Source: Argopecten irradians (Eukaryota > Mollusca > Bivalvia > Pectinida > Pectinidae). From it: a stretch of 64,000 bases of DNA. Below, piece by piece: positions 1 to 64,000 of this stretch (within the stretch, counting starts at the first letter, position 1; every line of letters begins with the position of its first letter). A program made the translations under genes and the position numbers. Location: contig NC_091137.1 in NCBI RefSeq assembly GCF_041381155.1, positions 20,071,655 to 20,135,654 on the forward strand. Direction: 5' to 3'. The notes beneath the pieces are model-generated. The model was given only the letters and a program-made list of their open reading frames with translations. It searched no databases and had not been told where the DNA came from.

Positions 1-427
1 TACCTCTATTTCCCCTATTGGGCCCGTAATTCCCCTATTGGGCCCTGCCCCTCCTGCCCCCGGGGGGTCAGAGCCAAAATTTATACAAGTTCTGTTCCCC
101 TTCCCCTAAGGATGTTTGTGGCCAAATTTGGTTACAATCCATGCAGAACTCTAGGACAAGTAGCGATTTATAGGATTTACCTGTATTTCCCATATTGGGC
201 CCCGCCCCTCCTGCCCCCGTGGGATCAGAGCCAAAATTTATACAAGTTCTATTCCCCCTCCCCCAATGATGTTTGTGGCCAAATTTGGTTACAATCCATG
301 CAGAACTCTATGACTAGTAGCGATTTAAAGGAAATGTTGACGGACAGACAGACAGACGGACGGACGGACGGACGACGGACGCCGCGCCATGACATAAGCT
401 TACCGGCCCTTAGGGCCAGGTGAGCTA
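1..427 (+). repeat. 157-bp minisatellite-bearing mobile element, copy 1 (left part off-window)
   Basis: About two and a half units of a roughly 157-bp tandem repeat are followed by a distinctive right end: a GACGGACG-rich run, then a short hairpin (CCGGCCC / GGGCCAGG) and GTGAGCTAAAAA. The same right end closes copies at 36.5-37.8 kb and 42.8-46.0 kb, so this is one dispersed element that carries a variable number of internal tandem units. The left end lies outside the window. Open frames across it are repeat translations, not genes. Confidence 0.85.
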
Positions 428-940
428 AAAATGAACTTCCAAACATTTTGTGATGTTTCAATATATCAAGAAAAAGCTTTATAAGTATTAAGGATACATT
501 ATACACTATAATCTTTTTATGTTTGTTATGTGTTACCATCCAATCTCGGGTTAGATTGTGACTAATTGATTTGACCTACATTTAATCTCACCAATATAGC
601 AGCTGACTTACTCTTCCAAAGCACCTGGTCTAGGCCTCTATATATATTTGTTCTTAAAGGGGAATCCCGATTAGAGGTACAAAAGAAAATGAGTGGAGCG
701 ATATTCAAAATGTCTCTAGTTTTCAGCCGTTTGCATAGATTCAGAGGAGGTATTTTATTTATATTGCAATAAGTATCTAATTTAGCCGAGTGCTCTTTTG
801 GCATGCATGCATGCTTATAACTAAATGAGGAAGAAATCTACTTCTTTTGTGTACTGAAAACAGTGTCTCAAAGCCGTTATAAAAGAAAACAAATCGGAAG
901 TGCAACCTATTTGAAAACAAGAATTACGCGTAATCATAAG
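428..940. other. No recognisable gene or repeat
   Basis: AT-rich intergenic sequence. I see no conserved exon, RNA gene or terminal-repeat element in it. Confidence 0.5.
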
Positions 941-1450
941 TATCGCCCGTACCGCATTATTGATTTATTACATAGCTATAATGGAACATTTAAAATCATC
1001 TGAAAGTAAAACAAAATGAAGGAAAAGTGAAATGCAGCATAACCTTGTCCTACAGCATCTGAATCCCACACCCTGAAATGAATCCTGCAACAACTAGGTG
1101 TGTTCAGGTGATAATGATGGCCTTTAGCTATATTCCAAGATTGTTTAGGATTAGACTTCTACTTTTTGAGAAAAAGAACTATGTATAGTTTAGCATCACT
1201 AAGTTTCACAGTCTCTGAATCCCACACCCTGAAATGAATCATGCAACAATTAGGTGTGTTGAGGTGATAATGATGTCATTTAGCTATGTTTAAAGTTTGG
1301 TTAGGAATAGATTTATAGTTTTTGAGAAACAGAGCTAAACACAAAACCTGAAAGTCAAGTATTATAAATAGTTTAGCATCCCTAAGTTTCCGCTGTAGAG
1401 AATATTAACACCATAGTATCACCTTCGTGAATTAGTGTCGCAGGCGATAC
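941..1450. repeat. Dispersed TIR element, about 510 bp, copy 1
   Basis: It starts with TATCGCCCGTACCGCA and ends with CAGGCGATAC, giving a short inverted match at the ends. Inside, a segment with 'CTGAATCCCACACCCTGAAATG' style text occurs twice as a degenerate direct repeat. A second copy with the same ends and internal order lies at 32905-33410. No coding capacity is visible, so it is probably a non-autonomous DNA element. Confidence 0.6.
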
Positions 1451-2059
1451 AAAAACACCCACCTTATATAGTGATATGACCTTTGCTAAACTTTAATCAT
1501 AAAATTTGAATGGATACTAGTTTCAAAGAGCTTGAGCATTTTATTGTTTTTAATTCTTTACATTTTATCAGCAATGACCATTAACTGTTAAAGGTGTCTG
1601 CTATTGGCCTAAGGCATGGAAGAGCGAGATGGTGCACTACCGGTAACCTTTCTAAGAGTGCTTGAGGAAATCTGATTCCAAGATATGTCTGAAGTTTCTA
1701 GACAGCAAATGGGGAAAAGAAGAAATATGATTCAGAAAAAAAAAATCTCCAGACCAGATTTACTGTATGAAGAAGTTGTTGGATGTGAATTTAGGCTTGT
1801 GATTGACAGGGGTATGAAATCAATATTATGGTAAACTTTTTCTTTCCAGTAAAGGCAGGCATGTCTCTACAAATTATACAGCAAATTTGACAAATTTCAC
1901 TGCAGTTCTCCATGGAACAATATGTATGACTCACAACATCAGTTTATATAAGTGTGGGAGAGGAATAGTGTCGATAACCTCTATCAATGTCAGCATATAT
2001 AAATGTGATACAGTAATACCAAAACTTTATTATTGCAAGCCCCATCCTGTACAATTTAA

Positions 2060-2365
2060 CAAAGAGAGATATAGATGGTCGCCCTAATAAAAAAATTATC
2101 CCAAAGAGCTAGATGTTGGAAACAACCAATATTCCCCTTAAAACTAATAATCCTAAATAGATATTGGAACCAATCAAACTTCCCCTTAAAACAATATATA
2201 CAAAAGAGATATATGAACAAAGTAATCTTGTTTTTACAACAATTTTTCCCAAACAGATACTGGCACCAACCAACCTTGTCCTTAGAAAAGTTTATCTAAA
2301 AGAGATATTGGAATCTATCATCCTTGCCCTTACAACAGTTTATCCAGCAGAAATAAGTGTTAAAA
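2060..2365 (+). repeat. Degenerate minisatellite, unit about 48 bp
   Basis: AGATATTGGAACC-like blocks recur near 2106, 2158, 2206, 2255 and 2302, each followed by a CCTTGCCCTTAAAACA-like block. Open frames crossing it are translations of the repeat. Confidence 0.55.
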
Positions 2366-2760
2366 TGAAATATGTCTCCCATGATAAGATGCCTCACTAT
2401 ATATATAGACCCTATTTGTTCTATTTACAATGGATTTATTCCCTTCCCCTAGGGAGCTTTAAGTGACAAGGAGTCTTGACCTTTAAGTAGAATCCTTAAG
2501 CTGCCAAAAACATACGGTACCTCCCCTTTTCCATGTGTTTATTGATAAAATAATCAATATAAAATTCTGGTGGAAAAAGGACACGAGTGCCAACTCTTTA
2601 CTCACAATAATAAGGAAACCTTTCCAAAAGTTTTTATCATGTCTAGATATTTACTCTTTAGGTGTACTAATGCACTGAATCACACAACTGAACTTAATGG
2701 GCAGTAAGCATCATCTATAAGCTGTAAGCTCATGCAATGCGTACAAATCGACAAAAGATA

Positions 2761-2885
2761 CCGTATTTTCCGGACAATAAACCGCACCTGTGTATAAGCC
2801 GCAGAGGCCTTTTTTACGATTTTTCAGGTTTTGTACACGTATAAGACGCACCGTTATATAAGCCGCACCCAAAAGTTAGGACCAT
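2761..2885. repeat. CCGTATTTTCCGG-ended element, one end
   Basis: The sequence starts CCGTATTTTCCGG directly after TA and carries two 'TATAAGCCGCA' blocks, a signature shared with the element at 41129-41580. The opposite end was not located, so the length is unknown. Confidence 0.45.
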
Positions 2886-5600
2886 GCACCCACGTAACCA
2901 TCTGTGTATACGATCGATCTCTATTGAAGTACGGTAATGCTTATCAATCGTTTAGAATCACGAAAACTGTCTGTAAACGTGTACTGTAAATATATAACAA
3001 ATAAAACTCACTATGATGTAAATATCTTTAGCAAAATGGACTTGGTCATGTTTCTGTTCGTTGTTTATTCTGCCATTACGTAAGCCTACTTGTGTGTAAA
3101 CAAACATGGCGGCCGTACGATTTCACGCTTACTCTCTCTCATATTTCAGCATGCCGGTTAAAATACTTTCTTCAGTATGCATATGATTTTATTTTATCTC
3201 TATTTTGATACATTTCGTGTATTTATTATATTGATGTGTAAAGGATTACTGTATTATCAAGGCTTGCATCATTAACCTAAAACTGACTTCGTTTAGAGTG
3301 TTCTCTGTCAAGTTGCCATCCCATGATGCAATTCACCGAAGCCTTATTTTTGAAAACTTCTGGATATTATTTCGTGGTGTTTGCCGCTACAGAGATCGAT
3401 TAAATGATTTTAATATGACTGTGCAATGTTTTACACTTGGTGTAATTTTCTAAATTACACGTGATTGACATGTATAAACTTGATTGCTGATTATTTCAAT
3501 AAAATCACGGCGACAGGATTCCGGGAAATTCCCCTCTTGATCGACATATGTGTAGGCCCTAACTAACACGTGTGCAAGTTTGAGGTCATGCTTACTCTCG
3601 CTCATATTTCAGTACGCCGGTAAAATACTTTCTTCAGTAACGTTATGCATAGGAATGGATTATATTCTTATGCATACCTCAAAAGATTTTTACCCAGTAA
3701 ATGTATTTGAGAACTGGCAGGAAAATATTCAGGAATCATACAGTACTCTCAATTGAAATATCATACAATTACAGTTTATTTTCAAAAAGAGTTCCAAATT
3801 TGGTAGCATAATGTTAAACACCCTCGCAGTCCACAGTCAGATCCTAAGCTGTAAATATCCTGATATCATTGCTGTAACCATGATATAATTATACAGATAC
3901 CTGGTATCAATGAATAAAAGCATTGTGTTACCCAACAGCCGTACAACTCATAATAGACATTAACTGAAATAAATTGAGAAATATCTGAATTTCGATTACA
4001 GTCATTTCCTCCATAATTCAAGGTCAGACTATGAGCAATGACGAATTAACAGCACGCGGTGGCAGCGTTACAGCGATTTCTGGCTGCTAACTTTTGCATC
4101 ACTGCCCAAATGAGATATGCTACACACATTGAACATTATTCAATATCAGTGAAATTCGGTCTGCATACTCTAGTACCGCTATTGATTCCGGTGCTATAAA
4201 CGATCAAAAAACAGCTGAATTTACCCGACACCCAAAACGATCCGAAAACAGCATAATTAACCTGACACCCAAAACCAAGAGATCTGAACCAGGAAACAAT
4301 CCGTACACATCACCAACATGTGGATACCCAAGTGGAATCACTTGATGTGTTCAGACATTTTAATAACGACAGCTAGCTCTACAAAGAGAATAACAAACAT
4401 GGCTTAGCCGTCAGAAAGAATACCACAAATCCAAACACCTTCCAAGTGGATAAACAAATGTTTTTATCAGTACTTAATTTACACTAAAGTAACAAGGAAA
4501 TATCTTTTATAAAAATGTTCACTATAAGGATAAAAGAATGAAAAACATGTCTATAAACAAGGTTTTAGTTACACTCGGGAATGTTGAGTTAAACAAATTT
4601 TAACATATGAAGCTTTTGTTTGTTGTGTTGTGTTATGTCAAACTAAAAACCTTTTATCAAACTTTTCTAATCTCATTCTATACCAAGTTTGTGATTGTAG
4701 AAATATAAGCTGTAATAAGACAGAATGACTTGCAAATTTTATTTGCTATGTCTAAGATTGCAGATGGTATATATTTGTAAACAAATAAAGATCAGATTAC
4801 ACATGAGGAAACCACAGGGACCAAAGGCATTATTGACCTTTCACTTAAGGATGTATTCTTACATATACAAACTTCTAAAAAAAAAAATACAAAAATTTGA
4901 AATATGTTTGCAGAGAATTGAAATTGAACACCAATATATGTATAACAAAACTTTGTTTTAACTATGGAGTTGTTGACACCCTGCTGGCTGTCCATGTGGT
5001 TGAACCTAACCCATCATGTGATGGTTCAGGCTGAAATCTGTTTCCCATAAACACTTAATCTAACTGTAATTGATATGACGGTCTGTTTTAGATATGAACC
5101 TGTACTCAGATCACCAGTGGTAAATGTGGGTTTTTTTCTAGGGAGGGAGATCAATTTCACAAAAATGAGTTTTAAAATTTTATGAAGATGTGGAGTCATG
5201 CAAACTTAAGATCTCAATAACCTAAGCCTACAGAAGGGTTTCATTCCTGATTTACATGTGAAGTCTAAAGTGGATATAGTGGAAAATCTTAGGACAGATA
5301 TAATACAGAATTTATCCCACAAATATTCCATACTTTGATAATAATGAATGACAAAATCACAATTGTGAGATTCTGTTTATCACATAACTCTTTGCAGGAA
5401 TAAGATAGGCACAAACTCTTTAATTTATTTCTACATAGAAGAGCAAGTAAATGTTTAATCAATCAAAAAAAAATCAAAAATTTAATGTCATCAATTTATC
5501 ACATGCAACTTATAAGATTATCAATATAACAGTATTGTTACATATATATCCATGCCATGGCCAGCAATATTTATGACAAGTATTGAAAATGTCCTAATGA
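2886..5600. other. Non-coding stretch with one direct repeat
   Basis: No gene is recognised. A 50-bp segment, GCTTACTCTC.CTCATATTTCAG through ACTTTCTTCAGTA, occurs at about 3127-3178 and again at 3590-3640, which suggests an internal duplication of an old repeat. Open frames near 4725-4995 have no recognisable motif. Confidence 0.45.
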
Positions 5601-5602
5601 AA

Positions 5603-5790
5603 TGAGGCCGTGTCAAAATGGTTAAGGTGTTGACACAATTACTGATAGCCTTCCATCTGGGTCTCAAGGTTGAATCTCATGTGGAGCAGTTGCCAGGTGC
5701 TGAGTGAGTTTAGGGCAGTGATTTTTCTCTGGGTACTCCAGCGTTACTCTTCCTAATTTATTCACCTGGCAAATCCTTAAATACCCTCGC
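5603..5790 (+). mobile_element. tRNA-derived SINE with conserved 3' block
   Basis: A pol III A-box-like AATGGTTAAGGTG near 5616 and a B-box-like AAGGTTGAATCTC near 5665 form a tRNA-like head. The downstream TTTTTCTCTGGGTACTCC near 5730 resembles the conserved central domain found in widespread metazoan SINEs. No poly-A tail or target duplication was resolved. Confidence 0.65.
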
Positions 5791-6294
5791 TATTCATAAA
5801 CCAATAAATCTTGTGAAATCATAAAACAGATTATTATAATAAAATCAAACAAGATTAAATCAGATTATAGCATCACAAGTGTAGTATTTCAGCTGGAATA
5901 GCATGTGTAATCTACTAAAGTTCTCATTCCAACCTGAACTCTGAACAATGATCCAATAGGTTTAACACTATACGGACTTGAATGTCTTGCTGGACATAAA
6001 CTCACACCTCCAGCATGTCACCAAGTATTCATTAGATTGTTATACCATCACAAACACTTCAAGCTCATAAAGTACAGCTTTAATGATGACGAGAACACAG
6101 GATGCCATACAATGGCACAGAATATCACCATGTAAGAACATATACTTTCCAGGCTGTAAAGCATTAACACGTACATTACACAGGAACTTTGAGAGGTAAA
6201 AATGTTGTCGAGGTTATTATTAGAGAAACACACATTTCCAAGGAACACCTACAAGGACAGACATTTCTTATGAAAGAATAAAAGAATTGTGATA

Positions 6295-6620
6295 GACATT
6301 GCCAATAAAGTTACTGGTTTGGAAGCAACCATTGCCAATAAAAGAACTGACTTTTAGAAACTGACATTGCCAATAAAGAAACTGACATTGCCAATTAAGG
6401 AACTGATTTGTAAACACAGACATTGTCAGTTAAGGAACTGATTTGTAAACACAGACATTGTCAGTTAAGGAACTAAATTGGAAAAAGACATTTTGAAATA
6501 GGGAATTGCTTTGTAAACAAAGAAACAAAGGCACTGCTAATTAAGGAACGTATTGAAAATAAATATTGCCAATGAAGGAATTGTTTGGAAGCAAACATTG
6601 TCAAAAAGCAAACATTGTCA
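6295..6620 (+). repeat. Degenerate tandem repeat around ACATTGCCAATAAAG
   Basis: The block GACATTG(C/T)CA(A/G)T(A/T)AAG, followed by AACTG and often ATTTGTAAACACA, recurs about eight times with variable spacing. Two adjacent 42-bp copies at about 6406-6490 are nearly identical. It is non-coding. Confidence 0.6.
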
Positions 6621-6639
6621 AATGAGCTGGTGCAGTATA

Positions 6640-8745
6640 CTTTAATGGCTTGTTCTGACTTTAAATAAAGATTAATTGAACTTGAACTGGTTTTAATTCA
6701 AAACTAATCAACATCTGAATATACTGGTTAGCTTTAAGGGCAGAGTTTACCAAACATCTTGACTTTGGACAGCAATTCCAACAATTCATTAATGAACAAA
6801 CGAAATCCCTTTACAACCTAACAACTAATTAAAATTTTATTACCATACATCATGTTAATAACCTCAACTCTTTACATGGAAAAGATTATACTCAGAATCT
6901 GAACTTATACATTTACATTTGACTTCAGTTATATATTGCCATCTTTATCCATTATCAGCAAAAAGTTAATATATAGACTAATAAATAATTTATAAAGTGA
7001 CAGACACTCATTTTGAGCTGATACAGTAATTAGATGGGGGCAGACTGATAAATGTACTTTAATATCTATGTAGAGTGACAGTCGATTGTTTCAAGGTGCT
7101 ACACAATTATATGGCGGACACGCACGGCTGACTCGTAAATGCTGATATGGCAGTAAGTGGGTGTCTCAATCAGTTGTTCTAACATTACGACATCCCTCAA
7201 GGCACACCATCGCTTTATTGATTTACTAACAAATAAAACACAACATTTAGCTTACTTAGCTGCTGTAAATTTGTAATATTATTTGTGACTTCTATCACGA
7301 TAAAAGAGCAGGCATATTCGATAGGAGCAGAGCTAGCTTTGTTCTAAATACAAAATCTTTCGACTTCGCCTACAGCTCTAGAATACCGTACAAACAGGTC
7401 TAGAACTGTAGAGGCCAGATGTGTAATCACTGGCACCCCAACTCCCACCCCTTCAAGCTCCCTTTAACGTAAGAACAAAATATCTGCCGATATATATAAA
7501 TATATATACCTGGGCTACATGAGTCTCTTGAGGTTGAGTCATTGACATTTGAAATTTGGATAACAAAGATACAAAGCTATTTTGGTTATATGGAAAGTCA
7601 AATCTTTTTATACTTCCTACAAAATCCTTTATATGGTCAGGTAACTATCATCAATACCCAATTCAAAAACAAAATTCAATTAAAATTCAAAACAAACTAA
7701 TACACAGAGATGCATATTGACATATTATAACAAAAGACAAAGTGAGATGTACAAAGCATTTTATCTTCACAGATCTTTTTCAAAATCCTTTGACACCAAT
7801 AAGACCAAATACGGAAAAAAAATTGAACAAGGGCCTATCAGGTTTCCATTTTAAAGACAATATGCGGGTTTGTGACAAAATTTGAGAAGCCCCCCGCCCT
7901 CAGGCTTTATATTAGTAGTGATGTAATAGGACGGCTGTATGTAGTAATGTTTCGTCCACGGTTCTTTTATGGATCTGAGGTTCCGTGTTGGTTTACTTAT
8001 GATACAAATACGACTAAAACCGAAATACAAATTCAATAATTTTATTATAATTCAACAGATCTATATCCAAACAAATAACAAATATTTTGAGGCAACGAAA
8101 CAATTTACGGTGTTAATAAAAGCCACCCGTCCTTCCCGCTAGATATCATAAATTCATTTAACCTCTAGAACATACTTTTATACTTTAATACTACATGGCT
8201 ACAAGGCCTTATATCCAGCTATAGCTACCTAGGAAGTGACCCGGCCGACAATACCTTGTCTCAGTGCCAAAGTGACCGATACAGGCTACAACACGGTCTT
8301 TTATACCTGTATCGGTAACTTGAATGGTTTACGCCGCTGCATTATAACAAAAAGTGGTACTGTCCTGGTACCCGTATGTCGTAAACAATATGACAGCAGA
8401 CGAAATATTAATAATATTAACAACAAAATAATAACCAGTTATATACATAAATTAACCACTTCTGCCACAGTGATGCCTGTCAAATATCTTCACCCATATA
8501 TGGCCAGCTGATCCAAATATGGATCCAGCATCCTCTGGCAATGTCACCATGACAGGAATGAAGGATTGAGACTCTCTTGTCCTGAGTTATAATAGATAAG
8601 GTTAAGGTATGATAGCAGAATTATCATTTTAAGCATTGTTACTTCAATTTCCTTGAAATATGTGCAGTTTAATAGGTCATAATCAAAAATTGAATAAATA
8701 TGTAATTTTCAACAAAAGAAATAATAAATGTGCACTCCCTTCAAA
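6640..8745. other. No recognisable gene
   Basis: AT-rich sequence. Short open frames at 7851-8036 (minus) and 8236-8511 (plus) show no domain, no splice context I trust and no similarity I recognise, so I do not call them. Confidence 0.45.
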
Positions 8746-8865
8746 CTGAAGGAGTTGAAAGAAGGCTATGCCAGGGTATAGTGTTGCCAGCTGGGCTTGA
8801 CTCTGCGACCCTGGACTTAAAGTCCAACGCTTTAACGACTGAGCTAAAGAGAAATTCCTCCTACT
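8746..8865 (-). mobile_element. tRNA-like SINE head
   Basis: Read on the minus strand it has TTTAGCTCAGTCGTTAAAGC (A box), an anticodon-arm-like GGACTTTAAGTCC hairpin, and GAGTCAAGCCC (B box). It lacks a proper acceptor stem, so it is a tRNA-derived repeat and not a tRNA gene. Confidence 0.6.
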
Positions 8866-9574
8866 ATGAAGCTAGAACACAAACATATATTACTATGTAC
8901 ACAACTAAAACCTGCTACAGTAGTATCCAATGTACCATATTACTACTTAATAAAACATTTGTCATAATCATGTCACTATGAAATATTTCTCCATGGAGAT
9001 ATTCTATCTACACCTGTATGTTTAATCTGTGTTAAAAGACCATATATAATTTTTGGTCCCTTGAAGGATGTGCATATATGACAGGTTTAACTGTTTATTA
9101 CAATTTTAAATGGTACATTGTACATGTAGACAGACATTTTAGCAAATGATACCTGGGATTACCTACTATAGATACTGCATACAGCTAGCAACCTGTGATC
9201 AGAACAGCTCATACACATCACTGTTAAAAATATTCAGCTTGTTAAAACCTGGTCTTATATTTTACCAGCTGTTCAGTTTTAGTTGCATGACATTTGTTTA
9301 TAAATTTGTAAATTAATATCATACCATCTCAGACCTGCTGATAAGCATTAAACTTGATATTTACATAAATGTATGGTATGTAGTTTCCTGATAAAAACAT
9401 CAACTTCCACATCAGTTTGACTGACATGTAGCTTCACAATATGTCAAGCAGTTTTGTGCACAAAATTATACAAGTTCTGAAGGATTTTCTGTAGAATTTC
9501 AAGTTATAATAATAAATTTCTGACAAAAACTGGAAAAAAAAACATGTATGTTCATGCATTCATAAATGTGTCAC

Positions 9575-9695
9575 AGGGGAGAAATCATGTGTAGCAGTCA
9601 GACTAAGGCTCAAACCCAGGACATCCAACATTATAGCCTGATGCTATACGGTTTAATCTGGTCATCATCATCTATGATTGACCTAGTCCAATCCC
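9575..9695 (-). mobile_element. tRNA-like SINE head
   Basis: The minus strand carries a degenerate A box (TTAAACCGTATAGCATC) and a clear B box (GGGTTTGAGCC), spaced as in a tRNA. Cloverleaf pairing is poor, so this is a SINE remnant. Confidence 0.45.
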
Positions 9696-9799
9696 ACTTA
9701 TACTCCTCCCTTATTCCTGAAAGTCTCCACCTTCAAAGAGCTTTATATCCCAGCTCCATGGTAACATTATATTAGTTGGACACCAATTTAGTAACAGGA

Positions 9800-9865
9800 G
9801 AGGAGAAAATGTAGCTGCCAGTCCGATGCTCTACGAATTGAGCTACATGGTTGCAGATGATCAAC
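9800..9865 (-). mobile_element. tRNA-like fragment (A-box half)
   Basis: ATGTAGCTCAATTCGTAGAG followed by CATCGGACTGG on the minus strand matches the D-arm and anticodon 5' half of a tRNA. The T arm is missing, so it is a truncated SINE or tRNA relic. Confidence 0.45.
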
Positions 9866-10299
9866 CCAATCCAGTTAGTGCCGCTACCCATGTACCTATT
9901 AGTTAATTTATAATAATGATTAGATGAACAACCATGACATCATTGATTAAGAGCAACACATTTATCCCTGAAATTTTACGAGGAGTTATTCCAGTTATGG
10001 AATAATTAGACGAGTTCATCTTCATGGATGAGTTTTAATTTCATCACCTTTAAATTTTAATTAATGTAGCAGATGTCACAACTTTCTGTTCCTAGCCTTA
10101 TATTACTTAGCAATAAAGGTTCTCGTGCAGAAACAGAAATTTGGATGGCCATGCAGATTGAGGCCTTTTTTTTACCAACTAGGGTCTAGGGACAATTAAT
10201 TTCTCAAATGAGATAATAAAACCTTTTCCTATCGTGGTCTAATTAGGCTATGAGTCTTCTGCCTCTAAGGATATATTGATATTGGAGAGGAAAATATGA

Positions 10300-10400
10300 A
10301 AAATAGATTAAACTGGGACTCAAACTCATGATCAGGATCTTTAAATGATGAAGACCTGTGAGCAGAGCTGAACGAGAAAAGCTAGCATTTGGCAAACGAT
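10300..10400 (-). mobile_element. Degenerate tRNA-like SINE head
   Basis: A minus-strand B-box-like GAGTTTGAGTCCCA lies about 60 bp after a weak A-box-like TCGTTCAGCTCTGC. Only the two promoter boxes are recognisable. Confidence 0.35.
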
Positions 10401-11139
10401 CATAGGTCCCACTACTCCTACACATGTAAGAGGCCTTATTTCACCCTGATTTATGCAACGATGTATTGTTACTAGTAAAAAGTGTCTCGTCGTGTTAACC
10501 CCTAACATTGTTGGAATAATTAAAGGTCCCACATTCAAAACCCCAGTCTCAGGCCATACACATCTTGCACATGCACCCATCTTGCAAATTAGTTGTAAAA
10601 GTTTCAGACGAGGTGAATCCAGCTTGCATGACATGCATCAAGGATTTATAATTATAAGTGATAAGGAATTCGTCACTGTCTCTTTACACTAGTAAACATA
10701 CACCATGCAAGATGCCTATGAACCAGGAATAAAAACCATTTTTCTCAACAAATACTTGTCTTATTGAGTCAAATGAAACACCAATTTAAAGCTTAATAAA
10801 TTTCATAACATCTAATCCTTGCTTTAAGGAGGGGAGGTTTAGAAGAAATGTCATAATTTTTCATCGAATGATTACAATTGCATGTAACGTCTGCCCTCTG
10901 CAGAAAGTAAGAAGTCCACCCTCGCACCCGCAAGCTATATCAAAGGTTGCACGGTCAATACACAAACATAAAAGTGCTACATGTTCGTCCAATACCCTAA
11001 GTGACTTATCCTCGTCATCTAAGTCCTTGCAAGCATTAAATTAAATCCAATTTCTGAATATTTACATGTTGTACAAGTGTTCAAGTCTTATCAGAGCAAA
11101 AATTAAAAAGAGTGAGAAGACTGAAACTGGATTAGGTCA

Positions 11140-11235
11140 ATCACCAATGACCAGGTAACTTAATCGGTAAGGCATCCAGCTACACAAATGTAGGCCTAGT
11201 GTTCAGTGGTCCCAGGTTTGAACCCTATGCATTTT
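11140..11235 (+). mobile_element. tRNA-like SINE head
   Basis: CAGGTAACTTAATCGGTAAGG (A box) is followed by an arm CCAGCTACA..TGTAGG and a strong B box CCAGGTTTGAACCC on the plus strand, then a T-rich tract. It is a tRNA-derived SINE head. Confidence 0.55.
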
Positions 11236-11564
11236 TTTCCTCTTCTCCCCTCTTTCTACCACAATAAAAAAAAAAACTGAAAATTACCAGTGAAATCATT
11301 AGAATCATATTTCTGAATGTCTTACAGGATTAATATTAACGGTTCCAGAATTAGTGCTTTTAACACCTAATATTATGTTGTGAGCCAGTGATGTTAAACG
11401 GTACATTAGATCATTTTGATTTATCATTTTTATCTAAATGTGTGTCCATATCTTTAGTGATTATATATTTGACAGTAGTAGGTACATGTCGAGGGTTTTT
11501 TTCTAGACATCATAGATTTAATTTGTGATGATAACATACAATCATTGTAAACAATATCACTTAC

Positions 11565-11700
11565 CAAGCCGTTCCCTAGCGTGCTCCAGGCGAGAAACTT
11601 CCCCGAGGAGATGCAGACAGACAAAACATGAAACGAGCACGACGATTCCTGCTACGGCAGCGCAGTGTCTCGATTGCAATCTCCATGAAATAACCCTCAT
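11565..11700 (-). CDS. First coding exon of an unrecognised signal-anchor (type II-like) membrane protein
   Basis: The ATG at 11700-11698 opens 45 codons ending at a consensus donor (CTTG|GTAAGTG, exon end 11565). The peptide starts MRVISWRLQSRH, a short basic leader, and continues into a hydrophobic segment of about 20 residues (AAVAGIVVLVSCFVCLHLL). A polar, helix-prone tail with acidic and arginine residues (EVSRLEHARERL) follows. A short basic N-terminus, one membrane anchor and a lumenal stem is the layout of Golgi type II enzymes such as glycosyl- and sulfotransferases, but an ordinary signal peptide is also possible. I could not find the next exons in the 11.5 kb downstream on this strand, so the product is unnamed. 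Confidence 0.6.
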
Positions 11701-11857
11701 TTGATCTCAATTCATTTTGAGAAAAACCGTTTGTATGTTTGCATGTGAGCTGTGCATGTACTGCACCTACAGACCGGCTGTACAGTCCTCAGTCAGCAAC
11801 GTATCAGGCTTACACTCCGTAAGCATGCTGTCTTGTTTTGTTCCACTCCGTCGATAT

Positions 11858-11867
11858 CTATTTATAG
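11858..11867 (-). promoter_or_regulatory. TATA box for the 11.6-kb gene
   Basis: CTATAAATAG on the minus strand lies about 158 bp upstream of the ATG at 11700. It would place a start site near 11835 and give a 5' UTR of about 135 bases, if that leader is unspliced. Confidence 0.45.
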
Positions 11868-12249
11868 CTGACAGGTAAAGTGGATTTTTTTACTGGCGGT
11901 TAATAGTTTCGTACAACTTAAAAATCAATATCGGAGAGAGTGTGTCGCTATTACTTCGTTCGTCCCCTGAACGTCTATGGATGTTATCATAGGATTCTTA
12001 TGGTATTGAATACAGCTTACTAGTAAATTACTCACAATCGTCTCAAATGTATATATATTGACATGGTAATACGAAAATAAGGGCTAGCAACATGAACAGG
12101 TGTGCGTTGAAAGGCGGCAAATTTCAATTTAAACGTGCAACTTGAAAGTGCGCATTGCCTTCACATCTTTAGTACTTGTAGATCTAGATATAATTGATTC
12201 TTGTGTTTTTGTTCATACAGACAGCTTCTCCTTAACGTTTACTATGTAT

Positions 12250-13130
12250 GGTACAGTGGTAATAACCTAACCTTTCACCTTGGTGGTCAGGTGGTACAGT
12301 GATACACTTCACCTTTCACCTTGGTGTGATACATTGGCAATACACTTCACTTTTCACCTTGATGTGATACATTGGCAATACACTTCACTTTTCACCTTGG
12401 TGTGGTACAGTGTTACACTTCACCTTTCACCTTGGTGTGGTACAGTGGCAATACACTTCACCTTTCACCTTGGTGTGATACATTGGCAATACACTTCACT
12501 TTTCACCTTGGTGTGATACATTGGCAATACACTTCACTTTTCACCTTGGTGTGGTACAGTGTTACACTTCACCTTTCACCTTGGTGTGGTACAGTGGCAA
12601 TACACTTCACCTTTCACCTTGGTGTGATACATTGGCAATACACTTCACTTTTCACCTTGGTGTGATACATTGGCAATACACTTACACTTCACTTTTCACC
12701 TTGGTGTGGTACAGTGGCAATACACTTCACCTTTCACCTTGGTGTGGTACAGTGGCAATACACTTCACCTTTCACCTTGGTGTGGTACAGTGGCAATACA
12801 CTTCACCTTTCACCTTGGTGTGGTAAATCCGGTGGTACAGTGGCAATACACTTCACTTTCACCTTGGTGTGGTACAGTGGCAATACACTTCACTTTTCAC
12901 CTTGGTGTGGTACAGTGGCAATACACTTCACTTTTCACCTTGGTGTGGTACAGTGGCAATACACTTCACTTTTCACCTTGGTGTGGTACAGTGGCAATAC
13001 ACTTCACTTTTCACCATGGTGTGGTACAGTGGCAATACACTCACTTTCACCACCTTGGTGTGTGTACATTGGCAATATAATTCACTTTTCACTTTTCACC
13101 TTGGTGTGGTACAGTGGCAATACATTTCAT
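12250..13130 (+). repeat. 38-bp minisatellite with a 149-bp higher-order unit
   Basis: About 23 copies of a 38-bp unit (core CTTGGTGTGGTACAGTGGCA then ATACACTTCACTTTTCAC). Between about 12357 and 12665 the monomers are ordered as four variants, one shortened to 35 bp, so the array repeats every 149 bp. The right part has reverted to simple 38-mers. Overlapping open frames here are repeat translations. Confidence 0.95.
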
Positions 13131-13134
13131 ATGA

Positions 13135-14025
13135 AGTGTACAAGTCTGGTGATGCCTTCTCTTTTGACCTTAGTGGCCATGTGAACCAGTTTGTTGATGC
13201 CTTTATATTTGACCTTAGTGGCCAGGTAAATCAGTCTGGTAATATCTTCACATTTCACCAAAGTGATCAAGTGAATCACCCTGGTGATATTTTTATATTT
13301 GACCTTAGTGATCAGGTGAACTAGTCTGGCGGTGACTTCACATTTGACAATAGTGGCCAGTTGAAACAGTCTGGTGATGCCTTCACATTTGACCTTAGTG
13401 GACAAGTAAACCAGTCTGGTGATGCCTTCACATTTGACCTTAGTGGACAAGTAAACCAGTCTGGTGATGCCTTCACATTTGACCTTAGTGGCCTGGTGAA
13501 CCAGTCTGGTGATTCCACCACATTTGATCTTATTGGCCTGGTGAACCAGTTTGGTTATGCTTTTATATTTGACCATTGTGGCCAGGTGAACCAGTCTCGT
13601 GATTCCTTCAAATTTGATCTTAGTGGCCAGGTGAACCAGTCTGATGATGCTTTTATATTTGACCCTAGTAGCCTGGTGAACTAGTCTTGTGATGCTTTTA
13701 TATTTGGCCTTAGTGGCCAGGTGAACCAGTCTAGTGATGCTTTTATATTTGACCTCAGGTGGCCTGGTGAACCAGTCTGGTGATTCCTTCACATTTGACC
13801 TTAGTGAACAGGTGAACCAGTCTGGTGATGGCTTTATATTTGACCCTAGTAGCCTGGTGAACTAGTCTTGTGATGCTTTTATATTTGACCTTAGTGGCCA
13901 GGTGAACCAGTCTGACGATGCTTTTATATTTGACCTTTGTGGCCTGGTGAACCAGTCTGGTGATTCCTTCACATTTGACCTTAGTGATCAGGTGAACCAA
14001 TCTGATGTTATCTTTACATTTGACT
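13135..14025 (+). repeat. 45-bp minisatellite, open on both strands
   Basis: About 20 copies of a 45-bp unit. Because 45 is divisible by three, long frames stay open on both strands: the plus reading repeats SGDAFTFDLSGQVNQ and the minus reading repeats KVKCEGITRLVHLAT. There is no start context, splice pattern or codon bias that favours a real protein. The unit shares a 20-bp core with the neighbouring 38-bp array. Confidence 0.9.
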
Positions 14026-15343
14026 AACTGGAGTTAAATTTCCAATCAATATTGAAGATGTGACTATACCAGCCTGCATGCTGATGTGTGTACATGTAAT
14101 TATGGGTTCCTCCCACTTAAATATTCATCTAGCACTTTTACCAAATACAAAATTAATTACCCCTATCAGAAAAAATACCAATTTTAATCATCAACCATTC
14201 ACAGAAGTGCTGTGCTGAGCCGGTATCTGTGGATCATTTTGGTGTTTATCATTCACATAAGCTGATAAAATGCAAATATTTTGTTTTCTATCATTTCATG
14301 GTTTTCTTGGGATTGATTATTCTTTCAATCTTTGACATGAAATTAAAAACAAATTTTGCCATTAAATTATGGATAGGATTTAGATTTTTACTAAAAACAA
14401 TAAGGTGAGTGATATTTGAGCAGAATGACAACACTACAATTAATTACACTATACAGGTTTTTTTGGTTTTTTACCTGAAAATTTTAAAACAGGGACGTGG
14501 TGATGTCCATGATTCTGTAACATTTAGCACAACTCATGAGTGAATCCAGCAGAACTAAACAGCTACAGCATCTGGATGTCTGAAATTGCCTTTATTTTGA
14601 CTTCCACTTCCCTTTCCTCTCAATCAAAATGAACATTGATTAGAACCATAATTCTAAGTAATGTATTATATTAACACTACAGATAAATCTGCCATAAGAA
14701 ATAACAAGTCCAGAAGGATTCTATGTCGACATCCACTAGTCACAGAAATATTACAATATGTACATGTTTCTGCCAATGACATACATGTACAGTAAAACCT
14801 CAACAATCTGGTCGCTGATGATAGGGAATAGGGAAAAATCACAATCAAAATGGTAATATTGGGGAACAATGTTTGCTTATTAACCAGGTAGATGGAAATG
14901 GGCAGTCTAAAAAGTTAGCAGATGGTATGATATGGGGACGCAAGTGTTCCGATTATTGAGAGTCATCCTCCATACTACAGGGGTTACTATCACTATTGTT
15001 ACATCCATCGCTGGAACATCAGAGCAAAATTGAAGGGAACATAAGACACATATAATTTGGTCCTTTGATGTACATCAAAAGAATTGAATGGTGAACTGTG
15101 GTTGACTGGGATATTTTGGCTGATTTGGTGTTTGGCATGAAAGCGACAAAATTTTACACACCAAAATTTGACTACGTATTTATTTGTTTGTATATAACTA
15201 TCGATATATCTACATGTCATTTATTAGGTATGTGAACACATAGTCTTGGTTAAATTACTCGATCACATTCAGGTATGTGCTGTCAACCTGAAAAAGACGT
15301 TACCTGTGCAAGTCTTTCTTTTGTGCAAACATGTACATAACTA
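14026..15343. other. No recognisable gene
   Basis: AT-rich sequence between the minisatellites and the LTR element. Short frames at 14666-14869 and 14999-15220 (minus) have no recognisable domain. Confidence 0.5.
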
Positions 15344-15347
15344 GATG
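15344..15347. other. Target-site duplication (GATG), left
   Basis: GATG immediately precedes the LTR start TGTAACCC and recurs at 28652-28655 after the LTR end GGGCGACA. A 4-bp duplication is typical of Ty3/Gypsy integrases. Confidence 0.85.
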
Positions 15348-16509
15348 TGTAACCCTACAGAGGTAGGCAGGCTAGTAGCCTTGCTTAAGCCCCAATGATA
15401 TTATTGGTGATAGACGATTGTAACCCTATAGAGATAGACAGGCTAGTAGCCCTGCTTAAGTCCCCATGAATATCATTAATAGATATGATATTTGAATATT
15501 CCCGCTAGGTAAACAGGAAGTGGGGTACCTGTTGAACCTTGACAGAAGTTGTTATGTTAGCCGTGTATAATTGTGGATCGCGGGGCTGAGTTAAATTATA
15601 GTGTATTTTATAAGAGTACAAGTATTAGTTATTTAATAACAACCATGTATATATTTATTAGGCTGTGTTTAATTTCATAGTGCATTATTGTGGTGTATAT
15701 AGTGTTGCTTAGACCTAGTATTGATGTGTAGTATATTTAAAGGTCAGTAACGCGGGATTGTTTACTCATGTTTGCAGCCAGAGTTAGGTTGTTGTTTTAA
15801 GGCATGGCCAAACTGGGTGACCGAAATATCAGTAAATTGTTACGGCACCTACTTTGTAGCGACTACGTGGGATGTTCTGGAAAGTATGGCAGGACATCGC
15901 ACGGTCTATGCACGTGTTAAACTAGGTGACCAACTTATTAATTAATTGTTACCGAATAGGTATGGGTATGGTAGGGACTACGTGGAATGTTCTGGAAGGG
16001 ATGACAGGACATCGCGTAGTCCACACACCTGTTTAACTGCGCAGTATAGTTTGTGCAAAATGTGCATATTACAGGCGGTTCTGTCCAGCCTCAACCAAGT
16101 CCAGTCAGAAAATCAAAACATTTCTATTTTGTTAAGCCTGCATCAGGCGCCGGTAAGGCTGTATTCTGAATTAAAATTAGTAAATTTTGACAGTTTATGA
16201 TGAGCTGGGTAACCTTTGGGGCAAGCATTGTCCCAACGGCACGTGTACCAGTCACGTACCCAATCATTATAAATAGAGGGCCGCAATAGGCCCCAGTCAG
16301 ACTGAAATTAGACGGACATCAGACGGGAATAAGACTGAGACTGGGTACTTCCGCCTCACATACACCTACGTCACCGCCTCCTCTAGGGCCACCTTTGAGA
16401 GAGAGAGAAAGTGAGAACTCTTGTCTACACTTTGAATAAAAGCCGTCAACAAGCTTCTACCCTACTCCTTGTCGTCATTTCGACCAACACAGCCATCCAT
16501 AGGGCGACA
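15348..16509 (+). repeat. 5' LTR (1162 bp)
   Basis: It begins TGTAACCC and ends GGGCGACA. A TATA box (TATAAATA, 16268-16275) and a polyadenylation signal (AATAAA, 16435-16440) mark U3 and R. The first 71 bp are a tandem duplication: the TGTAACCCTA(C/T)AGAG start recurs at about 15419. It lacks the insertions found in the 3' copy. Confidence 0.93.
16268..16275 (+). promoter_or_regulatory. LTR TATA box
   Basis: TATAAATA in U3, about 165 bp upstream of the AATAAA signal. Transcription would start near 16295-16305. Confidence 0.6.
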
Positions 16510-16755
16510 AGGTGGGGTAAGGGCTATGTTATTTGGTGCTGCATGACCAGGCTCTTCAATATAAAGAAGAAAAGAAAGAACCTGAAGACGAAGAAACAGA
16601 CGGCTAAAGGTAAGCGAAATTTCTCTACTTTGATTAGTACCTCTAGTAGCTGACCATTTTTAATGTTGTTTAGGTATTTAGTGGTATAGTTTGGTTAGTT
16701 AGAAACCAGGTACTGTCAGTATACATATTTTTGGCAATATTTAAAAAAAAAAAAT

Positions 16756-19021
16756 ATGTCTCTCAATTTAGATGTAGACATGGCCCAATTAACTGAGCGT
16801 ATGGCAGGTCTAACACAGACAGAACAAAATAAAAAAAATATGCCCCCAGATCAGAATATTGCTCAGGACGATAGTGAGGTAGTGTTAAGAAACATGGCAC
16901 AACATTTTAAGAACTTCTCTGCAGCTATGACAGCGCAGGGAGTTTTCCAGGTCGTTAGGTCATTTGAGCCGGTGACCCCACTAAATTCAAGACCTGGATA
17001 AAAGAAATAGAAAAATACGAAAAATTAGTAGGGCTAGATGACAAGGAAATCCCTAATATAGCGTATCAAACAAGTGTAGGTTCAGTAGGGGATTTTATCA
17101 AACGATATTTAGACGATTTAGAGGGAGATCTGTCTTGGGAGGACCTTAAGAAACTCCTCAAACAAAGATTCGCTGACATAACAGATTCGCATCAAGCTAT
17201 GGCCTTATTACGTAAAACAATACAGAAACAGGACGAAAGCGTCCAGATATACGCTGAACGACTCCTGCAAGTAGCAGAAGACGCGTATCCTGATGCTCAG
17301 GAATGTGAAAAGGGCATTGTTCAAAGACAATTAGTTAACGCCTTTTGTGATGGGTTGCATTTCGACTATGTTAAGATGAAGGTTATGCGCGAGGACCCAG
17401 ACACATTAGAGAGGGCGGTACATATAGCTATGCGCGAACAGAACCTTAGGAAAAGGTTCAATCTAAGACAAGACATGAATAATGATAATGACATGGTCTT
17501 AAGGCCAAGACAGGAACATGTATATGACCCTCAGGTAGCCCCTACGCGAGACACATACTTTAACCTTAGACATAACGAAACTAACACGAGGCGAGAAGTA
17601 CCACAGGGACCTGGCACGAATTTTTTTAACCAATAGTATACATATATATATATTATAGTATCAAGGGTATGAACTCGGCGGTCGAAAAAAACGGACCTAT
17701 TTTTTTAAAACCTTGATTATTTTAATAAATTGGTTATATACAACATTGACGGATATCTTACATTAAAGAGAAATAATTTATCTTTCCATTGAGTGCTTGA
17801 TGAACAAAATTGGCCAAGTATTGACGAAGTTATGGCTTGATATATCAGGAAATTTACGAAAAATATGCTAGGTAGACATTTCCCTGTCCGGTCGAAATGT
17901 TGTCTCGGCTCTAATGGGTACCTCAAAAACCAAGCCAAAATCACAAAATCTACGCTTGTGGTGGTAAACAGTACCCATAACTGTGTTCATCCACAATCTC
18001 CTTTGGAGGTGTCATGACCCGTACTTTGTAGAAACTCCATTTAAGCATCGTGTAGCTCACTTACTTTAACCGTCACCGCCATGTTCATTTTTCTCTCGGA
18101 ACGCTCCTCGACTTTACATATCGTGACTACATTATGCAAATTATGTAGTGTTGTGCTTGTGGGTAAACTCGAGAAGCGTTCCGAAAAACAAATGAACATG
18201 GCGGTGACGGTTAATGTAACAGAGCTACACGATGTTTAAATGGAGTTTTTACAAAGTACGGGTCATGACACCTCCAAAGGAGATTGTGGATGAACACAGT
18301 TATGGGTACTGTTTACCACCACAAGCGTGGATTTTGTGATTTTGGCTTGGTTTTTGAGGTACCCATTAGAGCCGAGACGACATTTCGACCGGACAGGGAA
18401 ATGTCTACCTAGCAATTTTTTCGTAAATCGTCAATACTTGGCCAATTTTATTCATCAAGCACTGAATGGAAATATAAGATATTTCTCTTTAAGGTAAGAT
18501 ATCCGTCAATGTTGTATAGAACCCATTTATTAAAATAATCACGGTTTTAAAAAAATAGGTCAGTTTTTCTAGACCGCCGAGTTCATACCCTTGATACTAT
18601 AATATATATACATATATGTATACTGTTAGTTTCAAAAAAATCGTGCCAGGTCCCTGTGAGAAGTACCAATGGACATTGACCACACCAGACAGAGACAGTG
18701 TTATAAATGTAAACAAAACAATATCATAAGACATAGACCACGCCCAGTACAAGACAGAAATAGTTTTAGGGAAACACAGAGGCAGGTTCCCCCTAATAGA
18801 GCCCCTAGAAATAGGTATTCAGACAATAGCAGATATCAGAACCAAAGTCAAAATAGGTCGTATAGTACATGTAACAGAGTGCAAACTCAGAACCCCCCAC
18901 AAGTCCAGTCATTAGGTCCAAATAAACAAAGATCACAATTCAGATGTTTTCAATGTAATGAAGAAGGTCACATAAGAAAGAACTGCCCCCAATTAAATAG
19001 AAAAGGTAGGCCGTTAAACTA
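16756..19021 (+). mobile_element. gag region of the Ty3/Gypsy element
   Basis: The 5' part encodes a hydrophilic, helix-rich retrotransposon gag of the type that forms the capsid. The 3' part ends in a basic nucleocapsid with a CCHC zinc knuckle (CFQCNEEGHIRKNCP, near 18947-18991). The region is broken and is split by the 1.06-kb foldback element at 17602-18658. Confidence 0.85.
17602..18658. mobile_element. 1.06-kb foldback DNA element inserted in gag
   Basis: The ends are perfect inverted repeats (CACAGGGACCTGGCACGA and its complement), and the two arms of nearly 500 bp are reverse complements around a spacer of about 60 bp near 18.12 kb. An 8-bp target duplication AGAAGTAC flanks it (17594-17601 and 18659-18666); shifting the boundary by one base on each side would give 10 bp. 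The duplication size fits hAT, or MULE with the alternative boundary. There is no coding sequence, so it is non-autonomous. Confidence 0.9.
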
Positions 19022-19057
19022 AAGACCTCGCTTCATAAGGAAACCGATGGGGCGAGG

Positions 19058-22000
19058 TTGAAAAGAAATAAGAAGCATGTGTCTAAGAAAATAGAAATAT
19101 CAGGTAACCCAAGTACAACTGTGATAAAAATAGGTAAACAAAAATTAAGAGCTCTCTTAGACACAGGTGCTGAGGTTTCCATAATCAGCAATAGGATTTT
19201 TAAGATGTTACCGAACAAACCACGACTAAGAAAAGAAAGCATGACTCTCCAATCCGTCAGCAGTACACCGCTCAAGGTAATAGGTTCAGCAGACATTTCA
19301 TTTCAAATAAGACATTTGACCTTAAGACATAAATTTTATGTTGTTGATGGCATGAACAGAAACTGCATCCTTGGTTTAGATTTTCTTAAACAAAATGGCG
19401 TTAGAATGTATTTTGACCTTGCATGTATGCGTATAGGTAAGACCTATGTTCAATTAGAGGAAGACATACATATTGCCTCAATAATAAGGACCACCCACAA
19501 GACATTGTTAAGACCGCAAACGGCAACGGTATGTCAGGTAAGACTCCCAAGAACTTTTAAGATACCAGGATCAAAGCTCTTAGAGATATCACCAAATGAC
19601 ACTTGTATATATGATGAACCTGGTTTGACCTTACAAAACGGTGTAACAAAGGTCACGAACCCTCGCAAAATACCTATCTTGATACTTAACCAAACAAACA
19701 GGACGATTAACCTAAAACGAGGAAGTGTAGTAGGCAAAGCACAGGCTTTAGAAGACAAAGACATTTCTAGTATAACTGAGACAAAAGACGATGACAAAGA
19801 CGAATAAAACTTTAAGGAGGTAGATGTACCAGACGAGTACAATGCTGAGACACTAAATATATTAAGAAGAAACAAGGATCTATTCGCCAAAAAGGATTCT
19901 CAGCTTGGACATACAAAAACAGTTAAGATGCATATAGAAACAGGAGATCACAAACCAATTAAGAACCGACCTTACAGGACACCCCTGAAGAAACGTCAAG
20001 TAGTGGACGAAGCCATTGACGAGATGTTAAAGGCAAAGGTCATAGATAGGTCTAGAAGTCCCTGGAGTTTTGGCTTAGTGGTAGTTGATAAGAAAGATGA
20101 AAGTAAGAGAATGTGTGTAGATTTTAGGAGTTTAAATAAGATCGTTACCCCGATGTCAGTACCTCTTCCTTTGATAGATGACATTTTGACCCTCCTAGGA
20201 CACTCAAAACATTTCACTACATTAGATTTGAAAAGTGGATATTGGCAAGTAGAACTCGACGAGGAAAGTAAACAAAAGACAGCTTTTGCCTGTCACAAAG
20301 GACTATTTCAGTTCAACAGAAGCCTTTCGGACTAAGTAACGCCCCTGCTGTCTTCCAAGAATTGATGAATATTGTCTTACAAGGATGTGAACAATTCGCC
20401 ACAGCTTACCTTGATGATGTCATAATTTACAGTAGGACAGCCGAAGAACACCTGAAACACTTACAGATAGTCTTCAACAAATTAAGACAACATGGACTCA
20501 AACTAAAGCTTAAGAAATGCACTTTCTTCAAGAAAGAGACGGAATTTCTTGGCTTTATGATTGCGGAAAAAGGTGTAAAGCCGGACCAAAAGAAAGTTGA
20601 AGCTATTAGGGCCTTACCAACCCCTACTTGCGTAAGAGATGTAAGAGCATTCATTGGAATGTGCGGTTACTACAGGAAGCACATCCCCAACTTCTCAAAA
20701 ATAGCGGAATGTCTTACAGAACTAACCAACCATGGACTGAAGAATGTCAGAAGTCATTTGACTATCTTAAAGAAAGTCTTACAGTAGTACCTCTACTAGC
20801 ATACCCAGACCCAAACCAACCATATGTGCTTTATACAGATGCATCAGACACATGCATAGGAGCTTGTCTTACACAGAAGACAAAGGAAGGTGAAGAAATG
20901 CCACTTTATTACTTGTCACATAAGCTTAGCCCAACACAGCGTAGGTGGTCTGTGATAGAGAAGGAAGCTTTTGCTGTGGTATATGCTCTTCAGAAGCTTG
21001 ATAACTACTTACACAACAGTTCCTTTGTAATAAGAACGGACCATCGCCCACTTTCTTACATATTCTCAGACAAGAAGACATTGAATAAGAAACTCTCCTT
21101 ATGGTCCCTTACTGTAGCGTCTTGTAATTGTAAGATAGAATATATTGAAGGTAGATTTAATTGTTGCGCGGACTTACTATCGAGACTACCAACAGATACA
21201 GCAGAAGAAGCTGAGGATAAGCAAGGAGAAACCCAGGAAACTACAGACATTCATGATGTCTTGGACGTAGATGACAGAGCCTTGGAGATTGGAGCTCTCA
21301 ACTCTAACAAGTTTAAACCAAGAGACTTTGTAGAGTACAGTTGATACTCCAGACGATATTGTTAAACCTCATATGGATCTCCCTAAAGACATAGACATAA
21401 GAAAAACTCAAGACAATGACGAAGACATATCAAAGCTGAAACTTAGACTTTGTAATGGACAAGCAACCCAGAGTGAGGAGGAGCGCTTCTTGGTTGTAGA
21501 TAACTTAGTGTATTATTTGTCAAACGCGGAATCAGATGACCCGGTCTTGAGACTTTACATTCCGAAGGAACTTGAAGGAATGGTGATAAGACAGTATCAT
21601 GATTTCCTAGGTCATATGGCAGTTGACAAAACATATGACGTAATAAGAAAGAAGTATTATTTTCCTTTGTTATACAAGAAGGTTCACCAACACATTGAAA
21701 AGTGTGTGACTTGTCAGACAAGAAGTCACAGTAACCCTCATCCTCCTCTTCCAAACAGCCAGATACCCCCATACCCTTTTGCTAAGGTAGCAATGGATTT
21801 GTCAGGCCCTTATCCCCAGACATTATCAGGAAACAAATACATCGTGTCGTTCATAGATGTTTACTCTGGCTTTCCGGAAGCATTTCCAGTCCCTGACAAA
21901 TCAGCAGCAAACATTGTACATCTTATCTTGGAAGAACTATTCCCAAGATATGGTAGCGTATTAGAACTGGTTACAGATAACGGTTCAGAGAATATCGCTA

Positions 22001-22935
22001 GATCAGTAAAGGAGACACTAGAAGCATTGAATATCCACCATGTTACCACTTCTTATTATTGCCCTCAGTCAAATGGAAAAGTGGAGAGATTTCATAGAAC
22101 GATGGTAGACATTTTGGCCAAGAAGATCAAAGAAAACGTTAACACGTGGGATCTTTTCTTGAACCAAGTATTGGCCGCAGTAAGATTTCATACCAGTGAG
22201 GTAACAAAGGCTTCGCCTTTCGTCCTGCTTTATAACCGCGATGTAGTACTCCCCTTGGACACAATCTTAAAGCCAAGACGGCGGTATGCCGGTGAAGAGT
22301 TACACAAGATCGCCTTAGAGCAGCAACATAAGTCCTTTGTTCTAGTGCATAGACACATGAAGCAAGCGAAGAAGAAACAGAAGAAACTCGCTGATAGGAA
22401 CTGTAAAGACGAGAATCTTAAGACAGGAGATCCGGTTTACATAAGAAACCATAAGCGTACCTCAAAACTGGACAATAAATGGACACCTTACTATAGGATT
22501 ATTGAGCAAACTGGACCAGTAAGTTTTAAGGTAAGAAACCAGCTTACAGGTGAAGTCACGAAGACACACGCGAGGCATTTACGATTAGCAAATGTTGATG
22601 AATGGGAGTTGCCCAAAGATAATATAGGTCGACCTTTAAGGAAATCGACATATGTAGTTCCCCCTGAGAGCAGTTCAGAGGAGTCTGAGGAGGAAACATC
22701 CTTAAAAAGAGTCATAAGATATAGAAGACAAGAAAGGTCAGATTCGGACTCTGAGGATGATATTCCGTTAATGGAGCTAAGACAAAGGCTCCGGACTCGA
22801 GAATTGGACAAAGCTAGTCCTATTGATTCAGATGATGAACTTATATCTTTATCACAATTGAAAGGTAAGTTAAAAGAAAACAATAACGCTGACACTCAGA
22901 CAGATGACGATGATGATGAAGATGATGATTTGTAG
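19058..22935 (+). mobile_element. pol region: protease, RT, RNase H, integrase
   Basis: In order: aspartic protease (LLDTGAEVSI), reverse transcriptase (PLPLIDDILTLLG and the catalytic YLDDVIIYS), RNase H (LYTDASD), and integrase with an HHCC zinc finger (HDFLGH to CVTCQ) and a DDE core (MDLSGPYP, VTDNGSEN, SNGKVERFHRTM). A chromo-like or GPY/F-like tail (DNKWTPYYRI) and an acidic C-terminus follow. The region is broken by a few interruptions. Confidence 0.93.
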
Positions 22936-23246
22936 ATGCGTCTGAGACTGGCGGTACTGCTGATGACACGGAGATTGATGCGATAAATAAATTAGCAAAT
23001 GAAGTTACGCCCCAAATCTCCACGATAAAACATGTCAAGATGATAGGCTCCACAATAGAAAAGATGTAGATTCTAAGAATCAGACAAAGAAAGTTAAGAG
23101 AGATATATCAAGAGACTCTGAGGACAACTCAGAGCTATTTAAAAATGTCTGCAATATTTTCTTCGTGATCAATAACGAGATACATTAGTGAATCGTTTCT
23201 TATCGTTTCAGAAAACGAAATATAAGGCTCCGTAAAAAAAACCCTA

Positions 23247-25224
23247 TTGCTTGTAACTTTTGTTTTTAATCTTAATCCTTACGAGGAAGTTCTTAGAAAG
23301 TTAAATACTAGTCTGTCAGAAATAACTAAAAGCATCATAGCAGAGTCAATAAAACACCATGAAACATCTAGAACGAGATTAGGTCTTAATAACAACCTTA
23401 TAATACTGAACCATGAAGTTGAAAATTTAAGAAATACACAAGACTTTCTTCAGTCAGAACTTACCGACATTAGGACACTACATCAAGCCAGAACTAAAAG
23501 AGCTTTAATTCCTATAATAGGTAAAGCACTGAATTTCCTGTTTTACAATAAAAACTAACGTAAACCTCTTAAGACGTAATCAAGTCAATCTTCAGCATGC
23601 AGTAAGGGAAAGCTTAACAATAATTCATGCTGCATAAGGTCAAATCACTGATAATAGAAGGAATATAAATGACGTGATTGATACCTTAGAGAATCTAAGA
23701 AGCATAGCTCTAAATTTAACAGAAGCAATACAAGATATTGATGAATATTTAAGTACATACACTAAGATCGACAGGGCCCTTAGTGAAGCAAAGGAATTAG
23801 TTGGATTAGCTAGAGATTATCTTAATCATTTGAAACTTCAGATCAATATGCTATCTTTAGGACATTTAAGCCCTTCAGTCATTTCACCCCCAGACTTGTA
23901 CGAACTTCTTATAGAAGTAGAAAGCAAACTTGACCCAGGTGTTAGAGTACCTTTTGACCCGGAAACTGACCTTTGGGGATTTTATAAGACAGTGACCTGT
24001 ACGACACTTATTAGTACTGATAGCCTTATTGTAGTTATTTCCATTCCATTAATAGACATGATTGGCAAGTTTGCTGTGTACCGAGCACATAACCTTCCTC
24101 TTCCGTACCTTGGATCGAATCAAACAAATATTTTGGCGACTTATAAATTAGAAGCAGAAGCTCTTGCAATCAATGAAGCGAAAACACAATTGGTTACAAT
24201 GACAATTGAGGAGATGAATCAATGTGTAAATAGCGTTAAAAACTACTGCAGGTTTCGTAGTCCAATGTATACTATAATGGGAAAGAAGAAATGTATTGTT
24301 AATCTTTTTATGAATTGGACCAATAATTTAGTTAAATATTGTACTACAGAAGTACAAAATACAAACACTTCCCCTATGGCCCAGTATTTGACCAATGGCC
24401 AATGGATAGTTGTCCATGATAGATCCTTGACTTTTACACTGAAATGCCCCTATAGAGCCCAATCTGGTACTGTGGTGACCAGATACCCTATTGACACCTT
24501 ATCCCTTGCGGAAGGTTGTTCTGCATCAAATGAATATATGACCTTGCCCTCATATTATCATTCAGAGAGTAAATATAACCTAACAGATCATTTTCAACAG
24601 GTGATTTCAAATTATTATGTAGGCTCTATTGAACTCTGGAAACCAATGACCCAAAGACTACCAAATGTAAAAAACATTAAGATACCCCATAAACTTAAGC
24701 CTATAAAGGAAATCCCCATTGATGAGTTGATAAATGAACTTGACAATTCATTTGATCTTGAACCCATGGGATCTGATTTGCCCCTCTCGACCTACTTGTC
24801 GATAGTAGGTGTGGTAGTAGTTGTTGTTATAGTGATATATTTATGTCGTAGGAGAATTAGGGATAAATGTCAGAAATGTAGGTTAGGTAAATGGTCAGTG
24901 AAAAGGGGAAGGTCAGAGTCGAGTGTCTCGCAAGCCTCAAGACCCATGCAAAGACACAAAAGTAACCAATCCACAGAAGACATGACAGCCTTAGAAGAAT
25001 TGATGACAACATACATCAAGGAACTCATCCACCAGGAACAAGAAAACAAAGAAAAACCTACACTGATGTCAGGAAGTTACCCTGAGGGCGTTGACCTCGC
25101 CGAGGCAGATGTAACTGCCCCATCAGGAAGTGGAGGAATTGAATCGGGTAAACAAGACTGCCTTACAACCCGAGTACGAAGTGTAATATACCCAGACTTG
25201 AGAAAAGAGCTCAGTCTTCCATAG
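23247..25224 (+). mobile_element. F-like env region
   Basis: It carries a coiled-coil-rich N-part and a furin-like site (ARTKR) directly before a hydrophobic fusion-like segment (ALIPIIGKALNFLF), as in errantivirus and baculovirus F-type envelopes. A cysteine-bearing ectodomain follows. A C-terminal membrane anchor (a run of valines and isoleucines before YLCRRR, near 24790-24855) precedes a long charged tail. It is expected to be made from a spliced subgenomic RNA, as in related families. The region is broken. Confidence 0.85.
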
Positions 25225-25240
25225 ACAGATATAAAGTAAC

Positions 25241-25477
25241 GTCTTGGTCGTAACAAGACAATGTCTAAATGTGAAGAAGGAAATGATAATGACCCGGTGA
25301 AACATTATGCCTTGATATTTAACGATTAAAGATACTTACGAGACAAAGATATACATATAATGTCTCGGTTATTACAAGACAATACGGAACGTCTTGGTGT
25401 TAACAAGACCAACTCTTGTCTGGACATTAACGTTAATCAATTAAAAAAAATCACAATGTCTTAGTGCGGATAAGACA
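25241..25477 (+). other. Four short hairpins with 7-nt loops downstream of env
   Basis: GTCTTG-7 nt-CAAGAC-type stems occur at 25241-25259, 25361-25381, 25391-25409 and 25457-25477. In the last the stem is TGTCTTA/TAAGACA, a paired change relative to the others. They lie between env and the 3' LTR of the fossil element. Confidence 0.6.
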
Positions 25478-25774
25478 AAATGTGACCTCTTCAAGAACCG
25501 TGGTGGATAACGGACCTAAGAACATAAAGAAGCTCTGGATATAACTAAATAAGCAGCAACTGTGGAGATAAACTGTGAATTTTTTATATAGGAACAGCCA
25601 TATTATTACGAAGGATTTTTAACGATGAAGTTACCATGGAACTCGGTGACTGTTAAATAGGTTCAAACTAAAATGGACGTGACTGTGAAATAATATTACT
25701 GATTTTCAACGACGTAGTTACCATGGAACTGTGTGACTGTTAAATACATTGTATGTTCGAACTACAATGGAAGT

Positions 25775-25885
25775 GAATGTGAAATATGTTTGAACTACAA
25801 TGGACGAACTGTGAAATATGTTTGAACTACAATGGACGAACTGTGAAATATGTTTGAACTACAATGGACGAACTGTGAAATATAA
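25775..25885 (+). repeat. 32-bp tandem repeat in the element's 3' region
   Basis: TGTTTGAACTACAATGGACG then AACTGTGAAATA repeats about three times, with diverged copies upstream from about 25660. Confidence 0.8.
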
Positions 25886-26260
25886 TTACTGGCCAACTTT
25901 ATGATGTTGTGACCATAGAACTGTGACTGTAAATAAGACTTTATATTGCATTAATATATTAAAGAGATGTTTAAAGTATAACGTCCAAGATAATTACAAT
26001 ATGTGTATGTACATATTGTGCATTAAGGTAAAGAGGTAAAAAGGTAATTAAAAATATACTAGTGTACATGACGTATGCGAATGAAAGAAGGTTGAAAGGA
26101 GAAATGAATGAAATGGCCACTAGTTACTATTTAGGGAATGTTTTTTTTTTTTTTTTTTTTAAAGGAGGCGGTGGTAAATTGAAATGTTAATAATACTTGA
26201 TACTTTGCGTTAAGAAATATGTAAGCCATTCTGAGAAATGCCTTACATATTGTCTTGTTT

Positions 26261-26275
26261 GAAGAAAGGGGCGAT
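26261..26275 (+). other. Polypurine tract
   Basis: GAAGAAAGGGGCGAT immediately precedes the 3' LTR start at 26276, the expected position for the plus-strand primer. Confidence 0.75.
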
Positions 26276-26824
26276 TGTAACCCTACAGAGGTAGGCAGGC
26301 TAGTAGCCTTGCTTAAGCCCCAATGATATTATTGGTGATAGACGATTGTAACCCTATAGAGATAGACAGGCTAGTAGCCCTGCTTAAGTCCCCATGGATA
26401 TCATTAATAGATATGATATTTGAATATTCCCGCTAGGTAAACAGGAAGTGGGGTACCTGTTGAACCTTGACAGAAGTTGTTATGTTAGCCGTGTATAATT
26501 GTGGATCGCGGGGCTGAGTTAAATTATAGTGTATTTTATAAGAGTACAAGTATTAGTTATTTAATAACAACCATGTATATATTTATTAGGCTGTGTTTAA
26601 TTTCATAGTGCATTATTGTGGTGTATATAGTGTTGCTTAGACCTAGTATTGATGTGTAGTATATTTAAAGGTCAGTAACGCGGGATTGTTTACTCATGTT
26701 TGCAGCCAGAGTTAGGTTGTTGTTTTAAGGCATGGCCAACCTGGGTGACCGAAATATCAGTAAATTGTTACGGCACCTACTTTGTAGCGACTACGTGGGA
26801 TGTTCTGGAAAGCATGGCAGGACA

Positions 26825-26950
26825 TAGTCCGCTAAACCTGCCTATATTATTAGGCTTTTTTTATTATTTTTTTTGCCTAATATATAGACTATATATTAGG
26901 CAAAAAAAATTAAAAAAAAGCCTAATAATATAGGCAGGTTTAGCGGACTA
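26825..26950. mobile_element. 126-bp fully palindromic MITE in the 3' LTR
   Basis: Ends TAGTCCGCTAAACC and GGTTTAGCGGACTA; the whole element folds on itself about a centre near 26887. A 9-bp target duplication GGCAGGACA flanks it (26816-26824 and 26951-26959). The uninterrupted target is seen in the 5' LTR. A 9-bp duplication is typical of MULE elements. Confidence 0.9.
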
Positions 26951-27078
26951 GGCAGGACATCGCACGGTCTATGCACGTGTTAAACTAGGTGACCAACTTA
27001 TTAATTAATTGTTACCGAATAGGTATGGGTATGGTAGGGACTACGTGGAATGTTCTGGAAGGAATGACAGGACATCGC

Positions 27079-27732
27079 CAGGGGCGTAGCTTGAGTCTTT
27101 TACATGTGCAAGCCCAGGCGAGGGGTCTGGGGGCCGCCTAGGCACCCAGCGGGTCCAGGGCAGCGCCCTGGTTAGGGGGTTCAGGGGGGCGAAGCCCCCC
27201 GACGGAAAATGGTTTAAAGGAATTGTTTAGCCCCGAAAATGATGTTTGATAATGCTTGGTATTGCTAAACTAGATTAATTAAAATCAAATGTATAGGTCT
27301 GTTTTCTACCTGTACCTGAAAATTATGCGTTAATATTGAGTACAAAGTGTATGAAAATCTCATGATAAGTCCTACAAGTATCTTGAGTGACTCTAAGGGG
27401 ATTTGATGATAGATTGACGGATTTTTTCTTACGTTATGGAATTTTTTTATGTGTAAAAATCGAATTATACATATATGTGAAAAAATGAATGAATATAAAA
27501 ACAGCGCCTCATATTAAAAGGCATAAAAGTCGCACTGATAGAAAAATACAGCATTAAATTGTCTTCTTAAAGTCTATCTTGACGGGAAGTTTTATTTCTC
27601 TATATCGTTCCAACAAGAGTATGTGTCAGTAGATTGTGTATTTACTCTGGGTTGGGATTTTGTTGGGATAAGTTTTGTTTGTTTGTTGTTGTTTTTTTTT
27701 TGCCTAATATATAGACTTTACATTTGGCAAAA

Positions 27733-27771
<39 letters not shown>

Positions 27772-28155
27772 AGCCTAATAATATAGGCAGGTTTTAGCAG
27801 ACTATCTAAGTAGAATCTACTCTGTGTCACTATAATTTCAGATGTGTCACTTTTCGATATTTCATCTGTCGTCCTTTGACTTTGTTTGTCTATCGTTTTA
27901 AGCTTGAAAAAGCCATCTTGTGTCTTAGAAGATTCATATTAACGCACCAAACAACACAAGCACTAAACACAACAGATACAACTTCAAGTTTCCATTTCCT
28001 CTACGTTTAGGTTATTTAACTTTGATTTTAAATTACATTCAAGACTTTAACGGATCGACATAGATGTTTTAACTTTACCAGACCATGAATAACTCATACT
28101 AGGATTTTTTATGTGCAAGCCCGGGCTTTTTTTTATAGAGCAAGCTACGCCCCTG
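27079..28155. mobile_element. 1.08-kb non-autonomous hAT-like element in the 3' LTR
   Basis: Perfect 15-bp terminal inverted repeats CAGGGGCGTAGCTTG / CAAGCTACGCCCCTG. The target duplication is ATCGC (5 bp; 27074-27078 and 28156-28160). The subterminal left 110 bp is very GC-rich with small hairpins. There is no transposase frame. The CAGGGGCG ends resemble hAT; the 5-bp duplication is shorter than the usual 8 bp, so the superfamily is uncertain. Confidence 0.85.
27700..27806. repeat. Decayed half-copy of the palindromic MITE with (AAAT)n expansion
   Basis: GCCTAATATATAGACT and GCCTAATAATATAGGCAGG match the right half of the 126-bp MITE. The A-rich linker between them has become an (AAAT)n microsatellite (about 27728-27771). 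It lies inside the hAT-like element, so it is a passenger of that element. Confidence 0.75.
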
Positions 28156-28651
28156 ATCGCGTAGTCCACACACCTGTTTAACTGCGCAGTATAGTTTGTG
28201 CAAAATGTGCATATTACAGGCGGTTCTGTCCAGCCTCAACCAAGTCCAGACAGAAAATCAAAACATTTCTATTTTGTTAAGCCTGCATCAGGCGCCGGTA
28301 AGGCTGTATTCTGAATTAAAATTAGTAAATTTTGACAGTTTATGATGAGCTGGGTAACCTTTGGGGCAAGCATTGTCCCAACGGCACGTGTACCAGTCAC
28401 GTACCCAATCATTATAAATAGAGGGCCGCAATAGGCCCCAGTCAGACTGAAATTAGACGGACATCAGACGGGAAAAGACAGACTGGGTACTTTCGCCTCA
28501 CATACACCTACGTCACCGCCTCCTCTAGGGCCACCTTTGAGAGAGAGAGAAAGTGAGAACTCTTGTCTACACTTTGAATAAAAGCCGTCAACAAGCTTCT
28601 ACCCTACTCCTTGTCGTCATTTCGACCAACACAGCCATCCATAGGGCGACA

Positions 28652-28655
28652 GATG
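28652..28655. other. Target-site duplication (GATG), right
   Basis: Matches 15344-15347 and closes the LTR element. Confidence 0.85.
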
Positions 28656-28988
28656 TGTGAACTATTAATCATAATATAATCACTTTTATTGAAGACCAAT
28701 ATTTCAAAAGGTTGTCTTTATATCAATAAGGCTTCAAAACTAATCACGTCAGTTTTCATTGTTGCAGGATCTATGTGTAAAGACAAAGTAATTCTTCTTT
28801 TTTTTTCTTTTGATCAAATCAAGTTATGCACCAAAATCTATATGGTATAAGGAATGCCAAATTTTCCCGATTTCAAAATATCCCAATACAGTACAATGTG
28901 ACTACCAAATAGTCAATAGACCTTAAGTACAAGTTATATTTGTTAGGCTAAGCTAAGTAATCAAGTAAAACACTGTATTAAAATACAT

Positions 28989-28994
28989 TTTATT
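28989..28994 (-). promoter_or_regulatory. Possible polyadenylation signal of the KYAT gene
   Basis: AATAAA on the minus strand, about 630 bases after the stop codon at 29622-29620. It is the first convincing hexamer I see downstream, so it would give a 3' UTR of about 650 bases. Confidence 0.35.
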
Positions 28995-29619
28995 CCACGA
29001 TATAGTTACAACTTTAATTTCCATGAGGCATTTAAAACCACAGTACATGAAATAAAATGTTGTGTAAACAACCAATGTTCTGTACATAGCACAAGACAGT
29101 GGTAACAAGCACTAAATGCATAACAGTTAGTATAACATGATTGGCAATATAACACGATCTGAACTTTTATGTGGCATATATATTACAAGTCTTCTAATGA
29201 GATCTGAGCAATGGCAACAGAGGGAGATAACCCATCCCGACCAGCAGTTACAAATACCATGCTGTGGTTACGTACAAAATGACACACCAGTACATTCACA
29301 TACTGTAAGTACACCAGTCAACCTCTGTAAACATGAACTTGGTGGAATTATTCCCCCCAGTACTGTGTTCTTAAAGTAAAAGTAAAAAATTTGTGAGGGT
29401 CGACAATACTGGAGAGCATACAAAATCTTTGAGTTAGTTCAATGAAACAAAGCAGGTAGTTTAGCATACACAGATGGAGTCGCTTTAATGTTTCTACCCC
29501 CTTTTTCCTATAGTATTTTGATATATGCCCCTCCCCCACTCCATTTATATATTATATTTTGATATAAGTCTGTATATTATTTCATACTGGCATGTTGTTA
29601 AGTTAATCATGAAAGGCAT

Positions 29620-29679
29620 TTACATGGTCCCCTTCCATTCTTTGAATATTACACCAGCCTTCCTTAGAGTCTCAGGATC
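29620..29679 (-). CDS. KYAT3: KYAT exon 12 with stop
   Basis: [19 protein letters not shown] then TAA; matches the family's short C-terminal helix. Confidence 0.92.
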   Translation of the reverse strand, partial: DPETLRKAGVIFKEWKGTM

Positions 29680-32600
29680 CTGAAATAAAACATAACAGAG
29701 TGTTAAACAAAATATAACATATCAGTTACCTCCATGGTTCTGTAGAAGTGCCAAAATATAAATTAGATAAAACAGAAATATCTAAAAGATATATTTTATG
29801 TTCCTACATATTCTGTTGTTGCATATTACAGTTATCTGCCCTTGTGAGAAGGTATTAATTGTGATGTCATGTGATTATAAGCGTAATGTCATATTTTTCA
29901 AAGAAAATTTTGAGAATTGCACTCACAAAATAATGACCTAACAATTGATACCCACCCACAAGGGAAGTAACTCTGTAATATGCAAAGACAGAATATGTAG
30001 CAGTGGGACATTTGATCTGAGGATGGGACGAAGCAGACATAGGTACCACTACAAGCCCCCTATGATGGGATATTTTACAATCCCATCTCCTAGAAATGTT
30101 CCCATTCAAATTAAAATTCCAATATGTGATTACCACTAAAAAGTTGTTTGAAGAAAAGTGATCAGTAGACAGAAGATAAATTGCATCAGCTAACAATAAT
30201 CCTTAAAAACAAATCAGGAATGATGAATTCTTTGTCATGAAATATACACCATTCTGTATCAGAATGGTTAGGCGAACAAACCTCTACAGCAAAGAGCACT
30301 TATTATAGTGAAAAATATAATGTCAATATGAACTCTCAAAGCAAACAAGATCAGTTGGTGTTACAATTTACTGTGTACATTTAAGCATTGAACATTATTT
30401 AATTGGCATTCATAGTCCATATGAATTGAACAGAGGCAAATTCTATGAAGCTAGCACACTTCATGTTGAATTTGCCTTTGTTCAGTCGGCATTCTTATGG
30501 GCTATGAATGCCACCTGAAAGACGTTCAATGCATATAATTTAAATTTGGTTACAATTTTATGATGAAATTCCGAATTTCAAGGGATTTCGCATCTATAAT
30601 GGATAAATCTTTCGGTATCGTCAAGGATGGAACAGCCATTTGAACAGCCATTTTCCATGATTGCTGGCACGACAATTGTGACACTACCATGATAATGACG
30701 TCAAAATAAGCAGCTGTAGTTCATAGTCTATATGAATGAAAACTGCACTTGGTAAGGTTACATAGTGGGACTACAGTGAGAATGCAAATATACCTTGATA
30801 AAGCAGAATCTCATGAAGTTTTCACCAAGCTTTTTATGTCCCTTGGAATAGAATGCTGATGGAGGAATTGCCGTCAATTTCTACAATGTAAGGTTTATAA
30901 CTTATAATAAAGGTTGGAAATAGAAGGCTGATGGAAAAATTACTGTCAATTTCTACAATACAATTGTATAAACTTTTGGCATAAATTCATGCAACTAAAA
31001 GCAATGGACCAATTGCTATAACCATTCCTATGGGCATAACCAATCACCATTGCTATAAACTAACTTATTTTACGCATGTGATTAATTTTTAAGTATTTTG
31101 CAAGCGATAAGAAATCAGGAAAATAAATTCAAATACAGGTAAACTATATAAGTCTGGATCATAAATTTAAATTGGCATGGAATACAAAGTCTTTCTGTGT
31201 GAGACAAAGAAATGAAGTCACAGCAAAAGTAAGATACTGGTACAGTAAATGTTTCATTGGTTAACTGCCTAGGTACATGACCAACTTATAATCTAATTTT
31301 ATGTCTGTTTGCCTCAGAGCATTCTTTTTTCTTTTATTTTCTAATGAATCTGATTCGTCCTCTCATTGGTATCTTAATTCCTCAAATCTCTCAAAGGACA
31401 TAAAATATATCTTTCCCATGTATGAAGTATTATCTTGGAAAAATTTCAGTAAGTTAAACTAAAAGTGTCAGACAGTGACTTAAAATGTTCCTGACCTAAT
31501 TGGTAAGATGACTTATGGAATTTGTTTTTAATCAATCATTTTGGTACTGCATGTTTTTATGTTATTACTTAGGTTACATGTTAAGGTATTCAAACCTACC
31601 TTTGTTGCTGTCATCCATTTAACAAACTTGTAATCGTATGGCTCATCAGCACCATCATCTGGTACTTGAATTTCTGAAACACAAAAGTTACACAATTTAA
31701 AACAGAAAACCAAGTGTCAAATACTCAATAAATAAGCATAAATTTAGATTCTGTCCATCTATGTATCTTGTGTTTATTTGGATATGATTGTATGGGCCAA
31801 TACATATTACAAATCATTGTGACTTTGCTGGTGGAAATCCAGAGTACCTGTAGAAAAACCACCCACCTATTGATCAGTATGATACAACTGGGATTAGAAT
31901 TAGAAATCCAGAGGTGGAGGAATAATGGTAATATGTCAGAATACCTTAACCATTCGGCCAATGTAACACTTCTCTTCTAATGTTTATGATTATTACACTG
32001 TATAGTTTTACATTGCCCCTCAAACATTTCTCTCTAAGTTAACCATTGGGAATGTAGTTGTAAGAATAGCTGTTCATTAATGAGTGTTCCTCAACATGAC
32101 TTACTTTGTTTAAGTTTGGAGAGGTCAGCCATGAGGAAGTATCCACCTTCCGGTACCGTAACGTCCATACCAATGTCCTGTAACATGGCCACTAGTTGGT
32201 CACGCTTGGGTTGAGTTTCCTTGGCCAGAGAGTAAAGATAACAGTTGTCTAGTTGGTTCTTATTTTTCAGATCCAGCTCGTACTCCAGACCAGCGGCCAC
32301 TGCCTCCTGTTACAAGGGAGAAAACAGTGCCATAATATGTCAAGAAACCAATACTGTATCACATGAAAGTATCCTGTATACAATGTCTCTAATAACCAGT
32401 ACTCTGTTATTGACTACTGAGGTGGTGGGGATATCACATGTTTTGTTGTACATCCTATCAACATTAAGGGGTTGGGGTTATTTTGTTGAAAGAAAATACA
32501 TTGTACACAATGTACCCACAAATACTTCATGTTATACAGTACCAGTGTGTCACCTTTAACAAGAGGGCTACCTGTATGTCTGTATGTGCTTGTAACGAGA

Positions 32601-35600
32601 CAATTACCTGTATAGGTGTTGGGCTGGTATAAATACAGTTCTGGTGAAGGATCTGCATTGGTTGAATGAGTGATTGTGGTCCTATGGCCCAGCCTAGCTT
32701 CCATCCTGTACAGCTAAACGTCTTTCCTCCGCTGCCAATAGTAACAGTTCTCTCCCACATTCCTGGCAGGGATGCTAAAGCAGAACAAAGGTTATTAGGT
32801 TTTCACAAATAGTAACAATTCTCTCCCACATTCCTGGCAGGATGCTAAAGGAAAAACACACAGGTGAACTTTAATTCTATACAAGAATTACATGTTATTA
32901 TAAGTATCGCCCGTACCGCATTGTTGATTTATTACATAACTATAATGGAATATTTAAAGACTTCTGAGAAAAAGAGCAAAAAAATAAAGTTAAACATCAA
33001 AAAGTTTCACAGCCTATGAATCCCACACCCTGAAATCAATCCTGCAATAAATGAGGTGGTTGAGGTAATAATGATATCCCTAAGCTGTTTTTTAAGTTTG
33101 GTTAGGATTGGATTTATATTTTTGAGAAACAAAGCTAAACGCAAAACTTTAAAGTCAAGTCTTTAATAGTCTTCAATAGTTTGGCATCCTTAAGTTTCAC
33201 AGCTATGCATCCCACAGCCTGAAATGAATCCTGCAATTATTCGGTGTGTTGATGTGATAACGACGTCCTTCAGCTATGTTTAAAGTATGGTTAAGATTTG
33301 ACTTAAACTTTTTGAGAAACATAGCTAAATGCAAAACTTTAGAGTGAAATGTTGATGACAATGCCGCTGCCGGAAAAATAACACCATAGTATCACCGTTG
33401 CGAGTGATACAAAAACTGTAAAATGAATTCTATTGATAGATCATACCATAAGAAAAACAGATATCACAGATTGTTTGAGTGAAATGTAGCTCATTGATGT
33501 GTTTACACATCTCCTATCAACAGCTTTGCTTACTTAAGCTGGGACAATGTTACATAAACTCAGGACATCTTCTACGGACTAGTTGCATAATGCTCTTAAA
33601 TTGTTTTACCATTGTCAACAAACTTTTGTAGACAATTATTGGCAACAGACTTTTGCAGACAAGCCGTCACTGAAACACATCATGATAAAGAAATGTAGCA
33701 GTTGAAAGAATTGTTGGTAAATAAAATGATATAATCTGTGCTAAGATAGAGACTGGACTGACTGATAGGTATACATATATACTCACCAATCTTTACATGT
33801 TTACAGTTGTCATAGGTGAGCCATTCGTACACCTCATCAGCTATACATATAACATCATGTTTTATACAAAGGTCGGCAATCACCTGGAGCTCATCCTCCT
33901 TGAAAACCTACACAAAAGATAAAGATCATTATTCATCAAATCACTAAACTTTACAATGTAGGGTTACTCTAATAAGATAAAGGTTACCGTGAGGTCATCG
34001 CAAGGTAAACTGACTTATATTTAAATACAATTCACCATAAGGCCAACACCAACTAAATTACGGTAAAACTTCACATTATAGGCTGACCATTTACTGGTGG
34101 CTTTTGTTACTGCTACTGATAGTATTTATCTTAATACAAGCACCTCGTAGTTGACACTTACCTTGCCGATTGGGTTGTTTGGGTTGTTGATGATGATGGC
34201 CTTTGTTTTACTGTTGAATGCCTTGGCCAGTTCTTCAGGATCAAGTTTCCAGTCTGCACTGGACATGGCACCAGTTTTTGTCTAAAATACACAAGTATTG
34301 GACATCATATCCAAATTGCTGTTATCTATATATACACTAGCCTGTGTTAGAGATATACAAACATTGACATCACCATCTGTTTACAGATACTACTTACTGG
34401 TCTAATGGGTACAAATACAGGTGTCGCTCCAGCTACCATAGACATCGGTTCATAACAGTCAAAGTAGGGTTCAACGATGATAACCTGTAGATAATGATTA
34501 TACATTAACCATTTAGTTAAACACAAAAATCTTGTTGGATAAATAACTTTTCTATACTTTTTGTAGGTAGAAATAAGACATTTTGCTCATAAACACATGA
34601 CTTACTCATAATATGGACAGATATATGTAAATAGAGAAAGTCACTGTGTTAGTATCATATTGGTAGTACTCACCTCATCCCCTGGGTTCACCAAACCTTG
34701 GACAGCACAGAAGAGCACACCATACGCTCCTACACAGACAGTGATGTCTGTCAATGGGTTAATCTCGTGTTTCATGATTGGGCCGTACAGCTTAGACAGA
34801 ACATTAACCAGTCGCGGGTGACCCTATTACATAAAATTACAGACGGTTAGATACAACACATTTCCTGTAGTCTTTTAAAACATAACATAGAAAATAAAAA
34901 CTATTTAAGCTATGAAGAGAGCCCCCATATTACTTTTAAAATACTCCACTTATGTACTGTGTTTGTATACCTAATATGTTACTACAGGCATACATTGCAT
35001 GCTTCAAACAATTGCATTTACACAGGAAACGATTGTCACTCAGCCATTACCTATCTGTGTGGTGGTACTTTTTATACATCAATGATTTATTCTTATTAGG
35101 GCTCATCAGCAGTGACACTCTACTATCCATTTTTGGACACCTCAATAATATATACTTTCCGATTATGTTCACTCATGAACCAAAGTCTACATAACACATT
35201 ACTACATCCTTTTCCCAGAAACCTTCCATCCTTATAAAATTGTGTCTAAAATAAGTAACTGTATCGCAGTACTGAAACTTTTCATTCACGATATTTTTGA
35301 CAATTATTTCACAATTATTTATAAGTATGTTATTACTATGCTGTTAGTTTATATACTTACATAACTACGGGCATACTGTTTGTATACTTACATAACTACG
35401 GGCATACTGTTTGTATACTTACATAACTACGGGCATACTGTTTGTATACTTACATAACTATGGGCATACTGTTTGTATACTTACATAACTACGGGCATAC
35501 TGTTTGTATACTTACATAACTACAGACATACTGTTTGTATACTTACATAACTACGGGCATACTGTTTGCAAACTTACATAACTACGGGCATACTGTTTGT

Positions 35601-38600
35601 ATACTTACATAACTACGGGCATACTGTTTGTATACTTACATAACTACGGGCATACTGTTTGTATACTTACATAACTAAGGGCATACTGTTTGTATACTTA
35701 CATAACTACGGGCATACTGTTTGTATACTTACATAACTAGGGGCATACTGTTTGTATACTTACATAACTACGGGCATACTGTGCTAGTAAGGCATCTTCT
35801 GAGTTAACAGCTTTTACCATCTCATCAATAACATGTTGTGGAGGTTTGAAATCGGGAAATCCCTGTAAAACATCAATTTTACCAGTACACTGTCTATGGT
35901 GGAGACTACCTTCTTTATATCGTGCTTTTGTTTTATGTGTAAAGTTGATATGTAAAAAGGTGAAAATGCTGTAGTTGTAACACATGACTTTTATTACATC
36001 TGGCTGGAGTTCATTCAACTTAAGATAATTTATGAAAAGGCCAAGACCATGTGAGTTTACAAAGGATATCAGCTCACAAGACATTATTTTGAATGTACAT
36101 GTTGTAGTACGATTCATTTACCTCACTCGACCCAATAAGTGTTCCCTCTCCTTTTCAAGGCTACAAGTGTATACTTCCATGGACCTAGAATTTCAGTCTT
36201 TACTAAATGCAAACTAATAATATGCATACAAAGTTTTTTTAATGCATTTCTTTTGCATATTGATTTGTAGCTTTCTGCAATAATCTTAGTATTAAAAGGT
36301 CTTAATCTGGTCCCATAAATCATCCTCTCAACATTCTTATTTTTTATAAAAAAGTGCCCCTTGCACTAACTGCCAAATACAGTACTGAACCCAAAAAATG
36401 ATGAGTATTCTTACCTGACCAAGATTCAATGCCTGATGTTCTTTGGCTAACTTTCCAAACTCAACCCTGTCAATGCAACCAGCAGTCAATTTCATCATAC
36501 GTACATAATAAAACACAAACAAGAGGCCAAGAGGGCCTGTATCGCTCACCTGGTTTGTAATGTCAAGTCATGTTCTGAATACAGGTTCATTGTTTCTTTT
36601 CTGAAGGAATTTGAATATTTAACTCTTATTTCCTTTTTGGGCCCCGCCCCTCCTGCCCCCGGGGGGTCAGAGCCAAAATTTATACAAGTTCTGTTCCCCT
36701 TCTCCAAGGATATTTGTGGCCAAATTTGGTTACAATCCATGCAGAACTCTAAGACAAGTAGCGATTTATAGGATTTACCTCTATTTTCCCTATTGGGCCC
36801 TGCCCCTCCTGCCCACAGGGGGTCAGAGCCAAAATTTATACAAGGTCTTTCCCCCTTCCCCCAAGGATGTTTGTGGCCAAATTTGGTTACAATCCATGCA
36901 GAACTCTAAGACAAGTAGCGATTTATAGGATTAACCTCTATTTCCCCTATTGGGCTCCGCCCCTCCTGCCCACAGGGGGTCAGAGCCAAAGTTTATACAA
37001 GCTCTTTCCCCCTTCCCCCAAGGATGTTTGTGACCAAATTTGGTTACAATCCATGCAGAACTCCAGGACAAGTAGCGATTTATAGGATTTACCTCTATTT
37101 CCCCTATTGGGCCCCGCCCTCCTGCCCCTGGGGGGTCAGAGCCAAAATTTATACAAGGTCTTTCCCCTTCCCCCAAGGATGTTTGTGGCCAAATTTGGTT
37201 ACAATCCATGCAGAACTCTAGGACAAGTAGCGATTTATAGGATTTACCACTATTTCCCCTATTGGGCCCCGCCCCTCCTGCCCCCAGGGGGTCAGAGCCA
37301 AAATTTATACAAGCTCTTTCCCCCTTCCCCCAAGGATGTTTGTGGCCAAATTTGGTTACATTCCATGCAGAACTCCAGGACAAGTAGCGATACATAGGAT
37401 TTACCTCTATTTCCCCTATTGGGCCCCGCCTCTCCTGCCCCCGGGGGGTCAGAGCCAAAATTTATACAAGTTCCTTCCCCCTTCCCCCAAGGATGTTTGT
37501 GGCCAAATTTGGTTACATTCCATGCAGAACTCCAGGACAAGTAGCGATACATAGGATTTACCTCTATTTCCCCTATTGGGCCCCGCCTCTCCTGCCCCCG
37601 GGGGGTCAGAGCCAAAATTTATACAAGTTCTGTTCCCCTTCCCCCAAGGATGTTTGTGGCCAAATTTGGTTACAATCCATGCAGAACTCTATGACTAGTA
37701 GCGATTTTTAAAGGAAATGTTGACGGACGGACGGACGACGGACGACAGACACTGCGCCATGACATAAGCTCACCGGCCTTTCAGGCCAGGTGAGCTAATA
37801 AAAATACAAACAAGATAACCCAAATCTTGGCATGAATCATAACACAGATAGATGTAGCCTTTAGTTACTTTCTAGATTAATTTGATAAAATTTGGAAAGT
37901 TATTTTAAAAAGAAATCACCAAAAATATGGGTGTTACAAGATACCAAAACGACATGGGTATAGAACAGTGTTCTCCCTTAAGGATTTTGTCCTGCTGGTC
38001 CTATGGACCAGCTGACCCCTAGCAGTTGAAGTCCTGGCTAAAAGTTACAGATCTATTACAAAGTTACATTAAATTTTAATTTCTTGCAGTTTATATGATT
38101 ACTAGCAAATTAATAGTTTGAGTACTAGTTTCACTAACATCTTTATCCGTCATATCTGGATTACTTATCGTAGACTTTCAACAAAGTTGATTGAAAAACC
38201 AAAAATAGTACGAAAAGTTTTGTTTTCATAACTAGTTTTGACCTTCAAGATTTCTACAATATTACTGAACATTTTGTTTTGTATATCCTTTATCTGGACT
38301 CCAAACGATTACCGGCCAAATGGACCACAGCTACATGGGAAAAAATTGTCTGCCCAACACAAAAAAGTTGCCAGTCACAGGCGACGAGACAGGGCGGTTT
38401 ATTTTTGAACACTGGTAAAGAACAATTTACAGTCAAATAGTCCACCTTCCGGTGATTATGATGTTACAAAAAGCACATCAACAGATGATGTCCACAAGTA
38501 CCAGTAGGTGGGACTAATTGACAAATATTGTACTTTGCCCACGTCAATTTAAGATCTCGAAACCGTATTTTAGAGAAAGTTCATGTTTTTACTTTATCGT

Positions 38601-38735
38601 AATAAGGATTTGTAAAGATACATGTCTGTGTTGAGAAAGAACACAGATAACTGTGTTAACACAACCTCACCAGATATTCTTCTCTGTTCCATTCAGCCTG
38701 GTAGCCTGCCCTAGTTTTGAAGATGCCATGTTTCT
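29620..38735 (-). CDS. KYAT3: Kynurenine--oxoglutarate transaminase / cysteine-S-conjugate beta-lyase (KYAT3-like), 12 exons
   Basis: A PLP-dependent class I aminotransferase that converts kynurenine to kynurenic acid and can cleave cysteine conjugates; in animals it is cytosolic or mitochondrial. The coding exons, in order, are 38735-38671, 36466-36415, 35862-35764, 34823-34674, 34484-34398, 34281-34162, 33907-33787, 32762-32608, 32306-32105, 31673-31600, 30880-30794 and 29679-29620. All have GT-AG junctions and matching phases after the first. Family landmarks are [55 protein letters not shown], the PLP-lysine motif [31 protein letters not shown] and FMRFCFIK. The total is about 420 residues, the normal length. 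[11 protein letters not shown] is closer to KYAT3 than KYAT1. The first exon has a frame problem (see its entry). Confidence 0.95.
30385..30531. repeat. Imperfect palindrome / hairpin element (KYAT intron)
   Basis: Arms of about 60 bp: ATTGAAC, GGCATTCATAG, TTGAACA.AGGCAAATTC and the complements, closing with CTATGAATGCC and GTTCAAT. Probably a small MITE. Confidence 0.6.
30794..30880 (-). CDS. KYAT3: KYAT exon 11
   Basis: 29 codons, [16 protein letters not shown] to FMRFCFIK. The arginine in MRFCF binds the substrate carboxylate in the family. Confidence 0.94.
31600..31673 (-). CDS. KYAT3: KYAT exon 10
   Basis: [20 protein letters not shown] then [15 protein letters not shown] is characteristic of KYAT3-type enzymes. 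Confidence 0.94.
31840..31968 (-). mobile_element. tRNA-Ser/Leu-like SINE in a KYAT intron
   Basis: Minus-strand TTGGCCGAATGGTTAAGGTA (A box of a class II-like tRNA), a long variable part and CTCCACCTCTGGATT follow the pattern of tRNA-derived SINE heads. Confidence 0.5.
32105..32306 (-). CDS. KYAT3: KYAT exon 9
   Basis: 67 codons including [20 protein letters not shown] then [12 protein letters not shown], typical of the small C-terminal domain. Confidence 0.94.
32608..32762 (-). CDS. KYAT3: KYAT exon 8 with catalytic lysine
   Basis: [20 protein letters not shown] onward. The lysine of GGKTFS is the Schiff-base residue. The 3' splice site and first exon bases are duplicated about 68 bp upstream (32811-32850). 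Confidence 0.95.
32905..33410. repeat. Dispersed TIR element, about 506 bp, copy 2 (KYAT intron)
   Basis: Same start (TATCGCCCGTACCGCA), the same internal duplicated CCCACACCCTGAAAT block and a matching end (GAGTGATAC) as the copy at 941-1450. Confidence 0.6.
33787..33907 (-). CDS. KYAT3: KYAT exon 7
   Basis: [14 protein letters not shown] to CKHVKIG, with [10 protein letters not shown] holding the aspartate that pairs with the pyridine nitrogen of PLP. Confidence 0.95.
34162..34281 (-). CDS. KYAT3: KYAT exon 6
   Basis: 40 codons, [17 protein letters not shown] and [11 protein letters not shown]; the NNP motif contacts the cofactor and substrate. Confidence 0.95.
34398..34484 (-). CDS. KYAT3: KYAT exon 5
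   Basis: 29 codons with [14 protein letters not shown] and [12 protein letters not shown], strongly conserved in the family. Confidence 0.95.
34674..34823 (-). CDS. KYAT3: KYAT exon 4
   Basis: 50 codons, [13 protein letters not shown] to GLVNPGDE, including VGAYGVLF at the cofactor-binding region. Phase 0 at both ends. Confidence 0.95.
35352..35780 (-). repeat. 31-bp tandem array of exon end plus 5' splice site
   Basis: Fourteen units of GCCCGTAGTTATGTAAGTAT then ACAAACAGTAT (minus strand), nearly all identical. The unit nearest 35775 is the real exon 3 end; the other 13 lie in the intron and each carries a GTAAGT donor and an ACAG acceptor-like dinucleotide. Confidence 0.95.
35764..35862 (-). 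CDS. KYAT3: KYAT exon 3, ending in a repeated splice donor
   Basis: 33 codons, [11 protein letters not shown] to LLAQYARSY. The proper donor is AGTTAT|GTAAGTATAC at 35763. The exon's last 18 bp and the donor are the first unit of a 31-bp tandem array running into the intron. Confidence 0.93.
36415..36466 (-). CDS. KYAT3: KYAT exon 2
   Basis: Encodes [17 protein letters not shown] with donor CAG|GTAAGA. The 157-bp repeat element begins only about 55 bp upstream of its acceptor. Confidence 0.92.
36519..37800 (+). mobile_element. 157-bp minisatellite-bearing element, copy 2 (KYAT intron)
   Basis: The left end AAGAGGCCAAGAGGGCCTGT and ATCGCTCACCTGG are followed by a unique leader of about 90 bp and roughly seven 157-bp units. 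The right end is the GACGGACGGACG run, the GGCCTTTCAGGCC hairpin and GTGAGCTAATA. Both ends carry GCTCACCTGG in opposite orientation. Units are clean and in register, unlike copy 3. I recall this architecture as common in bivalve genomes; no name is assigned. Confidence 0.88.
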
Positions 38736-40300
38736 CTGTAAGACACAGATAAATAAAACCTAAAATATATGTTAGAAATATTATTAGCAAGTTATTATAC
38801 AGAAACGGTAGGTGTGAACCTTCAATAGCTAGCTCCTCTTGAAGCAGCCTGAAGTCTATGGTAACCTCACGATCAATCTAATAATGCCCAATACTGATTA
38901 TTGTTAGTGAAGGAAACAAAGTTCAAATCCTGATTTCATATCAATGTTATGTCATCAGTAATATCCAAATTACATTTTACTGAAGATTTTGCTGCTGTTA
39001 CCACAACATGGCCATGCATGTAACATACTGTTCCAACATCAATCAAAACTAATATGTTTTTCATCATTTACATTTAAAAAGATTGAATCAATGGGCTTTC
39101 TGATGTTGAATTTTACAATATATTACTTTTATTATAAGCTCTCCACTATTATTTCCCTTGCTTTATTATTCACATCATATATATATTGTAAACTTTGAAC
39201 ATGTATTTGGAGAAAAAGATAGCATTGATTTAAAATAAACAGTTTAATAAACTAGCAAACTCTGGACACTGGAGTAAAAGAAAAGATAAAAGGAAATACC
39301 ATACAAATAATTTTTAGAAGCTCAGAACAATCTGAAACCTTTGTACCTATAGTTGGACGAGTCCTAGCTAGCAATATGCAAAATTCATAAATAGGTGGTA
39401 CATAAGTGTCTAACTATACAGTTAGTGCGAGTAAGTCACCATGTGGACTGAGGACACTGGAGCTGTAACCACACTTATGCTTGCAGACACATGCTTGCTA
39501 CAAAGTACAAGCTCATAGACATGCAGACAAATGCTCAAGTAAACTAATTAAAATATTGGCTACAAGAAAAAGCAATGAACATAAACTTTGTGATTCGTAT
39601 TTTGAAAACTTACAAGTAATTTTGTGCAAAAATACATGCTTAACGAAAGTGCAATCCCCAGATAATTTTGTGCATATTAAAGGTTTCATGTAAAGTGATT
39701 GAACTAAAAGCACTGGAAGACAGAACTATCTTGAAAATGCCATTCATAATCAGATTCTACATGAAGCAAAATATGTGTACAATAGCTTTGATGGCTATAA
39801 AAACATGATATTATACACATGATTTTGATGCTGCAAGACGAAACAAAAATGTGAATTTTACATAGGTGCTGGAAGAAGAAGTTAATTCACTATAAAGAAA
39901 AATTTTAAGAATACATAAAACACAATGCTGCAAAATGAACAAAATTCACAAAATACAGAAGTTAATTAAACAACTAACTATAAAGAAAAAAAATTCAAAA
40001 TGTAAACAATAATCAATTTTAATGATAAAAAACATAAATTCCACAATGCTGCAAAATGTTTACTGTTTGATGCTTTAAAGTTCTGCATTTCATTTGCCGA
40101 GATTAATAAAACAGTAAACAACACTAAGAATAATATTTGTAAATGCCTCAAGAAAGGCCTTGCGACAAAGTTTAAAGTTTTGTCATTTGTTAATTTTTAA
40201 TATCTTCGAAAGGAAACCTTTGAATTTTGACTATATATATGTGTACACATAGATTCAATATATGGTAATATTTGTAACAGAATATAGGAAAAGTGAAGAC
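37801..40300. other. KYAT 5' intron and upstream interval, otherwise empty
   Basis: Apart from the KYAT start exon at 38671-38735 I see no reliable gene. A minus-strand open stretch at about 38820-38880 is discussed under rejected items. Confidence 0.4.
38671..38735 (-). CDS. KYAT3: KYAT exon 1 (start exon), frame uncertain
   Basis: The ATG at 38729-38727 reads [16 protein letters not shown], matching the family's xRLxG start, but this frame does not continue into exon 2. The frame that joins exon 2 (NI then W split across the junction, followed by VEF) starts at a second ATG, 38692-38690 (MEQKNIW), with a stop just upstream. Either the short start is used or two bases are missing between the two parts. 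Confidence 0.7.
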
Positions 40301-40308
40301 AACATTAC

Positions 40309-40372
40309 CAGATTGTGATGTGTGATGTGAGCCATAGACATAGCTGCTGTGGTAAGACAAGTCCAAGGTTAC
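40309..40372 (-). CDS. AIFM1: Possible last AIFM1-like exon (tentative)
   Basis: In the frame GNLGLVLPQQL it resembles GNMGKVLPEYL of AIFM1, but that frame does not join the preceding exon without a shift. It could instead be a leader exon of the KYAT gene. Confidence 0.35.
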
Positions 40373-43300
40373 CTGAAACAAAATATAAAGGTTACTACAA
40401 TTGTAGAATAGAATTATATACTTATAATTCTCTCAGAGTGGATATCACTGTCCTTGTTATAATGACCAGCCACAATAAGGGAATAACCATCCTCGATACT
40501 CCAGGGGGTTTACGATCACTTACGATCTCTATCACCCCCTGGACCTATATCATAGAAAAACTGGAAGGCAACAATAACAGAAAGTAAATTTACGTCGTCT
40601 TGAAGGTACATCAAAAGAGCGCGTATATCGGGAACACTGTGATACTGTGTGGACTTTGAAGTTTAGCCTTCACTCACTCTGTAGTCTTCAAAGGATCTTT
40701 ACTGGTATGTGATTAGGTCAAAATGTTTTTTCCGCTGAGTCTGCCTTCAATTTCCAACTATGAGATAGTCCAGGGGGTGTAGGAGAATCAGAAAGTGAAT
40801 CAGGAACCCCTGGGAGTATGCGGAGGATGGGGGAATAATGACTGCTGTTTAGTGAAATTTTTGATACTGTAAAATTTTGCGATTTACAATATGGACCTTG
40901 ATTCATTGGGGTTTATTTTCACAAATTCTTTGATAGAACTTTGAAAGTGTTCAATTACTTGAGTGACTGGGAATGTGTAAAATCATGATTTTTGATAAAG
41001 TTTCAAATGGTACAAAATTTCGCCAATTTGTATAATCCGCAAAATTTAGCCAAATCAAAACAACTGTGAATATTTCCAACTACATGTACCTGTGAGATGT
41101 ATAGTAAGTACTGAAAAATATATTAGTACCGTATTTTGACGTTTTAGTTTTATTATTTTTCCTTGGTAACAATCCTGCAGCAAATCGATAGCGAAATCAG
41201 TCCGCCATTTTTTGTTGTGACTGGAAACAACCACGCTTCAGGTCGGACGATTTTGTTTTTCCGTGAATTAAACAATTTTTTAACGAATGAACATGCATCT
41301 GTATACGTAATTATTTTTTCATCTTTTATATATTTTCATTGCATATTTTATCTTTTAAACACTTTTACAGTGATTTGGTCGATGTAAACTTAACATAAAC
41401 TGGCGAGTAAAACTAACTGTTTTCACATGTGAAATCACGACGTTAAACAATGCAAAATGCATCGTCAGAATTTTGGTTTTTCGTCCAATGAATAAGCCGC
41501 ATTGTGTATAAGCCGCAACTAATTAAAACCCGATTTCAGGGAAACAAGTCACGGCTTATACTTTTCCGCTGAAAATTCGGTATAGATGTACTAACCTTCC
41601 CTCTGGGAAAACTTGGTGTTACTTTCAGACCACTGTTCTCCTGATTGGCTATAAAAGAATCCACGAATAAAAATAAAGGTTATCATATCTTTTATTTCAT
41701 TTCCATCTCTAATGGTCATCTAAATATTTTTTAAAGATTATCTATTATTACGTCCGGATTTGAATTCACTTCCACAACATTCAACCTATCATGGTTCATA
41801 CAGACTTTGAGTCTGGAGACAAAGAAAAAATAAAATGAATTAAGTTCCTTCTTGTTGAGTGGACTAAAAGTTTTAATACAGACTTAGCCTGAAAACATTC
41901 CAGGAAGACTACACACGAAATCAATTATTACACATTGAAATCTATCATCTAATTTTATGTTAACACCAGTTCTCTGTTTATTGCTGTTTTACACAGCGAT
42001 GTGTAAAAAATTGAATATAGTGCTAAATTAGATATTATCGGTAAGAAAGTTTTATAATCACACTCTGAAGCCTTGATCAGCAATCATTCCAGAATATTTT
42101 TCTATTACCTCTGGCTTGAAGAGATACTGCCAGCTCACTCCCCAGGAATCCTCCTCCAATAACAGCTATGGACTTGGCAGATTTACTCAGAGCGTAAAGC
42201 TTCTTAAAGTCATCAACCTGTAAATAAACAGATTCAGTTGTATTCCAAGGTTCAACAGCAACAAGAAACAGAACATGTACCATATTTGACCCAATATGTG
42301 CCCAGGGTTCTTAAAATGAAAATTAAGAGGGGCTTAATTGTAGCAAATTTGAGTGAGGTTTTCATAAAATTACCGCACTAAATAAAAGCCACAAATCAAT
42401 TTTCAATGAAAATTAAGAAAATAACTCTACTCAGTGTTCATATTTTTCGTCTGCATTAAGTTCAAAGTTTGTGAAATTGAGGCTTTTTTGGGTAGAATAC
42501 GATAATCGTGTTTAAATTCATGTAGATCAGCATGAATGTATTTTAACATAGGAAGATAACTTCAGATATGCATGCTTATAATTCACATGGAATTTTACAA
42601 TTATATATTTAAGTTGATTTGAACAGAACTTCATATCAAATAATCATTAATTAGAACAACTATTTAACTCACCGTTCTAAATACTGTCACTCGATCCTTA
42701 ACTTCCTTTGGTGCTTCTTTAAATATAGGTAGATTTCTAGGTTCACCACCTTAAAAAGAAGAATATAGGTGTGATATAAAATTTTAAAGATGTTCCACCG
42801 CCGCCAACAGAGCAGGGATCAAACCCCACCGAACAAGAGGCCCAGGAGGGGCCTTGTATCGCTCACCTGGTTTTGTAATCGCCCAAGTTAATGTTCCTGA
42901 AAACAGGTTCATTGATTTCTTTCTTCTCGAAGAGAATTTGAATATTTACCTTCTAATTTCCCTATTGGGCCCCACCCCTACCTATTCCCCCCAGGGGGTC
43001 AGAGCCAACAGTTTTATACAAGTTCTTGTTCCCCTTCCCCCAAGGATGTTTGTGGCCAAATTGGTTACAATCCATGCAGAACTCTAGGACAAGTAGCGAT
43101 TTATAGGATTTACCTCTATTTCCCCTATTGGGGGGGGCCCCGCCCCTCCCTGCCCCCCCGGGGGGTCAGAGCCAAAATTTATACAAGTTCTGTTCCCCTT
43201 CCCCCAAGGATGTTTTGTGCCCAAATTTGGTTACAATCCATGCAGAAACTCTAGGACAAGTAGCGATAAAAAAAATTTTATAGATTTACCTCTATTTCCC

Positions 43301-46300
43301 CTATTGGGCCCCCGCCCCTCCTGGTCCCCCAGGGGGTCAGAGCCAAACTTTATACAAGTTCTGTTTCCCCTTCCCCCAAGGATGTTTGTGGCCAAATTTG
43401 TTGTTACAATCCATGCAGAACTCTAAGGACAAGTAGCGATTTATAGGATTTACCTCTAATTTCCCCTATGTGGGGTGCCCCCCGCCCCTCCCTGCCCCCC
43501 GGGGGGTCAGAAGCCAAACTTTATACAAGTTCTGTTTCTCCCTTCCCCCAAGGATGTTTGTGGCCAATTTTGGTTACTATCCATGCAGAACTCTAGGACA
43601 AGTAGCGATTAATAGGATTTACACCTCTATTTCCCCTATTAGGCCCCGCCCCTCATGCCCCCTGCCGGGGTCAGAGCAGAGCCTAGACTTTTATACAAGT
43701 TCTGTTTCCCCCTACACCCCCAAAAGGATGTTTGTGGCCACATTTGGATTACAATTCCATGCAGAACTCTAGGACAAGTAGCGATATTAATAGGGATTAA
43801 TTACCTCTAATTCCCCTATTGGAGGGGGCCCCCCCGCCCCTCCCTGCTCCCCGGGGGTCAGAGCCAAAATTACAGAGTCTTTATACAAGTTCTGTTTCCC
43901 CTTTCCCCAAGGATTTTGTGGCCAAATTTGGTTACAATCCATGCAGAACTCTAAGACAAGTAGCGATTTATAGGATATTTACCCTCTATTTCCCTTGATT
44001 GGGGGGCCCTGCCCCTCCTCCCTAAGGGGGTCAAGAGCCAAAATTTAATACAAGTCTCTGTTCTCCCTTCCCCCAAGGATGTTTGTGACCAAATTTGGTT
44101 ACAATCCATGCCAGAACTCTAGGACAAGTAGCGATTTATAGATTTACCTCTATTTCCCCTATTGGGCCCTCCACCCCCGCCCCTACCTGCCCCCCAAGGG
44201 GGTCAGAGCCGAAATCCTATTTATACAAGTTCTGTTACCTTTCCCCCAAGGATGTTTTTTGTGGCCAAATTTGGTCAATACAACCCCGATGCAGAACTCA
44301 TATGACAAAGTAGCGATTTATAGGATTTAACCTCTATTTTGGGCCCCCCCCCTGGGTGGGGGTGTATGGGGGTTGGGGGGTGGCCCCCTCCCTCCCCCCT
44401 CTCGCCCCACCCTCCTGCCGCCCCCCGGTCCCCCCGGGGGGGTCAGAGGAGCCAAATTATAAATACAAGTTAAGTTTCTGTTTCTCCCTTCCTCCTACCC
44501 CAATAGGATGTTTTTTGTGGCCAAATTTGGTTAACAATCCCATGCAGAACCTCTAGGACAAGTAGCGATTTATTAGGATTTTACCTCTATTTCCCCTATT
44601 GGCCCCACCCCCCGCCCCTCATCTGCCCCCCGGGGGTCAGAGCCAAAATTACAACTTCAATATCAAAACAATTCTGTTCCCCTCCTAACCCCCAAGGATG
44701 TTTGTTGGCCAAATTTGGGATGTTACAATCCTGCCGAAGACTCTAAGACAAGTAGCGATTTATAGGATTTTACCTCTATTATCCCCTATTGGGTCCCCGT
44801 CCCCTGTACGCACCTCCTGCCCCCAGGGGTCAGAACCAAACCTTTTATACAAGTTCTGTTCCCCTTCCCCCAAGGATGTCTTTGTCGGCCAAAATTTCTG
44901 TTACATTCTCATGTCAGAACTCTATGACAAGTAGCGATTTATAGGATTTTTAACCTCTATTTCCCCTATTGCGGGATTCGGCCCCGCCCCCTCCTGTCCC
45001 CCGGGGGTCAGAGCCAAATTTAGACAACAACAAGTTCTGTTCCCCTTCCCCCAAGGATGTTTATGTGGCCAAATTTGGTTACAATCCATTCAGAACTCTA
45101 TGACAAGTAGCGATTTAAAGGATTTACCTCTATTTCCCGCTATTGGGCCCCCACCCCCTCCTGCCCCGAGGGGACCAGAGCCAAATGTTTATACAGTGCT
45201 GTTCTTGATCCCCTTCCCCCAAGGATGTTTGTGGCCAAATTTTGGTTACAGTTCCATGCAGAACTCTAAGACAAGTAGCGATTTAAAAGGTATATTACCA
45301 CCTCTAATTCTTTCCCCCTATTGGATCCTCGCCGCCCGCCAGCCCCCGCGGGGTCAGAGCCAAAATGTATACAAGATCTGATCCCCCTCCCCGAAGGATG
45401 TTTTGTGGCCAAATTTGTTACAGATCCATGCAGAACTCTAGACTAATAGCGATTTAAAGGATTTACCCTCTATTTCCCATATGGAGGGCCCCACCCCTGC
45501 CTTGCCCCCAGGGGTCAGAGGCCATAATTTATATACAAGGTCTGCTCCCGCTTCCCCCAAGGATTTTGTGGCCAAAGTTTTGGTTACAATCCATGCAGAA
45601 CTCTAGACAAGTACGTTTATAGGATTTACCTCTATTCCCATATTCGGGGTGGGGGGCGGACCCCCGCCCCTCCTGCCCCCGGGGGGGGTCAGAAGCCAAA
45701 ATTTATCAATTTCCTGCTTCGCCCCTCTCCCCAACCCCTCCGCCCCAAGGATGTTTTGGCCAAATTTGGTTACAATCCAATAGCAATCTCTATGACTATA
45801 GCGATTCTAGATTTACCTCTATTTCCCAGATTGGTCCCCGCCCCTCCCTGCCCCCAGGGGGTCAGAACCAAAAATTGATAACAAAGTCTGACTCCCCCTC
45901 CCCCAAGGATGTTTTGGGCCAAATTTGGTTACAATCCATGCAAACTCTAGGACTAGTAGCGATTTAAAGGAAAATGTTGACGACGAATACGACGGACGCC
46001 GCGGACATAAGCTCCACCGCCCCTTCGGGCCCATGAGCTAAAAAAATAATAGATGAAAAGTAAGTCAGTTACAAAAACTGTCAATTTTTAGTTCCAATGG
46101 GGAATTTTTAATCTTCAGGGGAATTTTAGGCCAGAGGGGGATTTTCATCTTTGAGGGGAAATTTACCCATAAAATGGTAATAAATCAGAGCTAGAGGATC
46201 CCTGCAGAGCATAAAACAATACTCATTTCATTGAACAAGAATGGCCATTTAATGGTTTACAATGATATAAAAAAATATGTCTATTTAACACATAAAAAAT

Positions 46301-49300
46301 ATATATAAAACCTATTTATTTAGCTATTGGTGCATGCGCAATCAGTACTTCATTCATATAGGACATAGGGCCATGGAATAATTTCAGGACAAAATTAATT
46401 ATTTTTAATATTTTTATCTTTAAGTGAAATTTTAATAGAAGCCCAAACTTTTCAATGGTGGTAATGGTGTAAAGTAATTAATTTTGGTGACTGAAGAAAA
46501 ATACTAATTCGTCTGCTCCTGTTTTTGATAGAGAAAATATACCAGCGGTAGAGCATCTTTATATGAGTTATCTCCCCTCAATTATAAATTATTGTTTAAA
46601 ATTGATTCCATTTAATTTACCATCAAATTTCGTATAAACTTGAATATCAAGTATCGAGGATGATTTGTTCCTCACATACCTACCTGTTGCTATAAGACAT
46701 TTTCCAAAGCTTATTTCTTTTCCACACTCCAAATATACTTTCTTTTTATCTGCATCCAACTTTGTTACCTGAAATCGGAATAAAATAAATGCAATCAAGC
46801 GAAGAATACATATTAGAATTACAGCCTTCAGAAAAAAAACATCTGCTCACGCCCATTTGGAGCTATTAAATGGTCTTGTGCAGGAATTTCTCCCATAGCT
46901 TATTTTCTAAAATCGACAGTCCATGGATATTAACTATTTTGTCTTGGAGTCAAAGGGTTTTGTACATTGAAGAATCCTATTCTGAAACATTTCTTTAATC
47001 ACTTTAATAGTTAACAGCACATTTTTCTTTTTCTTTTTAAAAGTTTTGTCCAAGGCATATCTTACTTAACAGATATCAGACGGAGTCAATTTAGTGTATG
47101 GTGGATAATTTTTTTAGTTTCACTATTGTTATGCAAAAGTGCTAATATTGCATATTAAAAGAGAAATTGATGTACTGCAATAATGAAACTCTGTGATTAT
47201 GTTTTGATAATGAAACACTTATTAAAAATATGCGCCACACAAGTTTAAACTGCTATACAGTATCTAAGTTAGTATAACTAAGACTAAAATACTATACTTA
47301 CCTTTTGCCCTCCTATCACACAAACACCTCCATTTTCATTCTCAGCCAGCTCCTTGCCAGAGAAGTAATAGCTCTCAGACTCGTAGAAGATACTACAATG
47401 CAACATCATCACATAACTCTGACGTAGAGTTATCAAACACAACTATGACATTAAAGTAATACTAATCCAATATCTGTGTCATAGGTTTATCAAACACAAA
47501 GACAGATGTCTGCAGGTTTACAATGTACATAATTTTATTTGATATTTTTTATTGTTACCTAGACATATATATATACTGGTCCCGTTTTTGGTTTAGGTAA
47601 GTTACACTAAAGGGCTTGATATTTAAATTCTAATGTAATAACATCTTAGGGTTAGAAATGGGATTTCTCTGATAAAGTTGTCTCCCCTTCCCCCATTAAT
47701 TCATTATCCAATGATTTTTTTGAACATGGACGTGTTGAATGGTCTATTATAATAAGAAAGCATACCTGGAACACACCATAACATTCATGCAATATTAACC
47801 GTTTTTAGGATATGTAATAAACATCTTGGCCCTAAAGTATGTTATAAATACCTCTTTGGCTCTACAGGTGATCCTGTTCTGTCCACTTCTTGATCTTAAA
47901 TATATATATTGGGCTATTATAGTGCGAGGTTACACAGGTATTTAGACAGATCCGGCCGGTCTGTAGGGTTATGTAATTGTCCTTTCCAATGATCACCACT
48001 GCAAAATCCCCCACCCCCACACAAATACTTGAAAATAGTACGTAAACAAGATTTAACCTACTGCCAAAAAACAACTACCACTTTTATGAGACCATGGTAA
48101 ACCAGTGTTACAGGAATATCTTTCCTTGGTAACCTTTTTTGAAGGCTTATCACATGTATAATTACAGATTTACCCATATCGGTTACAACAATTGACAGTA
48201 TTGATCCAATTGCTAATGCGTTTATGGCAAAACTGTAAGCCATTTTTCTTTTCTTTTCCAAAACATGTCAAAAGTCTGGTAAGCTGCCCAAATTTTGACT
48301 ATGTCTATAGACCTTAGCTGTGGGGTCTCTGATTTTGACTATGTCTTTACCTTTGCTGTGAGGTCTCTGACTTGGCCTGTGGGGGTCTTTGACTATGTTT
48401 ACCTTTGCTGTGGGTCTCTGACCTTTGCTGTGGGGTTTGACTATAAGCTTATCTTTGCTGTGGGGTCTCTGACTTTGACTATGTTTACCTTTGCTGTGGG
48501 GTCTCTGATTTGACTATGTATACCTTTGCTGTGGGTCTCTGATTTGACTAAGTTACCTTTGCTGTGGGTCTCTGATTTGACTAAGTATACCTTTGCTGTG
48601 GGGTCTCTGACTAGAGTACATGTATCTGACATATATGGGACAAGATTATAAGTTAATGATTTCAATGATATTCATGTGTCACTTTCTTATTTGGTATACA
48701 TATATTTCAAATTATCACTTTTGATTTGAACGAAAATGATTTATGTCTAAACATCTGTTTTCACCAAATCAACTAAAATTCAGTCCATTACAGAGATATA
48801 TACCCATATTTCATCAAATACAGTAATTTAGCCGGTGTACATACCCTATCTAACGGTAGGGTAACCACACTTACATTTCAGAATTGGTTGCCTCCCTTTC
48901 CATGAGATTTCATGGTGGTGTTTTTTTCTAGTAAAATACATACACATGGTGTTTGTCACTGAACTCTAATCTTTATTTTAAGGTACTTTAACATCATTCA
49001 AAACTTTACCAAGTATTACAGTAGTGTAAATTATCTCAAAGAATAGCTACCTTTGACTGCTCCCTTCTTGGTTGATAAGTCAGACCAAGAATTTTTAGTA
49101 TAAATTATCTGTTGAAAAAAAGAAAAAGAAAGTAATTTATTTCAAGTAAAACAACATTTTAAGATCATTAAACAAGAAATACATGTATTCTCATCACCAA
49201 TATACATGTAATGTAATAGTTTTTTAAAGTCTCCAGTAATATTCAGAACTGCAAGTCTGAATCCATATATGGTAAAGGAAATAACATAGATTGCAATAAA

Positions 49301-49895
49301 TTTAAATTATTTATTATTATTAAAAGCCCACTACCTTTTCCAACAAGCTTTTGATTTTCAAAATTGGAAGGTTTAAACGAGATTGACGATTTTGTAGTGT
49401 TGCAAAGGTTACTAACTTACCGTTAATTCTAAACTTTACTTACCGTTAATACTAAACTTATCATCACCGTCTGAACAATTTAATTAAAATGAATAAAATG
49501 TTAATTTTCATAAAGTGGGTCGTCTTATGGTTCCCTCTGTTGACATAAATACCACGCAGTAGTTGAATATCACTGCGCCAGATGGCAAAACAGCGAAATG
49601 TATCTTCACTGTTAGCGTAGATAACAGAGAAAATGTTGCATTTGTTTGATGTTGTAACCCTATCTTAGGTAATTGATATACATTATCTTATGTTATTAAT
49701 GTTTTATGAAACATTTAAATTTTGCTTTGGAAAGGCGTGCCTTTAATAATATTTTTATTACCTTAATTACTACATCGTATTTGATCATTTGTCATCAGTA
49801 CACCTACCCCAAATGCTGTGAAGCCTACAACAACACCGACAGCAGTGATATTGACAGCTTGTTCAGACATTTGTCCCTGACGGGTGGATGACCAT
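40309..49895 (-). CDS. AIFM1: Apoptosis-inducing factor 1, mitochondrial (AIFM1-like), partial or decayed gene
   Basis: AIFM1 is a flavoprotein NADH oxidoreductase of the mitochondrial intermembrane space, needed for respiratory-chain assembly and able to act in cell death. Exons seen, in order: 49895-49808 (membrane segment), 49108-49051, 47392-47302 (IFYESESYYF..NENGGVCV), 46768-46684 (CLIATG), 42749-42673 (GGEPRNLPIFKEAP), 42217-42109 (NADH-binding SIAVIGGGFLGSELAVSL), 41648-41596 (ENSGLKV) and perhaps 40372-40309. Two parts are not visible: the N-terminal FAD-binding Rossmann motif (GGGTAAFA in relatives), expected between 49051 and 47392, and the C-terminal domain with AGD and RRVEHHDH. 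The last two exons also look out of frame with each other. It is a pseudogene, a partial duplicate or poorly assembled sequence. Confidence 0.8.
40487..40830. mobile_element. 344-bp hAT-type MITE with 8-bp TSD
   Basis: Inverted ends CCATCCTCGATACTCCAGGG / CCCCTGGGAGTATGCGGAGG. The 8-bp target duplication is GGGAATAA (40479-40486 and 40831-40838). Related copies lie at 52754-53370 and 54700-54950. No coding sequence. Confidence 0.85.
41129..41580. mobile_element. 452-bp MITE flanked by TA
   Basis: Ends CCGTATTTTGACG and CGCTGAAAATTCGG (inverted), flanked by TA (41127-41128 and 41581-41582). It contains ATAAGCCGCATTGTGTATAA, the signature also at 2761-2885. A TA duplication suggests a Tc1/mariner-type source, but the superfamily is not certain. 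Confidence 0.65.
41596..41648 (-). CDS. AIFM1: AIFM1-like exon, frame disturbed
   Basis: ANQENSGLKV then TPSFPRGK. Relatives read KVTQ(V/L)FPE.GNMGK here; the VFPE reading appears only one base out of frame, which suggests small indels in ACACC and GAGGG. Confidence 0.65.
42109..42217 (-). CDS. AIFM1: AIFM1-like exon, NADH-binding motif
   Basis: VDDFKKLYALSKSAKSIAVI then GGGFLGSELAVSLQAR. GGGFLGSELA is the NADH-binding glycine-rich loop of AIFM1. Confidence 0.92.
42673..42749 (-). CDS. AIFM1: AIFM1-like exon
   Basis: GGEPRNLPIFKEAPKEVKDR then VTVFRT; phase joins the previous exon as ATG-GEPRNL. Confidence 0.9.
42788..46557. mobile_element. AGATGTTCCACCG-ended MITE hosting repeat copy 3
   Basis: The left end AGATGTTCCACCGCCG follows TTAA at 42784-42787; a matching inverted end GCGGTAGAGCATCT lies at about 46544-46557. 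The 157-bp element copy 3 lies between them, so it probably inserted into this MITE. A small relative with the same ends is at 57486-57585. Confidence 0.5.
42833..46039 (+). mobile_element. 157-bp minisatellite-bearing element, copy 3 (3.2 kb, indel-rich)
   Basis: Same left (AAGAGGCCCAGGAGGGGCCT) and right ends as copy 2, with about 20 internal units. Nearly every unit differs by several one- to four-base insertions or deletions in homopolymers, while substitutions are comparatively few. The frames it contains are repeat translations. Confidence 0.88.
46040..46600. other. Intronic sequence, no gene seen
   Basis: AIFM1-like intron. It carries a GGGGAATTTT-type short repeat at 46098-46160 and the right end of the surrounding MITE. 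Confidence 0.4.
46684..46768 (-). CDS. AIFM1: AIFM1-like exon with CLIATG
   Basis: VTKLDADKKKVYLECGKEIS then FGKCLIATG. The ATG motif closes the FAD-binding fold in this oxidoreductase family. Confidence 0.9.
47302..47392 (-). CDS. AIFM1: AIFM1-like exon, FAD-domain end
   Basis: IFYESESYYFSGKELAENEN then GGVCVIGGQK, aligned with the SIYFQPPSFYV..NGGVAVLTGKK segment of animal AIFM1. Confidence 0.85.
48285..48612 (+). repeat. Minisatellite, unit about 36 bp
   Basis: TTTGACTATGTTTACCTTTG then CTGTGGGGTCTCTGAT recurs about eight times with length variation. It lies where the FAD-binding exon of the AIFM1-like gene would be expected. Confidence 0.85.
49051..49108 (-). CDS. AIFM1: AIFM1-like linker exon (tentative)
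   Basis: IIYTKNSWSDLSTKKGAVK between CAACAG and GTAGCT; basic and polar, in phase with the membrane exon. The linker is not conserved in the family, so support is weak. Confidence 0.4.
49324..49742 (-). mobile_element. 419-bp TTAA-flanked MITE, copy A
   Basis: Ends AAGCCCACTACC and GGCGTGCCT (imperfect inverted), flanked by TTAA at 49320-49323 and 49743-49746. Its interior is the reverse complement of copy B at 55589-55988. TTAA targets point to piggyBac or Kolobok. Confidence 0.7.
49808..49895 (-). CDS. AIFM1: AIFM1-like membrane-anchor exon
   Basis: Frame WSSTRQGQMSEQAVNITA then VGVVVGFTAFG, with acceptor AATAG and donor GGG|GTAGGT. AIFM1 proteins have one inner-membrane anchor just before a charged linker, and the phase fits the next exon. 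Assignment rests on position and hydrophobicity. Confidence 0.5.
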
Positions 49896-49899
49896 CTAT

Positions 49900-51600
49900 T
49901 AGGCAATGTCTGTATTTTACCTGACAGAAAAAAAATGGAATGATAATCTACAGAGCTTCAAATTTCAAGGCAAACATGATCTAATATGAACAATTAAAAT
50001 CTATTTATTTATCTACCACTGTATTACAGTAAGATTGTATAAAAACATATTCAGGCCTACAAGCACCCGTAAATATGTATGTATACTTTTTCAGCAAAAG
50101 TATATTATATATAAACACATCTCTGACGTAGACAAAAATCAGTCCTCAAGCAAGTTGAAACATCGCCTCACATGCATGTTCAGTATCTGGATATATCACT
50201 GTTACAGGTGGGGCAATTAAGTCAAATGAAATTGATAAAAATCAATTACATTATAGTACATCTTCTTAAGATATTAACCGTGCTATCAGAAAAAAATGTC
50301 CTTCAGAACTTCATTTCGTTAGGCCAACGACCTTCTACCGCCATGGAACTCGCACATCGTTATGACATACTTACTGTTTCTACATATATTTGGCTTTCTC
50401 AGTAAGGTTGAAAACGTTCTAGAGAACGTGCAAGCTCCTCGCAAGGGACATGTCACAATTCGATTCATGTTGTAAATTAGTTTAGAAGTTGAAGTATCTG
50501 TTCAACATACGCGTGCAGCTTATCGCCCGGCGAAAGACACAATAAAGAGTTCCACAAAGGGAAGTAATAAGTTATTGGAGTGTTAGTTGCACAACGCTAC
50601 TTCTTGTCACTATCAATGATTTTAAATTTAACTTATGTATCAGTTTTAAAAGTAAAAGATAATGTTAGATAGTTATACAAAAAGACCTGACAAATGGACT
50701 TATTGATTCGTTATTGACTTCAACTTAGAAAGTCTTTGCAAATTATTTTGGCCCATGACATGGAGACATCTTTTTTTATGTGTAGAATTCAACATTGAGT
50801 CTTCGCAAATTATTTTGGTCCTTGACCGGAGGGACATTTTTTATCTTTTCTGTGTGTAGAAAACTTTTTGTATTTGAACAAGTATGAAGTACTAAAAGAT
50901 TGTATTTTAGGGGAACCAATAGACATTCAAGCCTATTAGTACGAATGTTTTGATTTTAATTTATTTTATCTCCCCGTGTTTGAAGACGCACAAACATGGG
51001 GAAGTAAAACTTAAATGAAATCCAAAAACATTCTTTTACCTAGTATGTATGTTGACCGTCAGGCTTGTCTGTGATTTAAGTTATATTTTGATTCAGCCTG
51101 TATAATTCTAGGCTGTAAGTCAGTTGCTAGTAACTAGTCACTACCTATGACCTTGAATGAACGGTCAAAAAATAATATTGCTTCTCTGCGACAAAATTGC
51201 GTAGCACTTCAAACCATCAAGTTACTTCTGCGTTACCTTATATGGACCTCTTTCTTTATTATTTGATATTGAGAAGATGTTTTTAAGATATTAAGGCCTT
51301 TAAAGGCTGATATTTTTCTAACCAGTTATCGACCCACGATTACTTTATTTACTAGTCTGTGAGTGTGAGTACTAGTTTTTTATCATCTGCTATGGCCTAC
51401 ATGGACAGAACCTCAAGGTTCACTTTATTTGGACAAAACTTATTGTGTCCTTATTCAATTCTCAAACAGGGACAACTGTTCTCGGTTTAGTTATTGAAAG
51501 AAGTCTTTCTGAAGATTTAAGCTATGATTTGACCCCAAGCTTACATGTAAGACTTGAAGTTCCACGAAACCTATATCTATACATTGATCCCCAATATGTT
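49900..51600. other. No recognisable gene
   Basis: Upstream of the AIFM1-like membrane exon. I could not identify a first exon with a mitochondrial presequence; the short frames at 49.9-50.4 kb show no domain. Confidence 0.4.
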
Positions 51601-52753
51601 ACAGGTCCAATATAAGGTCTTTACTTAAGCCTCTAGTACCCAAACAGAGCATAGTAGTGTGTTGCTGTACTTTAACCTCTTCGTCGTCATCCTATCCTCG
51701 GACCTGTTTCAACCCTGACCAGTTTTCTTCTCGCTTGGAATCAAGTACACAAGTACATAAATCACCATGCCAGGCTTTCCTCCAGGTCAACATGCATCTA
51801 TCAGTCTTACTGCACATCATAGGGCACCCTAGTTTAGTCTTACTAGCTGATTTCATCGGCGTTTGTTCCTCCTTTTGAAACTGGATCCATGTTGGTCCTT
51901 TGCTGCATTCACTTTACTTTCTTCCTCTCTCACTTTCAAAGGTGCCAACAAGCTGTCTGAACAACTGGTCATGCGTACCGCGCCCTTGAGCCAGTGCCAC
52001 TTTCACACGATGAGAGGAAGTGATTCTAGGCGATCAGCCCTGTCGTCACTGCTGGCATGTAGGGTTAATTCCACCAGTCCCCACCTGTGAATGATTGGTT
52101 AGTGTTGCATCGTACACCGAAATATGAACAGGATCTACCATGGTGTGTATTTCCAGAATTTCTCTGACCCAGAGACAATTTTCTTTCTTCTGTTTCATTA
52201 CATGAGTCTCTGCTCCCTGACTTCTTATTTCTAATGCTTTATACTATTTTCATGATGTCTCCACTACTGCTCTCTGCTTAATCCCTCTTAGCACTTTGCT
52301 ATCTTCTCTTCTGATTTTACTATGGCTTCTTACCATCCTGTTGTCCCCCCCTGACCCTTCACAGCTCCTGTCTTCCTAAGCAAGTGTCTAAATAATATCC
52401 TTCTGGCGAAGTCTCTGCTCTGTGCCTCAGATACAGCTTTGCTGGGTGACCATCCTCCTTCTTGTTCTCTCACCTCTACTCCTGTTTGTCTTACTTTCTC
52501 AACCACCCGTGAGTCTTTGACAGTCATGATCGATGTCTTGCTTTCCGTCTTTGTACTCCCTTCACCTTTGCATGTCTAAATGGGAGCTAAAGTTTTGATT
52601 TCCGACAGGTATAGTGCTGTTGAATGAGAAGCAACAGGGAATACTGTCTCACCAAAGATATTTACTTATTCTCCTCTCAGGTCACATCGACTGTTGATAC
52701 AGAGACTCTTGTATAACTATTCAATGGACAGGATTGTCGCATCCTCGATACTC

Positions 52754-53115
52754 AGGGGTTCCGCATAACTTAAGATCGCTACACCCTGGACTCATCTCCT
52801 GAGATACTCCAGGGCTTCGATCACTTACGTATCTCTACACCACTGGAACATATTTCATAGTAAAAACTGGTGGCAAACAGAATAGAAACATGTAACTTTA
52901 GTCATTTGATGTAATCAAAAACTAAAGAGCCGTATTTAACGGTACTAGTGGTTGAAATGTTAGGCGTCGCTCTCTCTGTTGTCTTCAAATGAAAATATTT
53001 GCTAGCATGTGATTGGTCAAATGTTTTCCGCTGAGCTGCCTTCAATTTCACTGTGAGATAGTCCAGGGGTGTAGAGATCGTAAGTGATCCGGAAGCCCCT
53101 GGAGTATCGAGGATG
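52754..53115. mobile_element. ACTCCAGGGG-type MITE inside the LINE
   Basis: Ends CATCCTCGATACTCAGGGG and CCCCTGGAGTATCGAGGATG. A second TIR start at about 52800 shows that one copy is nested in, or recombined with, another. Related to the intact copy at 40487-40830. Confidence 0.75.
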
Positions 53116-53372
53116 CCCTGGACTATCTCATAGTAAAACTGGAGGCAACAGAACAGAACAGGTAATGTAGTCATTTGTCATGACTCTTAGAGTGGCTTTG
53201 ACGTGGGGCGTCAATCTTTCTGTAGCCTTCAAAAGAAATCTTTGCAGGCCTGTGATTGGTTCAGATATTTTCCCCTGAGCTGCCTTCAGTTTTACTATGA
53301 GATAGTCCAAGGGTGTAGAAGTCGTAAGTTATCGGAAGCCCTGGAGGATCGAGTATGGGATAATCGTGGCAG
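53116..53372. mobile_element. Second ACTCCAGGGG-type MITE, abutting the first
   Basis: Begins CCTGGACTATCTCATAGTAA directly after the first copy's end, and ends GAAGCCCTGGAGGATCGAG. It has the same internal block (CTTTGCAGGCCTGTGATTGG). LINE sequence resumes just beyond. Confidence 0.65.
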
Positions 53373-54699
53373 TAGTCGTTGTTGGAATAGCCATGCCTTA
53401 AACTTCCCCGGTAGGCCGGTCTTGTCGATATTTCTTAGTCCTTCACAAACTTGCTGCTCTACCTTGCTTTTAATACCCGGATTTTATTGGCTTAAATTTC
53501 ATCCTGGCCCCGGATACTGTCTCCTCCAGTGCTGTCAGGATCAATCTTCCCTGGATATGTGTTGATGCAGTGATTGTCAGATCATCTATGAATGCTCAGC
53601 TAGATGGTTGTCTGATGTAGGTTCTAGACACAGCGGGGCTCTTGTCTCTCTTTTTCCCTGCTTCGATGATCATGTTCATAGCCATAATGAACAACACTAC
53701 AGAAATTGTACAGCCTGTTAAATTTTCTTTCTCCAAGGTTTTACCATGATGTTACATAATCCTTGGGAGCAAACAGCAGATGAATTCCATGGAAATAGCT
53801 TAGATTCCCTTCACCTTCCCATGGATGTAGTACTGTTCCAGAGTCCTCTCTATTAACTTGTGTGGGATGGCGCCTTACACATTCGCAAGGTCAAGCCATA
53901 CTACTGTCAGGTCTCCACAGTTCACCTTCGCTTCCCTGATCAGTTCCCTTAACACACTGGTATGTTCCACACATCCAGAAAAACCAGGTACCCCACCGTT
54001 CTGTGATGATGTCTCAACATACTCATTTGAAGTCATGTATGTTGTCATTCGCCTGGCCAATACCCGGAAGAAAATCTTTCCTTTGACATTCAGCAATGAG
54101 ATTGTTCTGAACTGCCCTTACTCTTTGGAATTTTCCTCATTTGGAACAAAGCAGCCCTCAGTAGAATGCCGGCACGATGGTATCTTTCCCTTCCTCCAGC
54201 CCACTCTCATCAATTTCCAAAGTCTGTAGAAGCTTCGAACGTTTCTTATACACCTTGTTAACGCTGTTTGGTCCGGGTGCTGATGCTGCCCTTGCCTTCT
54301 TCTCAACTTCTGAAACTTCCTTTCATGTTCATTCCTTTACATCATTTGGTCTTACTGGAAGGTTTACAGACTCTATATCATCTCTCATTTGGCCCAAGAG
54401 GTTCCTCCCTTCTCTCGTCTCGGTTTTTAGCTTTTTGACTACATGTGACCGAAATTCATTTGAACTAACTCGCTACAGATGTAATTTCAATACTCAAGGA
54501 TTATAGGATATTGAGAATAAGTTGTTTGAATGAAAAGTTTATGGATACTGCAAACGCTGAACAGAGAATGTATTTTCAAAATAAAATCAGTTTTATGATA
54601 TCTGGCTGGCACTTTATCCATCTGATAGCTAATATGTCTATGCAATATAGTGGTCTACATCACAATTGTATAGTGGGTAAACTATTTCATTAAAAATAG

Positions 54700-54950
54700 A
54701 AAATGGAGGAAACAAAAGATACAGGTAATTTAGTCTTTGAGGCACATCAAAAGAGCTTTCCAACGGTACACTGTGGTTGACTGTGTAGCTTTAAAGTTGG
54801 GCAACGCTCTCTCTGTAGTCTTCAACGAAAGATCTGTGGGCCCTGTGATTGATCAGTTTTTCTGAACTGCCTCGAGTTTTACTATGAGATATAGTACAGG
54901 GGTGGATATAAAGTCAGTGATAGTAAACCCCTGGAGTTTTGATGATGATC
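54700..54950. mobile_element. Partial ACTCCAGGGG-type MITE
   Basis: Carries the family's internal blocks (CACATCAAAAGAGC, TGTAGTCTTCAACGAAAGAT, TTTTACTATGAGATA) and the right end AAACCCCTGGAGTTTTGATG. The left end is lost. Confidence 0.65.
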
Positions 54951-55588
54951 TTAGGTTGGTGTACTTTTTTAATTTCAGACTATTTAATTTAAGACTATAG
55001 AAATTTCTGGTTTTTGTATATAGAAATATAAAACATTTTTTCATAAAAAATATTACTTTATTTGGAGTGATTTTCTTCTGTAATTACGATATTAAACAAA
55101 TAAAAAAAATCATAAACTATAGCTCTTGCAACCACAAATCAAATTTCATTGTCAAAATCTACCATGTCTAAGTAACTTGCAATAATAACTCAATAAACCT
55201 ATAAGTAATCTGAAAAGATCAACAACTTACTACATTATATATATCTAACTAACTGTATTAATTAAAGATATTTCAAAATGGTATCTGTCAAAAAATAAAT
55301 TAAAACATTTTGTGCATTAAATCATAACTCATTTGTTCAGTCTTTGAAACAGAAGAGTTCCAATATGTCAGTAGGTCGATCTCTGCTACCTGGTATTAAA
55401 TTAACTCCTCATAAATATATAGGATTACAAAATGGGATGTAAACATTTATAACTTGTATTCATGATCATAAGAATATTTTCAGCATTCTTGGAAAATTAT
55501 TTTTACTTCTTATTATTTCATAAATCTAAATAAAATATTTGAACTGTAATTTACTTTTCATATACATGTGTACAAGATATGACTTTAA
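54951..55588. other. No recognisable feature
   Basis: AT-rich sequence without a conserved frame, tRNA-like box or terminal repeat that I can see. Confidence 0.4.
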
Positions 55589-55988
55589 AGGCCCACTTCC
55601 TTTCCAGAGCAAAATTTAAAGGTTTCTAAAAATCATAGATAACATAAGAAAATATATATCGATGGCTTAAGATGAGGTTATAACATGAAGCTTATGCAAG
55701 ATATCCTGCGTAATATATGATAACAGTTGGGTTTCATTTCACTGTTTTGCCTTCTGGCGCAGTGATAATCAGCTACCGCGCGGGATTTAGGACGACGGCG
55801 GGAAACATAAGACGACCCGTGTTATGAAAATTAACATTTTATTTATTTAATTTAAATTGTTCAGAAGGTGATGATAAATGTAGAATTACCAGTAAGTTGA
55901 TAACTTTTGCAACTCTACAAAATTATCAATCTCGTTTTACGTTTCCATTTTAAAAATTAAAAGGCCGTTTCTGAAAGGTAGTGGGCTT
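55589..55988 (+). mobile_element. 400-bp TTAA-flanked MITE, copy B
   Basis: Ends AGGCCCACTTCCTTTCC and GAAAGGTAGTGGGCTT, flanked by TTAA at 55585-55588 and 55989-55992. It shares its interior with copy A (GCGCAGTGATA, AAGACGACCC, AATTGTTCAGA, TGCAACTCTACAAAATTATC) in opposite orientation. Confidence 0.75.
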
Positions 55989-55992
55989 TTAA

Positions 55993-57336
55993 AGAAATTT
56001 TGAATTGATCAAAGCATCAAAAGTTTGGACTAAATGAGCAAGAAATTTAAAATATGGAAACTTGAAAGTTTAGCAGTTTTACAAGCTATCAACTGAACCA
56101 AGAAAATTTCAAATTATGGGTTATAACCCTACAGTATTTTCTAACCAATACAAATAAGTTATAAGATACCTTTAATTACAAAGTAATACTAAACATTTGA
56201 CATGATAGGTTTCAATCATCTTTGGAATCATGACGATTTATATATTTTTACTACATGTATAATGATTCTTCCCTTATAATTTGAACACAATTTTTAATAA
56301 ATATTTAAAAACAACAAAATTGTCAGAATACGATCATTATGCTGCAACAGTTTACAAGGACCTCAAACAAAACAGCAAGCTAGAATTAAATATTAACACT
56401 GTAGTTGGTAATTGAAATAATTTAACCCACAACCAAAGATATCCCTGTATCTAAAGCATGGTGACATCAATATGAAAGCAAATCATAGTCAAATTATATT
56501 TCTATATAATTAAATGAAACTAAATTAAATCCTTTCATTGCAGTGGTGAACAGAGGCAGGGGTACCAGTTGGTCCTTCATAAAAACTAGGCTTGTAAACA
56601 CATAACATATTTGATGAATATCCTTTATAATCATAAAGGTGTTTCATGCATTATGGGAGGAATGCAGAATCTTTAAATAATGAAAATATTTGATAGAAAA
56701 TTCACCTTAAACCAAATACAATCGCCTTTATTTTTTGTCTGTTTACTTTGTAAAAACTGATATGATTTGCAGAAAGTTTGATGTTTTCTTTTCACATTGC
56801 TTTAATATTCTGTAATTGAAAACGAAATATATGTATATATTGTATAACAATGCCTAGTAATCAGAAATAATTATCATTTTATATTCCATAAATATCATTG
56901 TCTTCTAACGCAAAGTTCTATCATATATTACAAATATCTTTTTTTCCTGGGTCTATTTAAGAGAAACAATCATTGCATATGTATTTTTAACTCTGACTTC
57001 TATTTCCTTAGCATACAGCACATTTATTCGCAAATTTAAGTAAAAATCCTTCAGACATAATCTTAGCATCCCATTTGTGTCACATTTTGCTCTGCATATT
57101 TATCACATTTCATTCATCTATTTCTCATTTTTCTTATTGTCTAACCTTCATTCTTTCCTCTCTCTCTCCCTCTCTCTCTCTCTCATTCTGTAATTTCCTA
57201 AAGTATCCTCTATTTCTCATAATTTCAGATGTACACTTGTCTTGTTTCTCTCCTTCCATCTCATTTTGTCTTTTTCAATTTCTTACACAAGTACAGAGCT
57301 AACACAGTCTTACAGTCTATTCCTTCTTCACTCTTG
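55993..57336. other. Non-coding, with a CT microsatellite
   Basis: No gene recognised. A (CT)n tract lies at about 57150-57186. The interval ends at the ALG5 stop codon, so its right part may be ALG5 3' UTR. Confidence 0.45.
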
Positions 57337-57435
57337 CTAATTAATTTTCCATGCTCCTATAACGTAACGTAGACGAATCAGTAACAGATTCTTTGCCCAT
57401 TTGTAACCAACTCCAGACTGGTACCATTTTGGACC
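57337..57435 (-). CDS. ALG5: ALG5 last exon
   Basis: [15 protein letters not shown], then [16 protein letters not shown] in the next frame and TAG at 57339-57337. One extra A in AAAGAATCTG separates the two readings. Confidence 0.85.
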   Translation of the reverse strand, partial: GPKWYQSGVGYKWAKNLLLIRLRYVIGAWKIN

Positions 57436-60400
57436 CTGTAAAGGAAATCAAGCAAATTAATGTATTTACAGTTAATTTACATTAAAGATGCTCCACCAGT
57501 GTATTTTTCCAAGATTAAACACCAACTACATGTATTGTTCAAATGATGAGTATTGTTTATGCTCTGTCGGCGGTGGTCAGCATCCTTAACCTTTGCCTTT
57601 TTATTATCTTACATTGTAATATTGTTTATTATTCTTGTGTGACACCCACAGTTTAGTTTCATCAAATGAAATCGGTAAATCAGGTATTTTATATAATTAG
57701 ATTACATACAATTAAGAAGTCAATTGAATCACAACCCTCGGGGGAATTCCTGATGTCAAACCCTCGGCAAGCCTAGGGTTGGACATTAAGGAAATACCCC
57801 TTGGGTTATGATTTTGTTGACCCACACCCTCTAGGTAGGGAAAGATTCTATTAATCCACTGACTGGACAGAAAATTGTTTTGAATAATCAGAAATCCAGT
57901 ACAAAATGTCTTAGTGAGGACCTGCCTACCTTCTATCTCCTGCCAAGTCAAATCGCATTTAAAACTTCTGATATTCTCAATGTTAAAACATCTGGGCCAG
58001 ATATACAACATTTCTACATCAAACGCCCTGCAAACAAATAGGAAGATAATCATTTAAATCTTTGATAAAATGTGAAAACAGACAATGCAGGAAAAAATGC
58101 TAATTTGAAATCATTTGGGAACAAAACCGACCAAAATTCAGTGTATACATATACAGACTTTTTAAATAATTTTTCGGGGTATCAAAATCTGTAATATAAT
58201 TGGGTAACAATAAGAGATCAATACTTACCACCTTTCAACATGTAAATTAGAAAACAAAACTATAGCTGCATCTCTTGTGAGTAGTTTAAAGCCACACTGA
58301 GTGTCTTTGATTCCTCGGACACACAGGAACCAGACCAGGAAATGGAATCCCTTCATCAGGAAAGTACGGAATAGTGAACGCTGCAATATCAATAAAATGT
58401 CCTTACACGTGTATTTCAAGAAAAATAGAGACTTTTGAAAGCTGCAATATCATAAAGGCATGGATGGGTATGATATAAATGATCGATCTTAACTGTAAGT
58501 TAACAACTTTTTAACAGGTAATTTGATTTTCACCCCTGAAGTTCATAATGGACTGGTCTAGTCTTTGATTGAGAAGAGTCTAAATGCATCTTCAGGGGTG
58601 AATGAGTTAATACGTGGCTACAAACAAAGATAGAATTTCCTCCAGCCAAAAGGATATAATGCACAATAGACTTAGATGATGATTTTAGATGAAAGAATAT
58701 CTATCTTTACTTATTTCCATCAAAATGTTTAATTTGTATTTAATTTCAAAAACATTTCTCTGGTTAACAAACTGCAGTAGTTTTAAAGATGACTGAGAAG
58801 AGCATATATGGCTTTTGTTTCAGTTTTAAAGGGACAATTCAATGAGGCTAAAAAATGGCATAAAAATTTATTGTTCTACATTCCTTAAGAAAACATATTG
58901 ATATAAAATATTGACAAATTTCACGTCATTGTTAAACATCTTATTTGATACCGTTGGAATTCCAAATGGAATAGCAATACGTTTAAGAAAGTATAATATG
59001 TACGCCGTACCAATACCCAAGTCAATGTCACCATACGTTCAACAAATGAAATTCATAACCACTGAAGAGTTGATGAAATGTTTTTTAGGCAAGACAATTT
59101 ATCAAATATGGTAAACACACAATTGTAAGAGCAATTTGAGTAGTTCTGGACAAAAGTTGCATTACTCCACGAGCAAGGTTTCTGCATACAAGACATCTGA
59201 CAACAATGTATAATGGTGGACGGCAAGCGAGTTTGAAGATTTCACATATAATTTCACCACTATGGGCTTTTATGGCATATCATTAAAAGAAAAAGCACTT
59301 TATACTTATTTCCATTAGCACTAGTTTGTTTCCAATAAATATGTGCAAATTTTAATGTCCTCTTAGACTGAATTGCCCTTTTAAAATTTTATTATTATAA
59401 TTTAATTGTTAGTACATACTGGGTAGCATGCTCAATATTTTTTTTAAGATCATGATCAAAACTTTGTGTCATACAAATAATACTGAAAATTTATCTTGAA
59501 TATATTGTGAAAGAGCGATATATTTGTGTAGGGGGATAGATCACGTTACAGGACCAGAGAGAGGGAGAGAGTAGGGTCAGGCACCAATTTCAATTAATTG
59601 GTGTGATAAGAGCAGGTGTCAGGGCTGTCGGCCAGTCCCTGTCATCTGACTGTAACTGGAGTGAGATGGTATGGTGTGTCCAGTTAATCTGATGAATGGT
59701 TATTGTTTTATGATAAGAGAGAGAGAGTTCATTTGAATGGAATGTGAGCTGATTTCATGGATGTTGACAATTAATTATAAGGTAATGATTGAGACTAAAC
59801 AGGGTCGTGAGAACGAGAGAAAGGAGGTGTGTCCGTTTAGGTATGGTATGATAAAACAAGTACGATTGGATTTGGAGAGTCAGTTTTAGAGTTGAGTTTC
59901 AGTGTTGGAGTGTCTCAGTTTGGAGTCAGTTAAGTGAGCTGTGGCCTGTGCGTGCGTGACTATGTAAAGACTTGTACTGTTGAACTGTATATACTTGGAC
60001 ATGTAAATAAATTGTAAATAAAATTGCTTGGATTACGTCATCCTTACATAATGTAGAACCAGTGACAAAGTGGTGGCTCCGTCACAATATAGAATCTGAA
60101 TATTTAAATCAAAATAGAGTTACAAGGTTTATGAAAATAGTCAAAGGGGAGACAATTCATAGGATGTTAATCTGATATGGTTAAAGGGAGACAATTTTCA
60201 CATTAAAAGAAATGTTTTTTTCTAAAAAGCATCTAGCTGTTAAATTGTTTATTTTTTTATCTGATTTTACGTTAAATGTAACACATGAACTACAATTTAA
60301 AGTGATCTTTGTGTAGTATAAAACTAGTAACAGTCACCAGACCAGTGTTTTTTGGGTTTTTTTTTCTTTAATATCATAAATTTTTTGAAATGGTATTAAA

Positions 60401-63324
60401 AGCTAATTAACCTGGTGCTCAATATGGTGTCTTTTTAAGACCTGCTGATTCCTTTGAGATTTTTGGTTTTTAATATGTGCTTATTCCTAATCAAACAGTT
60501 GATTACCTCTGCAATTGGCGTCCTTTTCTAGATGAGCCCGAGAAGCCACAGACTACTGCCAGGTTGTTTGAATATCTTATTTATCTTTAACATTTCTGTT
60601 TCAAGTTTTCTGTAATCTTTGATTGAACTGGCACCATCTGCATCAGCAAATAACAGCAAGTTTTCCTCTAGCTGAAATACAGCCCCTATTGATTAAAAAT
60701 TAGAAAATATGTTATGATTCAAAAATGTTAACTTTATTCAGATTCAATTTGCTGTTTATAGTTGTAGGTAAAATTTTGTCTTACAAAATTTAGATATCTC
60801 AACTATCTATAACAAACACTCCAGTATTTAAAAATATATTTATGTATAGCACATGTTTTTCTAATCATATTAAGAAATCTAAAAAATACATTTGACAAAA
60901 GTAGGGAAGATGTATATTCAATATTACTATAATTTGTATCAATTAAAGTTCACGTAATATAACACAAACAGAGCCATAAACATTTTATAGTTAGAAGTTT
61001 CCATTATTTTAGCACAGTTTCAATGTGAATTGTGTGCAAACTAATACCAGTATCAGCTTTCTTTTTTATTATACCCGTTCAGATTAATCTACATTCAATC
61101 TGCATTATGTTGCATTGAAGCAAAATAACTATCGACTATCTACAGTAACATGTCCATAGGTAAACCGCTTTATTTTTTGGTATCATACACAGTACTTTAG
61201 GGTTTTCATTATTTTTAACATATTCACTAGTACTCAAACAATTCTAAATCATAAAAGAATAATGCATTCATCAAAGAATGCACGATAATCAGTACGAATT
61301 CTGTTTGATTGTGAATTTTTGGTATTCGTTCATATGTTAAAATATTAGAAAATGCTTTATATACATGTATTGTATACATATGCGAAAAATAAAATTAACA
61401 ATCAAGCGGGTTAATATTACTGATTTATGCATTGATGTCACTATTTTGTAATTTCATCCGGGTATGAAAAAAAAATTGTTTGCAAACTGTGTGAATCTGC
61501 GTAGCGGATTCTCACAAAAGTTTGCAAACAAATTTTTTTTTCATACCCGGATAAAATTAAAAAATAGTGACATCAATACTTATGATTAATTTTATACTCT
61601 ATTTGATAAAATGAAGTATGTTTAAATGTAACATTATAGTGGTTTTTCAAAGGATTCTGTTTTTCCAAATCAATACACAACGTCAATGTGTCTATCGTGA
61701 CATCACGAAAAACGTCGGCGGTTTCGGCGCCATTCTCCAGATTTTTTTTTCATAGTGGTTTGCTATAAAAAAGATTTGGCCAATCTCAGAAGCCAGTTTT
61801 GATATGAAAACAAAGAAAAATCAATTATTAACATTTAAACAATTTATTGCAAAACATTGGATATTTGTATTCCACTTCTCAAGACAATTACGGGAAAATT
61901 TGTATCTCTTGGGGAAAAATAAAAGTGATTTATTGTTACACAGACATACCAGACGACTGCTCCCCCTTTGCCTCTGTTCTTCTCCAGCTCCAGCGTCAGC
62001 CCACGCGGACCTTGTCTACAAACCGTATTTACTGGAGTATAAATGTCCCGTCTGTAATAAATCAAGCATATCCAAATGTTTTGAATGTAGAATATTAAAT
62101 TTATCAAAGATAATACTACTGATCATCAATTATTAAAACAATTGTTATTTAAGATATTTAATTATCTATCTAAATAGTCTTTTTCAGAAATTAGAATGAC
62201 CCTAGATGTTTTTGACTTGCTGAAACATTATTCCAATCACACTTTGATATTAGTTTTTGATAAAAACAAATTTCAGTCAATATTTTAGAATTGATGACAC
62301 TATCTTTTAACTTCATTGGGGTATGGAGGAAATTTGTTTGCAAACTTTTGTGCGAATACGGGGTGTTAAATCCCTGTATTCACACAAAAGTTTGCAAACT
62401 AAATTTATTTCATGACCCGATGAAGTTAAAAATTAGTTTACATTAATGCTTATAATTAAATTTTTAGACTTCTTGATAACATATAATAGTGTTTAAAACA
62501 TACGATTCTCTTGTTTTATGGATTATTTTTTTTAAAACATATGGAACACCAACATTCTCTATAGAGGGACGCCATGATAACGGTCGGGTTTTTTTTGCGC
62601 CATTCTCAGATTTATTCTTCATAGAAATGAAGAAATAAAGATTTGTCAATCAGAAAGTCTGTTTTTGTATAAAAATAAAAATGAAAAATTAATTAATTTT
62701 ATTTAAAAGTACTGGTTTCGATGTAGTGATCGTCAATAATTTTCGAAGGTTACAATGAAATTTTATGTCATTACAAACAAACTTTAAAAAGAAATATTTT
62801 GTTGTTCCATAGAAGTGGAAACTTACTTTAATGATAAATGCCATAGACCTTATCATCTTGGTCTCTGATGTAGACTATCTGTTTACCATAGCTTTTCTCT
62901 TGGACAATAAGAAATGGGTACAATTGAAATGAAAAAGATACAAAAAGATGACTACCGCTGTTGTCATTGTCTTTACTGCCATCATCACAACGAGGATTTC
63001 ATAACTGAAGTGAGGGTGTCATTTCTGAAGAAAAAATAGCACAATATCAATTACACCTACCTTGGTAAATCAAAGTGTAAGATATCTAAGCAACATAACA
63101 TAATCATAGAATTATTTTGACTGTATTTATATAAATTGTACACATTTAATCAAATAGAGGTTCAATTATAGTTTGAATGCTATTGATTTAAAACCAGAAT
63201 ATGGCTAATTCTTTTATTGTAGAAAACAGTATTCATTTTTTTTTAAATTGATTGTGAAAAATGAAAGTTCAACTCACCTGCCTTTCCTCTAGATAATCGA
63301 TGGCTTCATTCATCATAGCTGGTA
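57337..63324 (-). CDS. ALG5: Dolichyl-phosphate beta-glucosyltransferase (ALG5), 5' end off-window, many frame breaks
   Basis: ALG5 is an ER-membrane GT2 enzyme that transfers glucose from UDP-glucose to dolichyl phosphate, making the donor for the last glucoses of the N-glycan precursor. Exons, in order: 63324-63278 ([15 protein letters not shown]), 63024-62956 (SYEILVV and DDGSKDN), possibly about 62905-62823, 62015-61950 ([15 protein letters not shown]), 60685-60507 ([21 protein letters not shown]), 58380-58229 ([20 protein letters not shown]), 58027-57930 (FDVEMLY..WQEIEG) and 57435-57337 ([22 protein letters not shown]). All the family landmarks are present and splice sites are good. However, conserved motifs fall in different frames within several exons, about seven one-base shifts in all. 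The membrane-anchor exon is beyond 64000. It is a real gene with consensus errors or a young pseudogene. Confidence 0.9.
57486..57585. mobile_element. 100-bp TTAA-flanked MITE (ALG5 intron)
   Basis: AGATGCTCCACC and GGTGGTCAGCATCC are inverted ends, flanked by TTAA (57482-57485 and 57586-57589). Small relative of the element around 42.8-46.6 kb. Confidence 0.6.
57930..58027 (-). CDS. ALG5: ALG5 exon
   Basis: AFDVEMLYI at the start and WQEIEG at the end match ALG5. The middle is four residues longer than usual and less conserved. Confidence 0.85.
58229..58380 (-). CDS. ALG5: ALG5 exon, intact
   Basis: [39 protein letters not shown] and FSNLHVERW in one open frame; very close to animal ALG5. 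Confidence 0.95.
59506..60086 (+). mobile_element. Solo LTR (581 bp) in an ALG5 intron
   Basis: Starts TGTGAAAG and ends CCGTCACA, with a perfect 4-bp target duplication ATAT (59502-59505 and 60087-60090). It has an AATAAA near its 3' end. No internal region remains, so it is the product of LTR-LTR recombination. Unrelated in sequence to the LTR at 15.3 kb. Confidence 0.82.
60507..60685 (-). CDS. ALG5: ALG5 exon with DAD catalytic motif
   Basis: [26 protein letters not shown] and SRAHLEKDA are all recognisable, as in other ALG5 proteins, but are spread over two or three frames by single-base differences. FADADGA holds the metal-binding DxD. Confidence 0.85.
61432..61835. repeat. Hairpin-bearing repeat, copy 1
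   Basis: Starts with an imperfect palindrome (ATGTCACTATTTTGTAATTT, CATACCCGG loop half, TTTGCAAAC and complements) ending near 61580. A shared tail follows (CGCCATTCTCCAGATTTTTT, CATAG, AAAAGATTTGGCCAATC). Copy 2 is at 62285-62690. Confidence 0.7.
61950..62015 (-). CDS. ALG5: ALG5 exon with NRGKGGA
   Basis: [15 protein letters not shown] is the family hallmark. A preceding DKVRV reading is in another frame (GTCCGCGTGGG). Acceptor TTTGTAG, donor CTG|GTATGT. Confidence 0.85.
62285..62690. repeat. Hairpin-bearing repeat, copy 2
   Basis: Same order as copy 1: palindrome around TTTGCAAACTTTTGTG, then CGCCATTCTCAGATTTATTC, CATAG, AAAGATTTGTCAATCAG. Direct orientation, about 850 bp apart. Confidence 0.7.
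62823..62905 (-). CDS. ALG5: Possible ALG5 exon (tentative)
   Basis: Lies between the DDGS and NRGKGGA exons, ends at a consensus donor (AAA|GTAAGT), and [14 protein letters not shown] loosely fits the variable helix there. There is no strong motif. Confidence 0.3.
62956..63024 (-). CDS. ALG5: ALG5 exon with the DDGS nucleotide-sugar motif
   Basis: [10 protein letters not shown] and [10 protein letters not shown] are both conserved but one base out of frame with each other (GTTGTGATGATGG); a TGA also interrupts the first half. DDGS is the GT2 UDP-sugar and metal site region. Confidence 0.8.
63278..63324 (-). CDS. ALG5: ALG5 exon, N-terminal part
   Basis: [15 protein letters not shown] matches RLPKMLDEAVDYLEKRQ of animal ALG5. 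Donor CAG|GTGAGT. Confidence 0.85.
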
Positions 63325-64000
63325 CTAAAAGAAAAAAAAACTATGTATTCATAACTCGAAATTTCAAAATTGGAAAACACGAAATTTCAATATACCATAT
63401 ATAAACAAAAGTCTAAAGTGAACCGTTTTTTAATATAAGAAATTGCAAAAATCAATATAATAACAAAATGTAAACTGCATTTCAATTTCAACAGTTATAA
63501 GATGATGTTCTATATTGCAGAAAATCTATTTTTCATTAGTATTATATTTCATCACCACAAATTCAAATTTCACTTCCAAACTTTCAGACCCATTGGTACA
63601 AAAGAAATCATGTTCACTAAAGACAAAAATCAGATTTACAAGAATTTTATTAAAAAGTTATGTGAAAATTTCAATATCAGCAATGAAGCTTTTTTTCTGA
63701 TAAGTGTTGATCAATAATATATCGCGGCTGTAGGGGAAAAGTGTAGTTGTATTAATGGTATTATACTGGAAAAGTCTTTCGAAATGTTATATGCTTTTCC
63801 ACTACAGCTTAAATAGATTACTAAGAAGAGCAAATACTGCATTATATATTGTACCACCGTTCAATCATGCAGTGATTTTACGGGACTTGCCTTTACAAGT
63901 CCTGGACTCATGTTGTCCCAGTGGGGACTCGCACAAAATTTTGAAAACCCACTTACTGGTATATTTCTGTGTACTTGGACTCATTAAAATTTTGAAAATT
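63325..64000. other. ALG5 intron, no further exon seen
   Basis: The membrane-anchor exon of ALG5 is expected upstream on the minus strand; nothing convincing appears before the window edge. Confidence 0.4.

Follow-up and report, generated by a model that had tools for sequence, protein, structure and literature searches.

How does a cell find the right 5′ splice site when the end of a coding exon is followed by a row of nearly identical donors, and does such a row serve the gene that carries it? The question is raised by the KYAT gene on the minus strand of a 64,000-nucleotide stretch of the Argopecten irradians genome (contig NC_091137.1; hereafter, the window), where an exon end and its 5′ splice site form the first of 14 near-identical 31-bp units (TATGCCCGTAGTTAT followed by GTAAGTATACAAACAG). 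TRF reports a 31-bp period, 14.1 copies and 96% matches over 35347-35782, and an in-register split of the minus strand yields 14 units, from 35778 to 35345. The 31-bp array described in an earlier note is thus present, with its limits corrected from 35352..35780 to 35345-35778. Unit scores against the consensus (out of 31) are 31, 30, 31, 30, 31, 31, 29, 31, 29, 31, 30, 31, 31 and 28; units 1, 3, 5, 6, 8, 10, 12 and 13 are identical in sequence, and the 31 bp directly past unit 14 match the consensus at only 9 of 31 positions. GTAAGT was counted in 14/14 units, in agreement with the roughly 13 spare donors noted earlier, and the terminal ACAG in 13/14.

The features of this junction all lie on the minus strand. 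The 99-nt coding exon (35764..35862), placed by protein alignment and unit comparison, has its final 15-19 nt inside unit 1, and the exon and the end of the exon-like part of unit 2 are identical at 18 of 19 nt. Donor 1 occupies 35758..35763. The 13 spare donors (35355..35732, from the unit split) have their first bases at 35732, 35701, 35670, 35639, 35608, 35577, 35546, 35515, 35484, 35453, 35422, 35391 and 35360. The array-bearing intron (34824..35763, 940 nt) is about 45% array and leads to an exon placed by protein alignment at 34674..34823; the upstream intron (35863..36414) measures 552 nt. A lone degenerate unit in the array-bearing intron (34960..34993), whose score was reached by 2 of 2000 shuffles, is perhaps a relic of an earlier or more extended array.

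The reading frame singles out one donor. Joining donor 1 (35763) to the exon at 34823-34674 gives a gapless alignment with solved kynurenine aminotransferases (best E 9.5e-37). The KYAT protein is unchanged at the junction, QYxRSY/GHPRLV, where residues are inserted in none of the 11 aligned homologues (from 120 listed of 7260 total matches). All of donors 2-14 (13/13) run through a TAG in unit 2, as had been claimed, and donors 4, 7, 10 and 13 regain the KYAT frame only downstream of TAGs. Judged by frame and protein alignment, donor 1 is the only KYAT donor compatible with the protein, and we infer that it is the one used; among the 120 homologues listed of the 7260 matches, none was identified as a KYAT transcript of this species.

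The same junction bears on the idea that the units represent early intron gain, in which an internal unit would become a 15-nt in-frame micro-exon (ACAG, then TATGCCCGTAGTTAT, then GTAAGT, encoding Y-A-R-S-Y). The units do read as AG, 15 nt and GT, the 15 nt being whole codons, and the lancelet globin authors proposed this route for repeats of the kind known as mirages (PMC3087553, in part). We nevertheless regard it as very improbable: by eye, no pyrimidine tract precedes the AG, and the insert is absent from 11/11 aligned KYAT homologues and from two transcript-like proteins at other arrays, discussed below. Acceptors within the units were rejected on these observations, including the one that the earlier note had proposed at ACAG followed by TATGCC, which also sits 16 nt away from the donor before it.

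To locate the origin of the unit, we searched the genome with it, allowing up to three mismatches. All 25 matches (25/25) fell at two KYAT copies, and the control gave 0; since the unit is confined to these copies, the array appears to have grown in place. Unit 1 is, moreover, a conserved coding exon end, which supports the proposed origin from an exon-intron junction. It is therefore highly improbable that a dispersed satellite or mobile repeat hit the KYAT junction by chance, and a mobile origin was rejected on the unit search. Other GTAAGT arrays are 66-72% identical to the KYAT array by BLAST and the genome is dense in minisatellites (37 arrays per 220 kb), but the similar arrays have units of their own, that of PAWR being derived from the PAWR exon, and unit 1 encodes conserved KYAT residues. 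The second KYAT copy, 98% identical and 52 kb away, carries 13 units rather than 14 (C4:20158867-20159269, from the unit search). This difference agrees with the expectation of variable copy number, and the two copies could be haplotypes or paralogues.

Arrays of this kind have been described as "mirage" minisatellites in the lancelet genes Adh3, troponin C and the globins BflGb6 and BflGb9, with PGBD5 similar (PMC3087553, PMC3902484, both in part; the 2002 lancelet Adh work is cited via PMC3087553). As in the lancelet, the KYAT repeat unit spans the exon-intron boundary, the real exon edge is unit 1, and splice signals recur in many units. The 31-bp unit is of minisatellite size, the known mirages having units of 10-72 bp in Adh3 and ~150-160 bp in the globins (PMC3087553, in part). 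The 14 and 13 units of the KYAT copies may parallel the BflGb6 haplotypes with 6 and 3 copies, and in the excerpts of these papers regular splicing is reported as undisturbed by the mirages (PMC3087553, PMC3902484). Human internal tandem repeats in segmental duplications are comparable in averaging ~30 bp per unit, in lying at exon-intron boundaries in some cases and in varying between copies; the human boundary repeats, however, are reported to form novel introns, whereas the scallop arrays keep the existing exon end (PMC2812944, in part). Similarly, the Rogers model of intron gain invokes a tandem duplication that copies splice-site sequence, but there a duplication within an exon creates a new intron, while in the scallop an existing donor is copied into an existing intron (PMC3443670, in part). 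A search of a partial library for molluscs, scallops and bivalves found no title describing the phenomenon in a mollusc, and the available parts of PMC3862624, PMC12783039 and PMC4039745 describe other things.

The KYAT array has counterparts elsewhere in this genome. Arrays also begin within coding exons of PAWR, RNF13, a neprilysin-like gene, TRPM, ABCB and ALG3, the last weakly identified from a single match (E 0.18) and an open frame. The ALG3-like array (L036) and its neighbors L035 and L037, which are unassigned to coding exons, come from five consecutive plus-strand arrays of a GTAAGT-triplet search. No clear coding exon was found at the start of an array of ~236 units (C14:8412746-8419935) or of a 53-bp array on C1. 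The donor copies number ~211 in the PAWR array and ~36 in the RNF13 array, and arrays occupy ~45-92% of the four introns measured. Scallop and lancelet mirages thus differ in host, in the seven junctions involved here (one weakly identified), in the ~211 donors at one of them and in the share of the intron taken up.

Two of these genes have transcript-like proteins, and both join at donor 1. The PAWR protein (P0121, from a 4373-nt contig) is identical to the exons at 416/418 residues and contains no array residues. Likewise, 399 of the 458 residues of the RNF13 protein (P0241, from a 2454-nt contig) could be compared, over the nine exon stretches found; all nine were identical (399/399), again with no array residues. 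Short-read contigs would tend to lose isoforms retaining array units, so these proteins establish that donor-1 splicing occurs, its exclusivity being outside their reach.

These proteins also weigh on the earlier suggestion that the array tunes splicing or feeds nonsense-mediated decay. In one version of it, donors 2-14 would add the TAG-bearing stretch and array length would set the share of KYAT output lost. The suggestion draws on the TAG that all 13 spare donors pass and on the eight identical units, among which local sequence alone cannot favor donor 1. In addition, the donor 6-mer is the best-kept part of the KYAT unit (rank 1/31), in an array that is small for such a test (14 units, 10 changes in total). 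In five other arrays, however, the donors are not consistently better kept (ranks 13/30, 33/46, 7/45, 22/30 and 48/53), and across the six arrays tested, out of those found, the mean identity of the 6-mer exceeds that of other positions in three (KYAT, PAWR and neprilysin-like) and falls below it in the other three. Overall, conservation does not consistently favor the donor copies over other positions of the unit; selection on the spare donors is unsupported, although a weak effect may operate in some arrays. Nor is the TAG general, as the frame stays open across the first four 30-bp units of the PAWR array. Together with the skipping of the PAWR and RNF13 arrays and the undisturbed splicing reported for the lancelet, these results leave splicing tuning and regulation through decay unsupported and, for KYAT, unlikely.

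A different function would leave donor 1 spliced: lined up in cis, the units would bind U1 snRNP and help the intron, either by marking the exon or by suppressing premature polyadenylation. GTAAGTAT, which is complementary to the 5′ end of U1 over eight bases, occurs in 13/14 KYAT units. Genome-wide, GTAAGT triplets at 24-40 bp spacing number 48,347, against 17,483 in the reversed control (2.8x); these counts include many matches per array, and the first 100 places are listed. Outside arrays, however, lone GTAAGT is less frequent than TGAATG (67.5 vs 88.0 per 100 kb of the sequence sampled). Yet array birth at junctions by itself accounts for the enrichment, and conservation shows no consistent preference for the donor positions. 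Moreover, among 36 arrays chosen regardless of donors, GTAAGT occurred in 2 vs 1.4 expected. This sample was drawn from the window, from fifteen 10-kb stretches located regardless of arrays and from a 6-kb stretch (L034) beside L019; it omitted the KYAT array, any array below 2.8 copies or with a unit outside 12-200 bp, and lower-scoring arrays that overlapped others. Taken alone, the array sample shows no enrichment, and the claim of enrichment rests on the triplet search. We therefore consider a U1 function quite unlikely.

The KYAT array is probably a neutral and unstable mirage minisatellite with no function of its own, tolerated through exon definition. A 31-bp stretch over the exon-intron junction would have been duplicated in tandem, its later changes in size arising by slippage or unequal exchange. 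If the exon is recognized as a unit across its length, the winner among identical competing donors would be the one nearest to the exon's own 3′ splice site; with the exon-proximal donor winning, later units would end up in the intron and be removed, and every extra unit would lengthen the intron and hold the exon in exon-definition mode. The introns flanking the array exon (552 and 940 nt) are both longer than the 365-nt introns of human minigenes in which, given two identical strong donors, the upstream one was used exclusively (PMC9225289, in part). In the same source, before a filter for equal strength, the downstream donor was in the majority in all four intron classes. As a counterpoint to the exon-definition reading, the minigene experiment concerned human cells and two donors. 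The scallop resembles that setting in its identical competing donors, long flanking introns and expected upstream choice, but the proximity rule comes from two engineered donors in transfected cells, and the scallop presents 14 natural donors, or ~211 at PAWR (PMC9225289, in part).

Growth of 5′ splice-site arrays might even be a genome-wide, self-insulating process in scallops, a proposal to which we give somewhat less than an even chance. Donor duplication would be harmless under exon definition, and added units would lengthen introns and strengthen exon definition, so that arrays at thousands of junctions would ratchet upward, reaching hundreds of donors and forming a main source of intron growth. 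If so, the genome would contain an extensive natural set of competing donors that are identical in all but position.

For KYAT by itself the result is ordinary, most likely a harmless unstable repeat; the novelty is in host and scale, the kind of phenomenon being known from lancelets. The arrays extend the lancelet mirage beyond the chordates and suggest a route by which introns may grow without harm to the gene. Tests of the choice among equal donors have used a pair of engineered sites (PMC9225289, in part), and the scallop offers natural series of 14 (KYAT, with nearly identical flanks), ~36 (RNF13) and ~211 (PAWR) that differ mainly in order and distance. Rows like these, formed in nature from one repeated splice signal, could reveal how the cell picks the right donor.

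The KYAT (kynurenine aminotransferase) exon, on the minus strand at 35862-35764 (99 nt), has the 3' end TATGCCCGTAGTTAT|GTAAGTATACAAACAG. Tandem-repeat search and in-register splitting revealed an uninterrupted array of 14 units of 31 bp (35778-35345, minus strand) spanning this exon end and its 5' splice site. Eight units equal the consensus and the remaining six carry 1-3 base changes; GTAAGT is kept in all 14. The likeness between the exon end and unit 2 extends 19 nt back from the donor. Since units 1, 3, 5, 6, 8, 10, 12, and 13 are mutually identical, local sequence cannot mark donor 1, the predicted splice site. A worn single unit lies at 34993-34960 (score equalled in 2 of 2000 shuffles), which suggests a trace of past growth or decay.

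The KYAT protein encoded in the window is 90% identical to its counterpart in the scallop Mizuhopecten yessoensis (P0001), which, together with the match of PAWR to Pecten maximus given below, marks the animal as a scallop. The earlier note held that only the first donor preserves the reading frame, and protein comparison together with the reading frames bears this out. Splicing at donor 1 onto the exon at 34823-34674 gives a protein with an ungapped alignment to kynurenine aminotransferases of known structure (best E 9.5e-37), and none of 11 aligned homologues, from scallop to lancelet and taken among the 120 matches listed, had an insertion at the junction. Any later donor leads to a TAG in unit 2.

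Searching the whole 845.8-Mb genome for the KYAT unit with up to 3 mismatches yielded 25 matches, all at the window gene, on contig C4, and at a second copy (C4:20158867-20159269), and the reversed control yielded none. Judged by this distribution, the array grew in place. The second copy, 98% identical over 3.4 kb, carries 13 units against 14 in the window, in line with the suggestion that copy number should vary. This copy could represent either a tandem duplicate or the alternative haplotype; array length differs under both. KYAT and its surroundings occur twice (98% identity, separated by ~52 kb), and a short array at window 15588-15639 recurs ~11 kb away at 26516-26567; tandem duplication or uncollapsed haplotypes may account for both. 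A 38-bp consensus array has 21.6 copies at window 12291-13129 and 45.6 at C4:20146913-20148638, near the second KYAT copy, a far larger length gap than at KYAT. Upstream of this part of KYAT, 36617-37707 and 42944-45971 hold GC-rich arrays of 157-178 bp repeats (GGGCCCCGCCCCTCCTGCCCCC...); the repeat is also present at C4:20160105-20161355 and looks like a dispersed family.

Similar arrays were found at other genes. DNA similarity led to PAWR on contig C1 (89% identical to Pecten maximus PAWR), where ~211 units of 30 bp start inside the exon ...DEDNPQTPSD|GTAAGTATAC, and, near a match on contig C14, to the RNF13 exon ...RRSTFDNS|GTAAGC with ~36 units of 46 bp. Fifteen 10-kb stretches were placed blind to arrays (10 at round coordinates, 5 from a random list), and one of them contained a neprilysin-like exon (top PDB hit neprilysin, E 4.7e-05), LNGIQTQGENIADNGGLKEAYR|GTAAGT, with ~33 units of 45 bp; the following exon continues AYSKW.... 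On the strand opposite RNF13, C14:8412746-8419935 is an array of ~236 30-bp units carrying GTAAGTATG; no exon could be recognised where it starts. On the minus strand of C1 (66296001-66301382), a 53-bp unit carrying GTG|GTAAGTGT is repeated 102 times; this array reaches the edge of the fetched stretch, within which no clear exon was found. In the window, minus-strand units of ~33-36 bp with GCAAAG|GTAAAC or GTATAC (48292-48610) are perhaps another donor-bearing array; a reading frame in its region (46592-46846) is presumably AIFM1-like.

We scanned the genome for three GTAAGT spaced 24-40 bp apart, with the reversed hexamer as control. This gave 48,347 matches versus 17,483, while in fetched sequence a lone GTAAGT outside arrays is less frequent than the reversed hexamer (67.5 versus 88.0 per 100 kb). 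The matches listed (100 places; C1 plus strand, up to 2.764 Mb) comprised five separate arrays, and the upstream edge of each was fetched. The first unit lies clearly in a coding exon at two, an ABCB transporter (E 1.3e-9, query including the preceding exon) and a TRPM channel (E 4.9e-8), and probably in an ALG3-like coding exon at a third (E 0.18, sole match); the other two gave no clear assignment. Taken as typical, a density of five arrays per 2.76 Mb on one strand would imply about 3,000 such GTAAGT arrays genome-wide (range about 1,000-7,000 from a count of five). Among 36 arrays chosen blind to donors (220 kb), two contained GTAAGT versus 1.4 expected.

Spare donors that are used or needed should be better kept than the rest of the unit. 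We therefore ranked donor 6-mer conservation among all circular 6-mers of the unit in six arrays. The donor ranked 1/31 in KYAT (smallest of the six, 10 changes in total), 13/30 in PAWR, 33/46 in RNF13, 7/45 in the neprilysin-like gene, 22/30 in the C14 array, and 48/53 in the C1 53-bp array. Mean donor identity exceeded that of other unit positions in three arrays and fell short of it in the remaining three. We take the spare donors to be in neutral turnover; weak selection may act on donors in single arrays.

Two transcript-like proteins bear on donor use. The PAWR protein (P0121) matches genomic exons at 416 of 418 residues, and its 4373-nt source contig is too short for the 6.9-kb PAWR intron. 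Its junction reads ...DNPQTPSD|DHRIPKGF; because the array is in frame and open across its first four units, use of donor 2 would appear as VSIQPQTPSD. The RNF13 protein (P0241, 2454-nt contig) is identical in all nine exon stretches found (399 of 458 residues), with the junction TFDNSG|LPETMRP. We take the source tag 'lgn' to denote assembled public reads; assemblies of this kind are prone to break at repeats, so rarer isoforms with array units would be missed.

The scallop KYAT array shares its testable features with lancelet mirages, namely a minisatellite-size tandem unit across an exon-intron boundary whose first copy is the exon edge. Lancelet mirages are described as tandem repeats across exon-intron boundaries in Adh3, a globin, and others, the globin carrying 6 units in one haplotype and 3 in another (PMC3087553); normal splicing is reported, and a general cephalochordate phenomenon is suggested (PMC3087553; PMC3902484). 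Repeats of ~30 bp at exon-intron boundaries are also described for human genes in segmental duplications (PMC2812944). No earlier description of mirage-type arrays was found in the partially covered mollusc, scallop, and bivalve literature; as far as this partial search shows, what is new relative to known mirages is the host, the number of loci, and the size.

How donor 1 might be chosen is suggested by Carranza and colleagues, who report that near-equal donors with long flanking introns favour the upstream donor. In their minigenes with 365-nt introns, the upstream one of two identical strong donors was the only one used; without an equal-strength filter, their events lean downstream (PMC9225289). 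With flanking introns of 552 and 940 nt, KYAT falls under this long-intron rule, which predicts donor 1. Were the upstream donor to win, array growth on the intron side would be harmless. The arrays make up ~45% of their intron in KYAT, 92% in PAWR, 92% in RNF13, and 60% in the neprilysin-like gene; every added unit thus makes its intron longer. We infer that donor arrays may be self-insulating: growth on the intron side would do no harm, and each extra unit would further lengthen the intron.
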